Virus record (IMG/VR): IMGVR_UViG_3300043640_000053
Coordinates: 1-40,630 of that record
Origin: a virus
DNA: 40,630 nucleotides
Reading direction: 5' to 3' (one strand)
Shown here: one piece after another, positions 1 to 40,630 of the stretch
Layout: each line of letters starts with the position of its first letter
Numbering within the stretch: the first letter of the stretch is position 1
Program-made: the position numbers and the translations under genes
The notes under the pieces: model-generated
Database searches by the model: none
The model's input: only the letters and a program-made list of their open reading frames with translations
What the model was told of the DNA's origin: nothing

Positions 1-2
1 GA

Positions 3-452
3 AGTGCGGACCTGAGTGGTGCGGACCTGAGTGGTGCGGACCTGAGTGGTGCGGACCTGAGTGGTGCGGACCTGAGTGGTGCGAACCTGAGAAGTGCGAA
101 CCTGAGAAGTGCGAACCTGAGTGGTGCGAACCTGTCCATTACTAAAAACGACTTCTTTGCTGTGCTGCTGGCCGCTATACCAGAAGTACCGCATTTAAAA
201 GAATCCATCATTAATGGAAAAATAGACGGCTCTACCTATGAGGGTGAGTGCGCTTGCCTTAACGGGACGCTGTGTCACACTAAGAATGCAAAATTAAAAT
301 CGCAACTTATCGACATGCGCGACGCAGGCAGACCGATCGAACGTTTTTTCATGGGCATTCGTACAGGAGATACGCCGGAAACAAATCAGCTTTCAAAAAT
401 AGCCCTCGGATGGCTGCTTGAATTCGAAGGCTACTTAAAAACCGCTATTTAA
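3..452 (+). CDS. Pentapeptide-repeat protein, 5' truncated by window edge
   Basis: The reading frame is open from base 3, so the true start lies upstream. The visible N-terminal part is tandem pentapeptides (ADLSG five times, then ANLRS twice, then ANLSG and a final ANL), which fold as a right-handed quadrilateral beta-helix. About 105 residues follow, with a signature I recall from phage pentapeptide proteins: [16 protein letters not shown], then [16 protein letters not shown] and a final helix. The role of this family in phages is not established; pentapeptide proteins are often DNA mimics, but nothing here proves that. It lies 23 bp upstream of the AAA ATPase and probably shares its transcript. 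A GTG at 162 in the same frame is unlikely to be the start because the repeats run straight into it. Confidence 0.85.
6..134 (+). repeat. 15-bp tandem repeat encoding pentapeptides
   Basis: Eight full 15-bp units and a partial ninth lie head to tail. Five are identical (GCGGACCTGAGTGGT, 6-80), two are GCGAACCTGAGAAGT (81-110), one is GCGAACCTGAGTGGT (111-125), and GCGAACCTG follows. The units are conserved at DNA level, not only at protein level, which indicates recent expansion. The array may extend upstream of the window. Confidence 0.95.
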
Positions 453-475
453 TAAACGACCATAAACCAAAAAAC

Positions 476-1456
476 ATGCAATTAAGAAAAGCAACCAGGC
501 AGCAGGCGAAAATTCGCCTAGGGCTGTCCGCTACATCAGGCGCAGGGAAAACGTATTCAGCGCTCCTTATCGCCTTCGGGCTATGCGGCGACTACGAAAA
601 AGTAGCGATCATTGACACGGAGAACGGTAGCGCCGACCTGTACGCTCATTTGGGCGGATACAATGTAATTACGTTAACCGCGCCATTCACACCCGAAAAA
701 TATATAGCAGCTATCAAGGTGTGCGAAGACTCTGGCATGTCTGTCATTATCGTAGACAGCATTACGCACGAATGGGAAGAGTTGCTGAAAATATCCGGAG
801 CAATGACCGGCAATTCTTACACAAACTGGTCAAAGATTACACCACGTCACGACGCTTTTATTCAAAGCATTTTACAATCCAAATGTCACGTGTTGACGAC
901 AGTGCGTCGTAAGCAAGATTACGAAATGGGCAAAGACAGCAGCGGTAAAGGAACTGTTACCAAGTTGGGGCTTAAAGAGGTTACCCGTGATGGCTTCGAA
1001 TATGAAGTAACCGTAAATCTTGAATTGGATGTTGCGCATTTTGCAACGTCATCTAAAGATCGTACCGGATTATTTTCAGGTCAACCTCAGTTTATCCCTT
1101 CCATTGAAACCGGAAAATTACTGAAGGCCTGGTGCGAATCGGGAGCCGAACCAATTACGCCTGTAGATCCGCGCCCTGTGTTGCAAATCGCTACGCCTGA
1201 ATTTAATGCTGTTTACGACGCGGTTGTAAACAAGGGATATACGAAAGAACAGGTCGAAATAAAATACCAGGTCGCAGATCCGGTATGGCAGATTATCGCC
1301 GACGCGGTAAACGCAAAAGCAATCGTCGCAACTATACCCGACCCTGCGCCGGCCCCGGTGACTCAGGCGCAGATACATGAAGCCAACGTCGCCTATGTCG
1401 CCCCGGTGATCGCAGCACCGCTAAATGGTCGCGCCGTTAAGCCGCGTCCGTTCTAA
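476..1456 (+). CDS. RecA-like AAA ATPase of phage recombination module (Sak4-like)
   Basis: This 326-residue P-loop ATPase has a Walker A motif ATSGAGKT (residues 19-26) and a Walker B motif VIIVDS (90-95). The layout matches the AAA_24/Sak4-like RecA-core proteins of phages, which are thought to promote single-strand annealing or strand exchange together with SSB. The ATPase core covers about residues 10-220. The rest is a Pro/Ala-rich linker ending in KPRPF. That Pro-Phe end recurs on three other DNA-metabolism proteins here. The neighbours (pentapeptide protein, coiled-coil protein, PD-(D/E)XK nuclease) fit a recombination operon. The ATG at 476 is preceded by an A-rich stretch. P-loop identity is certain; the Sak4-like role is inferred from family and context. 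Confidence 0.8.
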   Translation: MQLRKATRQQAKIRLGLSATSGAGKTYSALLIAFGLCGDYEKVAIIDTENGSADLYAHLGGYNVITLTAPFTPEKYIAAIKVCEDSGMSVIIVDSITHEWEELLKISGAMTGNSYTNWSKITPRHDAFIQSILQSKCHVLTTVRRKQDYEMGKDSSGKGTVTKLGLKEVTRDGFEYEVTVNLELDVAHFATSSKDRTGLFSGQPQFIPSIETGKLLKAWCESGAEPITPVDPRPVLQIATPEFNAVYDAVVNKGYTKEQVEIKYQVADPVWQIIADAVNAKAIVATIPDPAPAPVTQAQIHEANVAYVAPVIAAPLNGRAVKPRPF

Positions 1457-1461
1457 ATAAT

Positions 1462-1544
1462 ACAGCGGCCAACTCGGTAGTGCGGGCAGCAGGGGTAAAT
1501 CCCTGTGGATCAAAGAAGGAGGGATGAAATTTCCCCGCCGCTGT
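1462..1544 (+). ncRNA. Structured RNA candidate, multi-helix junction
   Basis: The gap between the ATPase and the coiled-coil gene can fold into a closed multibranch structure. The closing stem is 8 bp and perfect (ACAGCGGC at 1462-1469 with GCCGCTGT at 1537-1544). Inside are a hairpin CAGGG/CCCTG (1490-1494 with 1501-1505, loop GTAAAT) and a hairpin GGGA/TCCC (1521-1524 with 1532-1535, 7-nt loop). A pyrimidine-rich TTCTTTTT follows at once. The overall size resembles a tRNA, and GGTAG at 1476-1480 resembles a D-loop, but the anticodon-like loop has 6 nt and no good D-stem forms. It could be a degenerate tRNA, a leader element controlling the gene that starts at 1574, or an unknown ncRNA. Confidence 0.4.
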
Positions 1545-1573
1545 TCTTTTTAAACCCAATTAAAATCTTACAC

Positions 1574-2773
1574 ATGTCAAACGAACTACAGATAATACCG
1601 AAAATCGATGATGAAAAATTTGGCAAGCTAATCGAATTGCCGTCTATGTACGAACGGAATTTACTGCGCGCTACTAACGCCAAGGCCTACACGACCCTAC
1701 AGCTTGCCGCGATTAGCCTGGTTGATTACGCTACCGTAAGCGTGGAGTTTATGGAAAAACTGCTAGAACCGGTAGTCGAACTACGGTCTATGTTGGCTGA
1801 AGCGAAAAAAGAAGTCAAAGCCGAACGCGATCCGTACACGCAAAAAATGAGCGAGATAGTATCCATGTTCACCGGGATTGAAAAAGATTTCGACTCGCAG
1901 ATAGATATAGTCGCCGCCATACAAAACAAATGGGAACTGGAAAAAATCCGACGCACTAAACTGAAGGCAGAGCAAGACGCGCTAGATCTTGCGAAAGCCA
2001 CAGCGAGGATTACGATCAAATCCAACTTAAACACAGAGATCACCAGGGCATTTAAAGATCTTCTTTCCGCCGATATAAAGGCTATGAGCGACGCTTATTA
2101 TAAAAAAACAGCAGCCGAATTACCGGGGTACGCCGCTGCTATACAAGAATGGACCCCTGGGTTGGATGAAGCGGATTTTGAAACCCTGCGCGACGCTAAA
2201 ACAATTTCTCATGCCTCTTTTACTTCTGAAGAAATTGCAGTCATACGCAACGAAGTGGCGACGTCCTTGAGAATACCACTACATGAAGACTACCACAGTG
2301 CTATGACCACGGAGCGCGACCGACTGATAGAGCTTGTCCCTTCCCGTATTATAGAGATCAACGAAGGAGATACAGCCGCAGCGACTGCGCGCATAGCAGC
2401 CGAAAGCCTGGAAACCGAACGCCTGTTAAACGAAGCGCTTTCAAATAAACGAGAATCCGCCGCGCTTGAAACGGAAACAGAAAAATTAAACGTCGGGTTT
2501 GAAATCTCAGCTAAGGCCGGGCCTGTCATGACAAGAGCTAAAGGAGCGGTGCAGAAGAAAAAGTACGTTCCGGCATCGCACAAAGCCTTTGTGGCAATCC
2601 TTCAGCAATGGGTAAGCAAAGAAATGAACACACTTACCGTACCTGAACTGGAAAAGAAACTGTCCTTCATGGTCACCGCCGCCAACGCTAGGCTTAACCA
2701 GGGCGAAACCCTGATAGCCGAAGGCTTGACCGTGATAGACGATATTTCTACACGAACAACAAAAGCAAAATGA
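1574..2773 (+). CDS. Coiled-coil protein of recombination module, unknown function
   Basis: The 399-residue product is rich in Lys, Glu and Ala with long predicted helices, notably about residues 60-170 and 270-330, consistent with coiled coil. The chosen start is the ATG at 1574 (MSNELQII). An in-frame GTG at 1505 would run through the structured RNA candidate and add 23 implausible residues. The stop overlaps the next start by ATGA, so translation is coupled to the PD-(D/E)XK nuclease. Position between a RecA-like ATPase and a nuclease suggests a recombination accessory protein, as with other coiled-coil proteins beside phage recombinases. No catalytic motif is visible and the family is not recognised. 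Confidence 0.75.
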   Translation: MSNELQIIPKIDDEKFGKLIELPSMYERNLLRATNAKAYTTLQLAAISLVDYATVSVEFMEKLLEPVVELRSMLAEAKKEVKAERDPYTQKMSEIVSMFTGIEKDFDSQIDIVAAIQNKWELEKIRRTKLKAEQDALDLAKATARITIKSNLNTEITRAFKDLLSADIKAMSDAYYKKTAAELPGYAAAIQEWTPGLDEADFETLRDAKTISHASFTSEEIAVIRNEVATSLRIPLHEDYHSAMTTERDRLIELVPSRIIEINEGDTAAATARIAAESLETERLLNEALSNKRESAALETETEKLNVGFEISAKAGPVMTRAKGAVQKKKYVPASHKAFVAILQQWVSKEMNTLTVPELEKKLSFMVTAANARLNQGETLIAEGLTVIDDISTRTTKAK

Positions 2774-3405
2774 GCGACGAACTGTATTTCGCGCATCCGT
2801 ATACCTCTAATAGTGATTTGTCAAAATTAGTTCCGCGTCCATACAGTTTTAATATTCAGGCAGCTTTTAGTTTCGGTACCCTGGTACATGCTGCGATACT
2901 TCAACCGCACCGGATCAACATAATAAAAAACACGCTGGACGGTAAGCCGGTAGAGCCTACCGCAATGGTCAGGGCGCTTGCGATGAAAGCCGCGTTTATG
3001 CTAGATCAATACTGCGCCGGTTTCCTGAAAAGCTGTAGCGTCGAAGTTGAAATGTATAACGCAAACACCGACTTCGAACACCAGGGCCGGAAATTCAGGA
3101 TTGACACGAAGCGAAAGTATGACATGTTTAATCACGTGGCTGGATATGGAGGCGACATAAAAACAACTGCGGCAATTACGCCGGAAGAATTTCGGGCGTC
3201 AGTCGAAAGTTTCGAGTATCACCGATCGCGGGTCTTTTACGCCAAAGGCTCCGGCGCCACACGCGATATAATAATAGGCATCAGTAAAGTTAACTGCGAG
3301 ATTTTTAAAGTCTTCATGCAGAAGGGAGACCGGCTATGGAAGGCGGGCGAAGATCGCGCAAATGAACTTGCCTGGTTATGGTTTAACGAACATCCGCCAT
3401 TCTAA
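2770..3405 (+). CDS. PD-(D/E)XK nuclease, RecE/exodeoxyribonuclease VIII-like
   Basis: The 211-residue product shows the landmarks of the PDDEXK-like domain found in phage exonucleases (DUF3799/RecE C-terminal type): FGTLVH near residue 35, an acidic residue in VEVEM (91-95), D112 in RIDTK, and the GDIKTT motif (128-133) supplying the catalytic D and K, followed by a helix with Tyr/His. Such enzymes resect double-stranded DNA to single strands for annealing. It is coupled by ATGA to the coiled-coil protein upstream and by a 1-base overlap to the gene downstream. The chain ends in HPPF, one of four Pro-Phe C-termini among DNA-metabolism proteins in this window. Exonuclease polarity cannot be read from sequence. 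Confidence 0.8.
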   Translation: MSDELYFAHPYTSNSDLSKLVPRPYSFNIQAAFSFGTLVHAAILQPHRINIIKNTLDGKPVEPTAMVRALAMKAAFMLDQYCAGFLKSCSVEVEMYNANTDFEHQGRKFRIDTKRKYDMFNHVAGYGGDIKTTAAITPEEFRASVESFEYHRSRVFYAKGSGATRDIIIGISKVNCEIFKVFMQKGDRLWKAGEDRANELAWLWFNEHPPF

Positions 3406-3626
3406 TGACACACGAACAAAAAAAAACGGTTCAACAATTTGTAACCAGGGTTCATAAAATGCGAAAGCTGCAATCCGAATCGCAGGCGTCTAAGCAGGCG
3501 GGCGACCATAATGTAGCGCTTACCAAATGGAACGAGTCCTATCATTACGCCCGCCTCGTGGATGAAACGCTTACCGAAGTAACAGATATTATAAGCTCAC
3601 GCGATCAGCTAATATTAGATTTATGA
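3405..3626 (+). CDS. Small helical protein, unknown
   Basis: The 73-residue product is charged and probably all-helical (two helices with a Gln/Ser/Lys-rich turn). It starts on the last base of the previous stop (TAATG) and overlaps the next gene by ATGA, so it lies inside a translationally coupled chain. No family recognised. Confidence 0.65.
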   Translation: MTHEQKKTVQQFVTRVHKMRKLQSESQASKQAGDHNVALTKWNESYHYARLVDETLTEVTDIISSRDQLILDL

Positions 3627-3946
3627 CAAAGAGATCCGAGTATAATAAAAAGTGGCGTGACGCAAATCCTATGAAGTATTGCTATATAACGCTCCGGGAT
3701 AATTCTAAACGTCGCGGCAAAGTGTTTACGATTTCGTTTGAGTATTTCAAGCGGTTTTGTTACCGTACAAAGTACATTCAGAATAAGGGTCGGCACAGGG
3801 AAAATTATAGCATTGACAGGATCAATAACGAATTAGGATACATCCCAGGAAATATTAAATGCGTTACAGTCGCCTTGAATTCAGCAAAAGGAACTAAGGT
3901 AGTCTCGTTCGATTATTACCGGGAATCTAAATTTAAAGTTATATGA
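3623..3946 (+). CDS. Small HNH-fold-like protein
   Basis: The 107-residue basic protein carries YSIDRINNELGYIPGNI at residues 62-78 followed by KCVT. This matches the beta-beta-alpha core of small phage HNH-like proteins, whose usual form is (H/S)IDRIDNxxGYxxGN(I/C)xxV. D65, R66 and N78 are in place. The usual catalytic His just before the core is not obvious, so it may be a DNA-binding relic, a member of a divergent HNH subfamily, or a nicking enzyme. It sits in an ATGA-coupled chain. Being so small and lacking a second domain, it could be a free-standing homing-type endonuclease, although it is well integrated in the operon. Confidence 0.6.
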   Translation: MTKRSEYNKKWRDANPMKYCYITLRDNSKRRGKVFTISFEYFKRFCYRTKYIQNKGRHRENYSIDRINNELGYIPGNIKCVTVALNSAKGTKVVSFDYYRESKFKVI

Positions 3947-4236
3947 GTCCTACCAGGCAGCGCATAGACGAGATATTCCGGACCGCCTGCGAAATGTTCG
4001 GCGTTGACATGCGCCTGCTAGTAACAAAAAAGAATCCAGGTAGGGCCGCATATAATGCCCGGATCATTTGCATAAAGTCTTTGCGCGACTCTACGAACCT
4101 GGTGTTATCCGATATAGGCAACCTGTTCGATACTGATCATACCTGTATTTGTTATGCACTTAACCGGTACGAAGTTTATTATTCTAACGATCAGTTTTTC
4201 CGGATTGACGCAGATTTTTTTAAAACTCAAATATGA
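3943..4236 (+). CDS. Stand-alone DnaA domain IV-like DNA-binding protein
   Basis: In this 97-residue protein, residues about 50-90 match the C-terminal helix-turn-helix domain of DnaA: DIGNLFDTDHTCICYALNR (57-75) corresponds to the DnaA signature with DHSTV.HA. followed by a basic helix. In DnaA this segment reads the DnaA box. The AAA+ domain is absent, so the protein cannot act as a complete initiator. It may bind host or phage DnaA boxes, interfere with host initiation, or act as a transcription factor. It is ATGA-coupled on both sides. It is also one of the few candidate DNA-binding regulators for the repeated operators described in this window. Domain match is moderately firm; role is inferred. 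Confidence 0.65.
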   Translation: MSPTRQRIDEIFRTACEMFGVDMRLLVTKKNPGRAAYNARIICIKSLRDSTNLVLSDIGNLFDTDHTCICYALNRYEVYYSNDQFFRIDADFFKTQI

Positions 4237-4748
4237 AATTAGACATTACCGGCCTGTACGACATAGGCCCAAAGCATTCAATCAGAACTTTTTCTGGTAT
4301 ATATATTGATCTTGCTTGCCCTACCGAAGACATGATCTACATACAGGATATCGCTCATGCCCTAAGTATGCAACCACGATGGACCGGACACCTTCCTAAA
4401 TTATATTCGGTTGCGCAGCACAGTATAGAGTGTTGTAATATGGCGCATCCGAAAGACAAACTCTCCGCTCTGCTGCATGATGCAAGCGAAGCGTATCTAT
4501 GCGATATCGCTAGTCCGATTAAGTCCCTGCTGTCTAACTATAAAGACATTGAGAATAATCTAATGAATGTTATCGCAAGCAAATTCGGCATAGTATGGCC
4601 CCCGCCTGCTGCGGTTAAAGAAATTGACGCCTATATGCTTGAATGGGAATGGTCGTCAATGGTTTTGCAAAAACAGAACGTAACGTGTTACACACCCGAT
4701 CTAGCTGAAAGAATTTTTTTACGGACGTTTAAATTATTGACACAATGA
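4233..4748 (+). CDS. HD-superfamily phosphohydrolase (YfbR-like nucleotidase)
   Basis: The 171-residue product has the HD-domain metal ligands: H63 in VAQHSIE, H82-D83 in LLHDASEAY, and D132 in KEIDAYMLEWEW. The spacing and the phrase LLHDASEAYLCDI match the YfbR-like phage branch, which in bacteria removes phosphate from deoxynucleoside 5'-monophosphates. In a phage it would adjust the nucleotide pool or act on a signalling nucleotide. It lies in the coupled DNA-metabolism chain between a DnaA-like protein and a small unknown protein. Fold and metal site are clear; the true substrate is not. Confidence 0.82.
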   Translation: MKLDITGLYDIGPKHSIRTFSGIYIDLACPTEDMIYIQDIAHALSMQPRWTGHLPKLYSVAQHSIECCNMAHPKDKLSALLHDASEAYLCDIASPIKSLLSNYKDIENNLMNVIASKFGIVWPPPAAVKEIDAYMLEWEWSSMVLQKQNVTCYTPDLAERIFLRTFKLLTQ

Positions 4749-4981
4749 ATAAAACAGAAAGAGAAGAGTTAAACGCATTCCCGTACGAGCTTGATAATGC
4801 CATTATTGAAAAATTCGGCGCTGATACCTGCCCTGAAAGCACGTACAGCCTTTTTACCGACAAGCATATTACTGTATTCGAAGCCAAAGGGGCGTTAAGA
4901 AAAAGAATACAGGATTTTATAGACGGGTATATTCAGGGAAACATCGAATTAAGGAGACGCTTAGACTTACTCAATGCTTAA
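4745..4981 (+). CDS. Small acidic protein, unknown
   Basis: The 78-residue product is acidic and helical. It is coupled by ATGA to the HD hydrolase and overlaps the helicase start by 8 bases. The family is not recognised. Tight placement before the helicase suggests a helper or regulator, but nothing in the sequence shows it. Confidence 0.6.
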   Translation: MNKTEREELNAFPYELDNAIIEKFGADTCPESTYSLFTDKHITVFEAKGALRKRIQDFIDGYIQGNIELRRRLDLLNA

Positions 4982-6515
4982 ACAACCTTTCCCATATCAG
5001 CATAAGCAAATAGACGGCATATCCGAAGCGTTCGGGGCTGGTCGCAAGTGCGTGGTTGCTCAACTTCCAACAGGAGGCGGCAAAACGGTAGAGTTTGCGT
5101 GTATGTGTAACCGTTACATAACATCTCAGCCAAAGAATGTACTAATTCTTGTACACAGGGCTGAATTAATGCAGCAAGCGTACAAAACACTGTATGAGTG
5201 GTTCGGCATAATCGCGGAGCGTGTCGGAGCCAACAATAAGAAGCCGGGTAATGCGCGGGTGTATATCGCGATGGTCGAAACGGCAAATAACAGGCTTAAA
5301 AAATCACCAAACTATTTTCCAAATATCGGCCTGGTAATAATTGACGAATGTCATTTAGGAAATTTTACCAAGATCATGCCGTGTTATGTTGAATCGTTTA
5401 TCTGCGGTTACACGGCCACGGCAAAGACTGCCAGTAAAAAACACCCGCTAAAGGAGTTTTACGAAACGATTATCGTAGGCCCGCAGATCGAAGAACTTAT
5501 AAAACTTGGCAACCTCACGCCAAACAAAACATATCGCGCTATCGGCGTGGACCGTGACGATCTTGCGGTCCGAGCAGGAGAATTTGACACGGAACAAATG
5601 TCTGCGCTCTATTCAAAGACCAAGCACGTCAAGAACACTGTTGAAGGGTATGAAAAACATTGCAAAGGAACAAAAACCCTCGTCTTTAACTGTTCTGTCG
5701 AGCATTCAAAACTTGTCGACGCGGCATTTCGCGAAGCCGGATACAACTCAAGGCATATCGACGGCAACGAAAAGCCTGAAAAGCGCGCCGCGATACTTGA
5801 ATGGTTTAAGAACACGCCAGACGCAATCCTGAATAATATAGGCATTCTTACAACCGGCTTCGACGAGCCATCCGTACTATCTGTGATCGTAAACAAGGCT
5901 ACTCTTAGCTTGCCCCTGTGGCTTCAAATGTGCGGGCGCGGTAGCCGGACATTCCCTGGTAAACTGTTCTTCACCATTGTAGATATGGGCGGAAACACTA
6001 AGGCGCATCTTGATTGGTGCGACTATAGAGATTGGGAATGGGAATTCAATAACCCTGGTAAACCTAAATTAACGGGCGGCGGAATCGGTGCAGTAACGGA
6101 GTGCGTCGAATGCGGCGCATACATACCGGCCAGCACGCGCGTGTGCAAATTCTGCGACGCAGATCAGCCAGCGCCGATACAGACCTATGATTCAAAGATG
6201 GTAGAGTTTGAGCTTATCACTAAAGCCATCGACGTACCGGCTGTGATCGTCGCCACTCAGGACCATAACCCGTACTACGCGCTGCACCAGATCAAAGAAA
6301 ATATCGTATCGGGCGCAAGGTCCAAACTGGTAAATATCGACGACGCGGCAGCGTATCGGTTACTCGAATCTTATCAAGAGAAAGTCGCAGAGTGGTGCAA
6401 GGTGACGGGTAAAAATTATAACCAGTGGCACAAATCAACTACCGGAACCTGGTTTTTAGAAGAACTCGACAAGGTTTTTGGGTGGAAGCCGCCCGCGCTA
6501 AGTATTGCTATATGA
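4974..6515 (+). CDS. Superfamily 2 DEAD/DEAH-box helicase with zinc finger
   Basis: The 513-residue helicase shows the ordered SF2 motifs: I PTGGGKT (32-38), Ia LVHRAELM (59-66), II DECH (124-127), III TAT (147-149), V TTGFDEP (293-299) and VI QxxGRxxR (318-325). A four-Cys zinc ribbon (C377, C380, C391, C394) follows and may contact DNA. About 100 helical residues end the chain. SF2 enzymes of this form in phages unwind or remodel DNA in replication or recombination, comparable to UvsW-like or DnaB-replacing helicases. It overlaps the upstream gene by 8 bases and the downstream small gene by ATGA. Helicase family is certain; substrate and polarity are unknown. Confidence 0.9.
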   Translation: MLKQPFPYQHKQIDGISEAFGAGRKCVVAQLPTGGGKTVEFACMCNRYITSQPKNVLILVHRAELMQQAYKTLYEWFGIIAERVGANNKKPGNARVYIAMVETANNRLKKSPNYFPNIGLVIIDECHLGNFTKIMPCYVESFICGYTATAKTASKKHPLKEFYETIIVGPQIEELIKLGNLTPNKTYRAIGVDRDDLAVRAGEFDTEQMSALYSKTKHVKNTVEGYEKHCKGTKTLVFNCSVEHSKLVDAAFREAGYNSRHIDGNEKPEKRAAILEWFKNTPDAILNNIGILTTGFDEPSVLSVIVNKATLSLPLWLQMCGRGSRTFPGKLFFTIVDMGGNTKAHLDWCDYRDWEWEFNNPGKPKLTGGGIGAVTECVECGAYIPASTRVCKFCDADQPAPIQTYDSKMVEFELITKAIDVPAVIVATQDHNPYYALHQIKENIVSGARSKLVNIDDAAAYRLLESYQEKVAEWCKVTGKNYNQWHKSTTGTWFLEELDKVFGWKPPALSIAI

Positions 6516-6682
6516 AAAAATTAATAAGGCAGAAAATCAATATGTTAATCTGCGAGAAGTTTAATACAATTATCGAGATTTCGTTTTCCCCTGGTATCGA
6601 AAAAACGATATACGGGCAAGCTTTGGCCGCTAGAATTGCCTTCATAGACCTATATGTCTGCATTCTTTCCGGCTTTGTTTAA
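6512..6682 (+). CDS. Small hydrophobic protein, unknown
   Basis: The 56-residue product starts at an ATG overlapping the helicase stop (ATGA), the same coupling used throughout this operon, which is the main reason to accept it. The N-terminus is basic (MKKLIRQK) and the C-terminal half is hydrophobic (about residues 38-56). It is the last gene before the promoter at 6703-6734. No family recognised. Confidence 0.45.
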   Translation: MKKLIRQKINMLICEKFNTIIEISFSPGIEKTIYGQALAARIAFIDLYVCILSGFV

Positions 6683-6702
6683 CCCTTTTTTTGCCTTTTA
6701 AG

Positions 6703-6734
6703 TTCGTAACTTACAATAATTGTTTGTATCTTTA
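6703..6734 (+). promoter_or_regulatory. Promoter with overlapping inverted-repeat operator (site A)
   Basis: A -33-like TTCG (6703-6706) is followed after 20 nt by TATCTTTA (6727-6734), close to the Bacteroidetes -7 element TAnnTTTG. The imperfect inverted repeat TACAAT-AATTG-TTTGTA (6712-6728) covers the spacer and the start of the -7 box, as in the other six sites of this window. The methyltransferase start is 11 nt downstream. Confidence 0.65.
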
Positions 6735-6744
6735 TCGCTTCCCC

Positions 6745-7599
6745 ATGACGCACGCTTCATTATTTTCAGGTATCGGTGGTTTTGATTTAGCCGCTAAGTG
6801 GATGGGGTGGAAAAATATCTTCCATTGCGAAATAGAAAAGTTCGGACAGAAAATTTTAAAACAACATTTTCCGGAATCCTTTTTATATGAAGATATTACC
6901 AAATCAGACTTTAACGACCGTAAAGGAACTGTCGATGTACTTACAGGAGGTTTTCCCTGCCAACCATTCAGCGTTTCCGGAAAGCAAAAAGGAACAGCAG
7001 ACAGTAGGCATCTTTGGCCGGAAATGCTGCGGGCCGTTAGAGAAATCGCCCCTACTTACGTCGTGGGCGAAAACGTTTACGGTCTTGTTAGTTGGTCGGG
7101 GGGATTGGTTTTCGACCAGGTGCAAGTTGATTTGGAAAATGAAGGTTACCAAGTCGTCCCGTTTCTTATTCCAGCTTGCGGCGTCGGCGCTCCACACAGA
7201 AGATACAGAATTTGGTTTGTTGCCTACTCCGGACGCCGGGTTAGCGACCGGTGGAAAGATAAACAAAGCAACGACGTCCATCAAGGGAAAAACTCCGGAC
7301 GGATACAAGAGGAAAATATCCATAATAGACTACATAAGCCGGGGTTTAATCCCGACACCAACGACGAGGGATTGGAAATCGTGCAACGCGTCCCAGGAGA
7401 CGATGAACAGGAATGCCCGACCGCTGAACGAAACGGTTACAGGTGGGAAGACTGGCCAGCTCAACCCCCGCTTTGTGGAAGAAATGATGGGTTACCCGAT
7501 AGGGTGGACAGAATTAAAGCATTAGGAAACGCTATCGTTCCACAGGTTGCGTACCAAATTTTCAAAGCGATTCAATTACATGGCCTCACCGATTATTAG
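6745..7599 (+). CDS. dcm: DNA (cytosine-5-)-methyltransferase
   Basis: The 284-residue product transfers a methyl group from SAM to C5 of cytosine in DNA. Motifs are in family order: I LFSGIGGFD (about 6-14, SAM binding), IV GGFPCQPFS with catalytic Cys72, VI GEN (108-110), VIII GAPHRRYRIW (about 148-157), then a variable target-recognition region, and motif X ALGNAIVPQ (about 259-267). The start at 6745 places the Met just before motif I, as is normal, directly behind promoter A. No restriction endonuclease is adjacent, so this is an orphan enzyme likely to protect phage DNA. A second conserved reading frame (6887-7525) lies inside it. It overlaps the primase-helicase start by 20 bases. Confidence 0.93.
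   Translation: MTHASLFSGIGGFDLAAKWMGWKNIFHCEIEKFGQKILKQHFPESFLYEDITKSDFNDRKGTVDVLTGGFPCQPFSVSGKQKGTADSRHLWPEMLRAVREIAPTYVVGENVYGLVSWSGGLVFDQVQVDLENEGYQVVPFLIPACGVGAPHRRYRIWFVAYSGRRVSDRWKDKQSNDVHQGKNSGRIQEENIHNRLHKPGFNPDTNDEGLEIVQRVPGDDEQECPTAERNGYRWEDWPAQPPLCGRNDGLPDRVDRIKALGNAIVPQVAYQIFKAIQLHGLTDY
6887..7525 (+). CDS. Overprinted protein inside the methyltransferase gene (LLPTP family)
   Basis: A 212-codon frame runs in another phase within the methyltransferase gene. Its sequence looks like a real, recurring phage protein: CKLIWKMK, FLFQLAASALHTEDTEFG, then LLPTPDA and LIPTPTTRDWKS, and near the end LNPRFVEEMMGYPIGWTEL. I recall this LPTP...NPRFVEWMMGFPxGWTDL pattern from many phage proteins annotated as methyltransferase-associated or hypothetical, often overlapping a dcm gene. 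Both frames therefore appear to be under protein-level selection. The ATG at 6887 is the longest in-frame start; the real one may differ. Function is unknown; a link to the methyltransferase is inferred from the invariant overlap. Confidence 0.55.
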   Translation: MKILPNQTLTTVKELSMYLQEVFPANHSAFPESKKEQQTVGIFGRKCCGPLEKSPLLTSWAKTFTVLLVGRGDWFSTRCKLIWKMKVTKSSRFLFQLAASALHTEDTEFGLLPTPDAGLATGGKINKATTSIKGKTPDGYKRKISIIDYISRGLIPTPTTRDWKSCNASQETMNRNARPLNETVTGGKTGQLNPRFVEEMMGYPIGWTELKH

Positions 7600-9748
7600 T
7601 TTATTCCCGCATATCCGTGATGCAAACAACGGCACGGATATGCCGTTCGACGTGTTCTTGCATAATATAAAATCCGGCGCCTGGTCCGATCATGTGTTGG
7701 ATGTATATAAATACCGCAGCGATCCCCTCGCGATGCGCAAGGCAAAAGAGTCTGTGCCATACGTAACGATCTCCGGAAAGTTTAAGACGCGTAAAAATGA
7801 AGGCCTGGAACATCATTCCGGTTTTCTTGCTATTGATATCGACGAAGTGGATCCACGCGAAACCAAGGAGATAATCTGCTGCGATAAACATGTGTACGCC
7901 GCGTTCGCTTCGATATCGGGCGGCGGGTTGTGTGTGATTTTTAAAATCAACCCGGCAAAGCACCTTGAGTCATTCGAAGGCTTGCAGCAGTATTTATACG
8001 ACAGTTATAAGATTATTGTTGACCCATCTTGCAAGGATGTTTCCAGGCCGCGTTATGTCAGCTATGATGCAGAGATGTATCTGAACGAACGCGCGGAAAA
8101 ATTTGTCAGTTACGTAAAGAAAGATAAGGCGCTTAATCCGACCAAAGTCCCGAATGTAGTTTTTGTCGAAGACGATTTTAATATGGTCCTAGGCGAAATC
8201 GCAGAGCGCGGCATTGATATAACCGGCTCTTATCAAACGTGGCTCCGCATTGGGTTTTCTATAGCCGACAAGTTCGGAGAACAAGGCCGCGAAGCTTACC
8301 ACGCAATAAGCCGATACTCGACAACATATCTGCCAAAGACCTGCGACCGGCAATACGACAACTGTTTGAAGTCGAAAAACTCCGGCGTAAACATCGCTAC
8401 TTTTTATTTTATCGCGAAGGCTGCGGGCCTGTGTATTATCAGTGAACGGACACGTAAAGTTTCCGCCATCGCTGACGCTGCACGCCGGGCGCATTCAGAT
8501 AAAAAAGCTGCTGTTAAAGAAGCTACCGAACAGGGTTTCGAAAACGCTACAGACATAATCAACCAGGTTTTTGACAACTCGATAGACATACCGGACGCGT
8601 CAGAAATTGAATCGCACGAGTTTTGGCTGAAAGAACACTACAGCCTGCGCAGGAACGAACTGACTAGGTACATCGAGTCCAGCGGTGAACCGTTACAGAA
8701 AAAAGATTTCAATACCATTTGGGTTGCAGCCCGAAAAGTCTTCGACAAAATCAGTTACCAGGATCTTGAACGCCTGATTGATTCCGACAGCACCCCGACG
8801 TACAACCCGCTGAAGGATTTTATTCACGAACAAAGTCACCGAACGCCGACAGGCTGCATTGAGCAGGTTTTTCGCAGCATTGAAACCGATACCGGAGACG
8901 ATGACTTCGCAGTAACCTTTGGTACGAAATGGTTCGTAGGAATGATCGCATCCATTTACGGCAAACATTCCCCGCTTATGCTGGTGTTCACCGGCCCGCA
9001 GAATTCCGGCAAGACTGAGTTTTGGCGGCGCCTGTTGCCGGTCCCTCTGCTGCATTATTATGCAGAATCCAAGCTCGATCAGGATAAGGACAGCGAGATC
9101 CTTATGACGCAGAAGCTCATTATCATGAATGATGAAATGGGCGGAGCCACGGCCAAAGATGAAAAAAGGATCAAGGAACTTACCAGCAAGCAGGTTTTTA
9201 GCCTCAGGGAACCATATGGGCGCGGTAATGTGGACCTGGTTCGGTTGGCGATGCTTGGCGCTACAGCTAATTTAACGGCCATTCTAGGCGATAACACCGG
9301 CAACAGGCGTATTATCCCGATAAACATGCTATCGTATGATTTTGACGCTTATAACCGCGTAGACAAGACGGATATGTTTATGGAGGCCTACCATTTATAC
9401 AAGGCTGGTTTTCCGTGGCATCTGTCCAAACAGGAGATAGCCATGCTGAATGGATCTACATCGGAATTTGATAAGGTGAATATTGAGCGTGAGCTTCTTA
9501 CCCTGTATTACGAACTGCCAGCGGAAGGGGCCGGGACCTGGTTAACCGCCACTGAGATCAAAACCCGGCTTATGAGGGATAACAAACACGTCCCGAACGC
9601 CACAAAGTTAGGACAGGAACTTAAGAACCTTGGTTTTGTCCGTGGTGGCTTCAGGCGTAATGGACAGCCTCAATATGGGTATAAGGTGCAGGAAACGAAT
9701 ACGCTATTCGGTACTGATCTTCCGGTAAAACAACCCCTTCCCTTCTAA
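7580..9748 (+). CDS. Primase-helicase, BT4734-like N-terminus with VirE-type helicase
   Basis: The 722-residue protein begins with a BT4734/VirE-N-like primase domain containing GFLAIDIDEVD (81-91) and the ISGGGLCVIFKI segment. A PriCT-like linker follows (TWLRIGFSIADKFG to the Cys/Lys-rich turn). The C-terminal VirE-type superfamily 3-like helicase has Walker A GPQNSGKT (472-479), Walker B KLIIMNDE (512-519) and a winged-helix tail. Such fusions prime and unwind DNA at a phage or mobile-element origin. The repeat cluster just downstream (9751-10019) supports an initiation role. The chosen start (MASPIISL) overlaps the methyltransferase by 20 bases. The C-terminus is KQPLPF, one of the four Pro-Phe tips. 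Confidence 0.85.
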   Translation: MASPIISLFPHIRDANNGTDMPFDVFLHNIKSGAWSDHVLDVYKYRSDPLAMRKAKESVPYVTISGKFKTRKNEGLEHHSGFLAIDIDEVDPRETKEIICCDKHVYAAFASISGGGLCVIFKINPAKHLESFEGLQQYLYDSYKIIVDPSCKDVSRPRYVSYDAEMYLNERAEKFVSYVKKDKALNPTKVPNVVFVEDDFNMVLGEIAERGIDITGSYQTWLRIGFSIADKFGEQGREAYHAISRYSTTYLPKTCDRQYDNCLKSKNSGVNIATFYFIAKAAGLCIISERTRKVSAIADAARRAHSDKKAAVKEATEQGFENATDIINQVFDNSIDIPDASEIESHEFWLKEHYSLRRNELTRYIESSGEPLQKKDFNTIWVAARKVFDKISYQDLERLIDSDSTPTYNPLKDFIHEQSHRTPTGCIEQVFRSIETDTGDDDFAVTFGTKWFVGMIASIYGKHSPLMLVFTGPQNSGKTEFWRRLLPVPLLHYYAESKLDQDKDSEILMTQKLIIMNDEMGGATAKDEKRIKELTSKQVFSLREPYGRGNVDLVRLAMLGATANLTAILGDNTGNRRIIPINMLSYDFDAYNRVDKTDMFMEAYHLYKAGFPWHLSKQEIAMLNGSTSEFDKVNIERELLTLYYELPAEGAGTWLTATEIKTRLMRDNKHVPNATKLGQELKNLGFVRGGFRRNGQPQYGYKVQETNTLFGTDLPVKQPLPF

Positions 9749-9750
9749 GT

Positions 9751-10019
9751 GTTGTAAGCGTTGTAAGCTGTAGTAAGCATAATTATCGGACTGCTTACTA
9801 CCAGGGATATTTGGTTTTCAATCTGTTATATCTCTTTTTATTAATGTAGTAAGCGTAGTAAGCATATATCACACACACGTAACGAGGCAATGTTTTACAT
9901 GACGTGAAAATATTTTATTCATTTCCTATAAACTTCCGGAAATGCCTTACTACAGCTTACTACACTATCTGTAAAATCCACATAACGCATTGATTTAGTA
10001 TTATTTAAGTGTAGTAAGC
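9751..10019 (+). other. Iteron-like repeat cluster, candidate replication origin
   Basis: The 310-bp non-coding gap holds nine copies of a 9-bp element, consensus G(T/A)(A/T)GTAAGC, mostly GTAGTAAGC. Direct copies: 9751-9759, 9760-9768, 9770-9778, 9846-9854, 9855-9863, 10011-10019. Inverted copies: 9793-9801, 9945-9953 (one mismatch), 9955-9963. Copies are spaced 9-10 bp within groups, nearly one helical turn, as in plasmid and phage iterons bound by an initiator. The stretches between groups (about 9802-9845, 9864-9944 and 9964-10010) are A+T-rich and could act as unwinding regions. The cluster lies immediately behind the primase-helicase gene. Confidence 0.7.
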
Positions 10020-10058
10020 ACGAATATTTTCAGACACCAAAAGCAAATTGATACCAAA

Positions 10059-10439
10059 ATGGGAATTGACTCAATATCGGAATTACAGCTTCAGGCGCAG
10101 TGTTACCAGTGGGCTTACGGCACTTACCCTCAGATCCGAGGCCTGTTGTGGCACGTTCCAAACGAAACCAAGCCGTTCCCTGGTGAACCGAAGCACGACT
10201 ATTATATCCGGCTGAACAAGATGAAGGCTGCGGGCCTGGTTAAGGGCGTCTCGGACCTGCACTTCTATTGGCGCAACCGGCTATACTGTTTTGAGCTGAA
10301 GGTTGATTACAACAAAGAGTCTACTGAGCAAATCGCGTTCGGCGCCCGTATCCAAATGGAGGGCGGGTACTACGACAGCATCCGTACACTGGAACAATTC
10401 AAAGCCATCTTCACCAAAATCATAACCGCACACCCATGA
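10059..10439 (+). CDS. VRR-NUC domain nuclease
   Basis: The 126-residue product is a compact VRR-NUC protein of the PD-(D/E)XK superfamily. E8 in ISELQLQ opens the domain; GVSDLHF (63-69) supplies the catalytic Asp; FELK (78-81) supplies Glu and Lys; Q-x-x-FGARIQMEGG (91-103) closes it. Stand-alone phage VRR-NUC enzymes are thought to cut branched DNA such as Holliday junctions, which would resolve replication or recombination intermediates before packaging. It starts 40 bp downstream of the last iteron and is coupled by ATGA to the next small gene. Fold and active site are clear. Confidence 0.87.
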   Translation: MGIDSISELQLQAQCYQWAYGTYPQIRGLLWHVPNETKPFPGEPKHDYYIRLNKMKAAGLVKGVSDLHFYWRNRLYCFELKVDYNKESTEQIAFGARIQMEGGYYDSIRTLEQFKAIFTKIITAHP

Positions 10440-10588
10440 CGCCATTCTGCATATATAAGGGTCGGACGATCTATTGCGAGAATGGCCGCTACCTGGTAGG
10501 ACTACGAGACTTTACGTACATAAAGGACGCTTTCGAGTATGTCGACTCATTTACGAACTTTGCAAATAATATTCTTAAAAGTTTGTAA
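10436..10588 (+). CDS. Small protein coupled to VRR-NUC nuclease, unknown
   Basis: The 50-residue product begins MTPFCIYKGRTIYC and ends FANNILKSL. It starts at an ATG overlapping the nuclease stop (ATGA). The sequence looks like a small beta-then-helix domain with two Cys (residues 5 and 14). Its stop codon lies within promoter B. No family recognised. Confidence 0.55.
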   Translation: MTPFCIYKGRTIYCENGRYLVGLRDFTYIKDAFEYVDSFTNFANNILKSL

Positions 10589-10612
10589 TTACAAAGAATG
10601 TTTGTATGTTTG
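10582..10612 (+). promoter_or_regulatory. Promoter with overlapping operator (site B)
   Basis: This is the best match in the window to the Bacteroidetes sigma-A consensus: TTTG (10582-10585), 19 nt, TATGTTTG (10605-10612). The perfect inverted repeat TACAAA-GAATG-TTTGTA (10590-10606) fills the spacer and overlaps the -7 box. The next start is at 10634. Confidence 0.78.
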
Positions 10613-10633
10613 CAATACCAAACACGACAAACG

Positions 10634-10828
10634 ATGAACAGTATTAACGGAGTAACAGCGGGCGACATTTCCAGGATAATGCGCCACATTGAAAAGACGA
10701 TCAGGTTTTACAACCTCAAGTACAACTACGATATTTCTTTAGGGACCAAAAAAGAAATCTCGCAATACGAATCCCTGATTAAGCAATGGGACAAACTGAA
10801 AGTAACCCGCAACAAACTGAACGCATAA
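10634..10828 (+). CDS. Small helical protein, unknown
   Basis: The 64-residue product (MNSINGVTAGDI...) is charged and predicted helical, with a central KTIRFYNLKYNYDI segment and a basic end. The start at 10634 is preferred over an in-frame ATG at 10598 because the latter lies inside promoter B. It opens a run of very small genes. No family recognised. Confidence 0.6.
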   Translation: MNSINGVTAGDISRIMRHIEKTIRFYNLKYNYDISLGTKKEISQYESLIKQWDKLKVTRNKLNA

Positions 10829-10839
10829 ACCCCTACCCT

Positions 10840-10905
10840 ATGTCAACCTACGAAATCAGAGAAGCAATGTCCTGGATCGTCTTAACCATAAAACCCAAAG
10901 CATGA
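10840..10905 (+). CDS. Possible 21-residue peptide
   Basis: A 22-codon frame (MSTYEIREAMSWIV then LTIKPKA) starts 12 nt after the previous stop. Its stop overlaps the next start as ATGA, the pattern of real genes here. It could be a true micropeptide or a coupling/leader peptide. Its length gives little statistical support. Confidence 0.35.
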   Translation: MSTYEIREAMSWIVLTIKPKA

Positions 10906-11099
10906 CTTATCAAGCAAAGCACACAACGAAGAAAGCGGCAATCACCGACGCTAAAAAGCAGTCGGCTGAAAACCGGGACACCATATACAGCATCATTGCC
11001 GCAGAAGGCGTCTACTTTGTCGAGGAAGGGACGGCGTTCGTTAGGAATAATGAAAAGCTGGTAGGCGAATATCTCATAGGCATGAAACTAAAACCATAA
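10902..11099 (+). CDS. Small protein, unknown
   Basis: The 65-residue product has a Lys-rich N-terminal half (QAKHTTKKAAITDAKKQ) and a beta-like second half with GVYFVEEGTAFVRNNEKLVGEY. It sits between two equally small genes in the unit read from promoter B. No family recognised; such clusters of small phage genes often act on the host, but nothing specific is visible. Confidence 0.6.
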   Translation: MTYQAKHTTKKAAITDAKKQSAENRDTIYSIIAAEGVYFVEEGTAFVRNNEKLVGEYLIGMKLKP

Positions 11100-11103
11100 T
11101 ACC

Positions 11104-11283
11104 ATGACAAATTCCGAATTAGCTGCAAAGCTGTTAACTCTGGACCCAAATGGTCCGGCTACCGTCAGTATCAAAGCTGACACAAAAGACACTCAGGCGA
11201 TCTTACCGGTCCTGTGGATCGCGAAAGGATCGCTATACGTAAAGCTGCCTGAGATGCAGGCGATCGTAAGCGCAGTAAAATAA
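11104..11283 (+). CDS. Small protein, unknown
   Basis: The 59-residue product starts MTNSELAAKLLTLDP, has a beta-rich middle and ends LPEMQAIVSAVK. It lies 4 nt after the previous stop and 19 nt before the terminator stem at 11303, so it closes this short unit. No family recognised. Confidence 0.55.
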   Translation: MTNSELAAKLLTLDPNGPATVSIKADTKDTQAILPVLWIAKGSLYVKLPEMQAIVSAVK

Positions 11284-11302
11284 TTATCAGGACGGTTTGG
11301 TT

Positions 11303-11331
11303 AAAGGGGTAAGGTTTCTTGCCCCTTTTTT
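11303..11331 (+). terminator. Rho-independent terminator
   Basis: The stem AAAGGGGTAAG / CTTGCCCCTTT has one T-G wobble and a GTTT loop. The right arm runs into six T (11326-11331). It ends the small-gene unit and precedes promoter C by about 15 nt. Confidence 0.85.
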
Positions 11332-11344
11332 ATGCAAACTAAAT

Positions 11345-11375
11345 TTCGTAATTACAAATTAAGTTTGTAATATTG
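11345..11375 (+). promoter_or_regulatory. Promoter with overlapping operator (site C)
   Basis: TTCG (11345-11348), 19 nt, TAATATTG (11368-11375). It carries the perfect inverted repeat TACAAA-TTAAG-TTTGTA (11353-11369), extended to TTACAAA...TTTGTAA. The next ATG is at 11380, so the transcript leader is very short. Confidence 0.7.
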
Positions 11376-11379
11376 TTAA

Positions 11380-11541
11380 ATGAAAGCAATTTACGGCCAA
11401 CAATTCAACGATTCTAATACCATCGTGGTATCCAACGGCGCCTACTCTGTATGTTTCCTTCACCGAACCGAAGCTATAGAGTTTACATCAGGAATGAATA
11501 TCGTCGCCCTATTCCGCATCAAACTAAAACCAAAGATATGA
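11380..11541 (+). CDS. Small protein, unknown
   Basis: The 53-residue product begins MKAIYGQQFNDSNT. It starts 4 nt after the -7 box of promoter C, so it is read from a nearly leaderless transcript unless initiation is further upstream. It overlaps the next gene by ATGA. No family recognised. Confidence 0.55.
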   Translation: MKAIYGQQFNDSNTIVVSNGAYSVCFLHRTEAIEFTSGMNIVALFRIKLKPKI

Positions 11542-11963
11542 TAAAAAGAAGATGTTTTTTAACTTTCGAAGCCGCTTTCGAATTTGCCCAAACCCTGCGT
11601 GTTGACTTCAAATTGGATCATGCTTACGGATCTTTAGATGGCTTACTTTATCAAGTGGAATACAACGATGTTAATTATGGGCGCGCTGATATCAGGGTCG
11701 GTATTGTTGGACGTATTTGCGATATCCCAGACAATCAGATTCAGAAATACAGAGAAGCCAACTACCGTTTGCGCGCAGAACTGCGCAAGGTTACAGCAGA
11801 TAACGACGCTCACAGAAAATACGCAGGCGAATTGATTGTTAAGAATATCGGCTTAAGGAATACTATCACAAAGATAGGCACTGAGATTATCATGCGCAAC
11901 GAGTACGGCCAACGTCGCAGTGCCACGATCAACAACATTTTCAAAATCATTACTCAAAATTAA
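11538..11963 (+). CDS. Unknown protein with coiled-coil middle
   Basis: The 141-residue product begins MIKRRCFLTFEAAFEF. The start at 11538 is chosen because it overlaps the previous stop by ATGA; an earlier in-frame ATG at 11451 lies inside the previous gene. A beta-rich first half is followed by a basic helix about residues 70-110 with heptad character (KYREANYRLRAELRKV). No family recognised. Confidence 0.6.
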   Translation: MIKRRCFLTFEAAFEFAQTLRVDFKLDHAYGSLDGLLYQVEYNDVNYGRADIRVGIVGRICDIPDNQIQKYREANYRLRAELRKVTADNDAHRKYAGELIVKNIGLRNTITKIGTEIIMRNEYGQRRSATINNIFKIITQN

Positions 11964-11974
11964 AACCCCTCATT

Positions 11975-12148
11975 ATGTTTTACATGGTCATCGGAAACAC
12001 GGAACACACAAAAGACATATTTGGTATGCACGGCTTCGACAACGGCACCCTGGTAGAAGAAGGCGGTAGCGGTGGTTACTATACGGACGGTACTGGTGTA
12101 GGCTGGTTCGTGGGCAAAGGCGACTTATTTTTCATCGGCAAAATTTAA
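11975..12148 (+). CDS. Small Gly-rich protein, unknown
   Basis: The 57-residue acidic product is Gly-rich (EEGGSGGYYTDGTGVGW) and ends GDLFFIGKI, suggesting a tiny all-beta domain. It lies 5 nt upstream of the SSB gene and would be co-transcribed with it. No family recognised. Confidence 0.55.
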   Translation: MFYMVIGNTEHTKDIFGMHGFDNGTLVEEGGSGGYYTDGTGVGWFVGKGDLFFIGKI

Positions 12149-12153
12149 ACACA

Positions 12154-12549
12154 ATGATAAAAATGCAAGTGATCGGCCATCTTGGAAAAGATGCAGTCGT
12201 AAATTTAGTGAACGGAAAGAACGTTATTAATTTTAACGTCGCACACTCGGAAAAATATACCAACGCGGCCGGTGAAAAGGTAGAAAAAACAGTATGGGTT
12301 GATTGCGCCTACTGGACCGATCGCACCAATATCGCGCCGTACCTGAAGAAAGGTACGCAGGTCCACGCAGACGGTCAGCCCGAAGTAAGGCAATATCAAA
12401 AACAGGATGGCACATACGGCTGTAGTCTGACACTCCGCGTGAACACGGTACAGTTATTAAGTTCAGCGAACGGCGATAACCAGGCACAGGCACAATCTGC
12501 CGCAATTGCTCCGCCTGTAGCGACAGCCGCAGCGGCCTTGCCCTTCTAA
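12154..12549 (+). CDS. ssb: Single-stranded DNA-binding protein
   Basis: The 131-residue SSB begins with a canonical OB-fold (about 1-105): MIKMQVIGHLGKDA, VINFNVAHSEKY, the conserved WVDCAYW, then YLKKGTQVHADGQPEV and a closing LRVNTVQLL strand. A Gln/Ala linker leads to the tip AAALPF. Bacterial SSBs end in an acidic tip such as DDIPF that recruits partner enzymes; here the Pro-Phe is kept but the acidic residues are replaced by Ala. The protein would coat phage single strands and cooperate with the Sak4-like ATPase. A strong terminator follows at 12579. Confidence 0.93.
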   Translation: MIKMQVIGHLGKDAVVNLVNGKNVINFNVAHSEKYTNAAGEKVEKTVWVDCAYWTDRTNIAPYLKKGTQVHADGQPEVRQYQKQDGTYGCSLTLRVNTVQLLSSANGDNQAQAQSAAIAPPVATAAAALPF

Positions 12550-12578
12550 TATAGTTTCATGGTAGACTTGAATTGGTC

Positions 12579-12607
12579 AGCCTGGTGTTTCTACGCCGGG
12601 CTTTTTT
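12579..12607 (+). terminator. Rho-independent terminator
   Basis: The stem AGCCTGGTG / CGCCGGGCT (G-T wobbles allowed) with loop TTTCTA is followed by six T (12602-12607). It separates the replication region from the structural region. It is nearly the same sequence as the terminator at 40455. Confidence 0.88.
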
Positions 12608-12634
12608 ATGTCCGGGACCGTCTGAAAACAATAA

Positions 12635-12654
12635 AGGCGCCTTATGGGGCGCCT
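12635..12654 (+). other. Perfect hairpin upstream of terminase genes
   Basis: A 7-bp GC-rich inverted repeat AGGCGCC / GGCGCCT has loop TTATGG and no T-run, so it is not a terminator. A second weak hairpin (CGGC...GCCG, about 12668-12684) follows. Together with promoter D they occupy the 205-bp gap before the small terminase gene, the usual place for packaging (pac/cos) sites. Function unproven. Confidence 0.4.
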
Positions 12655-12715
12655 GCTGTGTCGGATCGGCGTAAGTGTTGCCGTATCGCATTGACCCTAC
12701 AAATATAAACAAAGT

Positions 12716-12746
12716 TTTGGACTTACAAACTTTATTTGTATATTTG
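12716..12746 (+). promoter_or_regulatory. Promoter with overlapping operator (site D), start of structural region
   Basis: TTTG (12716-12719), 19 nt, TATATTTG (12739-12746): both boxes match the Bacteroidetes consensus. The perfect inverted repeat TACAAA-CTTTA-TTTGTA (12724-12740) overlaps the -7 box. The terminase gene starts at 12755. This probably drives the late operon. Confidence 0.78.
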
Positions 12747-12754
12747 TTCAAGAT

Positions 12755-13288
12755 ATGAGCGAAGATAACGAAGCCGGACGGCCAACTAAGTATTTACCTG
12801 CTTATAACAAGTGGGTGAAAAAACTATGTCTATTAGGGGCTACCGATGCCGAGATAGCCGATTTTTTCGATGTAGCCCGTTCTACTATCTCTCTGTGGAA
12901 ACTCGAACACCCCGCCTTTGCAAAGGCTCTACGGGCCGGCAAGATCGAAGCGGACATAAAGGTAACGGAAAGTTTATTCAGATGCGCAACCGGGTACGAG
13001 GTTAACGAAGTGACGTTTGAAAAGTCAGGAGAAAAAGACGCCTTGGTATTGACTACGGAAGGTGAATTAACGAGCGGAGATACTTACAAAAAGAAGGTAG
13101 TTACAAAACACATACCGGCCAACGGGCGCGACGCTGCGTTCTGGCTGAAAAACAGACGGTCAAAAGAATGGCGCGACAAACATGAAATCGAATCTACCAG
13201 CAGAGTTACAACAACCGTCATCGACTGGTCAGAATCAGAAAGTAATCAAACCATTCCAGAAGCAGAGGGAAGCAGCGAGAATAGTTAA
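12755..13288 (+). CDS. terS: Terminase small subunit
   Basis: The 177-residue product carries a helix-turn-helix at about residues 26-52 (LGATDAEIADFFDVARSTIS, then LWKLEHPAF), which would recognise the phage packaging site. A central oligomerisation segment follows, and a C-terminal region (NGRDAAFWLKNR, EWRDKHEIE) typical of phage small terminases precedes the large-subunit contact. It is directly upstream of terL. The last 107 bases overlap the terL frame. It starts 8 nt after the -7 box of promoter D, giving a very short leader. Confidence 0.85.
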   Translation: MSEDNEAGRPTKYLPAYNKWVKKLCLLGATDAEIADFFDVARSTISLWKLEHPAFAKALRAGKIEADIKVTESLFRCATGYEVNEVTFEKSGEKDALVLTTEGELTSGDTYKKKVVTKHIPANGRDAAFWLKNRRSKEWRDKHEIESTSRVTTTVIDWSESESNQTIPEAEGSSENS

Positions 13289-14621
13289 CGACAATTTAAT
13301 AACGCTGTACGGCGGAGCGATACGCGGCGGAAAGACATACTGGCTTATACTCCTTTTGTGGACCTACGCGCTGAAGTATCCAAAAAGCCGCTGGCTGATT
13401 TTACGAAACTCTTATACCACACTTTTAAAAACGACGCTGGTAACATTCCAGAAGATCTTAGACGACGGATTAAACATCGACGTCTCAAGCTGGAATTCAG
13501 CGGACAACACAGTTACGCTGCATAACGGATCTCAAATCGTTTTCATGGCCGAAAGCTACGACAACGATAAGGAGCTGAATAGATTTCGCGGCCTGGAAAT
13601 AAACGGCGCCGGTGTAGATGAGCTTAACGAAATACAAAAGGTAACTTTTAACAAACTGATTGAGCGCTCCGGGTCATGGCAACATTCGCCCGGATGCCCT
13701 ATCAAGATTGTAGCGACGTGCAACCCGACACACAACTGGGTGAAGGAGGATTTTTATGATAGATGGAAATTAGGAACACTTCCGAAAGGTTGGGCCTACG
13801 TTCCGGCAAAGATCACAGACAACCCGCATATTTCTAAAGAGTATATCGACAGCTTAAAGAATCTTCCCAAATACGAATACGATTCATTCGTGTTAGGCGA
13901 TTGGGAAGTAGTACCGCGCACGGGCGGAGAATTTTATAAGCTATTCAACTACGACGACAACACTGTTCAAGACTCTGTTATAGATCCGGCCCTGGTGTTG
14001 CATATTAGTTTCGATTTTAACGTCAATCCTTACATGACCATTACGGTCTGGCAGTTTAAGGGAAAGATTGGAATACAGATAGATGAATTGTGTTTAAGGT
14101 CGCCACAGAATAGCACGCCTGCGGCGTGTAAAGCATTTTTGAATAAGTACGGAAATCATGCCGCTGGTGTATGGTACTACGGTGACCCTTCCGGTAAGGC
14201 AAGGGACACCAGGGACGAAAAGGGCGCTAATGATTTTACTATTATCGGCGCGCTGTTGAACGCGAAGTTAAGAGCTTACGAGCGGACGCTAAATGCGGCT
14301 CCGCCTGTTGCAATGCGCGGAAATTTTATAAACCAAATTTTCTCAGCAGGCTTCGAGGGCATAGAATTAAAAGTAGATCGCAGGTGTAAGAACACAATCA
14401 GCGATTACGTGTATCTGAAGGAGGCCAGTGATGGAACGAAGCTAAAAGAGAAGGTGAAAGATCCGGCTACGCTGGTTACTTATGAAAAGTATGGACATAC
14501 CAGCGATGCAAACGATTATCTGCTTTGCCACATGTTTCAGAATGAGTTTAGAAACTTTCAGCGCGGCGGCATAGACTCAAAAATCACAGTAGGCAAAAAC
14601 CTGCACAAAAATTCTTATTAG
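13182..14621 (+). CDS. terL: Terminase large subunit
   Basis: The 479-residue packaging motor has an N-terminal ATPase and a C-terminal RNase H-like nuclease. Seen are an adenine-binding FQKQREA (25-31), Walker A GGAIRGGKT (44-52), Walker B with D146-E147 in GAGVDELNE, and the TCNP coupling motif (179-182). Nuclease acids include D278 in ISFDFNV, D335 in YYGDPSG, and a late Asp in HTSDANDYL. It pumps DNA into the prohead and cuts it. The ATG at 13182 is the only usable start before the Q-motif, so the gene overlaps terS by 107 bases in another phase. Confidence 0.93.
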   Translation: MKSNLPAELQQPSSTGQNQKVIKPFQKQREAARIVNDNLITLYGGAIRGGKTYWLILLLWTYALKYPKSRWLILRNSYTTLLKTTLVTFQKILDDGLNIDVSSWNSADNTVTLHNGSQIVFMAESYDNDKELNRFRGLEINGAGVDELNEIQKVTFNKLIERSGSWQHSPGCPIKIVATCNPTHNWVKEDFYDRWKLGTLPKGWAYVPAKITDNPHISKEYIDSLKNLPKYEYDSFVLGDWEVVPRTGGEFYKLFNYDDNTVQDSVIDPALVLHISFDFNVNPYMTITVWQFKGKIGIQIDELCLRSPQNSTPAACKAFLNKYGNHAAGVWYYGDPSGKARDTRDEKGANDFTIIGALLNAKLRAYERTLNAAPPVAMRGNFINQIFSAGFEGIELKVDRRCKNTISDYVYLKEASDGTKLKEKVKDPATLVTYEKYGHTSDANDYLLCHMFQNEFRNFQRGGIDSKITVGKNLHKNSY

Positions 14622-14625
14622 CATA

Positions 14626-15507
14626 ATGGCATATTTAATACCGCGCGATTATTTAAAAGTTATCCAGACGGATAATCTACAGCAGATTATCGCTGGTGAC
14701 CAAAGCGTATTAACTAACGCCGAAAATATGGCCTATGAAACAGCTATCGAAAACCTGGTGCAGAAATATGCTATTGCAAACGAGTTACAGGACACATCGC
14801 AGTTTGATATAACGGTAGCCTATAAGGCCGGAATGAGCTTTTTTATAAACTTCAAAGCGTTTGACAGCGCCTTAGCTTATTCGTTAGGAGACTTGGCGAC
14901 GTATAACGGCGTTTGTTTTGTGTGCAGTACGGCAACAACGGCGGGAACTTTTGATATCTCAAAATTCACTTCCGCAGGAACGCAGTACCAAATATTTTCT
15001 TCCAAGTATCCGGAACCGGTATTCAGTATTAAAGGACAGTACAAAATCGGTGATCAGGTTTTCTATAAGGACAAGGTGTACACCTGCGCCGTGTCAACCT
15101 CCGGATATGGTCAGGAGCAAAAACTACAGTATGGGTCATATTCTAACCTACCTCAAATTAACGTTCTCCCCGACGATACCGAACAAGGCACACAGTATTG
15201 GGGATCAGGGGTTGACTATTCTATCCCGGCTGGTACGCTACCTAACGTTAGCGCTTATTATTTCCCTGGGGATAATCGTTGTCAAAGACTTGTTAGTGTA
15301 CTTGTCGATATCGTTTTGCATGAAGTGCATTCACGCATTGCACCGCGCAATATTCCGGAACTGAGGGTTAAAAGATTTGACGACGGCATGCGGTGGCTGA
15401 AGCAATGCGCGAAAGGCGACGTGACGCCAAACATTACCGCTCTTCAGCCACGACAAGGCGGGCGTATCCGGTTTGGAGGTAATATAAAAAACAATAACAC
15501 ATATTAA
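14626..15507 (+). CDS. Head completion protein, Mu gp36/DUF1320-like, with inserted binding-module repeats
   Basis: In this 293-residue product, the ends resemble DUF1320 (Mu gp36): an N-terminal helix pair with AYETAIENLVQKYAI, and a C-terminal helical part with RLVSVLVDIVLHEVHSRI and KRFDDGMRWLKQCAKGDV. Between them lie two segments of the Y-x-x-GD-x-x-x-Y-x-x-x-x-Y/F-x-C type: AYSLGDLATYNGVCFVC (about 84-100) and YKIGDQVFYKDKVYTC (139-154). Those resemble carbohydrate-binding (CBM5/12-like) modules. A normal gp36 is about half this length. It lies between terL and the portal. A head-tail connector role is likely; the insert could decorate the neck and bind host glycans. Confidence 0.6.
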   Translation: MAYLIPRDYLKVIQTDNLQQIIAGDQSVLTNAENMAYETAIENLVQKYAIANELQDTSQFDITVAYKAGMSFFINFKAFDSALAYSLGDLATYNGVCFVCSTATTAGTFDISKFTSAGTQYQIFSSKYPEPVFSIKGQYKIGDQVFYKDKVYTCAVSTSGYGQEQKLQYGSYSNLPQINVLPDDTEQGTQYWGSGVDYSIPAGTLPNVSAYYFPGDNRCQRLVSVLVDIVLHEVHSRIAPRNIPELRVKRFDDGMRWLKQCAKGDVTPNITALQPRQGGRIRFGGNIKNNNTY

Positions 15508-15508
15508 G

Positions 15509-15673
15509 ATGACTTTACTATCTATAGGTTTTGTCGCCGGGGTTATATCTATGGCGATCTTGTTCAACAACATACACACCGCAGCCATTACAAAAATGGA
15601 AAACCGGATCAACGAAACAGAAAAAAAGATTGTCGAAACGCTGCGCAACGCATTTACATCAAGCAAAAATTAA
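15509..15673 (+). CDS. Small membrane protein, unknown
   Basis: The 54-residue product has one N-terminal hydrophobic segment (LLSIGFVAGVISMAILF, 3-19) and a charged helical tail. It lies 1 nt after the previous stop, and its own stop overlaps the portal start as TAATG. Its role among head genes is unknown. Confidence 0.6.
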   Translation: MTLLSIGFVAGVISMAILFNNIHTAAITKMENRINETEKKIVETLRNAFTSSKN

Positions 15674-16998
15674 TGGGAACTATCAACGATATGTATATGG
15701 GGCTTTCTCATGGAGCGGCCAAGCCTTCCAGCTTGTCGAGCTATCTCGCTCCGGTACAGATGCAGCGTATAAAGGTCGACGTTAACGGATGGCGTCGGTG
15801 TATGTCAGAAGCCGAATACGCATACTACCCTTTCCGCGTGCGTATGCAGCAAATGTTTATCGACACTATTCTGAACGGACATGTAGCCTCTTTAATGGAA
15901 AGGCGTCAGGATCTTACGATGCTGCGTAAACGCAAGGTAGTGGACGCCACAGGTGTTCAGTCCGACGATCTGACTCAGTATTGGCAAGAAAGCGAATGGG
16001 TCAACGATTTTATTCAATATTCGTTGGATGCCGAATTCTTCGGCTATTCGCTTATTGAGTTTGGCGACATTATTAACGATGAATTTAAAGACCTGTCAAT
16101 AGTGCGCCGGTGGAACGTATCCCCGGACCGCAGAGAAGCAACTACATTTCCCTACAACCCCAATGGATTAAAATTTGATAATGACCCGTACAAAAATTGG
16201 CATGTTTTTGTTAAAACCCGCAGCGAAAACGGCGTTAGCCCTTGCGGATATGGCCTATTCTACAAGATCGCAATTTATGAAATATACCTGCGTAACACTC
16301 TTGGTTACAACGGTGATTTTGTCGAGTTGTATTCTCAGCCGTACCGAGTGGGAAAGACTACTAAAACAACAGAGAGTGAAAGAGCCGAGCTAGAAGCGGC
16401 ACTGCAAAATATGGGATCAGCCGGCTATGCGATCATTGATCCTTCCGACGAAATCGCTTTCTTGGAAACAGCCTTAGGCGGAACAGGATACAAGGGTTAT
16501 GAATCCTTGGAATCGCGCTGCCAAAAAACTGTGTCTAAACTTATTCTCGGTCACGCTGACGCGATTGACAGCACACCCGGCAAGCTCGGAAGTGGTCAAC
16601 CGTCTGACGGCTTGGCTATGGATGGTTCGCCGGTTGCTATGGCCCTTGGCGACAAACAGACTAAGGACGGCAGAAAGATCCAGGGCATTATAAATAATCA
16701 GCTCAATCCAAATCTTAAAGCCCTTGGCTTTAAATACGCGCTCCCTGACGGTTACAAATTCATATTCAGCAATGACGCCGAAGTTCAGGAAACCAGAAAA
16801 AAAGAAGACGACGCGAATCTAAGCACCGCCACTATTGCGCAGACTATGAAAACGGCAGGCCTAAAGATGGACGCCGCATATTTCCAGGAACGGACCGGCA
16901 TACCAACAACCGACGCGCCAGAACCGGAACCAGCACCAGTAATAAAACCCGGATCTAAAATAGCAAACCGTTTAAAAAACCTATATGGGAAAAAATAA
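15673..16998 (+). CDS. Portal protein, DUF935/Mu gp29-like
   Basis: The 441-residue product has the DUF935 layout: an N-terminal region with the stalk phrase FIDTILNGHVASLMERRQDL, then EWVNDFIQYSLDAEFFGYSL, the WHVFVKTR strand, YEIYLRNTLGYN, and a helical end leading to a Pro-rich tail (TTDAPEPEPAPVI). Portals form the dodecameric DNA channel at the head vertex and bind terminase. Position after terL and before the MuF-like protein is canonical for Mu-type head modules. Its 3' end overlaps the next gene by 14 bases. Confidence 0.87.
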   Translation: MGTINDMYMGLSHGAAKPSSLSSYLAPVQMQRIKVDVNGWRRCMSEAEYAYYPFRVRMQQMFIDTILNGHVASLMERRQDLTMLRKRKVVDATGVQSDDLTQYWQESEWVNDFIQYSLDAEFFGYSLIEFGDIINDEFKDLSIVRRWNVSPDRREATTFPYNPNGLKFDNDPYKNWHVFVKTRSENGVSPCGYGLFYKIAIYEIYLRNTLGYNGDFVELYSQPYRVGKTTKTTESERAELEAALQNMGSAGYAIIDPSDEIAFLETALGGTGYKGYESLESRCQKTVSKLILGHADAIDSTPGKLGSGQPSDGLAMDGSPVAMALGDKQTKDGRKIQGIINNQLNPNLKALGFKYALPDGYKFIFSNDAEVQETRKKEDDANLSTATIAQTMKTAGLKMDAAYFQERTGIPTTDAPEPEPAPVIKPGSKIANRLKNLYGKK

Positions 16999-17302
16999 AA
17001 CCTTAAAAGTTCTGAGACGTATCGCCCGTCAGATGCCAACAATTGAAAGGCAGTTCATCGAATGCGAAAGGGTTAAAGGCAGCGAACTAATTAAACATGG
17101 CGTCGAAATGGTAGCGGGGCAAAATGTTGACGAAAGCGGATCATACAATCGGCGCAATGTCGTTACCCGCGAGGGAATCAACGTCAATCACGCGCGCAAA
17201 TTAAAAAAATATTACAAACAATTCGGAGAACCGGGCATACACGGTTACATAAACGCAGTTAAAGAACATGCCAGAAAAGAAGCCGAAGCTAAAATACAGT
17301 GA
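16985..17302 (+). CDS. Basic protein between portal and MuF-like protein, unknown
   Basis: The 105-residue product is strongly basic, with Lys/Arg-rich helices at both ends (MGKNKTLKVLRRIARQ; AVKEHARKEAEAKIQ). It overlaps the portal by 14 bases and the next gene by 35. The basic character fits nucleic-acid or scaffold contact in the head. Family not recognised. Confidence 0.6.
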   Translation: MGKNKTLKVLRRIARQMPTIERQFIECERVKGSELIKHGVEMVAGQNVDESGSYNRRNVVTREGINVNHARKLKKYYKQFGEPGIHGYINAVKEHARKEAEAKIQ

Positions 17303-18089
17303 TAAGCAACTATCTGACCTGGTTAAAGACGTGTATAGCGGCAAGGTCAATCAATACGACCTACCGGAAGATCTGTATTTCGCGCTTGCTGAATATCTGA
17401 AAACTGCGGTATACAAGGGCTTCGGCGGTGCGCTGGCTGACTTTAAATTAGGAACACCGGATTACGCGCTGCTCTCTGAACTAAGGGAGAATATCTACAT
17501 GTTTTCCGCTGCTAAATCATATCAGCAGGTCCGGGAAATGACAGACAAAATTACGGACGACGAAGGAATAAAACGGTCGTTCAAGGATTTCAAAGAAGAT
17601 GCGGTGCAAATCTTCGGTACGTATAACGAAGATTATTTAAAAGCAGAATTCGAAACCGCCTACGCGTCTGCGCAGATGGGTGAAAAGTGGAACAGGATCG
17701 AAGAAAATGCAGACCTCCTTCCATACCTGATCCTTTCGGTTGTCGAAGATGATGCGACGTCAGATATATGCGAACCGCTGGACGGTATATGCGCCCCCGT
17801 TGGGGATTCGATTTGGGATGAATTTTATCCGCCGAACCACTTCAATTGCCGAACCACGGTCGAGCAACTAAATGAACAGGACGGAAAAGGTAAGCTATCA
17901 AGTACTGAAGACCGCGACCAGGCCACGCAGCACGCGGACGAACACATGCAAGACGAATTTAAAATGAACGTCGGAAAGGATAAGGTCGTATTCAGCGACG
18001 AACACCCATACTTCGACGTGCAGAAAGGCGATACGGATTACGCACAAAGAAATTTCGATTTACCCATACCAAAAAATGACGATGAATAA
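17268..18089 (+). CDS. Phage minor head protein, Mu gpF / SPP1 gp7-like
   Basis: The 273-residue product has the MuF signature: YLKAEFETAYASAQMGEKW (123-141), then DDATSDICEPLDG with C168, and YPPNHFNCRTTVEQL (187-201) with the second conserved Cys. MuF proteins sit inside the prohead at the portal and enter the virion in few copies. An acidic tail follows (HADEHMQDE). The 35-base overlap with the gene upstream is long but gives the only start before the domain. It overlaps the gene downstream by 14 bases. Confidence 0.85.
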   Translation: MPEKKPKLKYSDKQLSDLVKDVYSGKVNQYDLPEDLYFALAEYLKTAVYKGFGGALADFKLGTPDYALLSELRENIYMFSAAKSYQQVREMTDKITDDEGIKRSFKDFKEDAVQIFGTYNEDYLKAEFETAYASAQMGEKWNRIEENADLLPYLILSVVEDDATSDICEPLDGICAPVGDSIWDEFYPPNHFNCRTTVEQLNEQDGKGKLSSTEDRDQATQHADEHMQDEFKMNVGKDKVVFSDEHPYFDVQKGDTDYAQRNFDLPIPKNDDE

Positions 18090-18336
18090 CATAGCTGTTG
18101 AAATGATCGGCGCCGCGTTACGGCACTACCAGCGCCAAGGGAAGAAAGTAAGAACGGTATATCTGTCAAAATTGTACTGGCTGCTGTTTAAGGATTACAT
18201 GTCTGAAAAAGTTCCGGAGGTTAATATCGAAAACGGCGTGGTGTTCAATAAGGTGACGGTTAAAAAAGGATCGCTGTTTATGAAGGATAATTTAAGTATT
18301 GAGCTATGGAAGACAGGTTTGACTTTGAAGCCGTAG
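18076..18336 (+). CDS. Small head-region protein, unknown
   Basis: The 86-residue product pairs an N-terminal helix (AVEMIGAALRHYQRQG) with a beta-rich remainder (GVVFNKVTVKKGSLFM). It is nested between the MuF-like gene and the morphogenesis gene with overlaps of 14 and 31 bases. No family recognised. Confidence 0.55.
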   Translation: MTMNNIAVEMIGAALRHYQRQGKKVRTVYLSKLYWLLFKDYMSEKVPEVNIENGVVFNKVTVKKGSLFMKDNLSIELWKTGLTLKP

Positions 18337-18755
18337 GCGCAAAATTTCTGCAAGTAAAAAAAGAGCTGCCAATAATAATGGCAAACCAGGCGCAAAACTA
18401 TTTCCTTGACTCCTGGAAACAGCAGGGATTTAACGGGTCGGCATGGGCGGTCCCTAAGCGAAGGATAGAAGGTTCGCAAGAATGGATATATCCTAAGTTC
18501 AAAGGCTTATCGCGCAGGGTAAAGATCACGCTCGTTGCGTCAGGCGCATTGCGCCGGGCTGTATCTAATTCAATACGGCTGGCAACATTCGATCTTACCG
18601 AATTGGTTGTGCCGCTTGTTTATGCAGAAGCGCATAACGACGGTAACCCTAAGGGAAACGTACCGCGCAGGCAGTTTATCGGACAAACCGAAAAGCTCAC
18701 GGAAATGCAGTTAGCAAAAATTGATTTTTACATAGACAAAATATGGCAGGGATAA
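18306..18755 (+). CDS. Virion morphogenesis protein, Mu gpG-like
   Basis: The 149-residue product follows the phage virion morphogenesis pattern: an N-terminal helix, W-x-x-QGFNGSAW, then KITLVASGALRRAVS, a beta hairpin with ELVVPLVYAEAHNDG, and the closing VPRRQFIG before a final helix. Mu gpG and P2 gpS relatives act in tail or head-tail completion. It overlaps its upstream neighbour by 31 bases and the next gene by 13, as is usual in this chain. Confidence 0.83.
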   Translation: MEDRFDFEAVGAKFLQVKKELPIIMANQAQNYFLDSWKQQGFNGSAWAVPKRRIEGSQEWIYPKFKGLSRRVKITLVASGALRRAVSNSIRLATFDLTELVVPLVYAEAHNDGNPKGNVPRRQFIGQTEKLTEMQLAKIDFYIDKIWQG

Positions 18756-19309
18756 AGCAACCGATTTTAGATATTCTCACGAAGCTGAAAGATGTTACGG
18801 AGATACAGTATATCCGCATTTGGAATAACCAGGTAAAGCACGAAGACGAAGGCAAGATTTACGATTGGCCCAAACCGGCTGTTTTCCTTGAGGTGATCAG
18901 CTCCCCGCAATGGCAGGAAATGGGTAACGGCTACCAGGGCGCGGATATAGGATGGCGCTTGCATCTGGTCCATGAACAGTTTGACGCACAGGACGGAACG
19001 TTCGAGCAGAATTTAGCGGTGTTCGATATCAGGGACAATATCGTAAGGAAACTTTCTTTCTATGAGCCTACCGGATGCGGCCCTCTTGTGAAAAGGTCAG
19101 AAGGATTCGACTACGATCATACTCAGATTTATGTTTACGTAATTGATTTCACCTGCTTTTTCATCGACAGCAAAGGAGCAAAGACAGACCCAGACGCTGG
19201 ATTGTTTATAGATAAGGCGCCGCCAACTACGGTCCAATTAAATGTAGGCGTAGTCGATACAATACCAAACGAAAATATTTCACCAAAAGATTTCAGAATA
19301 CAAAAATAA
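18743..19309 (+). CDS. Tail completion/terminator-like protein
   Basis: The 188-residue product fits head-tail connector or tail-terminator proteins in length and in the alpha-beta pattern (IKQPILDILTKLKDV, PAVFLEVISSPQW, GWRLHLVHEQFD, FDYDHTQIYVYVIDF). Mu gp37-type proteins occupy this position after the gpG-like gene. The C-terminal 45 residues are an extra tail ending KDFRIQK. It ends 1 nt before the next gene. Assignment rests mainly on gene order. Confidence 0.55.
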   Translation: MAGIKQPILDILTKLKDVTEIQYIRIWNNQVKHEDEGKIYDWPKPAVFLEVISSPQWQEMGNGYQGADIGWRLHLVHEQFDAQDGTFEQNLAVFDIRDNIVRKLSFYEPTGCGPLVKRSEGFDYDHTQIYVYVIDFTCFFIDSKGAKTDPDAGLFIDKAPPTTVQLNVGVVDTIPNENISPKDFRIQK

Positions 19310-19310
19310 T

Positions 19311-20165
19311 ATGGCCCGGACGATCGCACAGATTAAACAGCAGATTATCGACAACGTCAACGCAGACCCGGTACTAAATACCAATCTAACGTCTACGAGC
19401 AAGCGCGCCCTGTTCGGGCTATGGGCTTTCATAGTTGCCGTGGCTGCGTCGATACTTGAGCAACTCATGGATATTTACAGCGCTCAAAACGAGGCCGTAG
19501 CGCTACGGGCGGCTCCCGCATCGGCGCCCTGGTTGCAGGATCAGATTTTAAAATTTCAATACTCATTGACAACTCCGCAAGTTATCCAGCTTATCGGATT
19601 CGCCCCTGCGTGGCCCGTAGTGGACGAAACGATGCTAATTACATCCAGATGCAGCGTGTTGACAACGATTTCCGGTAGCGTTCTTATCAAGGTTGCAACC
19701 GGCGAACCGCCTTCCGCATTTACTTCGGATCAGATTACGGCCCTGTCTGGATTTGTTAGAAAAGTCGGCGTACCTGGTGTAACGTACACAATACAGTCTA
19801 ACGATCCGGATCAGCTATACATCCAGGCGGACGTATATTTTCTTGGACAATACGCAAGCGCAATACAAAATAACGTAATCGCTGCAATAAATAATTTCCT
19901 TGTTGCGTCAAATACAAAAAACTTTGACGGCACGGTTTTAATAAGCGATCTGGAAATAGCAATCAGGAACGCGCAAGGCGTTACCGACGTAATGTTAAAA
20001 AACGTATATGCCAGATCAGCCGGCACAGCCTTCGCGGATGGAACAGCGTTAATCTTGAATCAACAAGCGCTATCCCGGTTGTGGCCTACGGTCGCCGGGT
20101 ATATGATTTCCGAAACCACAGCAGGAAAAACGTTAGCCGACTCCTTAACCTTTTTACCACAGTAA
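19311..20165 (+). CDS. Baseplate J-like protein
   Basis: The 284-residue product has the J/gp47 wedge pattern: an N-terminal helical part (IAQIKQQIIDNVNAD), a middle beta domain, then GVTYTIQSNDPDQLYIQADVYF and the conserved helix-strand VIAAINNFLVASNTKNFDG-x-x-x-ISDLEIAIRNAQGVTDVML. In contractile tails J-like proteins join the baseplate wedge to the fibre base. The position is unusual: baseplate genes normally follow the tape measure, but this one sits between head genes and the capsid protease, together with a fibre gene. Confidence 0.7.
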   Translation: MARTIAQIKQQIIDNVNADPVLNTNLTSTSKRALFGLWAFIVAVAASILEQLMDIYSAQNEAVALRAAPASAPWLQDQILKFQYSLTTPQVIQLIGFAPAWPVVDETMLITSRCSVLTTISGSVLIKVATGEPPSAFTSDQITALSGFVRKVGVPGVTYTIQSNDPDQLYIQADVYFLGQYASAIQNNVIAAINNFLVASNTKNFDGTVLISDLEIAIRNAQGVTDVMLKNVYARSAGTAFADGTALILNQQALSRLWPTVAGYMISETTAGKTLADSLTFLPQ

Positions 20166-20166
20166 C

Positions 20167-20304
20167 ATGACTAATGAAAAATTTATAGAGCCTAACGATT
20201 CATTAAAAATCGTTTGCGCCTACTCTTTGCCGCTAACAGTGACATATAAAGTATTTGAATTTGTGTCAGCATCGTTATTGAATTTAAAACACTGCGCAAA
20301 CTAA
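20167..20304 (+). CDS. Small protein, unknown
   Basis: The 45-residue product starts 1 nt after the J-like gene and ends on the first base of the next start (TAATG). That spacing supports a real gene. The middle is hydrophobic (IVCAYSLPLTVTYKVF), and two Cys are present. No family recognised. Confidence 0.5.
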   Translation: MTNEKFIEPNDSLKIVCAYSLPLTVTYKVFEFVSASLLNLKHCAN

Positions 20305-20975
20305 TGAGCATTTACGACGTAGACTTTATCAAAGTGGGCAACCGGATATTGCCGCCCGATAAGAGGTTTAAAGGAATGACCGCATGGGTAAAGGCAATCT
20401 TATCACCCTTTCAGTGGATTCGTGATTTGTGGCTAGGTAGCTACAGGACAGGCTCTACAGATCAGGACTGGTTAAGCTCCACGACATACGCTAAATATAA
20501 TCGTGTTGTTTACACGATCTATGTTTACGAATCACTTAAGGACGGCAACAACGATGCGCCAACAAACCCGGATTCGTGGTTTATCGTTCAAAACAATTTC
20601 ATAGGACTGTCCGAAAGGCTCATGTACAATACGAGTGAGGTTGTTCTTGAATACGCGATAAATAAACGGTTCGAAACGACGTTCAGGCAACCAAATAACC
20701 AGAGCGATATTTTCTTTATAAGTCACGAACCGCCTTCGTCTGTTTTTGTTATCGGCGGATCTGAATCAAATTCGTCAAAGGTATTCAGTGGTGGATCTTC
20801 TGAATACATCATTAACAGTTACAGTTTTGTGTCGTTTTTTAATCTCACACTAAATATTCCATCTGCTGTTTATGCGGGAATTAATCCCATACCGGCTAAT
20901 GCAGAAAAAATAATTCGCTCATTCGTTGATATGTATATCGCGGCTGGCATCACTTACGAAATAGTCACTTATTAA
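20304..20975 (+). CDS. Baseplate/tail protein after J, unknown family
   Basis: The 223-residue product follows the J-like gene where P2 gpI or Mu gp48-type proteins usually lie. The N-terminal half includes a short module of the W-x(n)-YAKYNRVVYTIYVYES-x(n)-W type (about 55-95), resembling the glycan-binding-like inserts in the gp36-like protein. The C-terminal half is beta-rich and ends with a helix (AEKIIRSFVDMYIAAG). Connection of the wedge to fibres is inferred from order only. Confidence 0.45.
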   Translation: MSIYDVDFIKVGNRILPPDKRFKGMTAWVKAILSPFQWIRDLWLGSYRTGSTDQDWLSSTTYAKYNRVVYTIYVYESLKDGNNDAPTNPDSWFIVQNNFIGLSERLMYNTSEVVLEYAINKRFETTFRQPNNQSDIFFISHEPPSSVFVIGGSESNSSKVFSGGSSEYIINSYSFVSFFNLTLNIPSAVYAGINPIPANAEKIIRSFVDMYIAAGITYEIVTY

Positions 20976-20978
20976 TTT

Positions 20979-21773
20979 ATGAAAAAATTAGATACAAGCG
21001 CAGTCAATTCAACTAACGGCCTTCCGGTAAAATCTGGAACGTTAGATCATATACAAAACGCATACGCCGAAGCTGTAGCCGAAGCCGTTAAGGGGATGGT
21101 TGGAAGCATATACAGTTCGGTGTTAATGTATGTGCTGAACGGTTGTAAGAATACCGGGTCCGGATCAAATTATATTATCAGCGCCGGGTCTGTTTTTATT
21201 GGCGGTGAGGTTTACTTAGTGGATGCGGCAACTTTTACAATCACAGGCTCTAACGTTGCTGTTGGTTCAATTGTAACAACCTTCTTTTCCGCATCTAACG
21301 CAGATTCGGTAACGTTCACTGATGGCGTTGCGCGCAATATTCATCAAATACGGAAGATAGTTTTTGCGCCTGGTCTTTCTGGCTCTGGCGCCGCAGACTA
21401 CGAAGACGTTCAGGCTATAAATACAAATATTCCTAAGCTTAATTTAAACGGTACAGGTCGGGCTAATGTTACAGGAACCTATCCGAATATAACCGTAAAT
21501 GTGCCTCTCAATGGCGTTCTTGCTTCCGGCTTAACCAACATTGGAGACATATCTCCGAGCGGAGGAACAACGGTAACGGTTGCGTTCGCGTCTGTTGGAA
21601 CGGCTAGTTACATAGTCGCCGGATCTGTGGAATCTTTCGGAAACCCCACTGATGATTCGCTAGTAGTTCATTCGATTACAAACAAAACAGCATCCAGTTT
21701 CGATTTGCATTTCCAGGAATTAATTGCGAACACGCAGAATATAAAATTCGGTTGGGCTTTAATCGCTCTGTAA
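20979..21773 (+). CDS. Tail fibre or baseplate fibre-like protein
   Basis: The 264-residue product has an N-terminal helical segment (LDHIQNAYAEAVAEAVKG), then beta-rich sequence with many Gly, Ser, Thr and Asn. The last 90 residues (ISPSGGTTVTVAFA to the final NIKFGWALIAL) resemble the compact beta-sandwich heads of phage fibres. Position behind the J-like and I-like genes supports a fibre. Receptor unknown. Confidence 0.6.
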   Translation: MKKLDTSAVNSTNGLPVKSGTLDHIQNAYAEAVAEAVKGMVGSIYSSVLMYVLNGCKNTGSGSNYIISAGSVFIGGEVYLVDAATFTITGSNVAVGSIVTTFFSASNADSVTFTDGVARNIHQIRKIVFAPGLSGSGAADYEDVQAINTNIPKLNLNGTGRANVTGTYPNITVNVPLNGVLASGLTNIGDISPSGGTTVTVAFASVGTASYIVAGSVESFGNPTDDSLVVHSITNKTASSFDLHFQELIANTQNIKFGWALIAL

Positions 21774-21776
21774 TCT

Positions 21777-21971
21777 ATGGCAGCAACAAGGGAATACACT
21801 CGATGCAGGCGGATAACAGGTTATCCGCCTCCCAAGTACAGAAAGCTTTTTAGCGGGTACATGATTGATAAAAATATTCGCATGAGCGAAGCCGCTACGA
21901 CGATGATAATAAGATTTTTCGACGCCATGCCTGATAGTGAAAAAAGACGCCTTTCCCTCCTATCCAAATAG
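21777..21971 (+). CDS. Small basic protein, unknown
   Basis: The 64-residue product is rich in Arg and Lys: MAATREYTRCRRITGYPPP, then an amphipathic helix-helix part (MSEAATTMIIRFFDAMP, EKRRLSLLSK). The second half looks like a ribbon-helix-helix or similar small DNA-binding fold. It ends just before promoter E, so it is a possible local regulator. No firm family. Confidence 0.5.
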   Translation: MAATREYTRCRRITGYPPPKYRKLFSGYMIDKNIRMSEAATTMIIRFFDAMPDSEKRRLSLLSK

Positions 21972-21981
21972 GTGTCACACA

Positions 21982-22015
21982 TTCCTAACTTACGAACTTA
22001 GTTTGCCTACTTTTA
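21982..22015 (+). promoter_or_regulatory. Probable promoter with degenerate operator (site E)
   Basis: The 51-bp gap before the protease has a degenerate copy of the repeated element: TACGAA-CTTAG-TTTGCC (21991-22007). A -7-like TACTTTTA (22008-22015) lies 8 nt before the ATG at 22023. Match to consensus is weaker than at the other sites, and no clear -33 TTTG is seen. Confidence 0.45.
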
Positions 22016-22022
22016 CTGTACA

Positions 22023-23186
22023 ATGAATTCCGGCGCACAGTTTAAGTATGTCGTCGACCCGACGTCTGACGAACCTATTATGCTTATCAATAAGCATATT
22101 GGATACAACGAAACGGACGGGCAGGGAATAGACGGGGGCCAATTTCAATCCGAATTGCTCCGCCTTGATTCTATGGGTAAAAAAAGAATTCAGGTTTGGA
22201 TTAATTCGGTCGGCGGTGTTGTCTTTGATGGCTTTGCTATCTATCACGCGATCACCAGGTCAAAAACAAAAGTTGATACCTACAATGTGGGGTTAGCTGC
22301 GTCAATCGCCGGTGTGATATTCCAGGCGGGCCGGAAACGGATCATGGCCGATTATAGCGTACTCATGTATCACAACCCGTACATACCGGGTAGCGAAGAT
22401 GTGAAAAATGATATGCTGGATAAGTTTTCAGAAGCGTGCAATATTATGACGTCTCGATCCGGAATGAGTAAGGCAGACGTAGAGGACATGATGAATAAGG
22501 AAACATTCCTTACCGCATCTGAAGCGATACAAAAAGGCCTTTGCGACGAGATAGAACAAAGTTCAGATTTTAATAAAAAGCGGTTACCCGCTACCGTTAC
22601 CATTAACAATTATAAGCAATTCCAGGCTATAGCGGCCAGTTTGCAAAAAACACACAAACATATTTCAATGTTAAAAGTTACTAACGCGCTGAAACTTACA
22701 GAAGGCTCCGAAGAGTCCGTAATTGCTTCAGCCATCGTCAGCATTCAGGACAGCTTAAGCGCTGCTCAGGTTCAGGCAAAAGCCGACAAGGCTATGATTG
22801 ACAAAATGAAAAACGATCTCGACGAAGCCGCCGACAAGTTTAAAAAAATGGAGGACGCTTTCAAAGCTGCTAAGGCTGACCTTGACACCGCGTCTGATGC
22901 TGCCAACACGCTGAAGGCAACAAACATGGTTACCGAAATCGCTAAGATCGGTAAGATTAAAAACGACGCCCCGACTATCGCTAAATGGGTAGCCCGTGCA
23001 AAGGTTGATTTCGATGGTATCAAGGCTGACCTAGAAGCGCTCCCGCTGAACGCAACTGCTGCCAAACTTGTAGCCGACGTTATTACCGACCCGGCCGCAG
23101 CAGTGACCGCCGCCATAGCCGTATCCCCGCTGCTTAATGCGCAGATGCGTATGATCGAAATCGCAAACAGAACTGCGAAGAAATAA
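22023..23186 (+). CDS. Prohead protease (ClpP-like, S14) fused to scaffold
   Basis: In the 387-residue product the first 185 residues form a ClpP-type serine protease: INSVGG (60-65), nucleophile S94 in GLAASIAG, and H117 in LMYHNPY. From about residue 210 the chain is Ala/Lys/Asp-rich and helical, with heptads (DKMKNDLDEAADKFKKMEDA), as in the internal scaffold fused to capsid proteases. The protease would process scaffold and itself during prohead maturation. The major capsid gene follows 36 bp downstream, which is the standard arrangement. Confidence 0.88.
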   Translation: MNSGAQFKYVVDPTSDEPIMLINKHIGYNETDGQGIDGGQFQSELLRLDSMGKKRIQVWINSVGGVVFDGFAIYHAITRSKTKVDTYNVGLAASIAGVIFQAGRKRIMADYSVLMYHNPYIPGSEDVKNDMLDKFSEACNIMTSRSGMSKADVEDMMNKETFLTASEAIQKGLCDEIEQSSDFNKKRLPATVTINNYKQFQAIAASLQKTHKHISMLKVTNALKLTEGSEESVIASAIVSIQDSLSAAQVQAKADKAMIDKMKNDLDEAADKFKKMEDAFKAAKADLDTASDAANTLKATNMVTEIAKIGKIKNDAPTIAKWVARAKVDFDGIKADLEALPLNATAAKLVADVITDPAAAVTAAIAVSPLLNAQMRMIEIANRTAKK

Positions 23187-23222
23187 TTTTCAACAAACAA
23201 CAAAAGATAAAATAATTTTTAT

Positions 23223-24164
23223 ATGTCAGGATTCGCAATTACAGACGTCGCCTATGCCGGTGAAGCCGCTTCTCCTTTTATCGTAAAGGCAATTACCGGA
23301 AACGAAACTATACAGGGCGGTCACGCCTATGTTAAGGATGGCATCAAAAAGGAATTCACCATTCCCCGGTTCGATGCTGATTACGAAGACTTCGTACAGG
23401 ATCGCGCGGTAACCCCGGTAAGCAAGGGAACCATGACCGTTGACGGTCGGGTTATCACCCCTGCTGACTACATGATTTACACGGAATTCAACCCGCGCGA
23501 TTATGAAGCGCATTGGTTTGCGACTCAGTTAAATCCGACGCTTATTGATCGGACATTGCCGCAGTCTGTGTCTGACGTTGTTATTGCTGAAGTTCTGAAA
23601 CGGCATGACAAATACTTGAATAAGGCACTGTGGAATTCAAACAAAACCACTCCGCCTTCCGCTATCTACCGGTATTACGATGGGTATATTCAAAAGGCTG
23701 TTGCTCAAGTGGGCGCCGGTTCTGATGCAACCAATAAGGTTACAGCCAGTACGCTGACGGAAACCAATATCCAGGCCGAATTACTGAAAGGATACAAAGC
23801 CGTTCCCGCTGCACTGCGCTACGACGCGTCTATGAAATATTTCTGTAACTACGCTACGTATGACATGTACGCGCAGTCTCAGATCAATCAGACGAACAAA
23901 GGCGTAGACACCACTCAGGAAGGTGTTAAGAAATTCAAGGGTCGCGAGATAGTCCCTATCAATGATCTGCCTGATAACTTTTATCTGATCGCTAAAGGAA
24001 AGGCTACGCCCGAATCTAACCTATGGGTTGGTATGAACAGCGTCGACGATGCTAAGCTAGAGATGCAGAAGAAACAAGCGAATTCAGAACTGTGGTTCAT
24101 CAAAATGAACATGAAAGTTGACGTCCAAATCGGATGGAATTCTGAAGCTGTTCTGTATATCTAA
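23223..24164 (+). CDS. Major capsid protein
   Basis: The 313-residue product directly follows the protease-scaffold, as in HK97-fold head modules. It contains patterns of phage capsid proteins: a flexible start, RFDADYEDFVQDRAVTPV, a long helical spine (TETNIQAELLKGYKAVPAAL) and a final beta segment with LWFIKMNMKVDVQIGW. No long N-terminal scaffold is present, which fits with the scaffold being supplied by the preceding protein. It is the best candidate for the most abundant virion protein. A hairpin (GCGCG/CGCGC, about 24178-24194) follows without a T-run. Confidence 0.82.
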   Translation: MSGFAITDVAYAGEAASPFIVKAITGNETIQGGHAYVKDGIKKEFTIPRFDADYEDFVQDRAVTPVSKGTMTVDGRVITPADYMIYTEFNPRDYEAHWFATQLNPTLIDRTLPQSVSDVVIAEVLKRHDKYLNKALWNSNKTTPPSAIYRYYDGYIQKAVAQVGAGSDATNKVTASTLTETNIQAELLKGYKAVPAALRYDASMKYFCNYATYDMYAQSQINQTNKGVDTTQEGVKKFKGREIVPINDLPDNFYLIAKGKATPESNLWVGMNSVDDAKLEMQKKQANSELWFIKMNMKVDVQIGWNSEAVLYI

Positions 24165-24222
24165 GAAGGTCCAGGGGCGCGGCTGTAACGCGCATCACAC
24201 GAACAAAATAAAAAATTTATAA

Positions 24223-24621
24223 ATGTCTACTTTATCACGTTTCCCGGTTACTAATCCGCCAAGTGCCGACAATACATCTGCTGTTTTGAACAACAGCGTT
24301 ATTAGCGTGCCTTACGCCGCCTCTATTGCGCTTGTCACCAAAACGGCTAACTCCCTTGTGGTTATTGGTCAGGCTACGGGCGCGCTGTCTTTAACGGTTG
24401 GGGTTGGTACTGCTGGTCCTGTTGCCGATGACGTGCTGCCATTTGTTGGCGATACTCTGCAATTGCTTTTGTCTTCTGACGCAACCGGACGCGTTGTAAC
24501 CTTTTCTACCGGCTTCGCAGGCGCAGGCACGTTGACTATGATTGCTAGTAAAAAAGCCTCTATTGACTTTACGTTCGACGGCGTGGCATGGGTTGAAACC
24601 GGCCGATCAATCGGAGCATAA
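24223..24621 (+). CDS. Head decoration / cement-like protein
   Basis: The 132-residue product is Gly/Ala/Thr/Val-rich and probably all beta, ending with a strand that carries FDGVAWVETGRSIGA. Short beta proteins directly behind the capsid gene usually decorate or cement the capsid. Similar end phrases (TFDGVAWVE) occur in phage surface proteins. A hairpin at 24636 follows. Confidence 0.55.
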   Translation: MSTLSRFPVTNPPSADNTSAVLNNSVISVPYAASIALVTKTANSLVVIGQATGALSLTVGVGTAGPVADDVLPFVGDTLQLLLSSDATGRVVTFSTGFAGAGTLTMIASKKASIDFTFDGVAWVETGRSIGA

Positions 24622-24635
24622 TCGCGCAAAATATC

Positions 24636-24653
24636 AGGGGTCGTAAGACCCCT
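24636..24653 (+). terminator. Hairpin between decoration protein and sheath genes
   Basis: A perfect 7-bp stem AGGGGTC / GACCCCT with a GTAA tetraloop is followed by TTAAATC, a poor T-run. It may be a weak terminator that lowers sheath transcription relative to capsid, or an mRNA-stability hairpin. Confidence 0.5.
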
Positions 24654-24670
24654 TTAAATCAAACTTTTTA

Positions 24671-26203
24671 ATGGCACTGAATAATATCACCTTCCGGTTA
24701 GGGCAGGGCGGCTTATCGCGCCCGCTGCCAGGCGAAGATTACATTAGCGGACTGGTATTTTATACCGCGTCTTTGCCTTCAGGCTTTTCGTCTTCATCCC
24801 GGATTAAAGAAATTTTTTCCGTCAGTGATGCCGAAGCTCTTGGCATCAAAGCCGACTATAACGACGAAACCGCAGCAACTGGAAGTTACCTGGTTACCGC
24901 CGTGGGCGCTAATGGAGACGTTATTTCTATTTCCGTTACCGAACCTTTTGGCAACGTTGTTCAGATTGGACAGTATGTAAAGACGGCAACCGAAACGACC
25001 GCCACACTCGTAGGCGCAGCAATCGCAGCAGCTATCAACGCAGGCACTCAGACGCATGGCTATAAGGCCGTAGCGGCTACCGGCACGGTCACGATTACCG
25101 CACGCCCTGGACTTGGCGTATATCTGAACGCGGGTACGCCGTTGGTTGCGACTCTTTCAGCGGGCGCCACGATAGCAGGAACATTGACCGCCTTTGCAAG
25201 CGGCGCAGGCTCAAAGCAGGCTGTTTGGCATTATCATATTTCCGAATTTTTCCGTATCCAGCCGCAGGGCGTTTTGTACGTAGGCTTCTACGCCATTCCA
25301 GCGCCTTACGTTTTCGCTCCGGAGCTGACTGCAATGTCAAACTTTTCGGCCGGTAAGATTCGTCAGTTTGGCGTATACAAAGACAGTGCAGCATTTGCCT
25401 CCGCAGATTTAACAGCCCTGGATATCGCCTGCAAGTCTTTGGTAAGCGCACACAAAGAAACGATCGCTCTTTACGGAGCGGATATTTCAGCGGTTACCGA
25501 TATATCCACACTCGCGGATCTGTCCGCGCTCACGGCGAACACAGCAACGGCCGTGATTGGTCAGGACGGTGCAGCCCTTGGTGCATTACTGTATCTGGCA
25601 TACGGAAAGTCTATAACAAATTTGGGCGCAGCACTGGGGGCCGTAGCTCTTTCTAAGGTCAGCGAGTCTATCGCCTGGGCTAGAAAGTTCAACATGAGCA
25701 ACGGTACTGAACTTGATATTATCGCCTTTGCAAACGGGAAATTATTTTCTGATCCGTCAATTTCCGAAAGTCTTTTGACTCAGTTGCAGAATTACCGGTA
25801 TCTGTTCCTCCGCTCTTTTGTGGGCGTGGCCGGAAGTTATTTCAACGAGAACAGCGCGTCCATTTCGGTCAGCTCTGATTATGCCTACATATCCGATAAC
25901 CGGACGATCCAAAAAGCGACGCGCGGCGTTTACGCAGCCCTGTTGCTTGATCTGAATAGTCCGTTAACTCTTAACGCAGACGGCACATTAGCCGACGTTA
26001 CCGCTGCATATTTTGAAGACCTGGCAAAAGCGCCACTGAATCAGATGGTTCGCGACGGTGAATTAAGCGCACAAGATGTGGTTGTCAATCCGGCGCAGAA
26101 TGTTTTGCAGACAGGGATTTTGGAAGTTACCATTTCTCTGTTACAGATCGGAACCGCTCGTAACATCCTGGTAAAAATTGGCTTCGGCGTTACAATCAAC
26201 TAA
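24671..26203 (+). CDS. Contractile tail sheath protein
   Basis: The 510-residue product has the layout of Mu gpL/DUF2586-type sheaths. The N-terminal domain begins ITFRLGQGGLSRP; a variable Ala/Thr-rich domain (about 70-190) probably lies on the outer surface; the C-terminal core includes YRYLFLRSFVGVAGSYF, YAYISDNRTIQKATRGV and a final strand VTISLLQIGTARNILVKIGF. Sheath subunits stack around the tube and contract at infection. Position before tube, chaperones and tape measure is canonical and establishes a myovirus. Confidence 0.83.
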   Translation: MALNNITFRLGQGGLSRPLPGEDYISGLVFYTASLPSGFSSSSRIKEIFSVSDAEALGIKADYNDETAATGSYLVTAVGANGDVISISVTEPFGNVVQIGQYVKTATETTATLVGAAIAAAINAGTQTHGYKAVAATGTVTITARPGLGVYLNAGTPLVATLSAGATIAGTLTAFASGAGSKQAVWHYHISEFFRIQPQGVLYVGFYAIPAPYVFAPELTAMSNFSAGKIRQFGVYKDSAAFASADLTALDIACKSLVSAHKETIALYGADISAVTDISTLADLSALTANTATAVIGQDGAALGALLYLAYGKSITNLGAALGAVALSKVSESIAWARKFNMSNGTELDIIAFANGKLFSDPSISESLLTQLQNYRYLFLRSFVGVAGSYFNENSASISVSSDYAYISDNRTIQKATRGVYAALLLDLNSPLTLNADGTLADVTAAYFEDLAKAPLNQMVRDGELSAQDVVVNPAQNVLQTGILEVTISLLQIGTARNILVKIGFGVTIN

Positions 26204-26210
26204 AAACAAA

Positions 26211-26630
26211 ATGGCATCTACACCACTTATAAACGGCGTCAATTATTCATGGGCAAACATTTCGCTTGTCCTGTTTGGGGTTGTTGTTACCGGGATTTTA
26301 AAAATCTCATACAAGCGTAAGCAGAAAAAAGAGAATAACTACGGGCATGGCGTCGAGCCTATAAGCCGTGGTTACGGTAACAAAGAATACGAGGGGTCTA
26401 TCGAAATCTATCAGGACGAATGGAAACGAATCATAGCCGCGTCTCCTAACAGAGATCCATTTGATATCGCTCCATTTGATATCCAGGTAGTGTACGGAGG
26501 CTCCCGCGTCGCGGCTGACAAAGACGTTCTGCGCGCAGTCGAATTTATGGAAGATGATTTTTCCGGCTCTCAGGGAGATTCAAAATTGGTTGTTACACTT
26601 CCGCTTATTATCGGAAGTATCGACAGATAA
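26211..26630 (+). CDS. Tail tube protein
   Basis: The 139-residue product lies directly behind the sheath. It contains GVNYSWANISLVLFG, a beta hairpin with KISYKRKQKKENNYGHGVEPISRG, and a closing LVVTLPLIIGS strand, consistent with a compact beta-barrel tube subunit. The start at 26211 is preferred to an in-frame upstream start that would lie inside the sheath gene. A strong terminator-like hairpin follows. Confidence 0.75.
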   Translation: MASTPLINGVNYSWANISLVLFGVVVTGILKISYKRKQKKENNYGHGVEPISRGYGNKEYEGSIEIYQDEWKRIIAASPNRDPFDIAPFDIQVVYGGSRVAADKDVLRAVEFMEDDFSGSQGDSKLVVTLPLIIGSIDR

Positions 26631-26635
26631 TCTTT

Positions 26636-26679
26636 AACACGAGGGAGGGCTTCGGCCTTCCCCGGTAGTGTTACTTTTT
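26636..26679 (+). terminator. Long hairpin terminator after tail tube gene
   Basis: The outer stem AACAC / GTGTT (26636-26640 with 26668-26672) encloses GGGAGGGC-TTCG-GCCTTCCC, a GC-rich stem with a UUCG-type tetraloop. ACTTTTT follows. It would reduce read-through to the tail chaperone and tape measure, which are needed in low amounts. Confidence 0.78.
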
Positions 26680-26701
26680 AAAAAACTCAAAACCTTTTTA
26701 C

Positions 26702-27064
26702 ATGCCCGACGAAGTTATCGCAGTAGACCTTAACGACAGCGTAGCCGCCAAGGCCGCAGAAATTTCCGCCCGCCTGGGTGTGAAAGTGCATCCCCTCATT
26801 TTCAGAGACGAAGAAACAAGCACAGACGTAATCGGTTTTATGCGTGAGCCGAATCGCGTTACGAAATTGCGTGTCCTGGATAAATCTATTACCGTTGGCG
26901 TATTCTCCGCCTCCGCTGAATTGTACGACGCGGTTATTATAAAGGAAGAAAGCGACTCGCGTCTATTTTCTGAATTATCAAGCGACGACAAGTTGGTACT
27001 TGGCGCCACGATGGCGGCTTATGATTTAATTAAAACCAGCGTTAACCAGTTTAAAAAAAAATAG
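26702..27064 (+). CDS. Tail assembly chaperone, unshifted form
   Basis: The 120-residue product, located between tube and tape measure, has an acidic N-terminal half and a helical end (ELSSDDKLVLGATMAAYDLI). This is the position of lambda gpG. It ends with the run of A and a TAG at 27062, where a -1 frameshift can add 56 residues. The short form would be the major product and bind the tape measure. Confidence 0.75.
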   Translation: MPDEVIAVDLNDSVAAKAAEISARLGVKVHPLIFRDEETSTDVIGFMREPNRVTKLRVLDKSITVGVFSASAELYDAVIIKEESDSRLFSELSSDDKLVLGATMAAYDLIKTSVNQFKKK

Positions 27065-27231
27065 ACGACAACGAAATTACTTCAGATAGCAGCGATTACA
27101 GCACCATTGGGGCCATGATCCGCTGCTATCTGCATTTAGATCCGGACACGCTCGACGACGATCGTTTCTCGCTCGAATGGGGCCGGTTAAAATACTGGCT
27201 AAAGAAAACAGGGCAATGGGAGACTAAATAA
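26702..27231 (+). CDS. Tail assembly chaperone, -1 frameshifted form (gpGT-like)
   Basis: The main frame ends TTT AAA AAA AAA TAG. Slipping back one base on A-AAA-AAA (27055-27061) places the ribosome in a frame open to the TAA at 27229-27231. That frame reads IDDNEITSDSSDY, AMIRCYLHLDPDTLDDD and RFSLEWGRLKYWLKKTG, giving a 176-residue fusion. The second frame has no start of its own near the junction and ends 3 nt before the tape measure start, so it makes sense only as an extension. In lambda the shifted product recruits tube subunits to the tape measure. A 10-bp hairpin lies downstream. Confidence 0.75.
27050..27130 (+). promoter_or_regulatory. Programmed -1 frameshift signal
   Basis: The slippery run TTTAAAAAAAAA (27050-27061) is followed at once by TAG in the zero frame. 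Downstream lies a perfect 10-bp stem, GATAGCAGCG (27085-27094) with CGCTGCTATC (27121-27130), and a 26-nt loop. The spacer of 23 nt is longer than the usual 5-9 nt, so the hairpin may act only together with other structure, or the A-run may suffice. Confidence 0.7.
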
Positions 27232-27234
27232 ATC

Positions 27235-28758
27235 ATGGTAGGGAAAGAAGTCAAATATACGCTATCACTGCGCGACTTGTTTACGGGCAAGATTCAAAAC
27301 GCGAAACACGCTACCGAAGCGCTTGGCGGCACTATGCGTAGTATGTCTCATTTGGCGGGCGGGCTGCTGGCCGGAATCGGTGCAGGGTTTGCTGGTATGG
27401 AGATCGTGGAGTTTGTAAAGAAGTCTGAAGAAGAATTTCACAGCCTGGAACAAGCGACCGCACAGGTCCGGGCCGGCCTGGAAAGCACTCGTGGCGCTGC
27501 TGGTGTAACATTCGAAGAACTGGAACACGGCGCTAAAGAAGCTGCGGAACAGTTTAACTATACGCAGTCTCAGGTAGCCGATATGCAGGCGCAGCTCTTA
27601 ACGTTTCCTTCCGTTACGGAAAGGACGTTCGGAGACGCATCGCAGTCGATTATAGACATGTCTACCAGGCTGCATCATAGCTTAAGCGAAACCGCCATAA
27701 TGGTCGGCAAGGCTCTGCAAGATCCGGCCAGAGGTATTACAGCCTTGCGCCGCGTTGGTGTGAATTTCAACAACACGCAAACTGATATAATAAAGAACCT
27801 GGTAGCTACCGGCCACGCCGCACAGGCGCAGAAAATGATCCTTACCGAACTGTCTTCGGAGTTTGGTGGTTCAGCTAAGGCCGCAGCCGACGCGGATCCA
27901 TTGTTTAGGTATAAAAAGATCATGGAAGACCTGCGGCTGACCGTAGGTGAAGCGGCTATGAAACTACAGGTGGCTTTGGCTCCGGCGCTGATCAAAATCG
28001 CTACAGCCTTTAAAAATACTATACAATGGATGCAGGAACATAAAACCCTGCTGGAATTCATAGGCGCAATCGTTGCCGGGGCGCTGATCGCTTACGGGTC
28101 ATATCTGGCAATCGTTGAATCTATTGCGCTTGTAACAAAAATTTGGGCTGGTGTACAGTGGCTTTTAAACGCAGCCATGACCGCCAATCCCATCGGCATC
28201 ATGATCGTAGCGATAGGCGCCGCAGTGGGTGCAATCATTTTCGCGTACAAGCATTTTGCAAAATTCCGTGCCGTCCTTTGGGGTGTATGGGAAACGGTAA
28301 AGGAATTCGCTCGTATCGTGGCTGACGTATTCTTGGGACTCGGAAAAATAATTCAGGGCGTAATCACGCTCAACCCGTCCAAGGTTGTCGAAGGCTATAA
28401 GCAGACGGCGGGCGCCATCGCCGACGCCGGTACTCGTTTGGGTAGCGCGTTTCAAAAAGGGTTTAACGACGGCATGGCCGACTTTGCAAAAGACGAAGCC
28501 GCAGAAAAAACCGCGTCACCGAAAAGCCTTATTAAAAAAGGAGCGACCGGATTACCAGGCGAAGCCGGAAAGGGAGCTACCGCAAAAGCGACTGGAAATA
28601 AGTCAACGGTTATTAATATCAAGATTGACAGCCTTATAAAATCTCAGACGGTATCTGTCAAGAATGTAACAGAAGGAAGAAATCAGATAAAGGAGTTGAT
28701 GACTCAGGCTTTATTGGGTGCAGTAAATGATTCACAAGTAATCGCAGGTCAACAATGA
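27235..28758 (+). CDS. Tail tape measure protein
   Basis: The 507-residue product begins VKYTLSLRDLFTGKIQNAKHA, a typical tape-measure start. It then has long helical stretches, a TP901-like region (MSTRLHHSLSETAIMVGKAL), and hydrophobic segments at about 266-300 and 310-340 that could insert in the host membrane. A Gly/Ala/Lys-rich C-terminal region follows. Tape length sets tail length; at about 0.15 nm per residue, 507 residues would give roughly 75 nm, a short contractile tail. It starts 3 nt after the chaperone extension and overlaps the next gene by ATGA. Confidence 0.85.
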   Translation: MVGKEVKYTLSLRDLFTGKIQNAKHATEALGGTMRSMSHLAGGLLAGIGAGFAGMEIVEFVKKSEEEFHSLEQATAQVRAGLESTRGAAGVTFEELEHGAKEAAEQFNYTQSQVADMQAQLLTFPSVTERTFGDASQSIIDMSTRLHHSLSETAIMVGKALQDPARGITALRRVGVNFNNTQTDIIKNLVATGHAAQAQKMILTELSSEFGGSAKAAADADPLFRYKKIMEDLRLTVGEAAMKLQVALAPALIKIATAFKNTIQWMQEHKTLLEFIGAIVAGALIAYGSYLAIVESIALVTKIWAGVQWLLNAAMTANPIGIMIVAIGAAVGAIIFAYKHFAKFRAVLWGVWETVKEFARIVADVFLGLGKIIQGVITLNPSKVVEGYKQTAGAIADAGTRLGSAFQKGFNDGMADFAKDEAAEKTASPKSLIKKGATGLPGEAGKGATAKATGNKSTVINIKIDSLIKSQTVSVKNVTEGRNQIKELMTQALLGAVNDSQVIAGQQ

Positions 28759-29387
28759 GTATAAATATATTGCCGCCTGCAAGGCAGGTTATCATTACTG
28801 GCGCTGTTGTTTCGTCGCAACAGCTTGTCCGCGCGTTCAATTTAAAGAACGTGAAAGTGTTGAATGCAAAGTCTGACAACCCATACGACGGAAAGGTTAA
28901 CCAGGTTACAGAGAAGGACAAAGCGCTTTACAAGTCGACGTTAGGCACACCGGTGTTTACCGATCTTACATTACAAGGCGGAATCTATACAACCAATTCG
29001 GGGCGGTTAATAACGTTTCAGGATATCAGGCTGTCGCTCGTTCTTATGAATGTTTCACAATCTAAAAAGATTGTTGAAACTGAAATTCAAGGAAGTGACG
29101 AAGGCGACATGCTCGAATATATCGGAATGAGCAATTACCAGGTTTCTATCAACGGAATATTTAACGGCCCGAATGGTCATTATCCAATAGACGAAGTAAA
29201 CGCGCTTCAGCAATTAATGAAGGCTCCTGTAGCCATAGCCGTAGTAAGTACTCACCTGCATAACCTCGACATATACAACCTGGTTATAAAAGAGTTTGTA
29301 TACGATCAGGAACCGGGTGGATATTCGAAACAAAATTTTTCAATTCAAGCAATCAGCGATTCTCCTGGAATTATAAAAACGGATTAA
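28755..29387 (+). CDS. Baseplate-proximal protein, DUF6046-like
   Basis: The 210-residue product contains VSIKG-type beta sequence seen in a family common in Bacteroidetes phages behind the tape measure: YTTNSGRLITFQDIRLSLVL, SKKIVETEIQGSDEGDMLEYI and YQVSINGIFNG, then YPIDEVNALQQLM. This is the place of LysM-domain or DNA-circulation-type hub linkers in other myoviruses. It is coupled by ATGA to the tape measure gene. Family recall is moderate. Confidence 0.65.
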   Translation: MSINILPPARQVIITGAVVSSQQLVRAFNLKNVKVLNAKSDNPYDGKVNQVTEKDKALYKSTLGTPVFTDLTLQGGIYTTNSGRLITFQDIRLSLVLMNVSQSKKIVETEIQGSDEGDMLEYIGMSNYQVSINGIFNGPNGHYPIDEVNALQQLMKAPVAIAVVSTHLHNLDIYNLVIKEFVYDQEPGGYSKQNFSIQAISDSPGIIKTD

Positions 29388-29391
29388 AAAC

Positions 29392-30615
29392 ATGTTTCGT
29401 TGTGTAACTAATATAACATTCATTCAGCAACCTAATAGCGCATGGCCGCTTCGCAAGAAAACTCTTACGTACAATTTCGTACATGAGTTCGAGGCGGAAG
29501 ATAGTTGGTCGTCGCTGACCAATAAGGCAAAAATAACCGTTCCCAAAAACGTATATGTGATTGACGCTACCGGCAAACGAGTTTCCCTGTCCGGAACCAA
29601 TGTAAACATAGGAGGATTCAGCAGCAACCCGCCGATCTTCCTTCGCGGCGACAAGGTGACCATCGAGGCCGGGTATAAATATTTTGTCGATGGGAATGAA
29701 ACGGCCGTAACAAACACAATGTTTTCAGGATTTGTTACTAACGTATCAAGCAGAATACCGATAGAAATAGAATGTGAAGACAACATGTATCTACTTAAGC
29801 AAATCATTGCACCGAACAAGGTATTTCCAGCGAAGCTATATACTCTGGAAACCATGTTAACAGAGCTGCTTAAGGGGTCCGGCTTCACTGTTCGAAAAGG
29901 CGTAAGCACCAGCTTTGGAGACTTTAGGACGCAGAACGAAACAATATGCGAAGTGTTGGCGCGGATACAGAAAGACTACCATTTCGAAAGCTACTTCCGT
30001 GGTAGTGAATTGCGAACTGGATTCCCCATATACGTCGAGCAGGACGCTATCGACGACGGTCCAAAATGGTTCCTGTTCAATAGGGGTTTCAGGCTTAGTA
30101 AAAAATATGGGTTACAAGGGTCGGTTATAAAGGATCAGCTTGAGTACAAAAGGAGGGACGACGTGAACCTGTCTGCCATTGCGTACAGCGTGAATAAAAA
30201 CGAGCTTCAAATCACCACAAAGGACGGACACCAGAAAACAAAAAGTGAAAGGTTAGAGGTATTAGTTAACGTGCGTAACGGCGAATACATTTCCAGTGTA
30301 AAACCTACAGGCCAAAAGGCAGACTTTGCACCAAGCACCGCAGGCGAACGACGTACATTTTATTTCTGGAATGTAAAAACAACGGCGGAACTAATTGCGC
30401 TGGCTACCGAAGAACTTAAAAAATATTATTACACCGGTTTGCGCGGAAAATTTACAACGTTCGGATTACCGTTTGTTCGTCAGGGAGATAACATAACGCT
30501 TGACGATAATATTCTACCAGAACGCAACGGCGTTTATAAAGTAAAATCAGTAAAGTACACAGGCGGCGTAAACGGGTTGCGACAAGAAATAAGTTTGGAC
30601 TATAAAATTTCGTAA
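29392..30615 (+). CDS. Baseplate hub protein (gpD/Mu gp44-like)
   Basis: The 407-residue product is beta-rich, with a hub-like order: a first barrel with SLTNKAKITVPKNVY and GDKVTIEAGY, the connecting FSGFVTNVSSRIPIEIECEDNMYLLKQ pattern split across strands, then a helix (ICEVLARIQKDYHFES) and a last barrel with PFVRQGDNITLDDN. Hub trimers close the tail tube and carry the spike. The following spike and wedge genes agree. The stop and the next start share a base (TAATG). Confidence 0.75.
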   Translation: MFRCVTNITFIQQPNSAWPLRKKTLTYNFVHEFEAEDSWSSLTNKAKITVPKNVYVIDATGKRVSLSGTNVNIGGFSSNPPIFLRGDKVTIEAGYKYFVDGNETAVTNTMFSGFVTNVSSRIPIEIECEDNMYLLKQIIAPNKVFPAKLYTLETMLTELLKGSGFTVRKGVSTSFGDFRTQNETICEVLARIQKDYHFESYFRGSELRTGFPIYVEQDAIDDGPKWFLFNRGFRLSKKYGLQGSVIKDQLEYKRRDDVNLSAIAYSVNKNELQITTKDGHQKTKSERLEVLVNVRNGEYISSVKPTGQKADFAPSTAGERRTFYFWNVKTTAELIALATEELKKYYYTGLRGKFTTFGLPFVRQGDNITLDDNILPERNGVYKVKSVKYTGGVNGLRQEISLDYKIS

Positions 30616-31160
30616 TGGGAGATCGGGAATTAAAAGACGCAGTTCTTCAGCTTACACACCGACCAGGCGCGGACGAGGTGTCTATAGCTGCGTGCAGCGT
30701 TGACGCGGTAGATCCGGCGTCAAGATCATGCGACTGCACTCCTATCAACGGACGTGGTACGGCGCAATTTATCGGCGTTCAATTAATGGCCGACGTTGAC
30801 GACGGGTTTTTTATTGTGCCGATTATTGGCTCTACCGTGCTGGTTGCATACTCGAAACACAATACGCCTTTCGTCTCCATGTTCAGTCAGGTTGACCGTG
30901 TTATCATGGCAACCGTAAACGGCTTTCAATTCGAGGACGGAACCTTTGGCGGCATGGCTAAAGTTGAGGCACTGACGGAAAAAATAAACAATCTGGAAAA
31001 CGATCTGAATACTTTGAAGCAGGTGTTTGCCACATGGGTAACCATCCCGGAAGATGGCGGCGCGGCGCTTAAAGCGGCCGCAGCGGAATGGGCGGGCGAT
31101 CTACTAACGGTAACGAACAGGTCAGATATCGAAAACACAAACTTAACGCATGGCAGCTAA
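30615..31160 (+). CDS. Baseplate spike protein (gpV/gp45-like)
   Basis: The 181-residue product has an N-terminal OB-fold part (VSIAACSVDAVDPASRSCDC to GFFIVPIIGSTVLVAYS) as in P2 gpV and Mu gp45. A short beta segment follows (GFQFEDGTFGG), then a helical trimerisation region (LTEKINNLENDLNTLKQVF). The tip domain is short and lacks a metal-binding HxH, so another protein may form the needle tip. It overlaps the next gene by 11 bases. Confidence 0.75.
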   Translation: MGDRELKDAVLQLTHRPGADEVSIAACSVDAVDPASRSCDCTPINGRGTAQFIGVQLMADVDDGFFIVPIIGSTVLVAYSKHNTPFVSMFSQVDRVIMATVNGFQFEDGTFGGMAKVEALTEKINNLENDLNTLKQVFATWVTIPEDGGAALKAAAAEWAGDLLTVTNRSDIENTNLTHGS

Positions 31161-31458
31161 TTTGGATATACTATTAAACAATAACGATCTCGTTTTTGAG
31201 AACGGGGATTTTGTTATAGGCGAAAGCGATCAGCAGCATATCGCTGATACTATCAACGCGTTCCCCGGCTGGTGGAAAGAAGATCCCGCCGACGGCGTCG
31301 GCATTTTTCAGTATTTAAACTCCGGAGGGCAAGAACAGGCTATCGCAAGATCTATAAAGATAAACCTCCAAAGCGACGGGTATCAGGTTGGAAATCCGAA
31401 TGTTACGACAGACTTGGCCGGAAGTATGACAATAGACCCGCAGGCTAATAAAATTTAG
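31150..31458 (+). CDS. Baseplate wedge protein, GpW/gp25-like (Mu gp46-like)
   Basis: The 102-residue product follows the gp25 fold: a first strand pair (LVFENGDFVIGESDQ), then the helix with DTINAFPGWWKEDPADG, a second helix (AIARSIKINLQSDG) and a final strand. gp25-like proteins start sheath polymerisation on the baseplate. It directly follows the spike gene, which is the standard order. Promoter F follows. Confidence 0.78.
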   Translation: MAANLDILLNNNDLVFENGDFVIGESDQQHIADTINAFPGWWKEDPADGVGIFQYLNSGGQEQAIARSIKINLQSDGYQVGNPNVTTDLAGSMTIDPQANKI

Positions 31459-31460
31459 TT

Positions 31461-31490
31461 TCTTACTTACAAACATTGTTCGTATATTGC
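31461..31490 (+). promoter_or_regulatory. Promoter with overlapping operator (site F)
   Basis: The inverted repeat TACAAA-CATTG-TTCGTA (31468-31484, one mismatch) overlaps a -7-like TATATTGC (31483-31490). It lies in the 41-bp gap before the gene at 31500. A -33 box is not clear. It probably gives extra expression of the fibre and lysis genes. Confidence 0.6.
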
Positions 31491-31499
31491 ATGTAATTC

Positions 31500-32078
31500 A
31501 TGGCAACGTTACTGTTTAGAGCCGTCAGCGGCCAGTCAATATTTGATGTGTGCCTGAATTGCTACGGCACGCTCGACCTGTTGTACAAACTTATTAAAGA
31601 TAACGGTATTTCAGATGCTAACCAATTGGTATCAAGCGGACAGTCTTTTTCTTATGACGACCAGTTAACAAACGACCAGGGAGTCAGCAAACAATTTATA
31701 CAATCGGGTACAAAACTAGCGACCGACGTTTCAGCCTTAGGCTCCGTGTATTATACGATACAGGGAAATCCAGTAAGATATACCGGTCCGGCTAGACCTG
31801 TCATTCAAAACGATCCAACTGTGTCGGTATATTCTCAGGTCAGTAGTACATTTTTTACGTCCGGCACTGACGGCACTACGGTAATTACGGTCTTAGATAA
31901 AGACGGCGCGTCAATGATCGGAAACGATATTGTGCAAATCGAAGATGAAATAAAACCGTTAACTCCGGCGCAATTTCAATGGAACAAGGCGACAGGGGTC
32001 ATAACACTTTTAGGCGGATTGACAATAGATAATAATCAAACCCTTTTCATAATTTACAGACAAATTGTAACCGCATGA
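31500..32078 (+). CDS. LysM-like tail protein
   Basis: In the 192-residue product the first 55 residues fit a LysM/gpX-type module: LLFRAVSGQSIFDVCLNCYG, then LLYKLIKDNGISDANQLVSSGQSF, the place where LysM has its second strand. A beta-rich extension follows, with VYYTIQGNPVRY and TLFIIYRQIV. In other phages such modules sit at the tail tube or baseplate. It is the first gene after promoter F and overlaps the next by ATGA. Confidence 0.6.
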   Translation: MATLLFRAVSGQSIFDVCLNCYGTLDLLYKLIKDNGISDANQLVSSGQSFSYDDQLTNDQGVSKQFIQSGTKLATDVSALGSVYYTIQGNPVRYTGPARPVIQNDPTVSVYSQVSSTFFTSGTDGTTVITVLDKDGASMIGNDIVQIEDEIKPLTPAQFQWNKATGVITLLGGLTIDNNQTLFIIYRQIVTA

Positions 32079-33049
32079 GATTAATTATTATCAGCTTTAT
32101 TTCTTCTATCGCGTTATTCTTAGGCGTCGCGACGTACACGCATATAGTTGGTAGATTTGAGTATGACACTATCCGTATGGATAGTTCATTTCGGGCGCCG
32201 CAAGACACAATCGCTTCCGCAGACACATGGTCTGAGGCGTACAAGGGCGGGGTTAATTATACAAAAGGATTGGACGGACATTGGCATAAGTCTGCAAACG
32301 ATGGTCTTTCTAACGAATCCGGAATAACTAAATTAGGACAATCAGTAGGAGCTTCCGGAAATCCTGCGACTATCACAGAAAACAGAGAGATTCCCTTTTC
32401 GTCATTCCTGTATTCGATAAAATTTCTTACCTCTTCGACGTCTTACACTCAACTAAGTCCCGATGGGATATTGGCGGTGGCGCCAGGTGTTAGTATGAAG
32501 GCTTTTTCTAACGCTATAACAGTCATTAACTCACAAGGTAAAGTCCAAATTGCAGGCGGTGGAGTCTTATCTTCTGACGCACTTGGAAATGAGGTAAACT
32601 GCATATCTCAGGGATTTATAGCTTTAAATGTTTTTTCCAATAATGTAGGGCTGCTTGAAATTTGGCCTAGTCATACGCCTGGTACAAATCCTCCCCCAAT
32701 TGTACTACATAATACTTTTACCCTAGGCCCTACTGTCATAGATGGCGCCATAGAAAGGAACGCGAGTCATTTATATTATACATCTGGATCAACTCGTTAT
32801 CAATTGGATCAGCAGTTATTTGCCGCGTCTTCGACAAAATCAGGAGACGGAACGACTACATCCTTTACAATTACACACGGATTATCTGGCATCACCGCTA
32901 CGACGCCCGCAATAGTAACACCGAGATCCGCAGCAGCCGCAGGCTCTTACTATGTAACGACAAGTTCCACTACGATAACCATTACTTATGCCGCCGCGCC
33001 AATTTCCGGAACAAATAATTTAACCTGGTCATACGAACTTAAGCCATGA
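32075..33049 (+). CDS. Fibre-like protein with N-terminal hydrophobic segment
   Basis: The 324-residue product has a hydrophobic start (LIIISFISSIALFLGVA) resembling a signal peptide or membrane anchor. Beta-rich sequence with repeated Gly, Ser and Thr follows. The last part (GDGTTTSFTITHGLSG, then YYVTTSSTTITITY) is a beta sandwich seen at the ends of phage fibre proteins. It lies between the LysM-like and adaptor-like genes. A membrane-targeted fibre is unusual; a different start cannot remove the hydrophobic segment without losing the ATGA overlap. Confidence 0.5.
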   Translation: MRLIIISFISSIALFLGVATYTHIVGRFEYDTIRMDSSFRAPQDTIASADTWSEAYKGGVNYTKGLDGHWHKSANDGLSNESGITKLGQSVGASGNPATITENREIPFSSFLYSIKFLTSSTSYTQLSPDGILAVAPGVSMKAFSNAITVINSQGKVQIAGGGVLSSDALGNEVNCISQGFIALNVFSNNVGLLEIWPSHTPGTNPPPIVLHNTFTLGPTVIDGAIERNASHLYYTSGSTRYQLDQQLFAASSTKSGDGTTTSFTITHGLSGITATTPAIVTPRSAAAAGSYYVTTSSTTITITYAAAPISGTNNLTWSYELKP

Positions 33050-33366
33050 CGATTAATACAGATGGGGCCGCGAAAGTCCCGATTATAGTACGGTCCGGAA
33101 ACACGGTCGGTATAACCGCGACTTTTACGGAAGGTGAATCTCCTAAAGATTTAACCGGATGTAAGTTTTTTCTATACGTTACTCAGGGCGCAAGCACCGT
33201 GGATATGGCGCCCGATATCACATTGGGCGGATCTGACAATAATATCCTTACCATCAAGTCGCTTATCAGGCAGCGGCCCGGCGCATACACATACGAATTA
33301 AAAATTACAAACCCCGCAGACGCGACGGCTATCACTTATTTATACGGGCCTTTTACTGTTAATTAA
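33046..33366 (+). CDS. Small beta protein, fibre adaptor-like (BppU N-terminus-like)
   Basis: The 106-residue product has a pattern like the N-terminal immunoglobulin-like domain of Bpp[32 protein letters not shown] and [11 protein letters not shown], then a final strand. In siphophages this domain joins fibres to the baseplate. It overlaps the previous gene by ATGA and shares a base with the next start (TAATG), which is the collagen-like fibre. Confidence 0.6.
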
Positions 33367-34883
33367 TGACTGTAGACCTTACATACGAAAGCATTACAAA
33401 CAGCGTGACGGTAGACAATACCGGCGCGAATGTAGACCTGAAGGTTTCCGTCACCCCTATTGAGGTAACCGCAGAAATAGGAACGGGTGCGCCTGGTCCG
33501 CAGGGCGATGCGGGTCCAGCGGGTGCGGCGGGTTCTATTGGCCCCGCAGGGCCGCAGGGAGTGCAGGGAATGCAAGGCGCAGCCGGACAAGCCGGAGAAC
33601 AGGGCATCCAGGGCGTACAGGGTGTCCAGGGTATTACCGGTCCGGCCGGCGCTGGCATCGCCGCAGGTGGTGCTGTTGGCGCATTCTTGGTAAAGAATAG
33701 TCTAACGGATTATGACACTTCATGGAAAGACTTGTTTGGTAGTGCAAATACGTGGACGGGTACTATTTTATTTACTAATAATGTTACAATTAGAAATTCG
33801 ACTACTCCAATTGCTCTAGTTGTTGGGTCTACAACTGATAATGGAGATAAGAAATTAACAGTAACAAGTACAGGTAGCGATCAAGTTACAGCAATTGGAA
33901 CTGGTACAGGAAGATCAGGATTCTATGCACAATGCACTAATACTGCTGGACAGACTACTAATTACATGGAGAATAACCGTGGCAGCTTTGCGTCTTACGG
34001 TGGGCAGATGGTTGGTGGATCAACAAATGTGAGTACATTATTTGGACTTACACGTCAGGATAAATATTTTATCTTTGCTGATGGAGCAAGTAATTTGGGA
34101 ATGGCTATTGGAACTTTAGCAGTTCAACCATTGATTTTTGGTTCATCCAATTTTGAAAGGATGCGCTTAACCGGAGCAGGTAATTTATTAATAAATACGT
34201 TAACTGACAGCGGATATAAATTACAGATCGAAATAGATAGTCTTGGTATTACGCCAACTAATGGCATCTACGCATCAAATCTTACTCCTGCTACTGCTGT
34301 TTTAAATCAGTATTCACCTGCGATTATACTTGAGGGTCAAGGATGGAAAACTACTGCTACGGCTGGTTCACAATCTGCTAAGATTAGACAGTTCGTTGGA
34401 GTGCTAACGGGAACAGCTTCTCCTCTTCCATTTTTAAGCTATGAGTATAGTACAAATAATGGCGCGTATGCTTCTTTGTTTGGTATAGGATTAGGATTAT
34501 CTCCACATCTAGGAGTTTCCGCTTTAGGTTTTAATATCAATATGAGTGGGGGTTGTGAAATTACCGCACCTGTGTTATATTTGAATTCTTCAAGTTCAGG
34601 TGTTCATATCCAATGTTTGGCATCTAATGTCACTAATTTGCCTCAAACGGTAATTAATCTTTCTTCAACAAATGGAACTGTTAACGTAGGAACTACAACT
34701 TCTATTGCAAGTGCAGTGTTAAATGTGGTTGCCACAACCAAGGGTGCAGCACTACCAAGAATGACCACGACTCAAAAGAATGCAATAGCTACTCCTATTG
34801 AGGGATTGGAAGTATATGATCTGACCTTGCATAAGAAATGCGTCTACACCGGTAGCGCGTGGGAAACAATCACATCGCTTTAA
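33366..34883 (+). CDS. Tail fibre with collagen-like repeats
   Basis: In the 505-residue product, residues 1-40 form a short attachment domain; 41-97 are Gly-x-y collagen-like triplets ([19 protein letters not shown]); a long beta-rich shaft and head follow; the last 60 residues ([34 protein letters not shown]) match a C-terminal module common in Bacteroidetes phage and host surface proteins. It probably binds the host receptor as a trimer. From about 33.7 to 34.8 kb the DNA is visibly richer in A+T and uses A/T-ending codons (ACT, GGA, TTA) more than the neighbours, a sign of acquired receptor-binding sequence. Confidence 0.75.
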
Positions 34884-34897
34884 AAAACAAACCTACA

Positions 34898-35059
34898 ATG
34901 GATACGCAAACAGCCGAAGCGCCCGCGCGCTTCAATATTATTATTTCCCCCGACGACGCCGCGAGACTGGACGCAATGTTCCAGGTTTTGCATCCAGGCG
35001 CCGCGATGTTTATTGTTCAATTTTTAAACACTTGTTCTAAAGTAGAAATCACCAAATAA
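34898..35059 (+). CDS. Small protein between fibre genes, unknown
   Basis: The 53-residue product begins MDTQTAEAPARFNIIISPDDAA split over a short linker, and ends with a hydrophobic helix (AAMFIVQFLNTCSKV). The start at 34898 lies 14 nt after the fibre stop. Possibly a fibre assembly helper, by position only. Confidence 0.5.
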   Translation: MDTQTAEAPARFNIIISPDDAARLDAMFQVLHPGAAMFIVQFLNTCSKVEITK

Positions 35060-35068
35060 AAATAACAC

Positions 35069-36505
35069 ATGAAGAAAATCCTCATTTTCCTTTTATCGTT
35101 AGTCAGTCTTTTTGCTTCGGCAACGCCCGATACCGTAAGGCTGCAAGCTGGTCAATACTCCGGAATATTTATTCCGAAGTCTAATACCGTTTATACTAAC
35201 GTCGGCGGTCAGGTTGTTTTTACCTCCCATCCAAGCGTAGGCGGAACTAACGGAGTGCAGTTTATCGGCGCTACGTCGAATGGATTTAAGTATATAGGAA
35301 ACGAATTTTCAGTCTTCGGATCTGGCAATGGCGATATACAGAACATGACCGTTAAGGGTTTTGATTTTGGCAGCACTGCGACTGTTGTTTTTGACGCCTC
35401 TACTAAAATTTACACCGCTCCGGGAAAACTACTCACCTACGACGGAACGGTTCACATGGAGGTGTTTCATAATCTGGTCGTTGACGGTTTTACTGTTTCT
35501 GGTAAAACACAGTTATTCCAGGGAAGTTACGATTCCAGCCAGACGCTGCGAATGATCAATGACAGCGTGACCTTCCTACACGGCACTTTTATTAATGACG
35601 GAACAGGTGAAAACATAAAGGTATCCGGAAATTCTATTTACAACCTGGTCGCCGACTATTGGACCGTCACCGGCCCTACGATCAACATCCACGATTGCGG
35701 CATATTCTTTTTCAACGGGAACGGAAAGATTTCGCACATATACAGAAATGGCGGTTGGGGTTACTTAGCAAGGATCATTAATATATTTTTAAAGAAGGGC
35801 GGCTATTCGTCAATTACTTATTGTGTAGATGTAAACAGCACTCATTACGGATCAGTGGACGGCAGAGTAACGCCGTACTTTATCAAAAGTTACAATCCGA
35901 AGATTCCACTTTACGGAGGGGATTTTATTTGCGACCATAACACGATCGGCGACAAGCTCGACGGATCGGACGATACCGGCAAAGGAGGTAACGCTTACGT
36001 TTCTAACGGCTACATAGTCGGAGGCATGACCGATAGCGTGGGAACAGTTTTTGCATTTCGGATTACCAATTGCGTTGCATGGAATGCGTCGCCCAACAGC
36101 GGTCAAGCGAATGGTAGCAGCCTTTTAAAAAACAACGCTCCGAAGGGAACGGTTAATCTGGTTATGAATAATAACATCGACTTGCCGCCCGGTGTGTTGC
36201 TGCCTGCCGGATACTTTATTGACAAGATCAACTTTATACCAGCACCAGGATCGCCGCTTATTGGAAAAGCCTCGGACGGAACTGATATCGGCGCAATTCA
36301 AACCGCAGGCGTAACCGTAACACCTCCGCCTATTGTTGTTTACGGAACCAAAGGTGACAAGGGAGATAAGGGCGATACTGGACCATCAGGACCGATAGGA
36401 CCACAGGGATTGCCTGGTATACCTGGTGCGACCGGACCCGCAGGACCTAAAATTAAAAGCATTTCAATCACTTACGCGGACGGCACTACGTCAATTCTTC
36501 AATAA
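35069..36505 (+). CDS. Secreted beta-helix-like protein with C-terminal collagen-like repeat
   Basis: The 478-residue product has an N-terminal signal peptide (MKKILIFLLSLVSLFASA, cleavage likely near residue 18). About 400 residues of short strand repeats rich in Gly, Asn and Asp follow, and read like a right-handed parallel beta-helix with pectate-lyase-like phrases (GGNAYVSNGYIVGG, FRITNCVAWNASPN). Collagen-like triplets lie at about 426-460 (GDKGDKGDTGPSGPIGPQG), then an 18-residue end. Beta-helix phage proteins often bind or cut surface polysaccharides. The signal peptide is odd for a virion part and suggests export to the periplasm or surface. No catalytic residues can be assigned. Confidence 0.6.
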   Translation: MKKILIFLLSLVSLFASATPDTVRLQAGQYSGIFIPKSNTVYTNVGGQVVFTSHPSVGGTNGVQFIGATSNGFKYIGNEFSVFGSGNGDIQNMTVKGFDFGSTATVVFDASTKIYTAPGKLLTYDGTVHMEVFHNLVVDGFTVSGKTQLFQGSYDSSQTLRMINDSVTFLHGTFINDGTGENIKVSGNSIYNLVADYWTVTGPTINIHDCGIFFFNGNGKISHIYRNGGWGYLARIINIFLKKGGYSSITYCVDVNSTHYGSVDGRVTPYFIKSYNPKIPLYGGDFICDHNTIGDKLDGSDDTGKGGNAYVSNGYIVGGMTDSVGTVFAFRITNCVAWNASPNSGQANGSSLLKNNAPKGTVNLVMNNNIDLPPGVLLPAGYFIDKINFIPAPGSPLIGKASDGTDIGAIQTAGVTVTPPPIVVYGTKGDKGDKGDTGPSGPIGPQGLPGIPGATGPAGPKIKSISITYADGTTSILQ

Positions 36506-36669
36506 TGGCTGACAATAAAAGCGTTTACCTGTACCTGTCAACTTTCGTAATTAACATAATCGGGTACATCACGTTGAACAATATTGCAATTATGGTCGGC
36601 ATTGTCGCCGGAGTCACAACCATTGTATACAACGTTGTCAAAACGTACAAAGAAATTAAAAACAAGTAA
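36505..36669 (+). CDS. Small membrane protein, holin candidate
   Basis: The 54-residue product has two hydrophobic segments (YLYLSTFVINIIGYI, about 8-24, and IAIMVGIVAGVTTIVYNVV, about 28-46) and a basic end (KTYKEIKNK). That is the layout of a class II holin, which would open the inner membrane for the endolysin. Its start shares a base with the previous stop (TAATG). Several other small membrane proteins lie nearby, so which one is the holin is unclear. Confidence 0.5.
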   Translation: MADNKSVYLYLSTFVINIIGYITLNNIAIMVGIVAGVTTIVYNVVKTYKEIKNK

Positions 36670-36674
36670 ATTTT

Positions 36675-36926
36675 ATGAACCAGTTTTTTAAAGACTGCGG
36701 CGACGTATTCAATCGCCTTAGTAAACCTACGCCCCTAATCTTCAAGAAGGCGCGCAGGCTAGGTATGATTATGACCGCAGGCGGCGGCGCTGCCATTAAG
36801 GGATTCCATGACCCGCATATCCTAGTGGTAGCTACGGTCGCGGCCAGTATTGGCGGAACAATTATCGCCGTAGCGTCCGTCGCGTGCGACGATTCGGCAG
36901 AGGTAAAAACAACAGAAAACAAATAA
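36675..36926 (+). CDS. Small membrane protein, possible holin
   Basis: The 83-residue product has a basic N-terminal half (FKKARRLG) followed by hydrophobic stretches at about 30-40 and 49-71 (ILVVATVAASIGGTIIAVAS) and an acidic tail. It could be a holin or antiholin in this lysis cassette. No family recognised. Confidence 0.45.
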   Translation: MNQFFKDCGDVFNRLSKPTPLIFKKARRLGMIMTAGGGAAIKGFHDPHILVVATVAASIGGTIIAVASVACDDSAEVKTTENK

Positions 36927-36927
36927 C

Positions 36928-37494
36928 ATGAAAGAAGAAACCCTATTTGGCAGATCATTGTTTTTGCTTGCCATCCTGGTTGCTATGCTGATATTCGCGA
37001 CGTCATGCGGCACGGTTAAAAAACTGATCACACATACAAATTCAATCACCGACAGCACGACCAGGCACACCGTTGACACCTCGTTCGTTAAAAAAGCCGA
37101 ATCAAAAAGCAATTCGGTCGATATAACGAACCTGAGTTTAACGATAAAATATCCCGCCGTTGTCGGTAGCGGTCTGGATACTCAAGTCTATGACACGTCT
37201 ACATATATCGGAAAGATAGAGCATTTTGTAAATCACACACATCCCTCTGAGATAACAATCAATATCGGAAAGTTGAAAGACTCGGCGTCGCATGTTATTA
37301 CGCTTGACTCGTCGTCGATCCATTACAGCGATACAACGAACGTACATAAGAGTCTGATACAGACTATCCGGGACGTAAACAAAAAGCAGACACCGGCTTG
37401 GCTAATCGTGGCCTCGCTCGTTGCGGCGCTGCTTGTAATCGTATGGCTTTTTATTCATTTCAATATTGCTTCTTTAATCAAAAAAATAATTTAA
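36928..37494 (+). CDS. Unimolecular spanin candidate (lipoprotein with C-terminal membrane segment)
   Basis: The 188-residue product begins with a lipoprotein signal (LFLLAILVAMLIFATSC, modifiable C27). A periplasmic domain of about 125 residues rich in Ser/Thr/Asp with beta character follows, and the chain ends with a transmembrane helix (WLIVASLVAALLVIVWLF, about 158-175) and a basic tail. This order, lipid anchor at one end and inner-membrane helix at the other, is that of u-spanins such as T1 gp11, which span the periplasm and fuse the membranes in the last step of lysis. Position in the lysis cassette agrees. The lipobox has Ala at -3, not the usual Leu. Confidence 0.6.
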   Translation: MKEETLFGRSLFLLAILVAMLIFATSCGTVKKLITHTNSITDSTTRHTVDTSFVKKAESKSNSVDITNLSLTIKYPAVVGSGLDTQVYDTSTYIGKIEHFVNHTHPSEITINIGKLKDSASHVITLDSSSIHYSDTTNVHKSLIQTIRDVNKKQTPAWLIVASLVAALLVIVWLFIHFNIASLIKKII

Positions 37495-37495
37495 C

Positions 37496-37774
37496 ATGAA
37501 TCCTAACGCACATATTTCATTGGGTCAGGCTTTCGCGCATTGCGCATGTACCGGCTCTTATTGGTTGTGGCTTGCAATCGCTATCATCATTTGCGGCGCA
37601 ACTATATATTTTGCGATTAAGTCTTTAAAGACTTCTGATATTGGAGCGGAACATATCATCCTACTTTTTGCGCTCCTTGCCATAATGGCGCTGGCGGTAT
37701 TCCTACGACCTACAGAGGTTTGCCAAAACACATCCGTTTCCGAAGCGGCACGCGGAATTTATATCGGCTACTAA
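37496..37774 (+). CDS. Small two-segment membrane protein
   Basis: The 92-residue product has two hydrophobic segments (YWLWLAIAIIICGATIYFAI, about 22-41, and HIILLFALLAIMALAVFL, about 53-70). It starts 1 nt after the spanin candidate and shares a base with the next start (TAATG). Possibly a holin or a pinholin-like protein; not recognised. Confidence 0.5.
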   Translation: MNPNAHISLGQAFAHCACTGSYWLWLAIAIIICGATIYFAIKSLKTSDIGAEHIILLFALLAIMALAVFLRPTEVCQNTSVSEAARGIYIGY

Positions 37775-38157
37775 TGCAGTGGTTTTTATATCTCATTGCT
37801 GTGAATATTTTCATGGCCTGGGAGAATAATTGGGTAAGGGTTCGTCGTATTAAGGCGGGAAACCCTAAGCAAATTGAGCATCCTATCTACGGCGCCGCAT
37901 ACTGCATCATTTGCGGCCTGATATATTTCAAGTCCGACTTATGGCTGGTAGCGTCAGTCTTGTTTTTGCACCTATCGGTATTCCCGGTATGCTATAACAA
38001 GTTTAGCAATGCGCCATCTCTTTTTTACCTAAGCAAAACGACGACGGCGTGGACCGATCGTACAATGGTTAGAATTGGCATAAAGGATACGGAGGATGTT
38101 AATATTTCAGCGTTGATAATTTCAATTGTATTTCTATGGTTACACCTGCACAGATAA
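37774..38157 (+). CDS. Multi-pass membrane protein of lysis cassette, unknown
   Basis: The 127-residue product has about four hydrophobic segments (2-15, 40-51, 55-72, 110-125). The start at 37774 is preferred because it overlaps the previous stop as TAATG. It overlaps the endolysin gene by 22 bases. It may help the holin or alter the host envelope; no family recognised. Confidence 0.5.
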   Translation: MQWFLYLIAVNIFMAWENNWVRVRRIKAGNPKQIEHPIYGAAYCIICGLIYFKSDLWLVASVLFLHLSVFPVCYNKFSNAPSLFYLSKTTTAWTDRTMVRIGIKDTEDVNISALIISIVFLWLHLHR

Positions 38158-38696
38158 GGCAAATTATTCCAAAAGCTCACGACGTAGAAAGGTTTTTCCC
38201 TTATCTGGCCGACGCAATGGAAAAGTATCAAATCAATTCGCCGCGAAGGATCGGCGCTTTTATTTCTCAGATAGGAGAAGAAAGCTGCTGCTTTCAAGCT
38301 ACAGTAGAGTACGCGTCTGGAAAAGAATACGAAGGCCGTGACGACCTTGGAAATACGCAACCGGGCGACGGTGTGAAATTCAAGGGCAGGGGTTTAATTC
38401 AGGTTACCGGGCGAACCGGGTACGCCTCTGTATCGCGTAAGATATTCGGAGACGACAGGCTAGTAGATACGCCAACCCTCATGGGTAACCCGGATCTTGC
38501 CGCGCTGTCCGCTGGTATATTTTGGGACGGTAAAATGATAAACAACGTATGTGATAATCCCGAAACCTGGATAAAACCCGGTCCGCATCAGTATACGAAA
38601 TTTCAGTGGATCACGATACTAGTTAACGGTGGACTTAACGGTTACGCCGAACGCCTTTCAAATTACAACAGAGCAAAAACAGTTCTCAACTTCTGA
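38136..38696 (+). CDS. Endolysin, glycoside hydrolase family 19
   Basis: The 186-residue product is a single-domain GH19 enzyme (chitinase/lysozyme-like) that cuts the sugar backbone of peptidoglycan. It shows the first catalytic region FISQIGEESCCF (43-53, E48/E49), the EYEGRDDLGNTQPGDG loop, the FKGRGLIQVTGR signature (82-93) and the final ILVNGGLNGYAERL. Related phage enzymes usually have HES where this one has EES. No signal peptide is seen, so it needs a holin for export, which fits the neighbouring membrane proteins. It starts inside the previous gene and ends 1 nt before the phosphoesterase. Confidence 0.9.
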   Translation: MVTPAQIRQIIPKAHDVERFFPYLADAMEKYQINSPRRIGAFISQIGEESCCFQATVEYASGKEYEGRDDLGNTQPGDGVKFKGRGLIQVTGRTGYASVSRKIFGDDRLVDTPTLMGNPDLAALSAGIFWDGKMINNVCDNPETWIKPGPHQYTKFQWITILVNGGLNGYAERLSNYNRAKTVLNF

Positions 38697-38697
38697 T

Positions 38698-39786
38698 ATG
38701 ACTATAAGAGAAACGATTAAAGCAAACCCTAACGCAAGCGGTAAGGCGATAGCCGAAATGTGTGGCACAAGTGTAGGTCAGGTCTATAAGGCTGCGCATC
38801 GCCTCCGCAAGTCGGAAGCTCACCCCGCGTTAGCAAAGGAGTGCGAAGACGTTGGGTTACCGGTAGACCAGGTTGGTAATTACTGGTACAAGGGCAAGCA
38901 CTACAGCATACATCTGAAGGCAGACAAGGCGCCAACATACGAAGAAATGAAGGATGTAATCATTGCAGAAATGCAGAATTACGCGCCCGCATACCCGAAG
39001 ATCAAATACACACCGCCCATTGATCCACACCTCTTGGTGATAGATCCGGCGGACGTGCATATCGGTAAGCTGGCCCGCGCATTCGAAACGGGTGAAGACT
39101 ATGACAATCAGATAGCGGTACAAAGGATTCGCGAAGGTGTTGCCGGTATCCTAAATAAGGCCCAGGGATGGCGGTTCGATAAGATCATGCTCGTAGTCGG
39201 AAATGATATTCTGCATGTTGACGGCCCGGAAAACTCTACCACAAAGGGTACGCGTCAGGATGTTGGCAGTATGTGGTTTGAAAATTTTCAGATTGCAAAG
39301 CAGATATACATAGAAACGATAGAAAAACTTTTACAGATCGCTCCGCTGCATGTGCAGTATGATCCGTCTAATCATGATCTGCTGAACGGCTTTTTTTTAG
39401 CCGACACGCTTACGTCTTGGTTTCATAAAGCGAAAAACATAACCTTTAATACGTCTATTGCGCACCGAAAGTACATGACCTACGGCAAAAACCTGATCGG
39501 AACAACGCACGGAGACGGCGCTAAAGAAGTTGACCTGCCATTGCTAATGGCTCAGGAGGCTCCGAAAGATTGGGCCGAATGCAAGCACAGGTATTTTTAC
39601 AAGCATCACATTCACCACGAAGCATCTAAGGATTACGGAAGTGTTAATGTGAAGACGTTGCGCAGCCCTTCCGGTACTGACGGGTGGCATCACAGAAACG
39701 GTTACCAGCATTCGCCTAAAGCCATTGAAGGCTTTGTGCATCATCCAGAAAACGGCCGCATAGCAACGATAACGCATTTATTTTAA
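38698..39786 (+). CDS. Metallophosphoesterase with N-terminal helix-turn-helix
   Basis: In the 362-residue product, residues 1-50 form a helix-turn-helix (ASGKAIAEMCGTSVGQVYKAAHRL). The rest is a calcineurin-like phosphoesterase: DPADVHIGK (116-124), GND (168-170), SNHD, THGDG and YKHHIHHE, which supply the metal ligands in order. Similar proteins are common in phages and may be nucleases related to SbcD/Mre11, directed to DNA by the first domain. The start at 38698 lies 1 nt after the endolysin stop. Substrate unknown. Confidence 0.82.
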   Translation: MTIRETIKANPNASGKAIAEMCGTSVGQVYKAAHRLRKSEAHPALAKECEDVGLPVDQVGNYWYKGKHYSIHLKADKAPTYEEMKDVIIAEMQNYAPAYPKIKYTPPIDPHLLVIDPADVHIGKLARAFETGEDYDNQIAVQRIREGVAGILNKAQGWRFDKIMLVVGNDILHVDGPENSTTKGTRQDVGSMWFENFQIAKQIYIETIEKLLQIAPLHVQYDPSNHDLLNGFFLADTLTSWFHKAKNITFNTSIAHRKYMTYGKNLIGTTHGDGAKEVDLPLLMAQEAPKDWAECKHRYFYKHHIHHEASKDYGSVNVKTLRSPSGTDGWHHRNGYQHSPKAIEGFVHHPENGRIATITHLF

Positions 39787-39806
39787 ACCTCTAAACAATA
39801 AAACCC

Positions 39807-40133
39807 ATGAGCGCAGATAGTGGATTACCGGCCGTAAAACCGCACGGCACCAGGTACAACGACGGCAAGCTGCAATGGTCGATGGCTGAAATGAAAGCAC
39901 TTGAGCCAATGATAAGGGTGCTAATGTTCGGGGCTATGAAGTATGAGCGAAACAATTGGAAAAAAGGTTTGAAGCTCGATGAAATTCTGGATTCGTTGCA
40001 ACGTCACTATGTTGCGATTTTATCGGGTGAAGCAAATGATACAGAAAGCGGACTTCCGCATATCGGACACCTGCTTTGCAATGCTATGTTCTATTCATAT
40101 TTCACAGAAGTAAAACCTGACCATGAATTTTAA
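39807..40133 (+). CDS. dATP/dGTP diphosphohydrolase-like protein (DUF5664)
   Basis: The 108-residue product matches the N-terminal dATP/dGTP diphosphohydrolase family: GTRYNDGKLQWSM (opening), VLMFGAMKYERNNWKKG (middle), and LQRHYVAILSGEANDTESGLPHIGHLLCNA (split here as RHYVAILSGE, ND-x-ESGLPHIGH), an all-helical MazG-like metal site. It would hydrolyse purine dNTPs and shape the nucleotide pool. In some phages such enzymes serve 2-aminoadenine DNA, but the partner PurZ is not in this window. It overlaps the next gene by 11 bases. Confidence 0.75.
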   Translation: MSADSGLPAVKPHGTRYNDGKLQWSMAEMKALEPMIRVLMFGAMKYERNNWKKGLKLDEILDSLQRHYVAILSGEANDTESGLPHIGHLLCNAMFYSYFTEVKPDHEF

Positions 40134-40431
40134 AAATATATTCCGCAGAAAGCCGGTAGAAAAGGATCTTATTATCGGCGACAGGCCGGACCAGGCGGTA
40201 ACCGAAGATGATTTTGACGAAGTGGAACCGGACGACAAGGACTATGCAGGCGAAGCATACTATTTAATGCAAACCTATGCGACCGTAGCGGAGCTTGACA
40301 CAAAAATAATGAACAAGGCAGAGGCGCGAAGGATCGAGCAGATCAAAAAATATTGCCTTCGCGTGGCGCACCTGCATATAAAGCAGGTTTATGAGGAAAA
40401 TTTCATTGGAGATTTACCGCAGGCTGAATAG
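40123..40431 (+). CDS. Small acidic helical protein, unknown
   Basis: The 102-residue product has a basic start (MNFKNIFRRKPVEKD), an acidic middle (EDDFDEVEPDDKDY) and a helical second half. It overlaps the nucleotide hydrolase by 11 bases and ends 23 nt before the terminator. No family recognised. Confidence 0.55.
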   Translation: MNFKNIFRRKPVEKDLIIGDRPDQAVTEDDFDEVEPDDKDYAGEAYYLMQTYATVAELDTKIMNKAEARRIEQIKKYCLRVAHLHIKQVYEENFIGDLPQAE

Positions 40432-40454
40432 TTTTCATGTTGGTTTTAGGGTTT

Positions 40455-40486
40455 AAGCCTGGTATTTCTATACCGGGCTTTTTTTA
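40455..40486 (+). terminator. Rho-independent terminator closing the structural region
   Basis: The stem AAGCCTGGTAT / ATACCGGGCTT has loop TTCT and is followed by TTTTT and more. It is nearly identical in sequence to the terminator at 12579, so the late region is bracketed by twin terminators. Confidence 0.88.
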
Positions 40487-40509
40487 TTGGATTGATTTAC
40501 AGCCAATTA

Positions 40510-40540
40510 AATGTAATTACAAATAAAGTTTGTAAGTTTG
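40510..40540 (+). promoter_or_regulatory. Promoter with overlapping operator (site G)
   Basis: The perfect inverted repeat TACAAA-TAAAG-TTTGTA (40518-40534), extended to TTACAAA...TTTGTAA, overlaps -7 TAAGTTTG (40533-40540). The -33 position reads AATG, a poor match. It is the start of the next unit, which continues beyond the window. Confidence 0.68.
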
Positions 40541-40590
40541 GAAAATACAAACTATGTTTACACATTAGTTATCCATTAAAAAAATCCTTT

Positions 40591-40630
40591 ATGACACGCA
40601 CAACAAGATCAGTAATCGTAATAACCTTTC
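40591..40630 (+). CDS. Start of next gene, truncated by window end
   Basis: An ATG at 40591 opens a frame reading MTRTTRSVIVITF to the window edge. It is preceded by an A-rich stretch. Only 13 codons are visible, so no identity can be given. A closer ATG at 40554 closes after four codons. Confidence 0.45.
   Translation, partial: MTRTTRSVIVITF

Follow-up and report, generated by a model that had tools for sequence, protein, structure and literature searches.

Why do four proteins of one phage, each of them a protein of DNA metabolism, end in the same two residues, Pro-Phe (PF)? Pro-Phe is the docking tip of bacterial SSB, and docking at the SSB tip is a central organiser of bacterial genome maintenance. 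The question is posed by a 40,630-nucleotide stretch of viral DNA (hereafter the window), which comes without the surrounding host genome because its source is an IMG/VR virus record (IMGVR_UViG_3300043640_000053). A near-identity DNA search of its first 14 kb against phage records gave no match.

Pro-Phe ends in the window

Four of the 67 window ORFs (greedily called, at least 40 aa) have PF C-termini, and every one encodes a DNA-metabolism protein: a RecA/Rad51-like ATPase ending KPRPF (stop at 1456), an exonuclease ending EHPPF (3405), a primase-helicase ending QPLPF (9748), and SSB ending AALPF (12549). All four ends had been reported in the first-pass annotation and are confirmed here as the only PF ends of the window. 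Its remark that no structural gene ends in this way is also true in the window and extends to relatives: 58 virion seeds (32 annotated, 26 chosen by position in the window's late region) gave 146 distinct homologues, and none of these ends in PF.

Inside the proteins of the data set, the dipeptide PF occurs at a rate of 0.00175, from which 0.12 PF ends would be expected in the window, giving P(≥4) of ~7e-6, and P of ~2.4e-4 for the three non-SSB proteins among 66 ORFs. If the rate is instead that seen at the C-termini of subclusters other than SSB, RecT, and primase (0.98%, itself inflated by real tips), these values become 0.0046 for four and 0.028 for three. All are post hoc, because the pattern was spotted before testing. 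The tip Pro codons differ (CCG in the ATPase, CCA in the nuclease, CCC in the primase-helicase and SSB), and the tips are therefore not one copied DNA element.

The tipped proteins and their relatives

The ATPase gene (476–1456; all features given here are on the plus strand) encodes an AAA_24, Sak4-like protein with a core at residues 1–222, a helical part at ~241–285, and a low-confidence tail at ~286–326. It matches Pfam AAA_24 (1.2e-14), phrog_1366 (3.6e-69), and the Sak4-like phrog_124 (3e-4); phrog_1366, whose function is not described, far outscores the Sak4 profile. The best solved folds by E-value for its predicted model (mean pLDDT 87) are human RAD51 paralogs and RecA, at a TM of only ~0.4. 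The tip KPRPF (1439–1453, codons AAG CCG CGT CCG TTC TAA) is basic, its last ten residues including three Arg/Lys, and lies on a tail modelled as disordered (pLDDT below 50 for residues 311–326). Gene order in related modules (annealing protein, hyp400, RecE-like exonuclease) assigns the ATPase to the slot of RecT. Judged by its sequence, it is a RecA/Rad51-like ATPase of a phage recombination module, with putative annealing activity.

An RPF end was found in 3 of 170 distinct ATPases of at least 250 aa: the window protein, that of L022, the nearest syntenic relative (65% identical, SKRPF), and that of L108 (AARPF). In the tree, from which proteins above 450 aa were also left out, these are one clade with the tip in all three members; the tip has a single origin, so that 3/3 does not represent three independent events. 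Distant ATPase matches occur in 409 phage records, and the one whose tip was inspected (L190) has no PF. By eye only, the L022 (AGVDPAT) and L108 (AVNPAS) tails resemble those of RecT.

The exonuclease (2770–3405) is RecE/ExoVIII-like, of the PD-(D/E)XK type (Pfam DUF3799, 4e-6; PHROG exonuclease VIII, 8.8e-14). Its predicted model (pLDDT 95) has the RecE nuclease fold, the best solved match being E. coli RecE 3h4r (E 1.4e-8, TM ~0.6). The tip HPPF (3391–3402) is only four residues past the last helix (residues 188–207), and its last residue has a pLDDT of 66. The L022 nuclease, 43% identical, ends NPPF, and these two are the only PF ends among 64 distinct relatives. Both the ATPase and nuclease tips are thus kept in L022 despite divergence of the adjoining residues.

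The primase-helicase (7580–9748; the ORF opens at 7547) is of the BT4734/VapE type (Pfam VapE-like 1.1e-30, BT4734-like_N, PriCT_2; phrog_15962, DNA primase) and closes with QPLPF (9731–9745, codons CAA CCC CTT CCC TTC TAA). Its tip, like that of the nuclease, falls just past the folded or conserved core. Among distinct family members, 57 of 78 end in Phe, 26 of those 57 in PF (rows under 500 aa were dropped, leaving 78 of 83 distinct matches), and the terminal Phe changes at least ten times across the family tree (77 rows, one second copy dropped). An SSB-like gene is present at 21 of the 57 Phe-ending primase loci, and its product ends in F in 21/21; in phages with a tipless primase, SSB still ends in F in 6/6. 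A co-variation of tip type between SSB and primase is hinted at by L312, L315, and L318 (SSB with LGF/LEF, primase with DVF), but the primases of these loci are alike.

SSB (12154–12549; Pfam SSB 1.5e-16, phrog_44) carries AALPF (12532–12546, codons GCG GCC TTG CCC TTC TAA) at the close of a tail that reads as low complexity. A PF tip is usual in this family, and the L022 SSB ends ESLPF. Conservation of the PF ends in relatives, which had been set as a check on the original proposal, is thus partial: the ATPase, nuclease, and SSB tips are kept in L022, but its primase-helicase ends VISRGVVR without one.

Acidic residues before an SSB-type tip normally raise affinity. The first-pass annotation stated that all four proteins lack them; this is nearly correct, the last ten residues containing none in the ATPase and SSB and one each in the nuclease and primase. 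The primase tail of the window is not an acidic one, whereas 40 of the 57 Phe-ending primase-helicases are net acidic over the same length. The further suggestion, that missing acidity marks a distinct pocket, is weakened, because little acidity is also seen at the SSB tips of the probable host family: among 30 SSB-family proteins of Chitinophagaceae, the family of the L108 genome, 18 end in LPF, and 15 of these 18 carry at most one acidic residue in the last six.

Terminal phenylalanine across protein families

Loci were sampled around tip-bearing families. Before counting, contigs that repeat L022 and L006 (L030, L031, L199, L342; L280) were dropped, as were L001 and L191, and cluster counts cover proteins of at least 80 aa without X near the end. 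In 2304 clusters, PF was the most over-represented C-terminal dipeptide (44 seen vs 4.3 or 7.1 expected). A scan covering all families in the fetched loci showed an excess of C-terminal Phe in SSBs, RecT, primase-helicases, and DnaB; subclusters mostly ending in F made up 23/23 for RecT, 14/23 for primase-helicase, and 5/7 for DnaB, against a background of 8%. Phe ends were found in 18/23 SSB, 33/35 DUF3127 SSB, and 28/28 phrog_24909 proteins. Two tipless neighbours in the window belong to families without terminal Phe: the VRR-NUC-type nuclease (10059–10439; phrog_824 6e-23, phrog_93 endonuclease 1.7e-4), which serves as an internal control (0/55 distinct members), and the SF2 helicase (4974–6515; best solved match RadD, 6jde/7r7j, E=2.8e-18; 0/62). 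PF ends were also seen in an HsdM-type methylase family (4/4), a KilA-N-like protein, and several unknowns, and they are concentrated in DNA-metabolism proteins without being exclusive to them. The idea of a tip spread over replication and recombination proteins thus gains from its recurrence beyond the window phage and loses from PF ends outside DNA metabolism.

The hyp400 module

Between the annealing-slot ATPase and the exonuclease lies a gene for an undescribed protein of ~400 aa, hyp400 (1574–2773; the ORF opens at 1505), which is a candidate tip receptor. Five members were scanned, and none had a match in Pfam, PHROG, or NCBIfam that passed a curated cut-off or scored below E 0.003. Homologues of hyp400 adjoin RecT and ExoVIII in related modules, and a genome of L108's family has the order RecT(NEPF)-SSB(QLPF)-hyp400-ExoVIII. 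The C-terminus is aromatic in 58 of 59 RecTs beside hyp400, and in a later hyp400 scan, on phages partly overlapping the 59, all loci with a called RecT (23/23) end in F or W. The RecT tails are enriched in [VI][TV][VI] (36/59 vs 3% background) and [VI][DN]P (22/59 vs 7%).

Comparison with known systems

As in bacterial SSB, the Pro-Phe of the window proteins is terminal, with a free carboxylate directly before the stop, and stands in a DNA-metabolism context. In the window, however, the exonuclease, the primase-helicase, and the ATPase of the annealing slot are tipped too, most of the acidic residues are missing, and docking is here a prediction. Phage T7 is similar in that one phage bears alike Phe-ended tails on SSB and primase-helicase (gp2.5 ends EDGDF, gp4 ends NDTDF), just as SSB and primase both end in PF in the window; mymlan6-1 also tips both (SSB DSGLPF, primase NNNEVPF). 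The gp4 tails are reported to bind basic patches on the phage polymerase (PMC12593628). The window differs in having PF rather than DF, little acidity, and tipped recombination proteins, and, unlike in T7, a scan of 20 window proteins revealed no polymerase. Phage HK620 combines a Sak4-like ATPase with an SSB whose PF tail matters: the tail, NDYPPF, is reported to be needed for Sak4 loading (PMC5928155). There, SSB bears the tip and Sak4 receives it, whereas the ATPase of the window is itself tipped too. The RecT-ExoVIII modules of Bacteroides phages such as BKO1-TP3 have the same gene order, with an annealing protein of aromatic end, then hyp400, then ExoVIII; their RecT often has an acidic end of the DDTF/DDVF type, in contrast to the RecA-like ATPase with a basic RPF in the window. 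In literature on tips, T7, RecT, and primase tails, we found no title or abstract describing similar tips for more than one protein of the same Bacteroidota phage.

Probable docking and candidate receptors

Taken together, these patterns make it probable that the four PF ends are docking tips of the SSB or T7 type, through which enzymes of recombination and priming are held at a receptor that they have in common. The docking motif would be a terminal Phe with a free carboxyl group, usually preceded by Pro, and each tip would dock in a pocket accepting both the Phe and the carboxylate. SSB-coated phage DNA, the RecA-like ATPase, the RecE-like exonuclease, and the primase-helicase would then share, and compete for, a single receptor or a few of them, and priming, annealing, and the resection of ends would thereby be coupled. 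In the partial stretches examined, no phage gene was found that accompanies the tips everywhere, which makes a host protein that interacts with SSB the most likely receptor. The annealing protein may also have a second receptor specific to its module, such as hyp400.

A reading centred on hyp400 seems to us unlikely. In it, hyp400 would receive the aromatic tip of the annealing protein present, RecT or ATPase, and link that protein to the exonuclease, while the SSB and primase tips would bind elsewhere. This reading draws on the RecT ends and the gene order described above and on the ATPases, as RPF closes 3/3 of those beside hyp400 and 0/167 of those for which no hyp400 was found (L108/L360 was scored as beside hyp400, since a hyp400 frame follows and is interrupted by the contig end). 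However, all tipped ATPases fall in a single clade. Moreover, five of six RecTs without hyp400 in ~1.2 kb downstream are also aromatic (APF, PGF, REF, PGY, PNF, and KEKL, the PNF-ending protein not reaching the RecT threshold of E 0.001), for which reason hyp400 as the sole cause of the RecT tips was downgraded. In addition, 56 of the 57 Phe-ending primase loci lack hyp400 in the stretch examined, and two of the three primases with hyp400 at the locus are tipless. It is still less probable that the hub is the phage SF2 helicase, acting like E. coli RadD, an SSB-tip binder. Its gene sits among the tip-bearing genes, and RadD, its best solved match, has an SSB-tip pocket framed by Arg21, Arg49, and Arg145 (PMC10238739). 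However, Arg21 aligns to Gly21 and Arg49 to Pro53 (with Lys54 adjoining), Arg145 falls outside the alignment, and the gene is absent from 29 of the 57 Phe-ending primase stretches (some of them short) while present in 18 of the 21 tipless ones; as a general hub, it was downgraded on both grounds.

The tips might also need no shared receptor and act within or between copies of their own protein, either in self-assembly or by inhibiting the protein's own DNA binding. A report cited in PMC5928155 has the tail of E. coli SSB contacting SSB's own DNA site weakly, and the ATPase tip is basic, unlike that of SSB. This explanation is very doubtful, given that two unrelated annealing-protein folds bear aromatic tips in the same module and that the SSB-like proteins encoded at Phe-ending primase loci end in F without exception. 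Chance or an accident of lineage, with only the SSB tip being usual and the other three coincidental, would fit the tipless L022 primase, the rarity of the nuclease tip (just 2/64), the PF ends on some unrelated proteins, and the P of ~0.03 for three such proteins at the observed non-SSB C-terminal rate. We consider it improbable in view of the ATPase and nuclease tips conserved amid diverged neighbouring residues, the strong family-wise excess of C-terminal Phe, and the complete lack of PF ends among the 146 virion proteins examined.

Docking at SSB/T7-type tips may extend beyond the window phage. In related phages, such tips are frequent on the SSBs, strand-annealing proteins, and primase-helicases and missing from the virion proteins examined, which points, at the level of sequence, to a shared docking code. 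More tentatively, the aromatic C-terminal tips of Bacteroidota phages may form a code of exchangeable parts. Annealing proteins as unrelated as RecT and a RecA-like ATPase would both need the tip in order to function beside hyp400 and a RecE-like exonuclease. With primase-helicases, DnaB, and SSBs tipped in the same manner, one receptor or a few, perhaps including hyp400, would connect resection, annealing, and priming. If SSB, RecT/RecA-like annealing proteins, primase-helicase, and DnaB share a tip in many phages, phages would build their replication and recombination assemblies through one short portable motif, and the tips would offer a direct route to the receptors and a simple, testable rule for how annealing proteins and exonucleases are matched.

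Results

The window is an IMG/VR virus record of 40.6 kb. Greedy ORF calling on it, which is mechanical and makes no ribosome-site checks, gave 67 ORFs of at least 40 aa. Exactly four of them end in Pro-Phe (PF): a RecA-like ATPase (AAA_24; KPRPF, stop at 1456), a DUF3799/ExoVIII-type nuclease (HPPF, 3405), a BT4734/VapE primase-helicase (QPLPF, 9748), and an SSB (AALPF, 12549). The four DNA-metabolism proteins to which the first-pass annotation assigned a PF end are thus the only ones that carry it, at the same stops, and the observation is solid. At the internal PF dipeptide rate, 0.12 PF ends are expected, and the post hoc probability is ~7e-6 for four or more and 2.4e-4 for three, with SSB left out. 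Using the C-terminal PF rate of subclusters other than SSB, RecT, and primase, which is itself tip-enriched, the post hoc values become 0.0046 (four) and 0.028 (three). Among 350 loci, most partial and some overlapping, the window ranks top with its four PF ends, followed by L022, L033, and L049 with three. The start of the record (window 3-452) reads into a pentapeptide-repeat-like protein that is open at its 5′ end.

PF also topped the C-terminal dipeptides in over-representation across 2304 clusters drawn from the window and the related loci up to L190 (44 observed vs. 4.3 expected from internal PF or 7.1 from end-residue frequencies). We then consider a larger scan of 5538 distinct proteins in 3974 subclusters, whose loci were selected around tip-bearing families, so that absolute Phe and PF rates are not general. 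The families richest in terminal Phe there, by subclusters, were RecT-like annealing proteins (23/23), DUF3127 SSBs (17/18), SSBs (10/11), phrog_24909 proteins (9/9), primase-helicases (14/23), DnaB helicases (5/7), an endonuclease family (4/5), and two uncharacterised families (5/5 for one of 118-120 aa, 4/4 for another). DNA-repair exonucleases of the family to which window 38629-39786 belongs also scored (4/4), with THLF or TYIF and never PF, which we take as a putative folded end. The negative controls from the same operons were free of terminal Phe: SF2 helicases (0/62; window 4974-6515), VRR nucleases (0/55; window 10059-10439), and hyp400, a family of ~400-aa proteins (0/71). That structural proteins lack the PF end, as had been noted in the window, was borne out by 146 virion homologues (none in PF, nine in F). 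The shared tip is supported at the family level.

PF ends also occur in 37 subclusters that belong to none of the SSB-like, RecT, primase-helicase, ATPase, and ExoVIII families. Their annotated members include DnaB helicases, other primases, endonucleases, an HsdM-type methylase (4/4; L131:15557-17128), a KilA-N-like regulator, named from a PHROG transcriptional-regulator match, and a nucleoside deoxyribosyltransferase; many are uncharacterised. Four annotated phages (269 ORFs) yielded six PF ends, on two SSBs, one primase, one endonuclease, and two uncharacterised proteins, with none in P12024S. An uncharacterised 106-aa family (L129:8306-8626) is PF-ended in 6/6. In five genomes the 118-120-aa family (L128:8674-9036, L155, L162, L168, L184) is found upstream of the ATPase, at a distance of 1-2 kb, and 4/5 members end in GFPF or GMPF. 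The unannotated proteins phi46:1 gp27 (L194:21148-21843, EDDVPF) and L197:38411-39364 of FCL-2 (DDNDVPF) had no Pfam match at E 0.001.

Conservation was judged in close homologues. Among the viral contigs, one relative with the same module in synteny emerged, the 43.6-kb L022, which was recovered again as L030, L031, L199, L342, and L430. The expectation that the tips persist in such a relative held for the ATPase (SKRPF, 65% identical), the nuclease (NPPF, 43% identical), and SSB (ESLPF) and failed for the primase-helicase, which ends tipless in VISRGVVR. We examined 170 distinct ATPases, drawn from the top 80 of 365 viral and the top 80 of 142 genome-contig relatives, together with 30 loci from the L108 genome's family, in which 52 of 394 genomes matched. 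Among these ATPases, PF ends occur only in the window, L022, and L108 (AARPF), a contig titled Chitinophagaceae bacterium from the genome scan; on a FastTree tree this is one change, which points to a single origin. The nuclease tip is found in 2/64 distinct homologues, taken from the top 80 of 239 viral relatives and four further sequences, and one more ends in F. As a separate feature, an Asn-Gly element lies in the last 15 residues of 78/170 distinct ATPases (e.g., L361-L389; crude expectation 15) and near the C-terminus of 27/31 ATPase ORFs encoded in L108-family genomes.

The trait is more widespread in primase-helicases. We compared 78 distinct proteins of this family with a length of 500 aa or more, counting the window's own and drawn mainly from the top 80 of 336 viral relatives. 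Of these, 26 end in PF, 31 have a different residue before the final F (DDVF, GLAF, and the like), and 21 lack F. A majority of members end in F in 14 of 23 subclusters (60% identity) vs. a background of 8%, terminal F requires at least ten changes on a tree of 77, and the last ten residues are net acidic in 40 of the 57 F-ending proteins. In L312, L315, and L318, SSBs ending in DDLGF or DDLEF, without Pro, stand beside DVF-ended primase-helicases, a possible co-change of tips. One phage contig, L353, encodes two primase-helicase homologues on opposite strands (7995-10160 and 10285-12183).

Ranked by E-value, the solved structures that best match the ATPase model are those of RAD51 paralogs and RecA, at a TM of only ~0.4, and the model leaves the tail disordered (residues 311-326, pLDDT below 50). 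The nuclease model best matches E. coli RecE (TM ~0.6), with the tip four residues past the last helix, and the primase tip lies beyond the last conserved alignment block. The scarcity of acidic residues noted in the first-pass annotation is real, as they are nearly missing from all window tips. Thirty SSB-family proteins were taken as the top-scoring matches in 25 L108-family genomes, paralogues included; 18 of them end in LPF, and 15 of these 18 have at most one acidic residue among the last six. Weak acidity may thus be a local norm if the L108 family is the host, an assignment that we infer only from L108 together with the remaining top matches of the genome scan.

Discussion

Most likely, the terminal Phe and its carboxylate would dock into pockets of the SSB-tip type. 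The HK620 SSB tail NDYPPF is required for Sak4 binding to SSB-covered DNA (PMC5928155), RadD accommodates the SSB tip in a hydrophobic pocket with arginines around it (PMC10238739), and in T7 the tails of gp4 attach to basic patches of the polymerase (PMC12593628). The T7 proteins gp2.5 and gp4 end in EDGDF and NDTDF, respectively; a scan of 20 window proteins revealed no polymerase. As putative receptor, a host protein best fits the breadth of the tips, and the SF2 helicase fits poorly.

A further candidate is hyp400 (window 1574-2773; L022:1419-2612; L188:2212-3408), five members of which gave no convincing Pfam, PHROGs, or NCBIfam match. It fits the annealing-protein slot. The gene order is RecT, ~400-aa protein, ExoVIII in Bacteroides phage BKO1-TP3 and ATPase, homologous hyp400, ExoVIII in the window. 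Among 83 hyp400 loci, often cut, 67 combine ExoVIII with an annealing protein (RecT or ATPase), 15 have one of the two, and one has neither. Of the 59 distinct RecTs at such loci, 56 are F-ended and two more W-ended, and a later scan, partly of the same phages, found F or W in 23/23 loci with a called RecT. All three ATPases beside hyp400 end in RPF (the hyp400 of L108 runs off the contig, with a frame match of 2e-114), whereas none of 167 ATPases without hyp400 found, many judged on short flanks, does so. One L108-family genome carries RecT (NEPF), DUF3127 SSB (QLPF), hyp400, and ExoVIII. However, 296 genomes of L108's phylum, searched with PF03837, yielded eight RecTs, of which two have hyp400 (EGW, PEF) and six have none in the ~1.2 kb of downstream sequence covered (APF, PGF, REF, PGY, KEKL, and PNF, the last missing E 0.001 in a follow-up search); the aromatic ends among these count against a strict link between tip and hyp400. 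In addition, no hyp400 was seen in the stretches examined of 56/57 primase loci with Phe ends, which counts against it as receptor beyond the annealing slot. Other annealing proteins can be tipless (E. coli RecT NSEE, lambda Bet KVAA, FCL-2 RecT NGNK). RecT tails (L188:1237-2193 and relatives) also frequently show a second element like SAGVT[VI][DN]P, ~10-20 residues before the aromatic tip.

The single hub and the distinct pocket suggested in the first-pass annotation are conjectural. These results would extend a known, SSB-tip kind of motif to annealing proteins and primase-helicases, an extension that is testable.

Follow-up and report, generated by a model that had tools for sequence, protein, structure and literature searches.

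A probable self-recognized replication origin in the iteron array behind a phage primase-helicase gene

The region between positions 9749 and 10058 of the phage DNA analyzed here is very probably a replication origin that is recognized by the phage's own primase-helicase, as judged from comparison with related viruses. The analyzed DNA (hereafter, the window) is a whole IMG/VR record of 40,630 bases and possibly a fragment; its completeness is uncertain because no repeat joins the two ends of the record. Terminase, portal, sheath and tape-measure genes in the window indicate a contractile-tailed phage. The record starts within a pentapeptide-repeat gene, with near-perfect 15-nt repeats at positions 1–150.

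The candidate origin occupies the 310 nt between the stop codon of the primase-helicase gene, which ends at 9748, and the ATG of the next gene at 10059. A preliminary description of this DNA had reported nine similar 9-mers in this gap, six direct and three inverted, with 9–10 nt spacing within groups, and this was confirmed: eight are exact copies of GTWGTAAGC and one is GTAGTAAGG. On the plus strand, two copies of GTTGTAAGC (9751–9759 and 9760–9768; +3 and +12 from the stop codon) are followed by GTAGTAAGC at 9770–9778 (+22), 9846–9854 (+98), 9855–9863 (+107) and 10011–10019 (+263). The inverted copies, on the minus strand, are GTAGTAAGC at 9793–9801 (+45) and 9955–9963 (+207), and GTAGTAAGG at 9945–9953 (+197). 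All eight GTWGTAAGC copies in the window fall within 9751–10019, whereas 0.45 would be expected by chance over the whole 40.6 kb, and none of 100 shuffles reached eight or more copies. A scan of the whole window found no exact copy outside this gap and thus no second, distant cluster. The A+T-rich stretches that had been noted between the repeat groups, in a gap without a gene, were also found: the A+T content is 67% in the gap as a whole, 75% in 9802–9845 and 74% in 9964–10010, compared with 54% in the window. A proposed unwinding element (9864–9944) is located between the convergent iteron pairs; it contains A+T-rich runs (67% A+T over 9864–9945) and, at 9870–9878, the (CA)n run of the window, CACACACAC. 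No Rfam family matched in the gap or elsewhere in the window, and a search for terminators found none. The GC-skew minimum that had been suggested as a check was not observed at the site, which showed no clear minimum or sign change and only a shallow dip at 9.5–11.5 kb.

The gene preceding the array (7580–9748, plus strand) encodes the proposed initiator, P0001, which combines a BT4734-like N-terminal region, PriCT_2, a VapE-like SF3/D5-type helicase and a C-terminal winged helix; its start is the ATG at 7580, and P0001 as listed begins at 7586. Pfam domains PF08800, PF08707 and PF05272 (the last with an E-value of 1e-30) were detected in the protein, and it matches PHROG_15962, DNA primase (E-value 1e-117). 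An AF2 model of the protein (720 aa) had a pLDDT of 86.5, and the best PDB match of this full model was 7pds, PriRep1 of SaPI5 with DNA (E-value 2e-16). The winged-helix domain, which is the proposed reader of the iterons, comprises approximately residues 641–705 (9506–9700, plus strand); its assignment is based on the AF2 model, fold matches and covariation. In an AF2 model of residues 611–720, helices are followed by wing strands at 685–691 and 694–703, with pLDDT in the domain mostly above 85. The nearest fold neighbors of this C-terminal model are RFX DNA-binding domains (8zjr and 1dp7; Z values of 8.7 and 7.0); it also matches the origin-binding domain of phage P4 (1ka8, Z 5.7, rmsd 3.0 over 75 residues), at a level that common folds reach. 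All of these Z values are middling, and therefore the fold alone proves little.

The gene following the array (10059–10439, plus strand) codes for a probable VRR-NUC-type nuclease (PHROG_824, E-value 6e-23; weak match to PHROG_93, endonuclease), for which Pfam gave no match. Equivalent genes come after the array in many relatives, and VRR-NUC is annotated at the corresponding place in FPSV-S1 and mumin6-1. Elsewhere in the window, positions 3943–4236 encode a protein that contains a DnaA C-terminal helix-turn-helix (PF08299) and little else, with DnaA boxes absent nearby. A C5-cytosine methyltransferase gene (6742–7599) and a 212-aa ORF (6887–7525), both on the plus strand, overlap in different frames. 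The 212-aa ORF matches PHROG_1008, 'DNA methyltransferase' (E-value 1.3e-26), and conserved counterparts occur in Paenibacillus and Lactobacillus phages, which often have two methyltransferase features annotated under a PHROG_1008-like ORF. This overlap is likely a dual-coding region.

To place the array in context, relatives were gathered by three alignment-based scans, which yielded some 220 loci. Alignments were needed, as direct homology searches with the window protein alone gave no confirmed viral contigs; a scan of genome contigs yielded only two relatives. The systematic test set consisted of 171 distinct loci with sufficient downstream sequence, in which 370 nt around the gene end were scored. 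In 143 of the 171 loci, the repeat cluster in these 370 nt was stronger than any elsewhere in the locus, and 136 loci reached an iteron-array score of at least 4, the threshold used, compared with 20 of 6,835 control windows and 6 of 1,710 shuffles. The 35 loci below the threshold are not all without repeats. One locus without an array directly downstream of the gene was that of Cellulophaga phi46:1.

The relatives share a conserved layout, counted from the stop codon: direct copies at +0–25, inverted at +30–45, direct at +70–110, inverted at +180–210, direct at about +250 and inverted at about +275. The array of the window (3+, 12+, 22+, 45-, 98+, 107+, 197-, 207-, 263+) fits this layout. In contrast, the spelling of the repeats is not conserved, and 67 consensus 9-mers were obtained, some of which differ only in register. 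Between the convergent groups, the A+T content in relatives is 70% versus 59% in the gene, and (CA)4 or (TG)4 was present at +100 to +200 in 78 of 136 relatives, compared with 19 of 10,578 control windows. The relatives whose hosts are named are phages of Flavobacteriia (Cellulophaga phi46:1, Nonlabens P12024S, and the Flavobacterium mumin and FPSV phages). In FPSV-S1 and mumin6-1, repeats occupy the corresponding gap before the VRR-NUC gene, with different spellings (GGTTACACA and AGGTAACC, respectively). Thus, the preliminary proposal of a phage origin behind the primase-helicase, which had named a lack of repeats at the same place in relatives as evidence against it, is supported by arrays that keep their place and layout under changing spellings; that these arrays act as origins is what we infer from them.

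The changing spellings allowed us to ask which residues of the protein vary with them. In a sub-clade of 54 distinct members, we examined 394 variable columns of the whole protein after removing relatedness via residues 1–620 (residues 680, 684, 693, 697, 702 and 704 of this first set are in L028 numbering). The left part of the iteron was best tracked by wing residue 702 (partial r 0.80), followed by wing residue 697 (0.51). In clear registers, the pairing of residue 702 with motif bases 4–5 had no exceptions: K with AC in 26 of 26, I with TG in 16 of 16, and L with AT in 10 of 10. Residue 697 paired R with T (18) and G with C (11), and other residues with G; in the residue-motif count, the register of one locus, L050, was shifted. 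Residues 680 and 684 of the recognition helix tracked the right half of the iteron (r 0.993 each), and residues 693 (r 0.816) and 704 (0.51) tracked the base preceding this half. In the C-terminal AlphaFold model of the window protein, the equivalent positions lie in the recognition helix and the wing hairpin. Within recognition helix H3 (residues 672–682; 9599–9631, plus strand), T673 and Q677 align with the right-half trackers of relatives, and in the wing hairpin (residues 685–703; 9638–9694, plus strand), R686, R690, P695 and Y697 align with the left-half and center trackers.

The covariation was also followed on a tree of residues 1–600. Residue 702 changes 20 times on this tree and the motif 20 times, and all 20 changes are joint; the corresponding numbers for residue 680 are 4, 4 and 4 joint. 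Independent pairs agreed in 13 of 13 cases for K and AC (p 0.00024), in 10 of 10 for 697R and T, and in 5 of 5 for residue 693. A separate set of 57 loci, which included the window, gave a weaker signal (r up to 0.29), with 7 of the top 20 columns in the winged helix, which contributes 65 of 636 columns (p 0.002); the remaining 13 top columns were scattered. Top columns 673, 686 and 697 of this set (P0001 numbering) correspond to residues 680, 693 and 704 of the first set. With helicase distance accounted for, motif distance followed the C-terminal domain (partial r 0.37, p 0.001). It did not follow the downstream gene (0.03, p 0.34), although some downstream ORFs in the loci used for this control are spurious.

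Iteron pairs could also be used to find initiators. A 22-nt pair, TTGTTGCAGCTTGTTGCAGCTT, matched 12 contigs of the viral collection, two of which were new to the analysis; in all 12, a primase-helicase ORF ends at the array and carries the expected I702 and R697. Besides the GTAGTAAGC type of the window, further iteron types are named TTGTTGCAGC and TGGACAGC. Contigs with the TTGTTGCAGC pair had their own initiator in 12 of 12 cases, and signs of an initiator were present in all but L247 of the seven contigs with the TGTAAAGGA pair. Satellites that use the origin of the window were not found, since contigs sharing its exact iteron pair had no primase-helicase relative in the sequence examined. 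It should be noted that the residue code comes from relatives that are 36–39% identical to the window protein, and that it does not transfer in register to GTAGTAAGC.

Comparison of close pairs with different origin types suggested how these types change. Such pairs are about 90% identical in the gene, mostly also in the downstream gene, and 54–63% in the origin, and the last part of the gene is less similar than the gene overall. For example, L029 and L079 are 94% identical in the gene, 72% in its last 120 nt, 62% in the origin and 94% downstream. A drop in identity confined to the gene end and the origin points to block exchange. Other pairs look like small in-place changes, such as L031 and L052, with K to L at 702, or L026 and L079, in which the helicase region is identical and the wing is changed. 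The iterons directly adjoin the 3' end of the gene, so a single recombined block can carry domain and iterons along together even if the two never interact, and several of the switches are such block swaps. This linkage makes the covariation weaker evidence of contact, but it does not affect the finding that the signal is concentrated on the DNA-facing elements of the winged helix. Five related phages from one sample (L031, L042, L046, L065 and L149, metagenome 3300037493) had five origin types. However, the idea that phages occurring together in a sample tend to have different origin types was unsupported when all samples were considered (15 pairs, permutation p 0.87).

The array, its position, its fixed layout and the covariation of its spelling with the winged helix are directly readable from these sequences. 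Physical binding, two facing hexamers, melting and the start of replication at this site are what we infer in addition. In the proposed mechanism, each of the nine GTAGTAAGC iterons would be bound by the C-terminal winged helix of the primase-helicase, one half being read by the wing and the other by the recognition helix. The convergent groups (direct at 9846 and 9855, inverted at 9945 and 9955) flank a stretch of about 80 bp that is A+T- and (CA)-rich and would be the site of melting. Helicase assemblies loaded on either side would open this stretch, and primers would be made by the fused primase domain. The tracking of the iteron by wing residues is in line with RFX1, which reads the major groove with its wing (PMC4333399, PMC6137059). 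RFX1 is a eukaryotic transcription factor, however, and the shared fold shows no shared function.

Several other explanations were considered. It seems unlikely that the repeats form an operator array, through which the primase-helicase or another protein regulates its own operon or the downstream nuclease genes, with replication starting elsewhere. Arrays of binding sites do serve as operators, and the covariation proves recognition better than origin function; a weak sigma-70-like match is also present at 9977–10004. However, this match is no better than chance, the gap contains no match to the Bacteroidota-type promoter (TTTG-N17-23-TANNTTTG), and the array is located 3' of the initiator gene rather than at its promoter. 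The conserved A+T/(CA) stretch between convergent groups also argues against an operator, as does the use of exactly this position as an origin by initiators of this fold class (PMC7581432; pRN1, PMC4234260). Operator and origin roles could coexist. A different binder, either the DnaA C-terminal-domain protein (3943–4236) or a host factor, is very improbable. The former (PF08299) is encoded nearby, and phi46:1 has one too, but DnaA boxes (TTWTNCACA) are absent from the gap, and the whole window has a single loose match, at 22400. This agrees with the earlier view that the DnaA-like protein was the less likely binder. The preliminary description had left the choice between the primase-helicase and a host factor; the primase-helicase is strongly favored, since switches in spelling go along with changes in its C-terminal winged helix, whereas nothing favors a host factor and dozens of spellings would not be expected from a shared one.

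We give even less weight to the possibility that the inverted groups form a cruciform or a single-strand stem-loop origin, with the identity of the 9-mer incidental. The pRN1 origin is a stem-loop just downstream of a primase-helicase gene (PMC4234260), and the 310-nt gap as single-stranded DNA folds better than shuffles (z -3.16), but inverted iterons fold trivially. In addition, the direct groups of two or three copies at 9–10 nt are conserved and contribute nothing to a hairpin, and the identity of the bases covaries with protein residues. That the array is a chance occurrence or a simple tandem repeat without function can be practically dismissed: unrelated contigs (e.g., L004 and L007) do carry GTAGTAAGC pairs with no primase-helicase relative in the sequence examined, but eight copies were found against 0.45 expected, in both orientations and with mixed spacing, and arrays occur at the same place in relatives. 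The copy counts in the window and the 171-locus test refute this reading statistically.

The best reading is a SaPI-like, self-recognized phage origin. The Rep protein of SaPIs uses its C-terminal domain to recognize an iteron origin that lies immediately 3' of its own gene, and it apparently does so as two hexamers (PMC7581432). That the system in the window works like SaPI Rep-ori is supported for helicase type, position and architecture: as in SaPI5 Rep/PriRep1 (7pds), an SF3/D5-type helicase is joined to a primase part, and several iterons lie directly 3' of the gene. The A+T-rich stretch separating the iteron groups also fits a SaPI-type origin. Unlike SaPI5, the window belongs to a Bacteroidota-type phage whose protein has a BT4734-type N-terminal domain and about 19% sequence identity to 7pds, and the window and its relatives have a conserved mixed-orientation layout and a (CA)n element. 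The alpha protein of phage P4 likewise contains primase, helicase and a C-terminal winged helix (predicted in our case, with the middling fold match to 1ka8) in one protein. Phage P4, however, needs a distant second cluster (crr), which is absent from the window, where all exact copies lie in one gap. Cch2 of SCCmec, a D5-type helicase, binds direct repeats just downstream of its gene, a putative origin (PMC7581432), but has three iterons, a separate primase subunit and no comparable layout. In the crenarchaeal plasmid pRN1 (ORF904), the origin is directly 3' of the primase-helicase gene (PMC4234260); unlike that of the window, it is a stem-loop, with no iterons reported.

Taken more broadly, phages with VirE-type primase-helicases may well form a large origin family with a fixed layout, rapidly diversifying types, a readable amino-acid-to-base code, and change by both point changes and block recombination. 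The proposed code residues (L028 numbering) are 680 and 684 of the recognition helix and 693, 697, 702 and 704 of the wing. We found no earlier description of such origins in the open-licence literature, whose silence is not proof of novelty; the new elements are the spread of this family among Bacteroidota-type phages, a layout that stays fixed under changing spellings, the (CA)n run and the residue-to-base code. Few phages known solely from metagenomes have an identified origin, and in this case origin, initiator and matching residues can be read from sequence. With a fixed layout and a spelling that varies together with a few amino acids, the pairing is directly testable, and the recognition code can be tested across many natural variants. 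If the family is as described, the origin type could correspond to a replication compatibility group among co-infecting phages. Phages often switch origin specificity and keep the layout, which raises the question of a selective cause, perhaps competition with co-infecting phages, satellites or plasmids.

Two arrays of relatives had an unusual structure. In Flavobacterium phage mumin6-1 (L012, 6092–6995), a nuclease gene (6172–6735) lies inside the iteron array and divides it in two, an arrangement suggestive of the insertion of a homing-type gene into the origin. In L077, repeats of an approximately 86-nt unit lengthen the array between about +205 and +473 after the stop codon, with inverted and direct copies alternating, and the copy number of this array exceeds that of every other locus of its set.

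Follow-up and report, generated by a model that had tools for sequence, protein, structure and literature searches.

A candidate recoded tail chaperone gene with a nine-A slip site and a distant RNA hairpin in Bacteroidota phages related to the Winoviridae

The tail assembly chaperones of lambda (gpG/gpGT) and HK97 are encoded by a small gene lying between those for the tail tube and the tape measure protein (PMC5009743), and in lambda a −1 shift near the end of this gene gives a longer fusion, the second frame having no start of its own. Slip sites rich in A's are known from dnaX, which in E. coli carries the tandem lysine-codon site A_AAA_AAG and in Thermus a run of nine A's (A9) (Atkins et al., PMC5009743). 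The slippage in Thermus thermophilus dnaX shortens the product, and a second lysine tRNA, for which tight pairing with AAG is expected, may explain why Thermus uses polymerase slippage on A9 in this gene (PMC5009743). In many bacteria, selection against runs of A or T becomes apparent at a length of nine (Baranov et al., PMC1088944). Structures that stimulate −1 frameshifting usually follow the slip site after a spacer of 5–9 nt, and the stem-loop of the protein-directed −1 frameshift of cardioviruses lies beyond this range, at 13–14 nt (PMC6735917).

The DNA analysed here is a 40.6-kb stretch from a virus (IMG/VR record IMGVR_UViG_3300043640_000053, positions 1 to 40,630; hereafter the window), in which a small gene is placed between tube and tape measure genes as in lambda, with a predicted −1 shift near its end that would give a longer fusion and a second frame that lacks its own start (Table 1). 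There is no detectable sequence homology to gpG/gpGT, however, and here the phage is a contractile-tailed one of Bacteroidota, the nine-A site has the stop codon directly after it, and a conserved hairpin lies at some distance downstream. Compared with E. coli dnaX, whose A_AAA_AAG is also the site of a sister clade of this chaperone family, the window has A_AAA_AAA within A9 and a structure 21 nt away, and the frameshift product would be the longer one. The nine-A run is shared with Thermus, as is the presence of two lysine tRNAs (PMC5009743) in the hosts of most nine-A prophages tested, but putative slippage would here lengthen the product rather than shorten it. The cardiovirus signal offers an analogy only: its stem-loop lies beyond the usual spacing, as does the hairpin here, whereas the window's family has a longer spacer of more variable length and no known protein factor. 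A recoded tail chaperone is of a known kind; what is new is a slip site of nine A's, a conserved hairpin far downstream and a change of slip-site type within a single family.

Table 1. Features of the tail chaperone locus and its two neighbours in the window.
Feature	Coordinates	Strand	Basis and remarks
Tail tube protein gene	26211–26630	+	phrog_4579 tail protein, E 1e-19; 66–70% identity to loci L003 and L004
Zero frame, candidate tail assembly chaperone (G-like, 120 aa)	26702–27064	+	ATG frame, 120 codons
A9 slip site	27053–27061	+	in-phase heptamer A_AAA_AAA at 27055–27061
Zero-frame stop codon TAG, directly 3' of A9	27062–27064	+	sequence
−1 frame extension (T-like), 56 codons plus TAA at 27229–27231	27061–27231	+	conserved; dN/dS 0.09; two-helix model
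RNA hairpin, perfect 12-bp stem (27083–27094 with 27121–27132) plus inner pairs	27083–27132	+	fold, codon-null z, covariation
Tape measure protein gene (507 aa)	27235–28758	+	phrog_27166, E 1.4e-28; Pfam TMP_2

An earlier note on this DNA had read the end of the 120-codon frame as TTT AAA AAA AAA TAG and had described a −1 frame of 56 codons, and the sequence bears out both readings, with 3 nt separating the end of the extension from the tape measure ATG. A −1 shift at A9 would give a G-T fusion of 176 aa with the junction NQFKKK-IDDNE. The gene is preceded by those for a DUF2586-type sheath and the tube protein and followed by those for the tape measure, a DUF6046 baseplate protein and a baseplate hub, while terminase, a Mu-type portal and a Clp protease are encoded further upstream. 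Two large proteins with collagen-like repeats (33366–34883 and 35069–36505, the second just under the Pfam cut-off) are likely tail fibre components. The phage is a contractile-tailed Bacteroidota phage with kinship to Winoviridae. Of the sheath, tube and Clp-type protease gene set considered for membership of that family, the sheath protein is 39–41% identical to those of Flavobacterium members and a Clp protease is present, as is a Mu-type portal; the tree places the window's clade on a branch separate from the cultured members. Related prophages are found in genomes labelled Parafilimonas, Sphingobacteriales and Mucilaginibacter.

Relatives were gathered using first the G protein and afterwards the conserved tube protein as bait; they comprise viral contigs, prophages and cultured phages. 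A tblastn search of the phage collection with the window's G protein gave no match, so relatives there were reached via the tube protein, whose gene is a conserved neighbour of the chaperone gene. The gene after each tube gene, and its end, were located by script, which resulted in 94 distinct slip-site loci; loci on the minus strand were read separately and left out of the 94-locus statistics. The gene order is the same in relatives, and the zero-frame protein of the window has relatives at 43–54% identity. Tube relatives in some Bacteroidota genomes are not all linked to a recoded gene: in five loci (L157, L158, L159, L160 and L161) the gene after the tube homologue is conserved but consists of a single ORF that lacks a long −1 extension. 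A further prophage clade (L173, L179, L181, L183, L185–L190, L193, L195 and L196, also L176 and L177) has the same gene, ending in a conserved CTG GTA AAC (or AAG) TTA followed by TAG or TAA, with a −1 frame that is open for 51–63 codons and no canonical slippery heptamer; it possibly uses a different shift signal.

A −1 frame open for 56 codons is encountered at about 4% of positions within the window's genes, so that its length alone is weak evidence, and the reality of the frame is settled by its conservation in relatives. Absence of such conservation had been named in the earlier note, together with absence of a fusion peptide, as what would overturn the shift; the second frame is kept in all 94 slip-site loci, with a median dN/dS of 0.09 over 68 pairs (which are not independent of each other), indicating strong purifying selection. 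In each locus the zero frame reaches an in-phase A_AAA_AAN near its stop and the −1 frame runs on to the tape measure start, usually over 53–61 codons, and the +1 frame shuts after 32 codons or fewer. Differences in the extension are distributed 744/490/1957 over the three codon positions, and the next long frame begins −13 to +12 nt from the end of the extension in most loci. The extension is modelled with confidence as a two-helix domain (pLDDT 90); two rows from annotated records were left out when its alignment was folded. Cultured Winoviridae also carry it: in the phages pippi8-1, FPSV-S1 and Peternella_1 (L111, L112 and L113) it either has no annotation or is listed as a hypothetical ORF of its own, and in pippi8-1 it spans 4060–4188.

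The position of the gene and the conserved −1 frame support the earlier proposal of a recoded chaperone of the lambda G/GT type between tube and tape measure, and −1 recoding is, as far as sequence comparison can carry it, well supported. The −1 extension is conserved, lacks a start of its own and closes beside the tape measure gene. The chaperone role is suggested mainly by position and recoding architecture, together with a weak fold match to HK97, and not by sequence homology to lambda G. Searches of Pfam, PHROGs and Rfam found no family for the window's chaperone or its extension; seven relatives match phrog_19076, of unknown function, and four match DUF5634 weakly. The zero-frame protein gave a confident model (pLDDT 86, from 66 sequences), for which the best match among 350,542 solved chains was the HK97 tail assembly chaperone 2ob9 (E 0.11, TM about 0.4). 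This match is not significant by itself and is taken as a hint only. Significant matches among predicted viral proteins are uncharacterised, and several tail assembly chaperones appear lower in that list.

The in-phase A_AAA_AAN heptamer is present in all 94 slip-site loci, and the A_AAA_AAA of the window has the X_XXY_YYZ form of bacterial −1 signals. The A9 in which it lies also has the sequence properties of a programmed transcriptional slippage site, a homopolymer of about nine or more A's or T's kept by selection. Run length is nine in 69 loci, ten in eight, eight in eight and six in nine. In a tree made without the slip-site columns, cultured Winoviridae and several prophages, with A_AAA_AAG and in most cases six A's, form a clade that splits from the window's clade, where runs of nine or ten A's are found in 77 of 85 loci. 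The other coding DNA of the clade's loci (378 kb) contains two runs of at least nine A's; there, Lys-Lys-Lys is coded AAA AAA AAA in just 2 of 23 cases and AAG makes up 28% of lysine codons. The last position of the site is not A in 21 loci, 18 of which have an A directly before the run, mostly preserving nine. The association has a naive p of 4e-10 and, once kinship is removed, comes to 4 pairs against 0 (p 0.125), so compensation that keeps the run at nine is suggestive only. Four changes on the tree account for the eight loci of the clade whose runs are shorter than nine; in each of these loci the ribosome could still use the heptamer, and the −1 frame is retained. L081 is the sole member of the window's clade with just six A's. 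In BS-TP1, a more distant relative, A_AAT_TTA is found within the overlap. The window has one other A9 run, at 3418–3426, a few codons into an ORF (3405–3626). Of 84 slip sites, 71 are followed by TAG, a stop codon that ends only 3 of 33 long window genes; this excess may reflect coding for Ile-Asp/Glu in the −1 frame or slower termination.

The 10-bp inverted repeat noted earlier downstream of the slip site (27085–27094 with 27121–27130) is real, although it proved to be part of a 12-bp stem, which encloses a 26-nt loop. The stem is also conserved, but it begins 21 nt after the heptamer and is not a classical stimulator spaced at 5–9 nt. The 81 nt downstream fold at −27.3 kcal/mol (z −5.5), with none of 200 shuffles equally stable, and against a null of synonymous codons in the −1 frame the window has z −3.8, again with 0 of 200 as stable. 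Across the 94 loci, the 80 nt after the slip site have a mean z of −2.79 versus −0.35 in tape measure controls (p 6e-20, the sequences not being independent), and under the synonymous-codon null −2.3 versus −0.32. The hairpin is thus stronger than synonymous codon choice predicts and is a real RNA element. It is present in most lineages, the effect being uneven across loci; a subclade with L007, L009, L020 and L004 has no hairpin and retains A9 and the −1 frame. In an alignment of 25 rows, 75% of the cells of the 12-bp stem are paired, compared with 37–58% when the stem is slid, 7 of its 12 pairs are altered on both sides in some row, and compensatory cells number 29 against 13 in shuffles. 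RNAalifold returned no consensus for these 25 rows, and for this reason explicit pair counts and the synonymous-codon null were used instead. No Rfam family was found for the hairpin. A closing helix or pseudoknot linking it to the slip site was clear in 125-nt folds only in L081, where extra pairs shorten the gap between heptamer and structure to 6 nt, the only locus with pairing that close; elsewhere such links were variable. The window has one other perfect 12-bp inverted repeat with a loop of up to 60 nt, at 9955–10019 (41-nt loop). This second pair is located in a repeat-rich non-coding stretch (9752–10021) after a primase/helicase-like gene. Seven TAGTAAGC-type repeats, found there in both orientations, are reminiscent of iterons or operator sites.

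Both mechanisms named in the earlier note, −1 ribosomal frameshifting and transcriptional slippage on A9, are the right two candidates. We consider it likely that the region from the ATG of the zero frame to the end of the extension is a single recoded gene with −1 ribosomal frameshifting at its core, polymerase slippage added to it or partly replacing it, and the hairpin modulating the outcome. The analysis shows the sequence itself, its conservation, selection on the second frame and constraint at the RNA level; for products, slippage level, efficiency and function we infer the following course. Most translation would stop at the TAG, giving the 120-aa G protein, and a minority would shift to the −1 frame at A9 and give the G-T fusion. 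If lambda is a guide, the part of G would be to bind the tape measure protein and that of T to recruit the tube protein. The conserved core would be −1 slippage of the ribosome on the in-phase A_AAA_AAA beside the stop codon. In the window's clade, slippage of RNA polymerase on A9 would produce A10 in some transcripts, probably adding to or partly replacing the ribosomal route, and the hairpin most likely modulates the shift step across its 21-nt spacer.

Every A9 contains an in-phase A_AAA_AAA, and the heptamer alone is therefore no proof that the ribosome is the agent. The fusion could instead arise mainly from RNA-polymerase slippage on A9, through transcripts with ten or seven A's, the heptamer being incidental, which we regard as plausible though somewhat short of probable. 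Keeping nine A's is more than the heptamer requires and counts against a purely ribosomal reading, as do the scarcity of such runs and of AAA AAA AAA in other coding DNA of these loci, the A that usually stands ahead of the run where the last A is lost, and the subclade that retains A9 without a hairpin; nine A's is moreover a known slippage length (PMC1088944), used by Thermus dnaX. Yet the run may be explained by a protein constraint on Lys-Lys-Lys, the pattern of run-keeping is reduced to four pairs by removal of kinship, and four lineages of the clade with shorter runs keep the heptamer and the −1 frame, as the sister clade does with six A's. Moreover, a polymerase positioned on the run has yet to transcribe the hairpin, which therefore cannot assist polymerase slippage, and any action of the hairpin on the shift would be on the ribosome. 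Ribosomal slippage is held as the core because the heptamer is universal, relatives with short runs exist and the sister clade has a classic site. Ribosomal frameshifting is probably the older route; polymerase slippage at A9 is a probable contributor in the window's clade, and for its being the larger one there the chances are nearly even.

It is also conceivable, at somewhat less than an even chance, that the hairpin is unrelated to the shift and is an element of mRNA processing, stability or spacing that lies in the extension by chance. The spacer from heptamer to hairpin is long and variable, about 16–24 nt in most loci and 30–50 nt in some, and the subclade without a hairpin keeps A9 and the −1 frame. 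Against this, the hairpin is positioned just after the slip site in most lineages, it is present in 8 of 8 clade loci with fewer than nine A's (an association with run length that is weak given relatedness), and the structure in the six-A L081 extends almost to the heptamer. It is barely credible that there is no programmed recoding and that the region instead holds two independent genes, or a single gene broken up by a sequencing error in the homopolymer. Homopolymers are error-prone and cultured relatives are annotated with separate or missing ORFs, but independent assemblies show the same layout at 94 distinct loci, as do cultured phages whose slip sites differ, and sequencing error is rejected. 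A separate start for the second ORF is likewise rejected, since the −1 frame has no conserved internal start across the 94 loci, an ATG within its first 20 codons occurring in only 29.

The preferred reading of a ribosomal core with polymerase slippage added in the window's clade can be set beside the lysine tRNAs of the hosts. The genomes of 14 prophage hosts were searched for tRNA-Lys(CUU) by pattern search, BLAST and ARAGORN. Of the six hosts with nine-A prophages, five yielded the gene (G001, G002, G004, G005 and G096) and one did not (G131); of the eight whose prophages have A_AAA_AAG, one did (G347) and seven did not (G814, G821, G750, G093, G179, G317 and G711). These absences are provisional, as the genomes may be incomplete and one pattern search missed a CUU gene in G411 that another search found. 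In this small test, with host relatedness uncorrected, the association has a Fisher p of 0.026, so that the tracking of slip-site type with host tRNA-Lys(CUU) is a lead, not a result. The pattern also cuts both ways, as hosts with the CUU tRNA might need A_AAA_AAA for ribosomal slippage. We think it unlikely that the route to the fusion changed with the host lysine tRNAs, from ribosomal slippage on A_AAA_AAG where only UUU is present to polymerase slippage, or both, on nine A's where UUU and CUU are present, with the distal hairpin as a new regulator of the ratio.

What began as a suspected frameshift in an unannotated phage gene is now a recoded gene family with good support, spanning phages and prophages of Bacteroidota; in the cultured Winoviridae that were examined, the annotation either omits its second half or lists it as a separate ORF. 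Within this family one gene carries, at one place, a classic ribosomal site (six A's and a G) in some members and a nine-A site typical of polymerase slippage in others, and the conserved hairpin at its unusual distance is a further element that can be tested. The family also permits a direct test of the suggestion made for dnaX (PMC5009743) that the repertoire of lysine tRNAs sets the level at which slippage takes place.
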